Positions 1 through 64,000 of a stretch of 64,000 bases of DNA are shown here, one piece after another. The stretch covers positions 19,794,824-19,858,823 of the forward strand of contig OX422184.1 in NCBI GenBank assembly GCA_949130485.1, read 5' to 3'. This DNA comes from Agelas oroides. Lineage: Eukaryota > Porifera > Demospongiae > Agelasida > Agelasidae. The translations under genes and the position numbers were made by a program. The first letter of the stretch is position 1, and every line of letters starts with the position of its first letter. The notes beneath the pieces were generated by a model, which saw nothing but the letters and a program-made list of their open reading frames with translations, had not been told where the DNA came from and did not search any database.

Positions 1-44
1 CATGCCTTCAACACACAATCAACCAAATACCAGATGGTGGTGAG

Positions 45-156
45 ATGACCATGTTGCAAGGAAGCCCTGGAACCTACCTTGGTGTTAGTGATGGTTTGGA
101 GGATGCAGACACTGAGAGCAGCCTTCTGGTCTGCCGGAACCAGTTTGTTATGTGCT
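45..156 (+). other. Short open frame at the left edge, possibly the end of an exon or gene
   Basis: An open frame enters from the window edge and runs to a TGA at about 154-156. It contains NQIPDGGEMTMLQGSPGTYL and ends CRNQFVMC. Composition looks coding, but no domain is recognised and no splice donor in the phase needed by the exon at 169 was found at a credible intron length. It could be the last exon of an upstream gene. Confidence 0.25.
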
Positions 157-168
157 GAAGCATTTCAG

Positions 169-19575
<19,407 letters not shown>

Positions 19576-22500
19576 TGCATTGTAGGAAGAGCGTGAGTAA
19601 ATTGCATGGCGGACCTAGCCTCAATGCCAGGCCTGCCCCTATTTTTTTTCCAGAGTAAACCAAAGAGTAAGAACGGGGGAGGCCTGGGAACAATGCTATG
19701 GTGTACCAGTGTTATACATACACATGTAACACTTCCATGTCACATTGCACATTCTGATGTTCATGGAAAGTATAAACTATGTGCTTATCTCGGCTGCATT
19801 TACACAGTCAGTGTCATTACCATCAGGTGATACTGTTCACATTCAGCCTTCTCTTTGGTATGTCTCAGGTCTCATCAGTCAATCTCCTTTGCTGAGTGAG
19901 ACTTGTTTGTTGAAATTGGGCCGCTCTTTACCTTGAAGTCTTAGAGGCACTTCCCTGTTGCTCAGCAAGGCTCATTGCCTTGAATCGGGCCTCTCTCTGG
20001 CCTGGAGTCTCACATGTTAATTGTTCTTTCTTCTGATCCAAGACACTTGTTCCCTTGTTGGATGACAAACCATGAAACATGACAAACTCGATCCCTTGTT
20101 CTCTGTCTTTCTAATCGTGCCTTCCTTTCTTCAGTTCTTTCAGTAACACAAGGATCCCCATTGCATTGATTTCTATAGCTCAGCCTTATTACCTTTCCTT
20201 CTTCATTCTACACTTAAACAAACATAGCTAGCTACTCAGCCTACAAAGCATCCAAAACATGTGGCACATTCACAAATAGAGCAGGATGCATAAACATGTT
20301 CCATACATACCATAGATATATTATACCATAGAGTACATATCAAGTGCCCACCCCACTACATACATATTTATGGAAAAGTTCTTGCACTGGGTTGTGAAGG
20401 AACTTAGGAAGGGCTCACCTGCACCAAGGTACAATTGTGCGAGTGGAACAGCTAAATATCGACAGTATTTATCTCTGAATTCAAATATCCTATGGACATA
20501 AAGCATGTAGCTACAGACTCTCAATAATGCATCTCCACAAATCAGCAAAAACATATGTTAGTTTGGTAGGCAGGATCACGGCAACAATCCATCAATTGCT
20601 GACTTTATCTCTGTTTCTTATTCATGAAAAGCTATGAACACAGCATGGCACACAGATTGGCAGGAAGAGATACGTCAAACCGCGAAAAAATTTTCATGAA
20701 ATCTTTGCAGCGGCCAATCCGCAAAAATTTTGTCCCGCGAAAATTTCTCGCCACACAGTATTAGTGTGTTTATTTCTTGGGTTACTAATTTTTGTTATAT
20801 TCATGGTTAACCCATGTGTCATGAAATTTTCCACCCAATGGAATTTACAACTTTTCACTGGTGAACTGCACATGATAAATCTGATAGGTATGACTATTTT
20901 CAGCTACCTGCACCCCAATCACAGTGCCCTAGATCCACAGGGTTCTCCCCATTATGTGGGTGATATATATTTCCATCTTATACAGCCATGAACTCTGAAC
21001 CAGGAGGTATGGATACTTAAGACAAACGTTGCAATGAGATAGCTAGATACCATACTGGAGTTAGTATTATTATAGTTTGTGTTCCCATTTTGTGCTGCAT
21101 TGGTGCAATTTTTGTTTATGGTACAAATAGTGAGTTATTAAATTGTTAGCAGTTTGTAAACCTTATTTACGGAACTTTTAAACGTTCGCTGTAGATGAAA
21201 AATTATCTCATACTTTTGTGATTTGATGAATTTTGGACATTCATGATAATAAAGTGTTGGATATGCCACTATGGTGACCCCCTACAAATGTTTTGGCATA
21301 TGTGGACAGAGATAGAGCAATGTGTAAAACTATGGTTCATTCTAATAGATTCTAATTTCATAAATTATTATAGAACTACTCTTGTCAACTTATCACATGC
21401 AGACAAATTTGAGTCATAATGCATCTCCATTCCAGATGCACATCAGCATTTGGAAAATGGGAAATGAAAGCAGTAAATGTAATGAGCTAGCTCTTTTACA
21501 ATGTTGCGCTGGTATTTTACAGTGCCGATCTGCACTTCCATTTGTACCAGATTCAGAGGGCTGTCTCCCTCTTCCTTGTGTTCACCTTTTCTCCTTTTAT
21601 GTTTACTTGCATACGATGAAGGAAGATTTTGCTACCAAGTCTGGCCATCAATTTACATTTCAGCTCGTGTGTATAGAAGGAAGACACAAAAAAGCTCAAG
21701 TTTATGGCATTGCAGGTGTCTATCTACACTGGCAGTCATATGTACATGAACACAATAAACACATCTCACTAAAGCAAAGCATGCATGGGAATTTTTATGT
21801 ACAGCCACCCAGAACAAGTTTTAGCCAATGCTGTTTCATTGGGTATGCTGGTGACCGTAATGAAATGTAGCCTAATTTCATTGTATTTGGAAATTTGACT
21901 GTCAGACTGTATTGCCTAAACACAATCCAGTTGTATTTTAGGCAATACAGTTAGCCACTCAGTCAAATGTTGGTTGTGTCTACTGCAAAAAGCAGCTTGT
22001 CCAATGTTGGAGCTACGAGACTAGGTAAAAGTTATAGAAAGCACCAGGGACTCCTATAGGACTTACAAACAACTTGACACATTGATATTTCCACTGATCA
22101 TGAATACTTCAGTCATCAGGGCAAAAGTGAAGAAGATGCAAACAAACACCTATCTATAGCCATGCACTGCTGACAAGGGGTGGTCCCTCCAATTATGGCC
22201 ACATTAACAACCGCCGCAATTTGTGACTGCCTAAATTTGACTATGATGTACCTCATGACTGCACCTCAAAAAGTGTTTGTGACACTGTCACCACTGTGTA
22301 AAAATTTGTGACCTTAGTTTGAACTCCATTTTGCCGTCTTTGTAATATACAGCTACTACAAAGCAGCATAAATGTAGCCTCGTGCCCAGGCTCCTCCCCA
22401 TGCAGAAAACCCGTTTTTCTGCATGGGGAGGAGCCTGGGTACGAGGTTAGCACAGATGCATGTAGTAGGTTAACGTTCTTTACATATGCTGCATGAACAA

Positions 22501-23190
22501 TCAATGAACCACATCTCACTTATAAAACAGTAGGCTCTTCCACATTATACTTACAAAATTACGCATAGTGCCATTCTCCAATGCTGCCAAATGTAGCTAG
22601 CTGTTATGCTATATATCCTTGCCCATTATGCTCTCAATAAATTGAATCATTTAATCAACTTATTTTGTTGTACTGAAGCATGACTGTTGCTTCACTTTAG
22701 TTTTAAGAGCATGTTGATCTGAAGACTAAAGACTCAGAATTAGTTTCCTCACAGTCTTCAATAGTAGCCATTTTCTGTTTGTTTTTGTATATAGCTACAT
22801 GGTTTGGGTTCTCTCACATTGGTGAATTGGTTCAAAATTCTATCTAACTTATCCTATTTATGCTCAAAACATGCAATGCCAGCATAATGTGGAAGAGCCT
22901 ACCCCTGGCTATAAGCTAGTGTAAAGTATCCCCCTTGGCCTACTATAAAGTATCCCCCCCCCCCCCCTAGATATCAACTTGCTATGATATACTAGCCACA
23001 AGCTATTAGTATCCTGGGGGGATACTTTAAACTAGCTAGCAGTATAGCTGGGCTGATAAGTTACATTAGCTTCCATAGCAAAATATTTTACAGGCAAGCA
23101 AAAGAAAAAGCTTACAAGAGTTTTGCTGCAAATATAAACCACACTGACAGTGGAAAACAAAAGGAAAATGGATTTCTTCGGACATAGGGC
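19576..23190. other. Intergenic region: hairpins and low-copy repeats, no confident gene
   Basis: Palindromic elements are at 19,616-19,698, 21,893-21,965 (ATTTGACTGTC...GACAG-like arms around TTAGGCAATACAG) and 22,375-22,449. A CGCGAAAATTT-type element is at about 20,675-20,762. A poly-C run is at 22,957-22,968. One open frame of about 150 codons (21,400-21,870, +) is Cys-rich but matches nothing I recognise and starts from a non-ATG codon; I do not call it a gene. Confidence 0.5.
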
Positions 23191-23720
23191 ACCCATCCCC
23201 CAGACGTTGCAAGAGTGATGATTGTCCCATATATTGGATAGTGAAGTGCAGATCTACTGTCGAAATGCATGTGATGGGTGATCAGAGTGTGGCAAAAGAA
23301 AGTTGTCATCCCAACCATCCATCAGTAGTGCGTAGAGTTACCTTCATTTCTAGGAAATCATGTCTGCAAGCCTTTTGTAGAAGGTGGCAGCCTCCCTTCC
23401 CATACTTCAAGTGGTGGAAAAGACCAGGGGAGTAAAAATTCCATGCTCCACATCCCTAACACATTGCCTGTACTCATGCTTGCTCATGCCTCTTGTGGGC
23501 TGAAGATGTCGCTGTGGAAGGGTTGCTTGATGTATTAGGGTAGAAAACCCATTATGTCAAAAAATGCATCTTGTAAAGCATTCCAGAAGCTTCTTGCATG
23601 GATGCCTAGGCAAGCACCATCATCTGTGTTAGCAGAAAATGAGGAGGGGGCTCTCCATTTAGTGTTGGAGGGATGGCTTTGTAGCACACCATTCTTCAGT
23701 GGGCATGGAAGCAATCAGCT
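23190..23720 (-). mobile_element. Retroelement remnant (VEHG-F-TPLVFS motif)
   Basis: The minus strand reads HEYRQCVRDVEHGIFTPLVF followed by STT and a stop, then, in broken frames, LQKACRHDFLEMK and QLSFATL-SPITCIS. The 'V-x-EVEHG-x-FTPLVFS' block followed by a 'LSFSLLRSAI-CIRG'-like block is a common tail of reverse-transcriptase polyproteins in invertebrate genomes. Frames are interrupted and no reverse transcriptase core is recognisable here. Confidence 0.45.
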
Positions 23721-24349
23721 ATAATTATCACAGATTCATTGCAACATATGGTTGGAAAGCCTCCTGATAATAACAATATCAGGGATTGTTCTTATCAAGT
23801 AGGACCCTTAACTTGATAGTCCATGTGTAAAGGCAGTGTATGTAGTATGAGGTTGGGTCACTGCAGCTTCAGCAAACTTTTTTTTGGATTTCTTTGGGAA
23901 TTGACGAAGTGGGAAGTTGACAAAGTGGGAATTGATGATGTGAGAGTGTACAGTTCAACAAAACAAATTGGTGGGTTTAAATGTCTAAGTGAATTAGAAA
24001 GGTGATTACAGCCATACTGTACAGGTGAAAGTTATCATACAAAGCCAGATATGTTGTATGCAATACCAACAATGTATCAGTCAATCAGAGTCAATCTCTT
24101 CTCGTGTTTGAGGCAATATTGCGAACAGGTGCTGTGGTAGAGGAATGACTTATTGTTTCCATTCTGCTCAGAGACACTCCACATTGCAGGAGAAAACTGC
24201 TCACCATCCAATCAGGGGGAGGGGTCTTCCAAGTGTCTTAGCAGAGACTAGGTGGTTGGGGACTACCTTTTCTCGTCTGAAGCACAGCTGTGGAGTAGAA
24301 AAGAGTTGTGTGAGGTTTGTGTCCTTAGAGATAAGGTCCCAATGATGAG

Positions 24350-25830
24350 TTAGAGTTTGATAGAGGTGAGTAAGTGAGGGGGAGTAAGGAGTGATGAATC
24401 TGGGGGTGATGGGGTTAGGTGGGATATAATATTAAGGCTAGAGGAGAGAGGTTGGATGTAGTTGTTTCTAAGGGAGTATGGAACTTTGGAGAGGAGTGGA
24501 TCAACAAAACTTTTAGGGTACCCCCTACAGAGTAGGTGTTGCCTAAAGGTTGAGATTGTTCTTTCGTAGTTATCCTGGCGTGAGTTGGACCCAAGGAACT
24601 GAATGGCCTCACCCTTCACCAAGCCCTTAAACACTCCCTTAGGGTGAGAAGAGGAGAAGTGAAGATACTGGAAGGTGTTAGTGGGTTTAAAATGGGTTTG
24701 AACATCGAGGATACCAGTTTCTCTAAATCTGCTTCCCTTGTAGATCCTTATGTCTAGGAACTCAACACTCTCTGTGGAGATGGTCCATGTGAAGTGTATG
24801 GTCGGTGGCAGGAATTGAGTCTGTGCAGGAAAGCCTCTAGGGACCTCCTCGAACCTGACCATACACAGAGGATGTCGTTGATGTAATGCTTCCAGAGGGC
24901 CGATTGAAGGGGCTCACTGTCGAGGAACTGTCTCTCCAGAGAGTCCATGAAGATGTTGGCATAGGAGGGGGCCATCTTGGTGCCCATTGCCGTTCCCTGT
25001 ATTTGTTGGTAGATGTGTGTGTGGAAAGAGAAAACATTGCACTTGAGAACTATGTCAAAGAGTGTTTACATAATATCTCGGGGCAATGGGAGAAGATCCC
25101 TGTTAAGGTAGAGGGAGGAGACGAGACGTCTATGGTAGCTAAGATGCAGTTCTGAGGGAAAGGGGTAGTTTCTAGGGTAGAGATGATATGGCCTGAGCCT
25201 CTAGTGTAAGAGGGCATTAGGGGTACTAGGGGCTTGAGGCAGTGGTCTAAGAAGGCAGAGATCTTCTCCATAGGCCCACTACAGCCACTTACTATAGGTC
25301 GGATGCTGGTGGGAGTTTTGTGTATTTTCTTTAGAAATACAGTCTTTGGGTCCTAGGGGTGTTTGGAGGCTTCAAAAACAAATGGGTCTGCCTATCTATG
25401 TAGTTCTGGGAATACAGGTCGTCTATAAAATGGCCTATACTCTCAGACATATGCTCAGTAAGGTCTCCTAGTAGCTGCCTATATATAGAAGCATCCTGTA
25501 AGTGGGAAACCCCATTATGTATGTAGTTTGTGGTATCTTCTACTACGATACAATTCCCTTTGTTCTTGCTAAGGGAGTGGAGGTTCTTGAGTTCCTGTTT
25601 AGAGAGGTTGGGATATGTGGGTGGTATGGAAAGGGTGGAGAGGGAAGTTTTAGTGAGAGTGATGTATTGCTCAAGTGTAGGATTGGAGGATAAGAGTGGG
25701 GTCCAATCCGATTTGCCTTTGAACGGGTGTTTGGGAGGGAGTAGCTTATTTTTGAAAAAATGTTTGATTCTGAGGGAGAATCTATCAAAATCAGACAATA
25801 GGTTTTTCATGCTTAGCATTCTAGGTTAAT
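24350..25830 (-). mobile_element. Penelope-like element reverse transcriptase, degenerate
   Basis: Read on the minus strand from 25,819: an N-terminal part with LSKNKGNCIVVEDTTNYI; then KISAFLDHCLKPLVPLMPSY and ATIDVSSLY; then GTAMGTKMAPSYANIFMDSL with HYINDILCVWSG as the YxDD-like box (YIND); then FLDIRIYKGSRF, KPTNTFQYLHFSSSHPKG and a LLCRGYP end. This order and the GT-A-MGTKMAPSYAN block are typical of Penelope-like elements. At least three frame breaks separate the segments, so it is inactive. No GIY-YIG endonuclease was recognised downstream. Confidence 0.82.
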
Positions 25831-25989
25831 TATGTAGCTATCTACTGTTAACCCTATTGGATGTAGAACTTAGGAGTTGTGTGTCGAGTGGGGGAGCACC
25901 AACACTGCTGGCACATCGATGTTCATGATGTGAAAATTTCCACACATATAATATTGTAAAGTGTGAAGTTTAAAACATGATGGAATATG

Positions 25990-26085
25990 GGGATGGGACG
26001 TTTATGGCTTAAATGGGTGGGGCATTTATGGCTCAAATGGGTGGAGCATTTATGGCTCAAATGGGTGGGGCAGTTATGGCAAAGT
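25990..26085 (+). repeat. 27-base tandem repeat (about four units)
   Basis: The unit GGCATTTATGGCTCAAATGG with GTGG spacers is repeated, upstream of the Penelope-like reading frame on its own strand. Confidence 0.8.
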
Positions 26086-26608
26086 AAGTTATTGTTTTTT
26101 GGAAGATATGCTCAAAAAACACTGGTCTTCAGGGGAGTACCCTTTCCAGTCCTCGCATGACCACGGGTTTCGGTCCCTTTGAACTCCCGACCCGTGGTCT
26201 ACTACAGAAAGGGCGGGACCACTCCCCGCCTAAGGCTTGCTTTGAGTGAGGAGCCCAGCTCTCGGTTGGCATTCACAGAGCTATGAATATTCTAATTTCT
26301 AAGCAAATTGGTGGTGGGGCTCAAGAAACGCCATTGCCATCAAAAGCGCTGTGGACGCATAGGATATGCTCTAATGCAGCAAGCCAGTGGCCGTGTGCGG
26401 ACTTCACTGAAGTATCAAAGTGACTTGTAACTCAGTGTGGCCGGGCCTTATTTAAAACCCGGACCGGACCGGACTGGACCAGAAGCCCCTCTCCTCCTCA
26501 ACCTAACACAGACACTACGACAGCTCATGGCCACAACCGGAGGCTCCATCCCACCCAATGGAGGACCCCCAACAGCACCTACTTCAACACTTTTACTGCT
26601 TGGCGTTC

Positions 26609-27205
26609 CTATCCTGTTAATAGCACCGTGCACACAATAACAACTACTTCCAGTGGACTAAGAGTTGTTGGTGAGGGTGGTGGAGTTGGTGGAAGATGAT
26701 GTGGTGGGGCAGGTAGATAGCGATGGGGTGGGTGTGGAACACCGAGATGAGGATGGGGAGGGTGTGGTAGTGGAGCATGGAGATGAGGGTGAATTGGGAG
26801 TGGTGGAGGGACCGGGAGATGATGAGGTAGGTGTGGTGGTGGGACTGGGAAAGGGCACGGAGGATACACCGGTGTGGGGAGGATGAGGGGTCGTCGGGGG
26901 CGTGTCCAGGATCCGTTCTGCTGGTTGGTCTGGTTCCTGGGGCCTGTCCTCTGAAAATCCTTCACAGAATCAACATATATATAGGACCTGGGGTGGGTGT
27001 TAATTGGAAGATGGAGGGAAGTGATTAGTGTCAGTAGTCGGGGCAGGATTGGGAGGAGCAGGGATGTGGGAGTTCCGACTTCTTCCTTTCCTGTTCTTGT
27101 TTGGCTTTGTAGATTTGGGTTTGGACTTAGGTTTGGTAGTAGTATAGTAGTGGGTGGAGGGGGGTTACGAAGTTTTTCCAGTTTCTTCTCGGACTTCGTC
27201 GTCAT
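26609..27205 (-). other. Proline-rich open frame, function unknown, possibly part of a retroelement
   Basis: A 198-codon frame starts MTTKSEKKLEKLRNPPPPTT. From its middle on it is dominated by Pro, His and Leu (PPHLPHHLPVPPPLP). The second half (26,650-26,890) comes from a GGTGTGG-type imperfect repeat, so its openness is partly compositional. It lies upstream of, and on the same strand as, the Penelope-like reverse transcriptase and could be its leader, but nothing in the sequence proves this. A host exon is the alternative. Confidence 0.3.
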
Positions 27206-29375
27206 GCTAGTACTGTTCTGTTTTATGTAATTTCCACTCTCTCCCAGGAAAGGTAAACTTCATGGGCTCCAGTCATCAATGGCAACCATCAGATACCACC
27301 ATTGACTGGGAGCCCATGGATTTTGTATGGGGACATGACATTGGCCATATGAGCTTTTGAGTGAGGTTGATGAAGCAGTGGGCATGTCAGACAGCAGATT
27401 GACAGAAGAAAAAGAGGGGCGGGAAAGGAACTGTGGGGGGAGGGGGGGTGAGCATGTGGAAACAGGCACCCTGTGGCATCTGAGCATTTCAGCTTCTCAA
27501 CTTTTTGGTATCAACTCTGATCATGCATGATCAGGTTTAGTTGGAACGCATTATCAGTGAAAGGTCTTGTTGTGGTGCTGGATGGTTTTAATGCACATAT
27601 CTGGGTAGAGAGGCTGTTAGTGAGCAGAGTTTGCCTGGAGGTGTTGGAAAAGTGTAGTCTACATTTCTCAAGGTGCTATGACATCTGGCCAGCTACACAT
27701 TCTGTAGTGGTGATGTTAGAACAACTGTGGACTACATTTTGACTGTATGTAGAAGCTGCCTCTGGATGGTGGTGTCATGTCGTACTCACCCCGTGGAATG
27801 CTTGAACACCTCAGATCATCTGTCTCTGGTGATTGGCTTGTCTTATGACACATGCTCCAATTCACGATGAAGCAAGGAGATGTTAGTGGTGCTTTGGGTG
27901 TGTTTGCATCTGAGGTGCACGAGACTGGCACCAATGCTGGGTGTATGATGATCCAGATTAGTTGAGCAGTGAGATTGAGCTGATAGCAGAACTGTAGACT
28001 GATCACGATGCTGCAGAGAAACTGCTGCCCTGCGTGCAAGCAAAGACTAGGTGGAGAGATGATATTTGTGTGCTCAAAGTAGAGCTGCTCATGCAGCATG
28101 GAAGGAGGATGAGGGTCCAGGTGCATGAGGAGCCACGTTTTGAGGAGAAGGATATATTGTGTTGAGCAGTAAGAAAGAGAGTGAGGTTTTGCGCAGCAAG
28201 GTCAAAGAGGCGTGAATGCAGAGGAGGGAGATGGTGTTTGCAGGTATAGTAGAAGGTTCAGGACACCACAGCAGAGGGAGTCAAAATATGTTAAGCTGGT
28301 TGTGTGGGGAGAGGTGGTGCACGACCCAGAGATTCTTCATCGGGTTTGGGTAAAGTGGTCGGGTTTTTGGGGCACTCTGTGATGACATGTGTTTGGTGAG
28401 AGAGTGTAAAAGTTGGAAGCATCATTTGGTGCAGGGTAGGTGGATTCAATTACTACAGGAAGTGCAATTGCAGCCAGGTGGATCAGGTAGATAAAAGAGC
28501 TGGTTTATCAGCATTACAGATCGACTGAGTTGTGGACAGATGTTGGGAGAACACTCCAGTGACTGTAGGACGGGTTGGTTAGCCTAGACTGTGGGATGCT
28601 GCCCTGGACTCTGGAGGTAAGGCTGTTGTGGAAATTCTATGAAGTATAGTGGGAGGTCATTTGATCTGATTTTTGCACATAAAAGGTGTTATCCCATCAT
28701 AAAAACATTTTGAATGTAAGTTTTTGCTAAAAGCAAATTTGTCAGGTCAAAACATGATAGTATTTAGAAATGGGGATGTGTAAATGTTGTATAAGTACCA
28801 TGCTCACCTGGGCTTTATCAATCAAATTTTTAACTTAGTGTAGAAATTTATTAGCACCGTATCCACTTGCATAAAGGTCTGTACTGAGGGACAAGCCTCT
28901 AGTTGTATTTTGCTTATGCAATGGTCAGGTGAAACTGTAATCCACACAAGAGCAGAATCATTCATAACCTTATAACCCATGACTGTTGGTAAAAAGTTTA
29001 CCTCATATGCAAGCTAGAAACTTACAGATCGTGGAATGGGTTAAATTATACTGGAAGAGTAAATAAATAGGGTGTCACAGGGGATCAGATCAGGATTTCA
29101 TTGTTGAGAGTAGCAACTTGATAGAGCTGTGGACTTGTATCACCAGAAAACTTGATTGGCTAGATGTGAAAACCATTTGTGAAATTTCAATTTGAGGGAG
29201 AAAAAAAAAGAAGGGTAGCAGTGGTCACAAACCACGCAGCAAGTGAGGTTTTTCCTCATTTTTCATATTGACATAGCAGTGACTCTAAATAGGTATCACG
29301 CAACAAAAAAAATAATACCAGTACACTTACTTCACAATGCATATATAGCTAGGCTAGACATACAAAATGATCCTA
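27206..29375. other. Intergenic region, no gene recognised
   Basis: A short plus-strand frame near 27,540-27,740 (VVLDGFNAHIWVERL) faintly resembles the DFNAH block of LINE endonucleases, but neighbouring endonuclease blocks are not visible. 27,800-28,600 holds only short frames. No tRNA or structured RNA was noticed. Confidence 0.35.
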
Positions 29376-29659
29376 TTATGATATGCCTTTGTCCTTTGCT
29401 ATATCAGCAGCAATCCCTGTCTGTCCTACCCCCTTAGAATTTAAAGCATCAACTAGAGCCCTCCATGTTGGGTTTCCTTTCTTGGCCACATTATCTTCCT
29501 TCTGCAGCCAGGAATATATTGTGTCAAGAAGAAATGTCTCTGATTTCATACTGTTTTTCAGTTTGATGAAGTTTAGTCCGAGAACTGTCCCAAGAGTCAA
29601 GATATTTGGTGTTGCCATTCCTCCAAGATACTTTGAAATCTCAGCCATGTCACTTTCAC
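29376..29659 (-). CDS. Terminal exon encoding a Death domain
   Basis: The acceptor ACTTACAG precedes a phase-1 exon reading GESDMAEISKYLGG, then ILTLGTVLGLNFIKLKN, a long helix SETFLLDTIYSWLQ, the GNPTWRALVDALNS signature, and an Ala-x-x-Ile closing helix ending AKDKGIS and TAA. The exon joins in phase with the linker exon at 31201-31302 (CTT G|GT GAA), so the domain belongs to the HSPA12-like gene and is not a separate gene. Its signature matches the Death exon at 19235-19509, about 10 kb away on the other strand. Confidence 0.85.
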
Positions 29660-32600
29660 CTGTAAGTTCAGGAGGAATCTCAAATTAATAACATATGCAT
29701 CAGCCGTACGTACCCTAGAGTACATATTAAGTGCCAATGTTTTGGGGGCATTAAAATGTAGTGAAATAGGAGAGTGGGCACTAGATACATAAACTGGACG
29801 ATTAGGCATGTAGGATCTGCCTGCTCAATCATTGCGTGATCCCGCCTACCAATCTTTAGCACTTGGAACAAACATAATATTTCTTACTGATTTCAGTGTA
29901 TGTATTATTGCGAGGCCGTATAATTAGTTAAAGCCTGACTTATTTTACGCCCACGGGTTACCGTAATTATTCTAATGCTACATATGATCCAATTTAACGT
30001 AAGAAATTCAATTCCAGGAATTTATCATGAATCCAATTCTACGTAAGCTGGAGTTTTAATTTATTTATGCTAATCAAATTTAGCGTCAGAAAATGCCGGA
30101 CTGAAGCCAACCTACTTTGCCTTCCTACAAGTCTAAGCTACACTTGGTGCAGCCTTCACAGACTGCAGAGTTTGACGAGGTAGGTAAACAATACGAGGAA
30201 AAGCCAGCTATACACTTATCTAGGTAGTGAATGACACTTGGGACTGCCTATATCAGTTGCAGAGTTTGATGAGGTATGGACGCAATTCGAGGAAAAGACA
30301 GGTATACACTTAGGTAGCTTAGTATGGACTCCAGACCCTATGTCAAACTAGTGAAAGGACGCTTGGAACTGCCTTCATCGGGTTACAGAGTTCGACAAGG
30401 TCTGTATACAATTCACAGCTATACACTTATAAGGCTTGCAAAAGCACGCCTTCACATTTCCACATATTGTGATCTAGGAAAAACCAGCTATACACGTGCC
30501 TAGCTTGCGGCCTTCGCATTTACAAGTATTGTTATTATTCTTATGCAACGTAAGATCTAATTTTATTTAAGAATTCAATTTCAAGAATTTATGATGAATC
30601 CAACCTAATTATTTTAAAAAGCTTACGCAGTATTAGAATAATTACGGTATTCAAATTCTGAGATAACTTCTGGCGAAATGATATCACTCCTAATTGGCTT
30701 ACATTTCGTAGTGAAATGTGAAATGTCTCATTTTAGGGCTTCCTACGGTACAATATACCACAGCGAGGTGTTTCATCTGCAGTGGAGGATATTCCACTAG
30801 GACCACAGGCCTCAGGGTATATATATGTTGAATTCATTTTCACAGACAAACAGGGCTGTTGTTTGAGATCACCTGTACCAACATCATGCGCAGATTATGA
30901 TAATGCATATCAACTTTGTCCTTTTGACAGTTCTAAGTACAAAACCAAATTGATTATGTTTGTCAGATCCGGTGGGTCAAATAGAAAAATAAGGCCCTTA
31001 AAGTCTTCTGTAACATGCACAGTATGCACTGCAAACGACGGAAAACATTTCATTTTTGTCTGTCACCCTGCTTTTTCTACTTCTCTCACAAACTTAAAAA
31101 TCAGCTTGGTATCGCCTTTGTGTGAAAATACCATCCTACATTGTGGCCAATGGCTGCTCCACCCCAACGGGGGTTCTGACTGCCCTGTACACAAACTTAC
31201 CAAGTTCTAGATCAGCATTAGAAGTCTGCTGCTGGGACTGATTAATTAACATTGAAGCTCCCTGAACAGTGCTACTACTGGTGGAAATGGCCTCACCACC
31301 ACCTGCATTAACAAATTGTAGATACTACTAAGTACTGCTTTGCTATAGTACCCACTTCCAATAACAAAAGTGGAAAAGAATAATCAGTCACAATTCAAAT
31401 AAAGTGCATTACGTGGTATAACATTATGTAACACATAACCATGTTCAATACACAATGGCGTAAGAAGGTACTTCAGATTGGGTGGGGGGGTGCACACTTA
31501 TGCACACAAAAACTAGGGGGATCTGGGAGCATGCCTCCTCAGGAAAATTTAGATGCTGTGAGATTGCCACTGAGGCAGTATTTACTCGAGTAGAAGGAAG
31601 ACTAGCTATAGTAGTCTTTAGAATGCATACACTTGATTGTGTGTAAATGCTTGGTTAGTCCACCCCAATATTTTCAAGTTGGGTCTACACTTGACGTGAT
31701 GCACACAATAAAATGTACCAGGCTCTCTCCCTCTTTATCGTGGTGGGCTAACACTCAGCCAACTATAATGATGAACAGACCTTTCTTTCCTGGTTGCACT
31801 TATGGCTGCAGTGTATGGGACTTGTAAGTACTGTAATGCACTGTGGTATTGTGCTGTTGATTATGATGTGACCATCTGTGTGAGGGGCTGTGATTGGGCC
31901 AAGCCTGACTGCACTGTGCACATGTGTGTGCATATGTACTCCAAACAAATATTAAACGAGTGAATTTAATATTTCACAAAGATTGAATGTCTAAACTCAG
32001 TCGAGAGTGCGAGTGAGAATGAAGGGCTGTACTGCTAGAATGTAGCATCTGTGTGGAAGCAAGGCAGTGGTTGAAGTTGCTTCAGGTAAGAGCTACGCAT
32101 AAACGCCACTCATAAACAGCAGAAACTCAGTTTATCATTTCAGTGTGAAGCTTAGTTCATACGTAGGTGGTGGGACCGGGGAAGCATATGCCCCCACAAA
32201 GTTTTATGCGGAGCATCAGCTCCCCCACAAACTCTTACAGCGGCAGCGCACGTTTCGGATGTTTGTGATCATCTGATCAATGAAGTCAAGGCAGTGTGAC
32301 CTAGTCAGCTTCTGTCCTCTCGGCTAGCAAGTGAACTCAAGTGAGTGTCTTTCTCAGACAGTAACAATATTGGTGAGTTGAGCGAGGACACAAGAAATGG
32401 AATGAGGTTGACACCTGGACCTAATCGACACCTGGACCTAATCGACACCTGGACCTAATCGACACCCTAGTCTTGCTCCCAGCCTGCTTAGCAAAGATTA
32501 GCCTGTGTACAAGACTATTGACGCCCCTAGCTATCAACAGCAGTATGAATTGTGAACGTGTTCTCAACAGAGTAGTATCACCTTTTGGTTCAAAAATGGC

Positions 32601-35600
32601 CTCAGAAATGATCTCAGGGCATATATTCTGTCCGGGAGGAAGGTGGGGGGCATGCCCCTAGACCCCCTGTAGCTACTGTGTAGCTGTAGTCATGTGCCTT
32701 CCACTGCCTATGTAGTCCATTCCTTTACATTTCTCTATATAAACTACACTGCAGACACGAGTTTACTTACTGCCAAGTGTTGCAACATAATCATGTGAAT
32801 GGTCATTACACCTATATACTATGTTCACAGGAAATGGCATACATACAGTACAATTTTGTCATCAAAAATTTTTGTTTTTGTACTGTATTCTCCTTGTTAA
32901 CACCACTGCCAGATCAATAAATGCCGCAAGTTTTTTCTGATCTTAAGATGGTAACAAAAAATCCTCTGAAGTACAATAACCACAGTTTTGATAACAAGCG
33001 GCGTATGTAGAATGACGTGCAGAAGCCAAAGCTGTAAACATACCTCGTGTGATAGTGGGTGTTGGTGTTTGGGGAGATATTGGAGGATCAACCAGTTCAT
33101 CTGCAGATAGAAACATGCACATCAATCACTTGTCAATAGTGGGATCTCATTCATGAAAAATGTTGAAATTAGCCTCAACCCCAGAATGCCTCTCTTCTAA
33201 ACTTGCAAAACAAAACAAAAAATGGTAAAATTATAATGTGAAAGTAGAGAGAACGCATGTGGGTAAACAAATCTACATGTGTGTTTGTCCCAAACATTGA
33301 TGGTTGCTTGTCCAAGTTGCATATACGTATGCTACTGTCTATAATTATCACTGCACAGTCCATGCTCTGCTACAGTCTTTGTCAAACTTACATGAAGTCA
33401 TTCCACATTCAGTCACAAAAATTAATGCACTTGTAGTGACTTACCAGGCTCATTTTCAATGGCAGAAGGCCTCCGTTCTGTAATTATAGTTGGGTCATAA
33501 TGAGAAGCAGTAGCTCCCCGAATCACAGCAAACTCTGGTTCAGGTGGAACCGCAAAGTTGTATCTGCAGCCTCGAAAAGTTTCTTTTATTCTTGCTTCTA
33601 GTTGATTGCGAAGATATTCGCAGCCACCAAAACCACCAACCCAATAGATTGTGTCAATTGTGTTGGCAATCATGTATTTTTGTAGATGTGATTCAATAAG
33701 ATGTGCTATTCCGTCTACAGCAGGTTGGAAGAATTCTGCCATTTTAGATTTACTAATTCGCATCACAGCACCATCATCTTCTATTTTCACAGACTTATCT
33801 ACTTTTGAATTGAGTGTTTTTTCATAGAGTTTCGTAAATGTATGTGGGAATTCAACAATATAGCTCTCACGACCTTCCTCTGAACCAAACCGCCTTTTCT
33901 GTTTCTCAAATCGGGTGTAAAAAAGTTCATTGAGATCTGCTTTGTGTCGTACTTGTTTCTCAGGAGAGCTTTCTTCAATGTAGCATGAGAACTTTGGATC
34001 ATCAACAAACTCTTCAAGAAATTTAGAAAATTTTTCGTTCACAGCTGTTCCACCCAGGAATTTGCCAGCTGGTGCTGCTATTTCTTTAATGGAACCTCCT
34101 ACAATGTGATGTGAGGCAATATCGACTGTACCTCCCCCAATGTCAATAACAAGGTAGTTTTCGGGTCTCACGACAAACTGTGCCCCTTTACCAGCCACCC
34201 TAGCTTTGTGTCGACAGTGTATGGCTGCAGATTCAGGCTCCAAAGCAAGTGACAGTTTCTTTGGTGACTTCTCTACCTGTGGCAGGCTACGAGTTGCAGC
34301 AGCAATTTCAATGGGTGGAGGTTCTGAGTCGGAGCACAGACCAGCCTAAAATGATGAATGCATCTTAAGATGAGAAATGAACATAAACAGGATTTTATTT
34401 CTATACCAGTGTCAGTTTCTCAAGGACACCACTCCTTCAGCAAATTATTAAAAATTGTCTTCGATCTATGTACTATGGCTCGTCCCCAGGCCCCTCACCA
34501 CCTCTGAAGAGAGGCCGGGTACTTACTGTTTGTGCATGCACAAAATATCTTTCGTAAAAAGCTTCATACACTTACCTTGTCCATATGTGGAAGATTATAT
34601 TAACTAAGAATACAACTCCAACTGCGATTTAACTTGCAGAATCCTGCTAGAATATTACTTTTCAGATGTGGCAGTATCACCTTTCCACAACATACAGTCA
34701 AACAGAAAGGTAGAGTAAGTTAGCAATCATCGGACAACAGGTATATTCGGACACTCAAACGCGGAGGGAAAACTGCGTAAACATTCGGCGATACCACAAG
34801 ACTGTACCTGAGGTACGTGGTACCTGGTGTACCAAAAATGACGCCCGCGCATTGTTTCCTGTTGGCGCTAGAAGCGATAAAATGGCCGTCCGAAAAACAT
34901 CAATATTCGGAAAAGTGTATGTATTTTCAGACACTGTTGTTTGTGCCTTCTCTGAAGCTGCTACCAAAATATATTGCGAATTGGGGAGGTCTTGGGGCAT
35001 CGTATCAATGCTAAAATCTCTCCAAAAGCAACTTCAGAGAAGGCACAAACAACAGTGTCTGAAAATACATACACTTTTCCGAATATTGATGTTTTTCGGA
35101 CGGCCATTTTATCGCTTCTAGTGCCAACAGGAAACAATGCGCGGGCGTCATTTTCGGTACACCAGGTACCACGTACCTCAGCTACAGTCTTGTGGTATCG
35201 CCGAATGTTTACGCAGTTTTCCCTCCGCGTTTGAGTTTCCGAATATACCTGTCGTCCGATGATTGCTAACTTACTCTAACAAATCGATTAGCGAAAAGGC
35301 CTGTTGGTAGCCACAGAAACACTTTTCTCCATTTGTGCACGGCTTGTAACTGCTCTGTCTTTACAACAGAAACATCACAAAATAAACTTAGCAGACAGAA
35401 GCAGCCAACTCTCTCACTCATTTATGTAAAGGGAATGTGTATGGTTTGTACATGGACCTAATGTACGGTATGTAAGTATTTGTTATTTTATGATCCCCTA
35501 AAAACCGATATTTTGCACATGCGAAATGGGTAAGTACCAGGCCTCTCTTTGGGGACGGGGGGGGGAGGGGCCCAGGGACAAGACTACTACAGGGCAACAC

Positions 35601-38600
35601 CGTCTACAGCCCTTGCAATGCTGTTTTGGTGCACTGCCTAAATTACCCCTGGGGCGGGCGTTATCGCACCATAAACAGGAAGACGGTTGTATCTATGTAA
35701 ACAATGCGGGACCTTGGAATGCAATTAAGTACCTTCCCTACGCTTATCTTGTTTGACTAAAGCGTGATGCGATATGCACGTCTGTAACACTAGAAGTCAT
35801 TTTGTCAAGTGCTTCCAGCAATTTTCAAAGCACACATTAGTAGAGTCATGTGCACCATGTAGGGTAGCACATGCCAGCTACCTCCAAATATGCTGCATAA
35901 TGGCCACTTAGCAGCTCTTTTTCCAGAAGTAACCCACGCGGAATTTGCCAGAAGAGAACTGGAGTATGCTATTGGGTTCAATCGAGAAAAAATCCAATCG
36001 TCTTTGATTTCACCGTGGGAAACATTTGTAGCTTACCACTAAAGGTGCGAAGTGGAAGTTTAAATGGCTGGTGAGTGTGGCATATTTGCCAGTTTCCGCG
36101 CTTTGGAAACAGATATCGACTATTCTCACAGATAAAAAGTTGGGCCAGTTGAAATAGAACATAATGGTGCAGAAACAATCGCGAAGTTTTACTCGTGCCA
36201 ATTCCACATACTATGACATACCCTGAGGGAGGGACTTGGTACAGCTAGGCTGTTTGCTGGCATGGTCGAAAATAATGTCACAGTAAACAATAAGGGTGGG
36301 GCTACATGTAACAACAGTAAAACAATTACTTCAAGCTTCTTCCCTTGTCATAAAGTTGATTCAAATTTTGCCATAATATAGCCTCAAAAGCCATTGACCC
36401 AGTCCTTAATGCCCCTGAGTATTGGAAGGTGATCTGGCAAGAGGACTTAATTACTCATTGAGTCATGCTTGTAAATTTTCTCTCTTTTTTTTACACTTGT
36501 ACAATTCATATTAAAGGTTACGATCAACTAGTTGGAAACCTGTGAACTGCTGGTTCAAATGTGTTGGGACGTTTTTAAACAGAAGTCTCTTAATAATATA
36601 TTTCTTTTATGAGCTGTTAGACTGTTGAGATAAATATCAGTTATGGTTTTGGAAATATTAAGCAATACATTTACTTTTTTTTTTACGAAGTAAACATTTC
36701 CACTCTATGCATGCACAAAAACAAAACAATAACAAAAAAAAAAAAACGCTTCAGAAGGCCCCAGAACACACCTTAGAGCAACTAAGAGCTCAATTTTCTG
36801 GGAGAGCATGCCCCCAGACACCCCTAGGGTAGGTAGGTTTTAGCCCACCCAATGTATACTAGGGGCCCTAGTCTTTGGTTTTGCCCTGGGCCTTTCAAAT
36901 CCTCAAGGTGGCTCTGGGTACACTACTTATTACTGGTCCAATGAAGCACATAAAATTGTGTTTTACTGCTCTGCTATAACACTTTGTTTTGGGATCAACC
37001 ATGTGTTTATCATAATTTAATGTGACCATGAAAATTTACTATGAGCATGCATGTTAGACCTCCTCAGTCGATTTTTTGCAACTTGAGTTTCGGACTAACC
37101 ATGCATCCAGCCTCACGCATCATTCTTTTCCCCTTTGACTTCCAGAAGGCTGGTACAGTGATCACCCAGTCAAAGTCTGATGCTCTGAGTTCAGTGCCAT
37201 GATCCCTCAATTCCATTAGCAGTCGATCCTTGAGATGGTGAAGGATGTGTGCAATAACATCCAACAAGAAAAACTGCTTGTCATTCAAAGCAGAGATTGT
37301 TTGGTTCCTGTCAATATCCTGGGGGAAGTGAAAGTATACTGCATAAGTTAGTTAGTAGATCGGGAAATTTTTGCTGTTAAAATATTTTCGTCGGTGCGCG
37401 AAAGTGACGAAAATTAAACGCGCGAAAATAAAATCTACAAATACGCGCTACATTGAGGAACCGTCGAGTGACGAAATATTTTTAACGCGAAAATAAAATT
37501 GAAGGGCTGAGAAGCATAGTGGTCTAACCCACAAATGTTGAGTTAGCCCCCCCTAACATGCATGGGAACACTCTTAAAATGCATTTTGAACATTTAGGAA
37601 TTTGAAATATCTGACCACATGTTCATATGGTATGTATGTTTTTTATTGCATATTTGCACAATTCATGCAATTTCCAGTACTTGATTTTGGGTTAGACCAC
37701 TACGCTTCTCAGCCCTTCAATTTAAAACGTGAATTATTTTTACTGTGAAATTTTCCTGATCTACAGTAATACATATTTATTTCTAAGTTAGTAATAAAAC
37801 ATTTTGATTTCAGTTACTGGTACATCAACCTAATGTTCAAAACTATGCAATTGTGATGCCCAGCTGAGCTTAGCCTATACCCCCAATCAATTTCCAGTTT
37901 GATCAACATATCTGCATACTACGTTATTCGTTGTTTGACAGGAGGGTGCAGTTTTTTGCTACATGAAATTATAATGATCTGCAATCACAATGTTAGTATT
38001 TCCAGTGATGTTCTTTTGATTACCTAGTCGCCCATACCACCTTCCACCTTTTATCCATGGTTTAGGATTACATTCGTAGTGTTCCATTAACAGTACATGA
38101 ATACTGCCCTGAGTTAACCCATAATGCGTAAATATTTTCAGAGTAAGACATGAATAAAGCCCAACTCCACCCCTTGTCTAGTAAAATGCATGAATCTCTC
38201 CAGAGGGCCACTAGTAATGCATGAATAAAGCCAGAGATCCACCCCTTGTCTGGCACAAACATGCCATAAAATATTCATGAAACAAGACCCGCATTACTTG
38301 GTGTTGGCACTTGAAACTTTGCTGGCTGATTTATTTCTGACTAGTCTTTTTCTTTTTTTTTTTCCCACAAAAAGGATTTTACTCTATTGGTTTTTTTCTT
38401 TGGTTCATGTAGTACAAGCATGAATCAAAATTGAACTTTTACTTTAGCACAGTTGTACATTCTCAAGAGTGCATAAGAACCTGTAGCTTCGTCCCCTCGA
38501 CAGGGAGAGCATGGGAACGAGGTTAGGCGGCTTGATTAAGAGCATGTAACTCCAAAAAATTTGAAACCGGTCAGAATTTACCGCCAGTACTAAAAATAGT

Positions 38601-40054
38601 AACACGTACTGAGCATGCTGCGTAGACATAAGCCATTGCTGCTAAGCCTGTCACTGGGTGTTCTATTTTTAGCACGGTTCAATAATTTTAGACCGGACTA
38701 GGGTTAGCCCAGCACCAGTTTGACTTTTTGAATCACAGAGTGTGACTGGATGTGCATGCAGAAATGTTTCCAATATCATGCACTTCAGTCACCTTCAGTG
38801 TTTTCCCTGAGCCATAGATGCATCAGATTGCTCAAGTTCACTCTTATTGTATTTGCCTAGTATGAAAAACTAATTTACAACTTTTCTTGGTATAATACAG
38901 AATCTACAACTTACTGCATGTGAGCATTAAAATGGGGTGAGTTGGTCTTTCTCATCACATGATGGCAGGTGGACACAAGGTGAATATATAGTATAGCAGG
39001 GAAAGATTTAACGAAGATGAAAGGAGTGGGCCCAGTGTCTCAGCAAATTAGCTTTAGTCATGGGTAGTGTCTGCCTCATATGCTAGTAGATTGTGTCCGC
39101 TTTTGCTATAGTGTCCAGGGTGCAGACACAATCTGTTAGTGGATGGTACTAGTGTCTGCCCAGACATTGTCTGTTAGCGACTGATGTCCACTACGGAACT
39201 ATCTGCCAGCGGATATTGCCCATGCTAGATAAAATAGCAGATGGTAGCACTAGCTACAGTTTGCTTATCTATTAGCATTTAGCCTGGCACTATGTAGCTT
39301 TATCAGGAGGTTGCGCCTTCAGACTGCAGGTCTATGGGAAATACTGCGTGTGTACAAAATGACCACCAAAAATCAGGTCATAACCACTGTCTCTCCAGTT
39401 TGTCTGTAACCACTCTGTGATTAAAACCACCAACTTGTTATTGCAGTGTGACTCAACACTTTTTGGGGGTGGGGAAGTGCATGGGACGGAATGCACAAAT
39501 TAATGGCGGTTACCTCAGGTCTACCATTTTTGTCTAAGTTACATACTAGTACTCGTGCACTGGGATAACGCGAAGACGAAATGGCAGACTAGACTAGACA
39601 GGGAAAAGGTAAACGGTACAATAAAACTGGGTGGGACTCGCACAGTTTTGCTTTACTATCAAAACTGCAATGCGACACACGGGGTTGCTCCACTACCATA
39701 CCCTGTATTGGGACAAGGATGCTGTGTAGCTAGTTATGTTTATATTACCTTTTCGTATCGCAGGTTCTTCTTCACGTGTTCAAAGTAGTGGTGTTGAAGT
39801 CTTTCCTCGCGTTCGAGGGCGGCAAATTGCTCTCGAGCTTCGTACCCAAATGCTATCTTCTTGCCATTGGGGTCAAAAAGGATGCAGCTTGGTACTCGCT
39901 TGTGCCGAGCACTGTCTAGCGTCAGAACGGTGGGATCGACTTCGCTGGGATTAGGCGATAGATCTGGGCGAAGGAGATAGGCTACAGAGCATTGCGTCGT
40001 TCCAAAGTCAATGGTAGTAACAAATTGTGGCGTAGTCCCAGCGGCAGTAGCCAT
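29376..40054 (-). CDS. HSPA12-like HSP70 ATPase fused to a C-terminal Death domain
   Basis: Exons in coding order: 40054-39749, 37318-37100, 34345-33445, 33100-33044, 31302-31201, 29659-29376. Phases 0,0,1,1,1 join without a break, giving 622 codons and a TAA at 29376-29378. The start is the first ATG of exon 1, before TTIDFGTTQCSVAY (phosphate-1 loop, residues about 14-27). WVITVPAFWKSKGKRMMREA lies in exon 2. Exon 3 has ALEPESAAIHC, LVIDIGGGTVDIASH (phosphate-2, about 240-254) and YWVGGFGGCEYLRNQ (adenosine site). These are HSPA12 family marks, distinct from canonical HSP70. Unlike the plus-strand paralogue it has no substrate-binding part: after PAT-rich ASHYDPT and a Ser/Thr/Pro linker (about 476-528) it goes directly into a Death domain (529-622). 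A nucleotide-controlled Death-domain adaptor is inferred. Introns hold a foldback (34,712-35,277) and a MITE (29,959-30,649). Confidence 0.85.
29959..30649. mobile_element. MITE with TACCGTAATTATTCTAATGC ends, containing a 110-bp tandem repeat
   Basis: The inverted ends are TACCGTAATTATTCTAATGC at 29,959 and GTATTAGAATAATTACGGTA ending at 30,649. Inner sub-terminal repeats (GAATTTATCATGAATCCAA-like) are also inverted or repeated. The middle has three imperfect units sharing GCAGAGTTTGACGAGGTA and GCTATACACTTA. It is inserted in the last intron of the HSPA12-Death gene. Confidence 0.75.
30737..31210 (+). other. Antisense open frame inside an intron of the HSPA12-Death gene; unknown
   Basis: After TTTTAG at 30,731-30,736 the plus strand is open for 157 codons to a TAG at 31,208-31,210. 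It starts GFLRYNIPQRGVSSAVEDIP and is rich in Cys. There is no ATG near the start, so if real it would be an exon. The last bases overlap the linker exon of the minus-strand gene. The opposite strand is interrupted in all frames. No domain is recognised. It may be a remnant of an inserted element. Confidence 0.3.
32403..32465 (+). repeat. 17-base tandem repeat (GACACCTGGACCTAATC)
   Basis: Three to four consecutive units with no substitutions in the inner copies, in an intron of the minus-strand gene. Confidence 0.9.
34712..35277. mobile_element. Long foldback element, arms of about 255 bases
   Basis: The left arm starts AGAGTAAGTTAGCAATCATC at 34,712 and the right arm ends with its exact inverse at 35,277. 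The arms match almost base for base through GTGCCTTCTCTGAAGCTGCT, leaving a loop of about 60 bases near 35,000. No protein is encoded; ORFs in both arms are mirror images. It sits in intron 2 of the HSPA12-Death gene. Confidence 0.9.
37370..37760. repeat. Inverted repeat with CGCGAAAATAAAATT flanks
   Basis: TTGAAGGGCTGAGAAGCATA at about 37,498 is repeated inverted at about 37,706-37,730, about 30 bases per arm. Outside, AAATTTTTGCTGTTAAAATA and its diverged inverse, plus GCGAAAGTGACGAAAATTAA units, extend the structure. It lies in intron 1 of the minus-strand gene. Confidence 0.7.
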
Positions 40055-41851
40055 CGTTCGCTACTACTATTACCACTTTGCAGATAGTCTGAGAGGTGTG
40101 GCTTGCAAGACTATCTTTCTAGCAAAAATTAATCATTAGTGAACTTTAACCTTTCATGCAAGGGTACCTACCACACCTGGGGCTTGTTGGGGGGTAGGAG
40201 AGGAATTTAGTGAAGCGACCCCCAATACCTGGGGCATGAACATGTGTACACATATCCCACTCCTTCCTGTCATAGCTACGCAGTGTTGCCAGATCATGAA
40301 CAAAATTCACAGGATTATTAACATTCTGCTTGAACGGGTTAGTCTCATTTTGCCTAGTCTCATTTTGTCATTTAGTCAGGTAGCAGACAATATGCGAATT
40401 ACTGGCCAAGTAAATTTAAAGATCTGATAAAAAAAATTAAAGAAGAGCTGTGGGCATGTGTGGAATGTTCCATGGACAAATACTGTTTCAGCTTCTGCTA
40501 GCTAGGTGTTTTTATGTTGTTATCGCTTGTGCCTTTCTTGGTAGAGAGATGCTCTCATCAATTTGAGGGTTGGTAGCTTCGCTGCTACTTCATTCATGTC
40601 TGGTCTTCCGGCTACCAGATGGACTTAGGGTTGAATACTTTCCCTGACCTTGCATGCATTTAAGTGCTGCAGTAATCTTGTGTGCTTCCAGTTCAAGATC
40701 ACAGAAGAGACTGCACCAAGAGTAACTTTTGATATTGGGTATCAAAGAGTAATGTTAACTTAGCTGTTTGCTAAATTTACTGAGTAGGTGAAATGGATCT
40801 TTAGTAGCTAGGCGAAATGAGATTAGGTGAAATTGCTTGATAAACCACCAAATTTTTATGAACATTTAGCTAGCTATGAACAGTCATGGACTTTTTGTGA
40901 ACTTACCCCAGCTGAAGGTAACTGTAAGACCCCAAGTTTAGTGAAATGTGTGCAGAAGTACACAAATACAATGCAAAGGCAACAAATAAACAACAAATTT
41001 CAACTTGACTGACACTGACACCCATACACTGAATTTTGGTCTCTTCGTATTGTACTTTAATTTGTAAATTTTTTCTTACCCAACAACCACCCCAGGTATG
41101 CAAGGTGGGAGCATAGCATGGGGCTAGCCATACACTATAGTGTATGTCTTGCTGTTCACGATACTGCTAAGTAAACTCATGCATGTCTTTTAGCTGTAGC
41201 AACTTATAAGAGTGCCGCAAAGCAGGGTGAATATATGTGGAGATAGCCCTTCAGTGCCATCATGCACACACCATCGACAAGAATCCCAGCTTTCCCCCGG
41301 CTGCTAAACTACACAGTTAGCTACACTGAAAGCTGCATAAGTGCATCTTGAAGATGATGTGATTGTACCCAAGTGGGAATGCAGTGTCAATACATCTCAT
41401 TTGGTACACTTGGGATTGAATTGTAACGGTTGGGCACCGCCCCTTGTGTGATCTGTGTTACATGACGCAGACTAGGCAGTTCAATGAATTTTGTGCAGAA
41501 TAAAACTGTGTGTCAGATATTCGCCACCGGGAGGGCCAGGTCTCTGTCCCATGGACTCTAAAAACACCCCCTATTCAACATCGACTTATGCACCTAGCTA
41601 TCACTGTTATGCACCACCCTCCCAGGTTGGTGGTGGGTGGGGGGTTTGAAGGGGGTTTGACTCCAGCACATTTGTGTAGTTCAGACTTGATGAAAGGGAT
41701 TGCTCCTGTAGAAGGGAATTGATAATTGCCTCCCCTATTACGCCCCACCTTCTACCAACCTAGGAGGGTGGGGCATAACAGTGATAGCTGTATTAAAGGG
41801 GCGAGGCTAGTCTGTTAACACGGTGGAGTACTCCTACTGGCAAAATCCGAG
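40055..41851. promoter_or_regulatory. Shared upstream region of two head-to-head HSPA12-like genes
   Basis: The two initiator ATGs (40,054 minus; 41,852 plus) face away from each other across 1.8 kb, so promoters for both must lie here or overlap it. TATTAAAGGGGCGAGG at about 41,793-41,808 is a possible TATA-like site about 50 bases before the plus ATG. I found no clear canonical heat-shock element (nGAAnnTTCnnGAA). An inverted repeat with arms AGCTATCACTGTTATGC-ACC (about 41,597) and its inverse (about 41,770-41,792) lies close to the plus start. No other gene is visible. Confidence 0.5.
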
Positions 41852-42636
41852 ATGGCTGTTCATACGTATAACGGTCGTTCGAAGGTGGACAGAAAGGTTT
41901 ACAGGACTACGCCACAATTTATAACTACCATTGATTTCGGAACAACGCACTGCTCTGTAGCCTATCTCCTCCGCCCAGACCTAGAATCTAATCCAAGCGA
42001 AGTCGATCCCACCGTTCTGACGCTAGACAACGCCGGGAACAAGCGAGTACCGAGCTGCATCCTATTCGATCCCAGTGGCAATAAGATGGCCTTTGGTCAG
42101 GAAGCCCGAGAGCAATACGCCGACCTCGATCACGAGGAAAGACCCCAGTATCACTACTTTGAACACGTGAAGAAGAACCTGCAGCATGATGAGGTAACAT
42201 ATAACCACATGCCAATGCTGCGAATGACATAGTTAGGTAAGCATGCTTGCATGGAAAGGTCCGCACTACGTTTTATAAACTAACTCGGATGCGTATTAAA
42301 TGCGAGACATCCCAGATTTTACTGTCATAGCCCTTGAGTGATGCATTAAGCTACACCATTTCCAATGCCTTATGCATGAGTGTGTTGTAGTAATTGAGGC
42401 GGAGGGATCTAAGCTGGGCTTTGGATCATAATGTTTCAAGTATAAATTGCACCCCAAGATGCTCAAAGTAGCATTTCAAAATATGTGGGGAAAATGTACT
42501 TTATGCTGCAGTTTTACCAAGCTTTCTGGTTAGTACTGCCAGCCACATAGTCACCCTGCTTTGCGGCACTCTTACAAGTTGCTACAGCTGAAAGACATGC
42601 ATGAGTTTACTTAGCAGTATCATGAATAGCAAGACA
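41146..42636. repeat. Inverted repeat arms flanking the first exon of the HSPA12-F-BAR gene
   Basis: The arms are 41,146-41,230 and 42,551-42,636, both containing ACTGCTAAGTAAACTCATGC (inverted in the second) and AGAGTGCCGCAAAGCAGGGT. Between them lie the proximal upstream region and exon 1 (41,852-42,193). They look like two copies of one element inserted in opposite directions. Confidence 0.7.
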
Positions 42637-45600
42637 CACCCTCCCAAGCTGACCCATCTGGTGGGTGTGACTAAATGAAATCACTGTAAGGCGTAAGTTA
42701 TGGTGTCTGCTTCACCGTGAACATGTGCACAAATGTCAGTCACAGGAAGTTTGCAAAATGATGAATAGAAGCTGGTGGTATTGTGTTAGGTGTTATTGTA
42801 TTACTAGTGTTGAATACGTTTTTATGTACATGTATAGGCTAGTTTAAGCTGTACTATGCTTTTACTTCTTCAGCATTTTGACAGGAACCAACAAATTTCT
42901 GCTTTGAATGGCAAGCAGTTCTTCTTGGTAGATGTTATTGCACACATCCTTCACCATCTGAAGGACCGACTGCTCACAGAAGTGAGAGATTTTGGCTACA
43001 AGGACCTCCAAGCTTCAGACATCAACTGGGTGATCACAGTACCAGCTTTTTGGAAGTCTGGGGGAAAACGCATGATGCGTGAGGCTGGATACATGGTTAG
43101 TCCAACCTCAATTTGCAAAAGCATAATTACCAGAGCTAGGAAGTTGGACATGCTTGTATAGGTTTTCAGGAAAGGCTTGCTGATAGATCTGTTACAATAA
43201 GCATAAATTGTTCCCAAGCTAAGCTAACGTGAAGAGCAGTAAAAATTCGACCAGAAATATAAATAGAGTGCTTAATTCCATTCCTGAGCTCTTTTTGCAC
43301 ACCCTGACTGCTACGTATCAACTCTTGCTTATATTCCAGTTAACATGCCATATTTTATGGTTACCCACCAATTTGAGTTTGTTACCAGGCACTCCAGCTT
43401 ATATAATTATGTTATATATACATAGTAGAGGTGTATATGGCTAATATATTATACCCAAGACCATTTTGAAGCTTGAATCGATGTGGCTAGTGTCATTGTG
43501 CAGTGACTGTGTTGCTGCTATGCTTAGGCCACTTCTCTGCAGTCAAGGCTAAGTTGGACCCATGACGAAGGGCCTTTCACTCGCGCCAACTTGAAACCAA
43601 GATGCTGTTGGCGCTCGGCCATGATGCCAATGAGCAGCTAGCTTGCTACCTAACCGCTCTCGGAAGTTGGCGATCATGAAACAATGATTCAAGCTGGCAG
43701 TAGAACGCCCAGCCTCACAGTTCCATTGGCAGTGGCGGCAACGACTCATGGAACACAAACTGGTCTAGCACTATCCCAGGATCCACTGCCTGGCGAGTGA
43801 AATTATTGTAAGCATCCATCAGGGTAGTGGCTAGCTACCTAGCTGGAAACAGTAGCGGTGTGCATGGTGTGTTCCACACGCCATTTAAGCCCTGTGTCAC
43901 TGTACAAACAAACTGGAAAATTTGTGTAAGGCTTTTGCTGTTATGCTAGTCAGGGTTTCATACAGGATTTTTTCCTGGGGGGTTGGGGGAAACGTATATA
44001 GATGCGTGCAAAGAGTGCATGCACGCGTTGGTACACCCGCTAGATTTTTTGGACATATTGAAGGACAAGAAACATCAGATTCAGCTATAATACATTAAGC
44101 CCATAATTATGCCCCCTATTGTAGCAGTTGAGGCAATTATCACATCATAATTTCTGGGAGGGAAATCCCAGTGCCCCCTCCACCCTCTGTATGAAGCTAG
44201 TAGTCAGTAGTGAGTACAGTACAGGGGCTCTAAAGTGCTGGCAGTAGCTCTCTTGAGTGAAATATAAGCAAATGGAATGTGTGATGTCATGTGTGATGTT
44301 ATGCCAGCAGAAAAATCTCTTTGAGTTGCTGTGAGGGTTGAGCATGATGAAATAGTGTTGTGGCTGGTGAGGGGAAGAACAAAAGCTTCATTCCTGGGGA
44401 AGGTGAACAATGGCATTAACTAATATGCACTCAGATCGGATGTCTGTTGCTTCGGCTGGCCTGGCTATATTGCGTTCATTATTACTTTTATCTTGCACGT
44501 TAGGTGTTTACATTTAATGGCAAGCTCAAACTTTTGTAATTTTGAGTTTGTCGTATTTTGCGAGTACCACTTTTAGTGCTATCGCCTAGTGCTACAAGTT
44601 GGTGGGTGGGGTTTTGGCAACAACAGTGGATTACTGACAGAATTTCTTGTTCCTGAAAAGTTATGCACATGGAGCAAGGGTTGGCATATAGAGCGTTTAC
44701 AGGCCTTAAACATGTCACTGCTGGACAGTATTTTGCAACGATAACCATAAAGTCAGTAAACATTCAGCCATTCCACTTCCAAAGCAAAAAAAACAGTAGA
44801 ATGTAATCATGCTCACAGGTCTCATGCAGAGCATTTTGTACTGCATGAAAAATGTGGATGTGTGAGACCTGGAAATGAGGCTATTGCAGCGATCCAATTT
44901 AGACTCCATTTCATTGTGATTACTAATTGTGGGTACTGTTTTTAACAATTAGCTCGCTAAAGTCACTTAATTTAGTACCCATAATTGAAAGTGACTTCAA
45001 GGTAATGCTACAAGTCAGAAAAGGATGTGGAGACTTTATGTTCAGTGAGGAATTCATCTTTCTAATGCATAATCATCATTTTAGGCTGGTCTGTGCTCAA
45101 ATTCAGAGCCTCCGTCCATTTGCATTGCCACTGGAAACCATGACCCACCACAAGGAGAGAAATCACCAGAGAAACTGTTGCTTGCTTTGGAGCCTGAATC
45201 TGCAGGTATTCACTGTCAACACGAAGCGAAGGTGGCCATTAAAGGGTCGCAATATTTAGTGAGAGCCAAAAAGTACCTTGTCATCGACATTGGAGGAGGT
45301 ACAGCTGATATTGCCTCACATCACATTGTAGGAGGTTGTATTGAAGAAATAGGGCCACCAGCTGGTAACTTCTGGGGTGGAACAACTGTGAATGAAGAGT
45401 TCTCAAAATTTCTCGAAGATTTCGTTGATGATCCAGAGTTCTCACGCTACATTGAAAACAGCTCTCCTGAGAAGCAAACACGACACAAAGTAGATCTGAA
45501 TAAACTTCTTTACACCACATTTGAGACACAGAAAAGGCAGTTTGGTTCAGGTGAAGTTTGTAAGAGCTACATTGTTAAATTTCCACGCTCATTTGTGAAG

Positions 45601-48600
45601 CTCTATGAAGACTCCCTTGTTAGAAAAGGAACTTCACTCAATTCAAAGGGAGATATGTCTGTGAAAGTGGAAGATGACGGAGAGGTGATGCGAATCACGG
45701 ACTCAAAAATGGCTGAATTCTTCCAACCTGCTTTAGATGGAATAATGAAACTCATTGAATCCTATTTACGAGAAAACAAGATTGCCAGCACAATTGACAC
45801 AATCTACTGGGTTGGAGGCTTTGGAGGTTGTGAATATCTTCGCAATCAATTAGAAACAGTCATAGAAACAACTTTTCGAGGCTGTACGTACCAATTTCCC
45901 GTTCCACCTGAACCTGAGCTTGCTGTGACGTTGGGAGTTACCGTTTCTCACTATGACCCAAGTATCGCCCTAAAAAGGAAGGCCGATGCCACTTATGGCA
46001 CTGGAAATTTTGATGCAGTCCTTCATTGCCCCCTCTTCAAAGAATCTGATGAAAAATATCAACAGTTAAATAGTTTTCATGCTTTTGTTAAAAGTGGGGA
46101 TGAGATCTGCACAAATGAGGTCTTTGTCATGACCTTCAGTGCACGTGGAAAGGACCAAAAGAGTGCCACTTTTCCAGTGTATGCAACATTTCAGAAGGAT
46201 GTGAGGTCCACAGCAGATAAAGATGTACACAAGCTTGGGGAGGTTACTGTCGACATGGGAGGGTCTGGCTTAGATCGTGTGATTGAACTGGTGTGTGACA
46301 TAACTCCCACTGAGATTCATGTTCAAGCTCGAGACAAAACATCAGGAAATGTACAAAAAGTTGTGGTGGACTTTCTTTCATCTGGTAAGTAACCTAAAAG
46401 TGTGGAGTGTATCAGAACTGAAGCATAATGAAAGGATTTACTTATGGCATTGTATGTATGTCTGACCAAGTGTGAAAAGAAATTAGAGTCTGAGCATTTG
46501 CATTTATATATGCCATACAGTCCTGAAAGGAATCCATGTGGCCTGCAGGCATACGCATATAACAAAAAAAATGAAACAGAAAAGGAATAAAATTAAAAGT
46601 TATGAATTGTTCTGCGCTACAAACCAAAGGAACACTGTAGAACCTCAAGCAGTATGAGGACAAGCAATCAACTTCGCTAACTATTAGCTACTTTTACCTC
46701 CTGTTTATGAAACCATGCTATCAATATTTATGTGGCAGTTCTGGGTAGAAATCGAATGTTATTCCATCATGTATTTTTTCGCATTTTAAGTGCTGTAGAG
46801 CAGAACTTCTGCTAAAGGCAGGGTTTATTATGCTGCATAGAGCATACGATTCTATGCAGCACATATGAACTTCACCGTTAGTGGAAGTTCTGCACTACAA
46901 CGCTTCAAATGTGGTAATTTAACCAGAGTAGAAAAACCAAACATTATTTATTCCATTGCGTATCGGAATAATTGAACAATGTTCGATTTCTACCCACGAC
47001 TACAATTTATATAATCATGTATATGCTGACTATCTGCAAGAAAATCTAAATGTGAAAAGCTGAAGCGTAACTCACTAATTCTGTTCTGTAATGAGTTGTT
47101 AGTGTAGCGGTTACAGCAGTACAGGGAGGACTTAAGGTTCTTGTTATGTACTTTGCACAATCTCTCCCTCTGTGTGCTTCAGAGACACTTGTACCTCCAG
47201 CTCATCCTGCCCCAAAGCCTCCCACTCTGGTAGCCCCAAAACTGTCAGTTTCTCCAAGTTGTTCATCACCATTGATCCCTGCCACTCCTCCCCCCCTCCC
47301 GAAGACTGTAGTCCTCACCACAGACACTACTGTTAAGGAGGTGCGTACATTGTTCTTGCATAAGTGCAAATGCTATATGCCAATTATTTTTTTGCAAAAC
47401 CAAAAAGTACACTGTCCTGTAATTTTGTGTTTGAATCTCAGCATAAATTTTTATCCTGCAGTTTCACTCTAAGTTGAAACATCAACTTACTGCTTTGCAG
47501 CTGAAGCATAATGCAGAGGTGGAGTTCTTGGAAGACATGAGGTTAGCAGGGGAGCAAGGAATGTAGGGAGGGAGGGAAGGGAAGGGAAGGGAAGGGAAGG
47601 GAAGGGAAGGGAAGGGAAGGGAAGGGAAGGGAAGGGAAGGGAAGGGAAGGGAAGGGAGGTGGAGTTGCTGATTGGTTATTTCTCCACTTCACAGATCATT
47701 CACAAAGCAGAGATCAACTATTGAGAAGAAATATGCACAGGTGACTCTCTTAATGAGCACAACACACAAGTCTTGGTAGTTATGTACTCTCACATGGCTT
47801 TTTTTGTCAGTGTTTGTGTGGAAGAGTAAATGAGGGTCACTATTATGATGCACCCACTCCCTCCCTCACCTCTCCCAACACACCCTCACCCCTACTACTC
47901 ACTCTTTCCCCCCCCCCCCCCCACCCCCATATGCCACCACACTCTCCCCCGTCACTCCCCTCACCAGAGTCTTCAGAGATTAACACAGCAGTTTCTGAAC
48001 AAGATGGAAATTGAATCTCCCCCAGAGGATGTCGGTGTTGATAGAACTGAAAACAGGTATCAGCACTTTATGCAGGGAAGTGGGGATGGTGATAAAGAGG
48101 GACAGAGGGGGGTTACCAAATAGGCTTCCTTTCACAAGATCAACTCTCATGAGATCAATTTGCTACGAAATCATGCAACTCAATTTTTTTATGTTGAAGA
48201 AAGGTTATTTTGAACACTTAGCAAAATGTTTTGATCCTGTTGAACTCACCAAATATTTCTTGAACTTAGTCACATTCCCCGGGCCTACCCATCCCGGGAA
48301 CAAGGCTAGCACAAATCATACACATTTCCGTCTCCCCCCAATCCCCTCAAATATATACACACACACACATACACACTCCCCTCCCTGACACTCTCTCTAC
48401 ATGCCCACTAGGGGTCTCCTAGAGATATGGAAGATGATGTTGGAGAAGACAGATGAGATTGCGAAGCAACATTTGGGAGTGGCAGATGTGATGCTCTCAC
48501 AGATTTCGGAGAAAATGAGGCAACAGAAGAGAATCAAGGAACAAACATTTAAGAGGGTGAGTGGAGGGTAGTCTCGTCCCCAGACCCCACCTTCTCACGA

Positions 48601-51600
48601 AGAGAAACGGTCTGGTGAACCACCTTAGTCGACTTTCTTGGGTTAGCGCACGCTTTTGCGACAGTGTAACCTAGCAACGTTTTGCAGCAAACCCACTCAA
48701 AAAAGGTACGGATACTCAAATGGAGATCAACAAATTTTACTGTCGTAATAATTACCAATCTCACAATCTCATTGGTACTTACCCCTGTTTGGGAATAAGC
48801 CCAAGAAATTCGACTTCGTTCAACAGACTGTTTCCTGCTGGGAGGCACACGCGGGCTGGGCACAAGACTGAGTGGAGGGGTGGGAGAAGAGAGGATGAGG
48901 GGAGGGGAATGAAGTTGCTGTGCTGTGGTCTAAAGAAAATCCTGTGATTTATCTTGAGTACAGCAGCTGGTCAGCATGTGACTTGTACTGGAGAGTGATT
49001 ATGTATCTCTGTCATTGTCTCCTTAACCAGTGTTTTGAAGTAGCACAGAAGATGAACAGTGAGCTGCTAGAGTCTGTGAAAGAAATGAACACAGTAGGTC
49101 ACACCATGTTCACTGCTGGTGTCCTTTCACATACTTTTACACAAAATTTCCCCCTCTTCCACCTCTTTCTCCTTCCACACCTCCCTCTTCCTCCTTCCAC
49201 ACCCCCCCTATCCCTCCTTCCACCCCCCCCCCCCTTCCCCATCTTACTCCCCAGACTAAGAAGTCTTACAGTAAACTTGAGAAAGGACATGAGGACATGA
49301 GAGAAAGTGATGGTGAAAGGTAGGGATGGTGAGAGGGAGGAAGACATAGCAAGAGAGAGAGGGTAGCAAGAGAGAGGGATGGTGAGAGGGAGGGAGGAAG
49401 AGACAGCAAGAGAGAGGGATGTTGAGAGGGAGGGAGGAAGAGACAGCAAGAGAGAGAGGGTAGCAAGAGAGAGGGATGTTGAGAGGGAGGGAGGAAGAGA
49501 CAGCAAGAGAGAGGGTTGCAAGAGAGAGGGATGGTGAGAGGGAGGGAGGAAGAGACAGCAAGAGAGAGGGTAGCAAGAGAGAGGGATGGTGAGAGGGAGG
49601 GAGGAAGAGACAGCAAGAGAGAGGGTAGCAAGAGAGAGGGATGTTGAGAGGGAGGGAGGAAGAGACAGCAAGAGAGAGGGTAGCAAGAGAGAGGGATGTT
49701 GAGAGGGAGGGAGGAAGAGACAGCAAGAGAGAGGGTAGCAAGAGAGAGGGATGGTGAGAGGGAGGGAGGAAGAGAGAGCAAGAGAGAGGGTAGCAAGAGA
49801 GAGGGATGGTGAGAGGGAGGGAGGAAGAGACAGCAAGAGAGAGGGTAGCGAGAAAGAGGGATGTTGAGAGGGAAGGAGGAAGAGACAGCAAGAGAGAGGG
49901 TAGCGAGAAAAAGGGATGTTGAGAGGGAGGGAGACTCCTGCACGAGATAGTGAGAGAGTGGAGGGAGATCTAGAGATGGCAGGAGAGTGGGATGGTGAGA
50001 TGGAAAGATCACTTGTGGGTGCGATAATTACATAATCCCTGATGTATGGATCATTAGATATGCAAATATTATGTCTAACCATCCCTCCCCCCTCTCTCCC
50101 TCCCTCTCACCATCACATTCTCTTTTTGTCCTCCCTCCCTCTCACCATTTATCTCTTCCTTCCTCCCCCACAGGTTACATAAAAAAGATCTCAAGCTCCT
50201 TGAACCACTCACCTCCCCTGAAGAAAGTGACTGTAAAAGTTCTGATCAGCTTGAATCCTGTGAGAAAAGTGTGACAGTTGATCGAAACAACTACCTCCTA
50301 GCAATTGAGGCCACCAATGCACATCTCAGGAGGCATGATGATCATGATCTCCCTCATCTTATGGAGGTAAGAGGCAAACAGTTGCCTTTCAGCCAGGGTG
50401 TGCTTGTGTCAGCCGAGGTATGTTTGTGTCATCTGGGAGTATGTTTGTGTCAGCTGGTGTATGTTTGTGTCAGCTGGGGTATGTCTGTGTCAGCCAGGGT
50501 ATGTTTCTGTCAGCCAGGGTATATTTGTGTCAGCTGGGGTATATGTTTGTGTAAGCTGGAGTATGTTTGTGTCAGCTGGGGTATGTTTGTGTCAGCCGGG
50601 GTATGTTTGTGTAAGCTGGGGTATGTTTGTGTCAGCTGGGGTATGTTTGTGTCAGCTGGGGTGTGTTTGTGTCAGCTGCGAGTATGCTTCTGTCAGCTGG
50701 GAGTATGTTTGTGTCAAGCCAGGGTATGTTTGTGTCAGCTGCGAGTTCGCTTCTGTCAGCTGGGAGTATGTTTGTGTCAGCTGGAGTAAGTTCATCCTGC
50801 AGAGATGAGAGCTACCAGATGAAGCAGCACTAACGTAAATAATGCTTCATCTGGTTACTGTATAGTTGTTGTTGCAGGTTAAGGCCATCCCCAATTATAC
50901 TATTAGTGACACAGGAGTATGCAAATGTGTTGCCATAATTCATGGAAGTATCCAGAGCCCTATCCCTACATCTTTTTACACTACAGTTGCACTCTAGTGT
51001 GAAAAAGATGCAGGGGTGGGGCTTCGTATATTTACCTTCACTTTTATATCATCCCTATACCTTTTTTGCATACTTTTTGGTGTGTCATCCCTACATCTTT
51101 TTACATCACTAATGTTTTTACAATCTATTCACTTGGTAAGCCAATGACAGTTTAGTTATACTATGTAGTTTGTCTTCAGTAATAGCTTATCTTTATTTTT
51201 ATGTTTTATGTAAATGGTACAGTGGCGTTTAACCCTTTAACCACTGATGACGCATTTTGGTGTCGTCTGACTTGGCCGCATGTTATCAGTTGGCATAATC
51301 CGTTTTGAAGATAGGTTTTGCCCTATCATAAAAGGTGGGATAGGGGGAGGTGGGCGGGCATATTCAAGACATGCCGTGCGCATGGCGGCTGCCTTGGCTG
51401 GCTGTAGAACAGCTTTGGGTGGACCATTTCTCACCTTGTTAGCACAAATTAGCACAGAAACTACTCCTCTCCCCTTGTAGGGGAACTGTTTCCAGATCTG
51501 TAGGCAGTTTTTAGTCAGGCATAGCGTTCGCTGGTCGGACAGCTCTGACCATTGAACGCTTGCTAATGAGTGGGTCATGAACCCACAGAATATGTGTCAA

Positions 51601-54600
51601 AGAAGCTTTGGCTCAAGTTTCCAGTGCTAGCTTCAAGTGTAAATACGGACCAAAGAAAGCATCCTTAGCCTAAAAAAGAGCTCCAGTAAATAGCCTATGG
51701 TGGTTACAAAGTTAACTTTGGAGCCATATCTTGAGGTAAAATGAAGGTAGCCCAGGCAATATGCATATTTTGCAGTTGCTCTAAGGCTGCTCTTTAAGCC
51801 AGTAATTCTAACGTTTCTGTATTGCAAAATTTTATTTTTTGTTTGCACACGCTATTGGTAAATCAATGACTGCATTAGTTGTACTATGTAGTTTGTCGCT
51901 TATCTAAGTACATTTTACTGAATCTTCTGCTTTTACTATTCTGGTAGGAGATGGATGGGGAGTTGTATGAGAAGGCACGTGATGCTTACATCAAGTATGC
52001 CCAGATTGAGTGTGGTTTTGCCAAAAAAGTACAGGAAGAGATGGAAGACCTTCGAGAGCAAGCACACCTGGTGAGAAGGGAGGGGAAGAAGGGAAAATTG
52101 TGGAATGGGAGTGGGAGGGGTAGGATGGAGGGGAGGGAGAAAGGTAAGGCCAGCTAGAAAAACAGAGAGGATATTTATCAATGGATATTATGCTGATTTA
52201 CCAGAGTGAGTGTAGAGAAAGCTCTCCTTCACAATATATGTATTCTAGATCTACTTGTACTTGCACTACATATTCCCATACATATACACCTGCCTCCCTC
52301 CTCTTTCTCTCTTCCTCTCCATCCCTTCTCCATGCACTTCTCCCTCCTCCAGGTGAATCGGGAGTACGTTCTAGAATGTTTTGTTCTCAAGTACCCTATC
52401 ATCAGAGAAACTGCAGTCCTTAAGTTTGTGCCATCAGAGCAGGACCAGGTAATGAAACTGTCACATGTGGGTGTGTAAGGTGTAAGCAAACATGTACAGT
52501 AGAAACGTGGTTATCCAGATATCCATTAACCGGAAACTCGATTATCCGGATTTCAATTCTGACCATCACGTGATCTAAGATTGCTGATTAACGGTGTACG
52601 TGCACGAAATACGACAAAAGGCCAGCAATACAATCTTGTTGCTCAAGCAGCAAGATAGGCTTGCTACTAGGCCACCAAAGAGACGACGAGCAGTACTCGA
52701 CCTTGCCACTAAGGCACAGATCTACAAAGTCACAGCAACGTATGGGCTTAGCCGGGAGTACTGTCCAACATCCACGATCAATGACATCAAGACAAAGCAA
52801 GGTGAGATTGGTGCCTTTTTAAAGGTGAACCCCATCTAAAAAAAGTGAAGAACGCTAAAGCCACCCAGCTAAACCATCTATACAGTGTATTGCAATACTT
52901 GATGATCGCTTATCTGAATTTTTGGTTATCCGGAATGGGCTCGGTCCCAGTGGATCCAGATAATCGGGTTTCTACTGTACTTCAGCTTATTTCTGTTTTA
53001 CAGTCACTATACTTGGAAGTGTACAGTGGAACCCCTCTATAGTGGACACCATTGGAAATGAACATTTTGTCCATATAGTGAGGTGTCCCTATCTCAGGGG
53101 CTTTCAGTACATTTCTGGTAGGCATGGTACTGTGTAATCAGGCTGTTGAGCACAACATGCATGGCAATGTTTTTAGAGCCTTCCCTTGCTGTAGCAGGGA
53201 CTAGTACTATGAGTAACATAGCTAATCTAATGTCAAGTTGCATGTTTAAATCCTGGAATCCAGCAGTGATGGTAGATAATCTTGTGGAAAAGATTGATGA
53301 GTGTGCACTAAATTGGGGTTGTTAAGTAATGTCTGCATACAATTGGGAGTGTAAAAAGTGTTCATTATATGGAGTAGCAGAGTGTTTGCTATTCAGGGGT
53401 TGCTTAACCCTTTAACTCTTTAACAACCGTAGGCTATTTACTGTAAGTCTTTATTAGGCTATGGATACTTTCCATGGTCCGTATTTTCACTTCTGCTTGG
53501 AGCTAGCACTGGAAACTTGAGTCAAAGCTTTATTGACACATTCTCTGTGGGTTCTTGACCTTGGACACACCCACTCATTAGTGAGCATTCAATAGTCAGG
53601 GCCCTCCGACCAGAGAACGCTCCTCCGGACTAAAAGCTTCCTAAAATGCCAGAAATGGAGTCCCTACAAGGTGAAAGGAGCGTTTTCTACGCCCGTTTGT
53701 GCAAGAAAGCAGACAAATGGCCCACCCGGCATTGACCAGGGCTTTTCTACAGGCAGCTGCAATGGCCGCCATGCACTGTCAACCAGAGCAGCCAGAGGGG
53801 TGCACCAACATGCGGCCAAAAACTGACGATGCCAAAAAGCGTCATCGGTTGTTAAAGGGTTAACCGATGACACTTTTTGACATCGTCAGTTTTTGGCCAC
53901 ATGTTATCAGTTGGCGCAATCAAGTTTCCAGTGCTGGCTTCAAGCAGAAGTGGAAATACGGACCAAGGAAGGTATCCATAGCCTAATAGAGACCTCCAGT
54001 AAATAGCCTACGGTAGTTAAAGAGTAAAGTATTGAAGTGAATGGGCAGTCAGGATTTTCTGAAATGTCCCCTTTATGTCCGGCATTACGTATTGAGTGGT
54101 GTCCACTAAGAAAAAATACATCTGGTACAGAGAAACTTGGAAGTGAATGAATATCCAGCCATTATCTGCCCATGTCCACCCAAATTGACATCAATCAGGC
54201 CTGGCATTTGTCAGATCAACTAAATGTAGTTATGATTGAGATCACTTTCCCTTTCTCTCACAGGTTCAGCATCCAGATAAGTTAGACATTCACACAGGAA
54301 ATGCGTTGGAGATAGTAGAATGGAATGATGGTCCATGCAAGGAGAACTCAGGTGTATTAAGGCACAGGTGGAAAACAAAAGTAAGAAGTGGGGGTGTGTC
54401 AAATTTTTCTTGAAAGCCAATTAACACAGCCAAATTGCTGTTTTTGCCCTGTAGACTGGAATTGAAGTGGTCCCATCACAAACTCATGAGTGACGTTTTC
54501 ACTTATTTTGTGTGTGCATTGACAATGTCGTCAGACTATGGGTGGAGCCTTGGAGAGGGTGCAATTTTTCATTTTAAACTGAGAGACTAAAAATTGAGTT

Positions 54601-56295
54601 TTTTGGCATTATAAGGTAGAGGGAGCAGTGTGGTGCAAACGTTTTGTCAATATTGTGTACACTTTGACTCTGCCCATTTAGCCGTCTGCATGATTCAGAG
54701 ATTCATGATCCAAGGTCATAGTACCTTAACATACATTATTATCCAATTTGGAAAGTAAAAATATATCTAATTGGTAATCACGTGACCATTTATGATGTCA
54801 CTATAAAAAACACATTGCCAAAATACCATCTTCTCCTTTAGATATAAGGTTGAAACTATAGTTGAGGCAAACATAAATGTTTGATATTAACAAGATCCTG
54901 GATGGAAAACAAATCATATACCGTATTTCTTTGAATAGATGCCACCATCGAATAGTTGCCACCCTTGAATAGTCGCCACCCTCGAATAGTAGCCGCACAA
55001 TCGGAAGCTCTGAGCCAAATAAACGCCGCCCTCGAATAGTAGCTGCGGCTAGTAGGCTGCGCATACTACTGACGGCGTTAACAGTCATCACTGTACCGCT
55101 CGTACGCACCTTTTATCCAGCCGTCATTGATGTCTGCGGGTTTTCCAAGAAATAAACACTGCTCTCAAATAGTAGCCGCCCTCGAATAGTAGCCGCACGA
55201 AAACAAACAGCAAAAAATAGTAGCCACGGCGTCTGATCGAAGAAATACGACTGCATGGGCTGAAATTGGCTTGACCATCACTGGCTCCAATATAAAAGTC
55301 ATGTGATCACCATAGTGGGCATGGCCTCATAATTTTAGCTCTGGTGCATTGTGAAGTTTGGTGCCAGTTGTGACTATACTTTTTGAGTTTTTCAAACTTT
55401 GCATTTAAGGCACTGTTAATGAGCTGCCCATGCCTTAATGCTGCTGAGGATGGTTGGTGCAAGGGGAGAGACAAGTCAGGAAAGGAACGGTTACTCCCTC
55501 CGAGAGACATGCAGCCATCCACATACAGCAACAGTGACTATAAGGGAAATGGTAAGTAACTCAATTGGACATAGCCTTAATTAATACATACAGAATTGAA
55601 TCAGGGCCGTAGCCGCTGGTCCAGTCAGTCCGGTTTCAACCGGACCACTTTTCTCCTCACTCTGGGTTTGACATCGCCAACTAGCGCCATGGCTTGGTGG
55701 ACACCCACGCACGATCCACACACATACCGCATGCGCGTTGTAGGTGCCATGTGCTGAACTTGCGAGATTGCTGCAAACAGTGTGAACGAATCTCTTCTGA
55801 GTCCTCCTGATGAGCTACATCCTCCCAACTACTTTCTGTTCTTCAAGCAGTCGATTGGGAAGTCGAAACTATATAGTGCTGTATGCATGGCGCAGCAGGC
55901 AGAAAAGCCAGGATATTCATGCATGCGGACATCTGCTGTCTGACCGCCATTTTGGGCCAAAAAGTGGTCTCAGATGCGATCTCAGAGCATCTAAATTCTA
56001 AGAATTTTCTGGGGGGCATGCCCCCACCCCCTAGCTGTTGCGCACTTAAGCACCTACAATATTAACCCGACCACTTCACATCGGATGGCTGCGGCCCTGT
56101 GAATCCACAGTAGTAAACATCTGATCACTCATGTTAGATTGTAAAAGGTGGGAGGGTCACAAATGCAATAAATATCCTACAAGCAATGCAAAAAAAAAAC
56201 AATTTATGTCTGTCAACTGAACCACACATATGCACACATACATACAATACAACCATCACACATTTTGTATTTTTGTTTTGTAGACCACAAGCTGA
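41852..56295 (+). CDS. HSPA12-like HSP70 fused to an F-BAR domain
   Basis: Exons: 41852-42193, 42874-43095, 45085-46384, 47183-47340, 47501-47541, 47695-47740, 47968-48056, 48412-48556, 49031-49093, 49255-49319, 50174-50366, 51948-52070, 52353-52448, 54264-54380, 56284-56295. Phases 0,0,1,0,2,0,2,0,0,2,0,0,0,0 are all consistent; total 3,012 bases, about 1,003 residues. Residues 1-621: ATPase with DFGTTHCSVAY (28-38), DIGGGTADIASH (256-267) and YWVGGFGGCEYL (about 429), then a C-terminal part with EVTVDMGGSGLDRVIELV and EIHVQARDKTSGNV. Residues 622-674: Pro/Ser-rich linker. Residues 675-960: F-BAR domain (IEKKYAQSLQRLTQQFL, EIWKMMLEKTDEIAKQH, NNYLLAIEATNAH). A short tail ends TTS. HSPA12 proteins bind ATP; F-BAR domains dimerise and bend membranes. 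A nucleotide-gated membrane-shaping protein is inferred. The last tiny exon is the least certain. Reading through the donor at 46385 gives a stop after one more codon (isoform without F-BAR). Confidence 0.83.
46742..46996. mobile_element. MITE with GGGTAGAAATCGA ends
   Basis: The inverted ends are TGGGTAGAAATCGAATGTT and AATGTTCGATTTCTACCCA, 255 bases apart. A second inner palindrome (GCAGAACTTC/GAAGTTCTGC and TGCATAGA-TCTATGCA) lies at the centre. It is in intron 3 of the fusion gene, between the HSP70 part and the linker exon. Confidence 0.8.
47501..52448 (+). CDS. Exons encoding the F-BAR domain (FCHSD/nervous wreck/srGAP-like)
   Basis: Nine short exons (41, 46, 89, 145, 63, 65, 193, 123 and 96 bases) join in phase. 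The start LKHNAEVEFLEDMRSFTKQR and STIEKKYAQSLQRL match the FCH start 'f..eR..iE..YA..L..L'. The middle GLLEIWKMMLEKTDEIAKQH and a Lys/Glu-rich helix follow. VDRNNYLLAIEATNAHLRRH matches the 'RN-YLL-x-AATNAH' block of srGAP and FCHSD proteins. The final helices (YEKARDAYIKYAQIECGFAK; VNREYVLECFVL) complete about 285 residues, a normal F-BAR length. No SH3 or RhoGAP domain follows inside the window. Confidence 0.85.
47574..47658 (+). repeat. (GGGAA)n microsatellite
   Basis: About 16 units of GGGAA, starting 30 bases after the donor of the exon ending at 47541 and ending about 35 bases before the next acceptor, so it fills most of a 153-base intron. Confidence 0.95.
49320..49935 (+). repeat. 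55-base polypurine minisatellite (about 11 units)
   Basis: The period is exactly 55 bases in the central units (GGTAGC at 49,569, 49,624, 49,679 and 49,734). The unit contains GAGAGGGAGGGAGGAAGAGA and AGCAAGAGAGAGGG. The array starts at the donor of the exon ending 49319. The long minus-strand SLPPSLSPSLSLATL open frames are its reverse complement and not genes. Confidence 0.95.
50385..50790 (+). repeat. 20-21-base minisatellite (GTATGTTTGTGTCAGCTGGG)
   Basis: About 19 units with small changes start 20 bases after the donor of the exon ending at 50366. The plus-strand Cys/Val-rich ORFs (VCLCQLGYVCVSWG) come from the repeat, which has no stop in any plus frame. Confidence 0.95.
50960..51115. 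repeat. Copy of the CATCCCTACATCTTTTT element
   Basis: It contains TATCCCTACATCTTTTTACA, GTGTGAAAAAGATGCAGGG, TTTGCATACTTTTTGG and TCATCCCTACATCTTTTTAC, in the same order as one arm of the element at 12,797-12,950. Confidence 0.7.
51226..51850. repeat. Copy of the TTAACCCTTTAAC element
   Basis: It starts TTTAACCCTTTAACCACTGA, like the inner joint at 53,860 and the end at about 61,530. The part with ATTGAACGCTTGCTAATGAG and AAGCTTTGGCTCAAGTTTCC is the inverted form of 53,500-53,620. It lies in intron 11 of the fusion gene. Confidence 0.6.
52497..52977 (+). mobile_element. Internally deleted Tigger/pogo-like transposon
   Basis: The ends CAGTAGAAACGTGGTTATCC and, inverted, CAGTAGAAACCCGATTATCT are flanked by TA on both sides, the usual target of pogo/Tigger elements. 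Inside, on the plus strand, RPPKRRRAVLDLATKAQIYK and TSTINDIKTKQGEIGAFLK resemble the N-terminal helix-turn-helix of Tigger transposases (KRK-x-L-x-K-x-I; ST-x-x-DIKK). No catalytic DDE region remains. It is 481 bases long, within intron 13 of the fusion gene. Confidence 0.82.
53024..54113. mobile_element. Second pogo-like element disrupted by a nested TTAACCC element
   Basis: The left end is TA then CAGTGGAACCCCTCTATAGT, followed by GGACACCATTGG. The inverse of that inner part (AGTGGTGTCCACTA) is at about 54,094-54,108; the outermost right end has decayed. Inside, 53,404-54,028 is another element with inverted ends CTCTTTAACAACCGTAGGCT and its near inverse. Its centre (53,820-53,895) is a palindrome around GTTAAAGGGTTAAC, so it looks like two copies joined head to head. 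Confidence 0.6.
54919..55252. mobile_element. MITE with TACCGTATTTCTTTGAAT ends
   Basis: The left end TACCGTATTTCTTTGAATAG and the right end TCGAAGAAATACGA are inverted. The inside is an array of CGAATAGTAGCCGC and related units (GAATAGTCGCCACCCT). No protein is encoded. It is in the last intron of the fusion gene. Confidence 0.7.
55602..56099. mobile_element. MITE with CAGGGCYGTAGCC ends, copy 2
   Basis: The inverted ends are CAGGGCCGTAGCC and GGCTGCGGCCCTG, with TGAAT directly outside each end. Internal sequence is similar to copy 1 (10,763-11,267) throughout its length, with indels. Confidence 0.78.
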
Positions 56296-57765
56296 GAATG
56301 GAATGGGACGGTGAGGAAACGACGACTTATGTCTAGTAGATCAATACCACACATCTACCAACTTGAGCAATACAGGTGAATGGTGCAGAGGTTGCTAACT
56401 TACTAGAGATATCTGAGTTCTAGATTTTCTTTCATGTTGACGAAAGAAATACTTTTGTATATATTACTTTATTTTCATGATATACTGTTTTCTAATTGTG
56501 TATGGTGCTGATCACAGTATCATGTATAAAATTCAGAATGGAATGAGTGCAGTAAATAGTAAGTAGGTGTTGTAAGTCAATTGCTCTTAGCAAGCTGACA
56601 ATTACCAGGTAGCATCACCCATTCAAGGATCAGGAAAAAAAAGAAAGAAGTTGGAATGGGAACTCTCTGAGACTGTGAATCTTGGACAGATTTATGTTGC
56701 TGCAATTGAAATTCAGAACAATCACAGGATATACATAACACATGCATGAACAATCAACGAACCACATCTCCCCTGTAAGGGCTTAGAACACTGGGTGGCC
56801 ACTACCCATCTCTACAAGGCTGTAATGAGATTCACAACCAGTCCCAATGCATATATTGTGTTTGTTAATGAGATTCATAACCCATAATGACATTCATGAG
56901 GATCTTAGAGCGGTTTCAGTCCAGGTAGGGTTAGACAAAGGCTTAGGCCTCAAACCCACTTCAGCCACACAAATTATTGCCCCCAGATTTCAGCACTCAC
57001 ACTGACCCTTAATAGATAATATGCACTCAGTCTGGTCTTCTCTTGTCCAAAGTTTAACAGTAGACTCAAACAATGAGAAGACAGTACAAATAATGACAAG
57101 GAATGGCACTGTATGAACAATCATTGAACCACATCTTCCTGAAAAGGCAGGCCTAGATGTTATGCAAAGTCACCCACCCATGTGCAGGATGTTTTTTGGG
57201 CCAATATCATGCAGTCTTCATCAGCTGTGCTGAAGTGACCAGGAGGTAGAGACTGCTATCTCATGCATAAAAGCAGCCAGATAGCTGGCTTTAATTTATC
57301 CATATGGTAGGAAGAGGCTCCTTGAATGCAGTGTCTCTTCGTGCAGCTGTCCTTTGAAAATTGTTGCTATGATACATGCATGCGATTTTAATTGTCACAT
57401 GTTGTCAATGTGCAACAGAAGTACCAGACGTACCAAAAGTATTAATAGCGATTGCATGAACTGGGCATTATATAAATGAGGCATAATGCATGTTTGTATA
57501 GCTAGTAGATGTGAGGCAGATAGTGTGTATTTAAAGGCTGTGCATGCATAACTATCCTAAGCTACAGTGTATGTGACGTTAACCCTATGAACATAGTGTA
57601 GATGCCAAGTGAACTAAATTGTCTGGAGATTGAAAAATTTTGCCAATTAGCTAGTTGTCATCAGTATACATGGCTATAGTATTGGTGTATTTACACACTT
57701 TCGTCACTTTGTCCCAAAGCTTTCAAATAAATACATGTAATCTTAAGTTTATAACAGATAACCCC
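56296..57765. other. Intergenic region downstream of the fusion gene, no gene recognised
   Basis: Only short frames occur. The phrase TGAACAATCA(A/T)(T/C)GAACCACATCT is found at about 56,747 and 57,114 and also at about 22,493, indicating a low-copy dispersed repeat. I see no RNA gene or strong regulatory motif. Confidence 0.4.
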
Positions 57766-57771
57766 TTTTCG

Positions 57772-58710
57772 GGCGTCTCTAATCGTTGGACTGGAATGTG
57801 GAATGGAATGGTGGAATGGAACAGTGAATGTACACAGTTGCAGCTAACTTGTGTAACTGGCGCTGCTCAATCTAGGTTGAACCACCTCTAGGGCTGCTAT
57901 CTCACTGCAGAGGCTTTATGAGCAAGTACGCATACATGGTACTATAGCTAGTTTGAGCGCTTGATGCATGTGGCCATGGGTGTCTCTAATCGCTGGAATG
58001 GAATATGGAATGGAACGGTGGAATGGAAAATGGAATGGAACGGTGAATATACATACAGCTAACTCGTGTAGCTGGCGCTGTTCTTCAAGGTTGAGCTAGC
58101 TACTATGTGTCTAGGGCTCTTATCTCACCGCAGAGGCTGTATGAGCAAGTCCAGTGCATGTTAGCAGCATTCTTCCTTGTCTGGTATCACGGTCAGAACT
58201 CGGAGTCCCCGGAGACCAGCTACAGTGCCATACATAGGAGTCACGCTTACTACTGTGTAAAGGAAGGCTGCTACTAAGGTTGTGTGGCCAAGGATTGAGG
58301 TGCACAGACAAGACTGAAGCGAAGAAACTGAGGATCGAGCACTAATTTCTGCCATCAAGCACATTCAAGTTTGTCTACGAAGACTATAACTATGGTCTTG
58401 CGAAGCCAGACCCTTGTTTTTCGTTCGAGAGTCAGGCTTGCAAGACTAGAATAACAAAGCATCTGATGATGAGCCAGCAACGGTACCATGCTAGGATAAT
58501 GAAGCATGACGGTGGGCAATGCTGTACTTGTTCATAAAGCTTCTGCAGTGAGATAACAGCCCTGGAAATACACTAGGTAGTTCAACCTAGACTGAGCAGC
58601 GTCAGTTACACGAGTTAGCTGTAACTATGTATATTCACCGTTCCATTCCATTTTCCATTCCACCGTTCCATTCCATATTCCATTCCAGCGATTAGAGACG
58701 CCCTGTGGCC
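57772..58710. repeat. GGAAT-type satellite units: two direct copies and one inverted copy
   Basis: Copies at 57,772-57,935 and 57,976-58,155 (plus) and about 58,510-58,705 (minus) share CGTCTCTAATCG, (TGGAATGGAAC)n, GCTAACTCGTGTAGCTGGCG and CTCACTGCAGAGGCT. Copies 2 and 3 face each other around about 350 bases and could fold back. Copy 3 ends a few tens of bases from the broken end of the HSPA12-like pseudogene. Confidence 0.8.
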
Positions 58711-58744
58711 ATAGCCTATGGTTCACCCACAAGTTTCTTATTAG

Positions 58745-59529
58745 TGACTTTAATTTTTTCTTTTGTTTTATAAACACTTCTAATTCATTGTGAAGATATT
58801 TGCAGCCTCCAAAACCACCAACCCAATAAATTGTGTCAATTGTGCTGGCAATCTTGTTTTCTCCTAAATAGGATTTAATGAGGTTTGTTATTCCATCTAC
58901 AGCAGGTTTGAAGAATTCTTTCATTCTTGAGTCATGGATTCTCATTCTAGCACCATCATCTTCCACTCGCACAGACTTTTCTCCTTTTGAATTCACCTTT
59001 TCTAACAAGGGAATCCCCATAGAGCTTCACAAATGAGCGTGGAAATTTAACAATGTAGCTCTTACAAACTTCACCTGAACCAAACCGCCTTTTCTGTTTC
59101 TCAAATGTGGTATAAAGAGGTTTGTTCAGATCCACTTTGTGTCGTGCTTGGATTTCAGGAGAGCATTTTTCAATGTTGCATGAGAACCCTGGATTACCAA
59201 CAAAGCCTTGGAGAAATTTTGATGGTTGTTCCACCCCAGTAGTAGCCATCTGGTGGTGCTAATTCTTCAATACGACCTCCTACAATTTTATGTGAGGCAT
59301 TATCAACTGTACCCCCTCCAATGTCAACAACAAGGTAGTGTTCAGCTTTCACTACAAATTGTTCTCCTCTACCAGCCACCTCAGCCTTGTGTTGGCAGTG
59401 AATAGCTGCAGATACAGGCTCCAAAGCAAGCGACAGTTTCCCTGGTGATTTTTTTTTTGTGTGTCGTAGGCAGCAGATTCCAGGGGCAATACAAATGGGT
59501 GAAGGTTCTGAATCTGAGCATAGACCAGC
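58745..59529 (-). pseudogene. HSPA12-like pseudogene fragment (exon 3 only)
   Basis: On the minus strand, an acceptor TTTTAG at 59,530-59,535 is followed by GLCSDSEPSPICIAPG, ALEPVSAAIHCQHKAEVAGR, LVVDIGGGTVDNASHKIVGG, FEKQKRRFGSGEVCKSYIVK and YWVGGFGGCKYLHNE. This matches exon 3 of both intact paralogues, and the plus-strand gene most closely (SGEVCKSYIVKFPRSFVKLY). Two frameshifts (near 59,195-59,250 and 58,956-59,020) break it, and homology stops at about 58,770, just before the GGAAT-type repeat. No exons 1-2 or C-terminal exons were found nearby. Confidence 0.85.
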
Positions 59530-59535
59530 CTAAAA

Positions 59536-61990
59536 TGTACATTAGAAAGATGAATTCCTCACCAAATAATCAGCAGAACAATGATTGTACGGATCTTAGG
59601 TTATTCTAAATTTTGGCAATATCTATAACACAATAACATTAACTTAATACCAGTAAGCACCATTTGTGATGGCTCAGTGTAGGCATGCTACAGTCTTGTC
59701 GACTTTTGTTGTGACATTTTTGTGATAAAAAACTTGAGCACTTACTCATGCAGGATATGAAGGCTGCTGCTAGAACACTCTCTAATCAGCAGAAACTAAC
59801 ACTTTCAAAAGAAAACTTATCAGTAAGGATTGCAAATAAATCCATTCTGTTCATTTCAACTTTTACTGACATTTGTAAGGAGAAATCCCCACGAGTAAAG
59901 GGGTTAATGTAAGTGGATGGGAGGGCCTAATGCAGCAGTAAATAATATTCATTGGATATATACAGTGGAACCTCTGTGAGGTAGAAACCATCAGAACCAT
60001 ACTGTGGTTCTGATACATACATGGATTCTGGTTTATTGCACACAAAGACAGACAGTTGCTCACAAATGCAGAACAAAAACAAATGCAAGACACACTGAAA
60101 ATGCCGAAATGTGTATAACAGCTGCATCCCTTTTCAGGTATATTATTATGTGCAGAGTCTCTCACCCTGCTCCTTGGGAGCTTTTTGTTTATTGTTGATA
60201 TCTTTTTTTGGGAGGCCTTGGCTCTCACGTCAACAGCTTGCTTTTGTACTTATGTGTTTGCTGTTTGTGTCAGCAAGCTTTTAATTCAAAAATAGCATTT
60301 AAATTTTCACATTTAGTTTTAGTTTGAAATTTTACTGGATGTCAATTATGCTTCTAAGATGTTAACAATGTACTAGCCTCGTTCACAGGCCCGATGAGGA
60401 GGAGAAGGGCCTGGTTTCAGCCGTTTGCGAATGCGCTTAATCGCGGTGGAATTCCACCGCCTCCGCATACTATAGATATACTTCCGTACGCTCGTGACGC
60501 GCACATTGATACTAAGCGTTACACTGTCCGTAGATTTATCATAGCAGCATATGGCATGCAAAGAAACTCACTCGATTGTACTCATCCAGCGGCCGATTTG
60601 AAGCTATAAACAGAAAGTGCGGGCTTCCGTGGAGTCGACTGACGAGAAGAAGCGACTACCTACCGGTAAAACCATCGCAAGAGGCAACTTGGGCTTCCAT
60701 TGCACTTCCGTCTGCCCTTTCTGCTAGAGATCTTCATTGATAAACAGCGCAAGGCTGTTGACCAAAGCGCTGAGATAAAAACTACTCAGGCTAGCTAGCT
60801 AGGCTGGTTTGATAGTTTTGATACGGTGAATAACGACGTCATGCAATCGACCATGTGTAGGCATGAGCCAATTATTCCCCCAAAAATCCCAATTATTCTT
60901 TTGAGAATTTCCTCCAATAATCCCCAATTATTCCCAGATATTTACCAGTAATTAAAATATTCTTGGAAATCAGGTGATGATAAACAGCTATTGGAAATTG
61001 AGAATCAATACACAATAGTGTGTGTACTGCCTAGGCATGGTTGGTAAACTCGTTCTGTTGGCAGTGTCTCACCACCAGGATGAGACTTGTCATGGGCCAC
61101 TAGAGACTTCGCTATATCTCTTTCCCGAGCTTCCTTTGCTTCACGCCTCTTAATACTGTCAGCGTGCTTTCAGCACACTAATCTTTGTGCTTAAGGTGAC
61201 GTAACAGGAAACGGTTTCAAACCGGGTGAACTTCGTCTATCCCGCATCTTATTACCTAACCGCAATGGTCGATAATTGTGTTCCTCGGCGACAACTCGGT
61301 AGTTGCAGCGTGACCAGACCCTTCCTCTCTCTGCGAAGGGTATGGCTTGCGAGACTAGACAGCCGCCATGTGCACGGCATGTCATGACTGACCAAGGCTT
61401 TTCTGCAGCCAGCCAAGACAGCCGCCATGTGCACGGCATGTCATAACTATGCCTGCCCATCTCCCCCTATCCATTGCGCCAACTGATAACATGCGGCCAA
61501 AGTTGCATGACCAGTGGTTAAAGGGTTAACTGGCTACTGACAGTTGTTCAGCAAATAACACCAAAGGGTTTTTACAATTAAAGTACTAACGTGACTATAG
61601 TCCCATTTTGTACATGATATGTTCACAAATCATTACAAAGTGGATAGACTGTATGTTTGAGTCCATGGAGTTCACGGTAACCAGTTAACCAGTCCAATAC
61701 TGCATGTAGCTCGCTCCCCTGCTGTGCTTTGCAGGTAGGTTGTCACAAGGAAACAGACAGCGTTCATCTTGGGGTTGAATAATGTTATTTGAAGCCTATG
61801 CATGAAGTCCCAGTGATGATTGATCTGGTAAACCACAAGATGAACGCTGTCCGTTTCCTTGAGTCTGCAAAGCGCAGTACTCTCCCTGACTAGGAAGGAA
61901 GGTGGGCACGAGCTCTATCAGCTATCACAACAGTGAAAATGCCAAGCAAATGTACGTTTCTTCAAAGTGGGCTTATCATGCAATAGGCTT
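59536..61990. other. Intergenic region with repeat copies, no gene recognised
   Basis: It holds a pogo-like end (TACAGTGGAACCTCTGTGAG) at about 59,961, a TTAACCC-family fragment at about 61,330-61,530 (GGTTAAAGGGTTAAC end and a duplicated GCCGCCATGTGCACGGCATG block at 61,362 and 61,421), and an inverted repeat at 61,746-61,860 (AAGGAAACAGACAGCGTTCA and its near inverse). 60,395-60,610 is open on the plus strand but resembles no family. Confidence 0.45.
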
Positions 61991-62004
61991 CCCACATTTT
62001 GAAA

Positions 62005-62612
62005 ATTTACCATGTTCATAGTACCATAGATAGTAGAGTGACACTGTCACTCTACTATCTATGATAGTACTATACATGTAAGTGCAGGCTCCAATCTGTC
62101 TGTACAGTCATTAAGTTAATGACTGTACAGACAGATTGGAGCCTGCACTTACATGTATAGTACTATGAACATGGTAAACTTTCACAGTACAATGAACATG
62201 GTAAACTTTCACCTTTTACTGTGACCTCCCATGTGAATGGGGCACATCAACATTGAAGCAGCCAGACAGGAGCCTGCAATGACCATGTTCATTGTACTGT
62301 GAAAGTTTACCATGTTCATAGTACTATACATGTAAGTGCAGGCTCCAATCTGTCTGTACAGTCATTAACTTAATGACTGTACAGACAGATTGGAGCCTGC
62401 ACTTACATGTATAGTACTATGAACATGGTAAACTTTCACAGTACAATGAACATGGTAAACTTTCACCTTTTACTGTGACCTCCCATGTGAATGGGGCACA
62501 TCAACATTGAAGCAGCCAGACAGGAGCCTGCACTGAGTGCAGGCTCCTGTCTGGCTGCTTCAATGTTGATGTGCCCCATTCACATGGGAGGTCACAGTAA
62601 AAGGTGAAAGTT
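62005..62612. repeat. Nest of long perfect palindromes
   Basis: Several inverted repeats sit inside one another: ATAGATAGTAGAGTGACACT and its inverse at 62,028-62,065; a CATGTAAGTGCAGGCTCCAA...GACTGTACAG hairpin at about 62,074-62,160; the same hairpin again at 62,327-62,415; and a 90-base arm ending AGGAGCCTGCACTGAGTGCA that inverts at 62,535. The block TGGTAAACTTTCACAGTACA is present in direct and inverted copies. Arms are nearly identical, so the structure is young or maintained. Confidence 0.9.
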
Positions 62613-62663
62613 TAGACAAAGACAATTAACATTCAGAAATATAATTTTAAGATTAGACTGAAA

Positions 62664-62676
62664 GTATATAAGTGGT
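62664..62676 (+). promoter_or_regulatory. TATA-box-like site before the secreted-protein gene
   Basis: AAGTATATAAGTGG lies about 190 bases upstream of the ATG at 62,855, in a plain region right after the palindrome nest. The spacing allows a short 5' untranslated region with a start near 62,695. Supported only by the motif. Confidence 0.4.
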
Positions 62677-62854
62677 TTGTACCAGTCCTGACAGTCAGAT
62701 TTTTGCATTCATGATATTCTGAGGTAGCAGCAAACTTGGGTTCACGAGGACAGCAGTAGGTAGGATCAGGTCTATAACAAATTTTTGTGAGATGAATTTT
62801 TTAGCATGCATGATTTTGTATCAGTTTCACAGTGTTTTCTGAAGGACTGAAACC

Positions 62855-63154
62855 ATGACACTGCAGTTCATCATTGGAGTGGTGATTGGATTAGCTTGCA
62901 TACAAAACATCAGTGCCTCAGGTAAGCCATGTTCAAATCATGCTTCTATATAGGCGTGTATAATAACTTAAAATGAACTTTCATGCATATTTATACAGTG
63001 GATGCAGACCTACCAGGTGACACTGACAGCCAGAATACTGTTTGGAATGGGAGAGATTTTCCAGAAGTGAAATACCCACTCCCTCTAAGCAAAAATGAGA
63101 CAGAACCTCTTTTTCATGTGCACACTCGTGATAAGAGACAGACTACCCCGAGAG
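62855..63154 (+). CDS. Secreted protein, first two exons only (gene continues beyond what can be seen)
   Basis: Exon 1 (62,855-62,921) starts at an ATG with A at -3 and encodes MTLQFIIGVVIGLACIQNIS then AS, a typical signal peptide. The donor is GTAAGC. Exon 2 (62,999-63,154) follows in phase 1: VDADLPGDTDSQNTVW, FPEVKYPLPLSKNETEPL (one N-glycosylation site, NET), and FHVHTRDKRQTTPR with a basic RDKR that could be a propeptide cleavage site. It ends in phase 1 at GTATTT, so the mature domains should come from later phase-1 exons. None were found before 64,000. Family unknown. Confidence 0.6.
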
Positions 63155-64000
63155 GTATTTTAATCTTGCTGGTGCATGGATGATCATCTGCATGGTTGCA
63201 ATTCTTGAATGTATATGGTTATTACTGAGCCGCAATATGTAGCAATATACTAAAAATTACGATTTCCATTTGTGCCATTGTAGCTGAGGTGGGCACACTG
63301 GGGGCACATGCCCCAACGGCTGGGCACTAAAAATACGCACAAAGACTCTGAAATCGAACATCGTAGTGTAGTCATCTGTACCTAGAGTATGACGCAGTTT
63401 GCCTTCATTGGTGGAGACCCATAATATGTGTACTGCGAAGTCACCGGTTGACGGTTGTAAGTACTCATCATATCAACGGCGCCTAGAAATAGCCTCGGAA
63501 CGGACTTATGAAAACAAAAATTGCCAGGGGGAGCATGGCCCCCAGACCCCCTAATGGCCGACTTGCATGATGACGTCACGTACGAGGGCTGGGGTAAAAC
63601 TTCAACGGCGTGCCATAGAGAATGTATGGGGATTTTGTAGTCCTCCTGATAAACACCGTTATAACTTGTGATCAACAGTAGCTGTTCGCGCTCTTTTTGC
63701 ATGCATTGACCACAGCAGAATGTTCTATCACCTGAATAGTTTCTAGGCGCTTCAGACGTTGCGCAACGTTTCCGCTAGCACGCAAAGCTATGCACGGCGC
63801 CGAAGAGTCCCAATTATAATCGTTACAACTAACCTTGCGGTTACCTCAAGTTAGAGCCAGTGTCAGAGATAACTTACTTTGCTTCAATAGATCCTGTAGA
63901 AGGCGCAGGACCCGCTGCCCCGCCCACATACACATGCACTCCCCATGATTTAGCCTAGTCTCGCGTGGCCACACCCCGTTCCGCAAGAGAGGGAAGGGGT
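63155..64000. other. Intron or downstream sequence with repeat fragments
   Basis: A GGGAGCATGGCCCCCAGACC block (about 63,530) matches repeats at 11,180, 36,800 and 32,650. The last 40 bases (TCGCGTGGCCACACCCCGTT) match the palindrome at 6,137-6,178. No further exon of the secreted protein was recognised. Confidence 0.45.

Follow-up and report, generated by a model that had tools for sequence, protein, structure and literature searches.

Exon structure of the locus

The window analysed here, a stretch of 64,000 nucleotides of the sponge Agelas oroides (contig OX422184.1), carries on its plus strand a gene model of 16 exons that runs from an ATG at 41852 to a TAG at 56334-56336 and encodes a predicted product of 1077 amino acids. 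All introns have GT-AG ends and consistent phases; splice sites were scored with small matrices of our own. The initial annotation likewise began at 41852 and joined its exons in consistent phase, but counted 15 exons and placed the gene end at 56295, short of the stop codon. Its description of a switch in intron density at the linker, where three large exons give way to a series of short ones, was borne out.

Pfam analysis of the joined protein detected HSP70 at residues 27-298 (25.9 bits against a cut-off of 20.6) and, with exon 5 starting at 47501, FCH/F-BAR (54.2 bits, cut-off 27.8), and no RhoGAP, SH2 or kinase domain. As both domains score above the curated cut-offs and an unlinked gene can be aligned exon by exon with nine of the F-BAR exons, the exon series is more than a chance arrangement. 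At the sequence level, the exons of the gene model and their phases are established.

The HSPA12-like half

The first three exons encode the ATPase and its C-terminal part:

41852..42193, plus strand: exon 1, start codon and first phosphate loop (DFGTTH) of an HSPA12-like ATPase; open frame, donor score 7.8
42874..43095, plus strand: exon 2, continuation of the ATPase domain; GT-AG, phase 0-0
45085..46384, plus strand: exon 3, remainder of the ATPase and C-terminal part, ending VDFLSS; 435-aa frame, compared with paralogue ends

Reading by eye revealed DFGTT, IDIGGGT and VGGFGG, which we take to be the phosphate-1, phosphate-2 and adenosine loops. With these loops and the Pfam match, the HSP70-type ATPase with a C-terminal part proposed initially is confirmed, and by its sequence the first half is an HSP70-family protein, presumably of the HSPA12 subfamily. 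A PDB search gave only weak matches to canonical HSP70/DnaK (best 9.8e-5), and none of the best 60 of 109 was named HSPA12. The predicted structure of exon 3 was unusable (pLDDT 35); the last 90 residues alone were modelled as strands (about 50).

The F-BAR half is a copy of an FCHSD-type gene

Exons 5 to 13 encode the F-BAR core, and each has a counterpart in a gene on another contig (C5) of the same genome:

47462..47541, plus strand: exon 5, F-BAR start with the proposed acceptor (alternative 47501); similar to C5:11361795-11361873, acceptor score -0.4
47695..47740, plus strand: exon 6, F-BAR; C5 counterpart 11362041-11362086
47968..48056, plus strand: exon 7, F-BAR; C5 counterpart 11362414-11362502
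48412..48556, plus strand: exon 8, F-BAR; C5 counterpart 11362592-11362736
49031..49093, plus strand: exon 9, F-BAR; C5 counterpart 11363154-11363216
49255..49319, plus strand: exon 10, F-BAR; C5 counterpart 11363356-11363429, one 3-codon difference
50174..50366, plus strand: exon 11, F-BAR; C5 counterpart 11363533-11363725
51948..52070, plus strand: exon 12, F-BAR; C5 counterpart 11364149-11364271
52353..52448, plus strand: exon 13, final retained F-BAR exon; C5 counterpart 11364498-11364593

Sequence comparison identifies the second half as a copy of this FCHSD-type gene, with 215 of 296 residues identical (72-73%). The C5 gene encodes FCH, HR1-type and two SH3 domains. Its SH3 domains have human FCHSD2 (KIAA0769, which we take to be the same protein) as their best PDB match, which led us to reject an srGAP as the F-BAR parent. 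In searches with the F-BAR alone, srGAP2 (5i6j) leads as the nearest solved F-BAR, to which the window core aligns over profile positions 2-231 of 303; FES (4dyl) follows weakly (E 0.007). Unlike srGAP2 and FES, the window protein combines its F-BAR with none of the RhoGAP, SH2 or kinase domains sought with Pfam. Some F-BAR structure searches also returned influenza haemagglutinin, judged to be chance helix matches.

Similarity to the C5 gene begins at 47463. For exon 5, the small matrix scored the acceptor at 47462 lower than that at 47501 (-0.4 and 2.6, respectively), but the former stays in frame, adds 13 residues and extends the FCH profile match from positions 9-77 to 1-77 (60.4 bits). 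The start at 47462 is thus more likely than the 47501 chosen originally; the reading frame is kept with either acceptor. By eye, the open frame from 47463 offers no ATG ahead of the first helix. Because similarity begins only here and no such ATG precedes the helix, the F-BAR copy appears to need an upstream exon.

The nine F-BAR exons contain neither stop nor frameshift, have GT-AG ends and, compared with the C5 gene, give a dN/dS of 0.156 (bootstrap 0.10-0.24) at a dS of 0.98. A ratio of 0.16 indicates that the copy has been kept by selection; like the parentage, this is well established from the alignment of the two copies.

A degenerate tail follows the F-BAR core:

54264..54380, plus strand: exon 14, front half of the parental SH3-1 exon, then non-homologous sequence; tblastn 54264-54332, 57% identical
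54385..55405, plus strand: stretch tested as part of an insert splitting the SH3-1 exon; similar to an abundant repeat over roughly the first 360 bases
55410..55551, plus strand: exon 15 (weak acceptor, -1.2), rear half of the SH3-1 exon; tblastn 55449-55535, 59% identical
56284..56336, plus strand: exon 16 (weak acceptor, 2.4), C-terminus and TAG stop

For the insert repeat, a first look gave 1607 candidates, of which 40 were scored; the long matches besides itself were 77-84% identical. Owing to the weak acceptors at 55410 and 56284, the tail beyond 54380 is uncertain. Neither the coiled-coil exons of the parent nor, by tblastn, SH3-2 was found in the window copy. The full-length F-BAR described initially therefore holds for the core, but not for the parental regions behind it. 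Two SH3 domains C-terminal to the F-BAR, the arrangement of FCHSD proteins, are present in the C5 gene and were not recovered in the window copy.

The junction between the two halves

Between exon 3 and exon 5 lie the following features:

46390..46392, plus strand: TAA, in frame if the exon 3 donor is unused; likely the ancestral HSPA12 stop, since paralogues L028, L029 and L030 stop at the same position
46586..46591, plus strand: AATAAA, possible polyadenylation signal inside intron 3
47146..47148, plus strand: ATG in the exon 4 frame, possible independent F-BAR start
47183..47340, plus strand: exon 4, a Pro-rich linker entered in phase 1 and left in phase 0; acceptor ranks 2 of 67 AGs, donor 8.4

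The exon 3 donor at 46384, CTG/GTAAGT, overlaps an in-frame stop (GGTAAGTAA) and has the top score among 125 GTs. Exon 4 would act as an adaptor from the phase 1 of the HSPA12 part to the phase 0 of the F-BAR part. With thresholds placed just under the observed values, none of 600 shuffles and none of 38 real stretches of 1077 bases held an equally good exon in the needed phases; at looser cut-offs, 4 of 600 shuffles did. Supposing that exon 4 is simply a first exon, the chance of a usable acceptor at least as good as that at 47183 is about 0.07 (0.03-0.13 over five stretches), based on 52 such sites in 43,546 bases. A DNA search of the genome for relatives of exon 4 returned only itself.

The phase continuity claimed at the outset thus stands, in that a phase-1 donor meets a splice-compatible phase-1 acceptor. 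A separate F-BAR start near 47,100-47,500, named in the initial annotation as evidence against a fusion, is half present, in the form of the ATG at 47146 with its good donor at 47340.

HSPA12 paralogues and their downstream modules

The close full-length paralogues L028, L029 and L030 stop exactly where the exon 3 donor lies. At this old-stop position, a donor scores 4.6 in L028 and 1.8 in L029, and L030 has no GT. Judged by eye, L028 looks spliced at phase 1 into further exons from a donor at the same position, and so does the same region of a minus-strand HSPA12 paralogue in the window. A downstream element, here called the 94-aa helical module, was common to 4 of the 12 close paralogues examined, co-oriented and within 12 kb downstream (0.02 expected, with 80 places compared by eye and the 12 kb limit chosen after the data had been seen). 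By its pattern this module presumably resembles a Death domain; that identity was not confirmed by Pfam, by a PDB profile search or by Foldseek, for which the model was poor (pLDDT 50, five helices). A Pfam Death domain does lie 3.5 kb downstream of L038, but as evidence it is weak, since such domains number at least 150 in the genome (870 candidates, 150 scored). Open reading frames behind L038 and L033 yielded nothing beyond this domain, with one L033 frame scanned and no Pfam match over the cut-off.

The L035 linker is clearly related to that of L038 (0 of 3000 shuffles). Homology of exon 4 to the paralogue linker exons was not significant (DNA p 0.11-0.74, peptide p 0.21-0.97), and no convincing remnants of paralogue linker or module exons were seen in 46385-64000. 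A repeat in intron 3 that also occurs in the L028 flank was considered as a shared intron and dismissed as a dispersed repeat (73 matches including the window's own).

Against four of its sister genes, this HSPA12 copy has a dS of 0.38-0.55, compared with 0.98 for the F-BAR copy, which consequently looks the older of the two. If dS is not skewed by gene conversion or base composition, an older F-BAR copy must earlier have been expressed by some other route. The capture scenario of the initial annotation accordingly keeps its arrangement, an F-BAR copy downstream of an HSPA12-like gene, but the order of events is unsure.

One transcript or two

We infer that one mRNA spans 46384/47183 and encodes an HSPA12-F-BAR fusion, with a probability of about 0.55. 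This reading draws on the top-ranked donor, the second-ranked acceptor and their consistent phases, on the rarity of exons like exon 4, on an F-BAR under selection yet needing an upstream exon, on related HSPA12 genes that look spliced into other exons, and on the 94-aa module behind 4 of the 12 close paralogues. Against it stand a donor that overlaps the usual stop of the family, the lack of detectable kinship of exon 4 with paralogue linkers, the exon 5 acceptor of only -0.4 and the greater apparent age of the F-BAR copy. The ATG at 47146, the donor at 47340 and the AATAAA at 46586 make two neighbouring genes possible: an HSPA12 gene ending at 46390-46392, as its paralogues do, and an F-BAR gene with exon 4 as first coding exon and a promoter in between. 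The segment from 47146 to 47340 is the best of the four phase-0 first-exon candidates listed for 46393-47461, TATA-like TATATAA occurs at 47008, and an older F-BAR copy needed a start of its own. Such words as TATATAA and AATAAA are, however, common in AT-rich DNA, the exon 3 donor is the strongest in the region, and 47146-47183 reads as a pyrimidine-rich tract with CAG in the right phase, all of which leaves two genes a less likely arrangement, albeit the chief competitor.

The apparent age difference would also suit a nested arrangement, with the HSPA12 copy in intron 1 of the F-BAR gene and the true first F-BAR exon upstream of 41852; the C5 parent probably has a tiny first exon about 5.8 kb before its second (candidate 11355910-11355939). 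As a blastn search with the C5 upstream region gave no counterpart in the window (best hit 25 bases, E 0.002) and the candidates listed for 30000-47461 include no obvious matching first exon, this nesting is quite improbable. Least probable of all is a decaying F-BAR pseudogene with accidental continuity, which the lost coiled-coil and SH3-2 regions, the repeat-bearing insert in SH3-1 and the weak last acceptors might suggest; nine intact exons and above all their dN/dS led us to reject it.

Possible function of the proposed fusion protein

In the fusion reading, exons 1-3 would be spliced from the donor overlapping the ancestral stop, and the Pro-rich adaptor exon 4 would bridge to the truncated FCHSD-type F-BAR copy (exons 5-13 plus the degenerate tail). 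A plain HSPA12 protein may still come from a share of transcripts that terminate at the old stop. Dimers of the F-BAR core would anchor the protein close to endocytic sites, on membrane that is flat or gently curved. The HSPA12 part would meanwhile grip a client, such as a membrane cargo by its cytosolic tail, depending on ADP/ATP. Most likely, such a protein would serve as a nucleotide-gated adaptor at the membrane and would not bend it. According to PMC6057269, the F-BAR of human FCHSD2 has a flat shape and associates with the planar membrane that surrounds clathrin pits; with an FCHSD-type parent, an adaptor for flat membrane or endocytosis is more plausible than the membrane remodeller first proposed. 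Human HSPA12A, according to PMC6345817, binds the SorLA tail in an ADP/ATP-dependent manner, delays SorLA internalisation and acts as a trafficking adaptor for SorLA.

With HSPA12A and HSPA12B, the window protein shares HSP70-type ATPase motifs and a C-terminal part behind them; unlike these two, it probably extends across a Pro-rich linker to an F-BAR core. Unlike FCHSD1, FCHSD2 and Nervous wreck, the window copy of the F-BAR gene apparently has an HSPA12 N-terminus in place of its own first exon. If encoded by one mRNA, an ATP-driven client-binding fold would be joined to a membrane-scaffolding fold, and such a natural fusion to an endocytic F-BAR would offer a direct test of HSPA12 proteins as endocytic adaptors, comparable to HSPA12A with SorLA. 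The expanded HSPA12 family appears to recruit new C-terminal modules, and a splice donor overlapping a stop codon would be a simple route to fusion. Tentatively, and at slightly less than even odds, we propose a new two-domain class in which an ATP-switched HSPA12 client-binding unit is permanently tethered to a flat-membrane F-BAR, in a family whose C-terminal modules are exchanged through phase-1 splicing at a donor over the old stop, so that a few bases there decide between plain chaperone and fusion.

A search of an open literature library, judged by title and start of abstract, found no protein pairing HSPA12 with F-BAR, in agreement with the original statement that none combining both folds had been described. 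The terms 'F-BAR' and 'BAR domain' are absent from the main text of PMC8195603. In that paper, lineage-specific immune-type proteins of oysters, of the TRADD-N/Death type, have HSP70 among several C-terminal modules, an architecture unlike that of the window protein.

A candidate HSPA12-F-BAR gene

On the plus strand of the window (C2:19794824-19858823 of the 259 Mb genome), 16 exons lead from an ATG at 41852 to a TAG at 56334-56336 and encode 1077 residues with consistent phases throughout. The initial annotation had joined 15 exons; their joining in phase was upheld and all introns are GT-AG, while the number of exons had to be raised by one. That the joined protein carries both an HSP70 part and an F-BAR part was borne out by Pfam, as in a 1064-residue version HSP70 (25.9 bits, cut-off 20.6, residues 27-298) and FCH (54.2 bits, cut-off 27.8) each exceeded the cut-off. 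Exon 5 had been started at 47501, which the acceptor matrix favours (2.6 vs -0.4), but homology suggests a start at 47462 instead, and our choice of 47462 rests on homology since the matrix prefers the other site. Similarity to the related gene on contig C5 begins at 47463, immediately 3' of another AG, and the start at 47462 adds 13 residues in frame, with FCH then matched from profile position 1 at 60.4 bits. The last two exons, where the acceptors were weak in the same matrix, are provisional; the final one (56284-56336) predicts a C-terminus TTYV, which we take to resemble a class I PDZ ligand.

Origin of the F-BAR half

When the F-BAR part was compared with the genome (E up to 10), 20 matches were obtained, 10 in the window, eight at C5:11361770-11367886 and two weak ones elsewhere. 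The joined C5 exons encode FCH, an HR1-type region and two SH3 domains. Since both SH3-2 and SH3-1 matched human FCHSD2 best in PDB (2dl7, 6gbu, 2dl5), the C5 gene is regarded as FCHSD-type; human FCHSD2, like human HSPA12, was compared through PDB chains only, and KIAA0769 is FCHSD2. Nine exons of the window F-BAR pair with the C5 gene exon by exon, with 215 of 296 aligned residues identical and a single 3-codon difference. Between the two, dS was 0.98, dN 0.154 and dN/dS 0.156 (bootstrap 0.10-0.24), whereas in a copy that had evolved without selection after the duplication the ratio would be expected to move towards 0.5 or more.

Downstream of window exon 13, tblastn found no counterparts of the C5 coiled-coil exons, linker exons or SH3-2, and the SH3-1 exon is present as two pieces (54264-54332 and 55449-55535) separated by an insert that includes an abundant repeat. 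The C5 gene likely has a tiny first exon at C5:11355910-11355939 with a TATA-like word upstream; searching the window turned up no counterpart of this exon. About 8 kb upstream of the C5 gene, a long frame on the minus strand resembles hydroxymethylbilane synthase by eye, and the genome-wide search with exon 3 gave no HSPA12 match near this gene.

The HSPA12-like family

Exon 3 of the window gene had 42 matches in the genome. The HSPA12-like expansion is large, covering C2:19.25-20.41 Mb, C3:18.5 Mb, C20 and C21, with many copies in the C2 cluster around the window. As close copies we counted 12 long ones (L027-L038, 64-100% identical), leaving out shorter pieces on C1 and C2 whose identity was similar. 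The four full-length ones, L027 (the window's own), L028, L029 and L030, all end at the same position, where VDFLSS is followed by two residues before the stop, and the remaining eight copies are shorter. Among 15 distant full-length copies (L039-L053, not counting the shorter L054-L056), the stop follows directly after DFLS, DFLSA, DFLSS or DFLCA in nine and within three more residues in two, and four have different ends. Because full-length copies mostly end there, the window donor CTG|GTAAGTAA overlaps the stop codon of the family. The dN/dS of the window HSPA12 copy against four close copies was 0.40-0.45.

Two truncated copies, L032 (C3:18524557) and L036 (C2:19664678), likewise have GGTAAGTAA at their ends, which would fit a stop-overlapping donor that predates the candidate chimeric gene. 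On the minus strand of the window at 58625-59529, HSPA12-like exon-3 fragments lie in several frames, probably a pseudogene.

One transcript or two genes

Splice sites were scored with matrices built from 25 donors and 26 acceptors taken from the C5 gene and from further introns in the window, the tested sites being excluded. The exon-3 donor at 46384 (10.2) ranks top among 125 GTs between 45085 and 47182, and the acceptor of exon 4 (7.3) second among 67 AGs between 46400 and 47500. The top acceptor, 47305, opens no exon in the needed phase, and only 47183-47340 qualifies. The HSPA12 part exits in phase 1 and the F-BAR part is entered in phase 0, and exon 4 bridges the two. With thresholds placed just under the observed values, an equally good exon in these phases appeared in none of 600 sequences obtained by dinucleotide shuffling of the 1077-base gap (4/600 with looser cut-offs) and in none of 38 real stretches of that length. 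Weighing these features against those that favour two genes, we give a fused HSPA12-F-BAR transcript, possibly alongside a plain HSPA12 form, a probability of roughly 0.55.

Two separate neighbouring genes, which we consider less likely, would accord with the donor-overlapping stop being the norm in the HSPA12-like family and with an AATAAA and an ATTAAA, possible polyadenylation signals, within 210 bases after the HSPA12 stop. The frame of exon 4 is opened by an ATG at 47146 and closed by a donor scoring 8.4, a TATA-like word lies at 47008, and exon 4 has no other copy in the genome by DNA search and is not detectably related to the known paralogue linkers. Furthermore, dS of the F-BAR copy (0.98) exceeds that of the split of the window HSPA12 copy from L028, L029, L031 and L036 (0.38-0.55); being older by this measure, the F-BAR copy would once have worked without its present HSPA12 neighbour. 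The apparent age gap could, however, stem from gene conversion in the HSPA12 cluster or from composition (GC3 0.46 vs 0.57 in C5). If exon 4 were merely a first exon, only its acceptor would have to be accidental, but acceptors scoring at least 7.2 occur 52 times in 43,546 bases, a chance of about 0.07 in the usable 185-base frame.

Intron 3 of the candidate chimeric gene contains, at 46725-47010, a dispersed repeat with inverted halves (73 matches including itself).

Possible function of a fusion

Human HSPA12A is described as binding the cytosolic tail of SorLA to a greater extent with ADP than with ATP, and as delaying SorLA internalisation (PMC6345817), and human FCHSD2 as having a flat F-BAR that binds planar membrane around clathrin pits (PMC6057269). 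By analogy, a fusion of the two types may anchor an ATP-switched hold on receptor tails at the edge of endocytic sites. A client-binding role would fit, as the C-terminal part, absent from eight of the 12 close copies, is retained in the window gene. The window gene has no intact SH3, so recruitment of the customary FCHSD partners would not be expected.

In oysters, expanded immune-type proteins are reported to include HSP70 domains among their modules (PMC8195603). Chimeric genes built by joining exons within an expanded family are a known kind. The HSPA12 and F-BAR pairing appears new, and no protein combining HSP70 or HSPA12 with F-BAR was found among the openly licensed PMC papers listed, judged by titles and abstract starts.

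Paralogues probably splicing into new exons

A second HSPA12-like gene lies in the window, its exons placed by eye:

40054-29376, minus strand, second HSPA12-like gene, truncated after the ATPase part
about 40054-39749, 37318-37100 and 34345-33445, minus strand, its HSPA12-like exons
33100-33044 and 31302-31201, minus strand, its linker exons with phase-1 ends
29659-29376, minus strand, its last exon, a 94-aa module

Its donor reads CTG|GTAAGT, and the borders after exon 3 are in phase 1 (by eye). L028, which is full-length, has a weaker donor (4.6) at the donor position of the window gene, followed by an open phase-1 exon (by eye). As paralogues thus show linker and phase-1 exons, splicing out of HSPA12 into additional exons appears, at the sequence level, to be a regular feature of the family.

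The 94-aa module has 80 matches in the genome, whose places were compared by eye. It is co-oriented within 12 kb downstream of four of the 12 close copies (L028, L031, L035 and L037), against a chance expectation of 0.02 that was computed with those four copies and a 12 kb limit set after the data were seen; both families cluster. The distance to the module is 10.8 kb for L028, of which a minor part was read. The module looks Death-like by its pattern, but Pfam, PDB profile and Foldseek searches gave no support for such a fold. On the minus strand at C21:3009350-3009784 (2351-2785 of L060, a stretch near the HSPA12 copy L038), Pfam detected a Death domain at 26.7 bits (cut-off 22.6), co-oriented and 3.5 kb downstream of L038 after a phase-1 linker exon. 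Genome-wide, 870 first-look Death domain candidates were obtained, and all 150 that were scored exceeded the cut-off.
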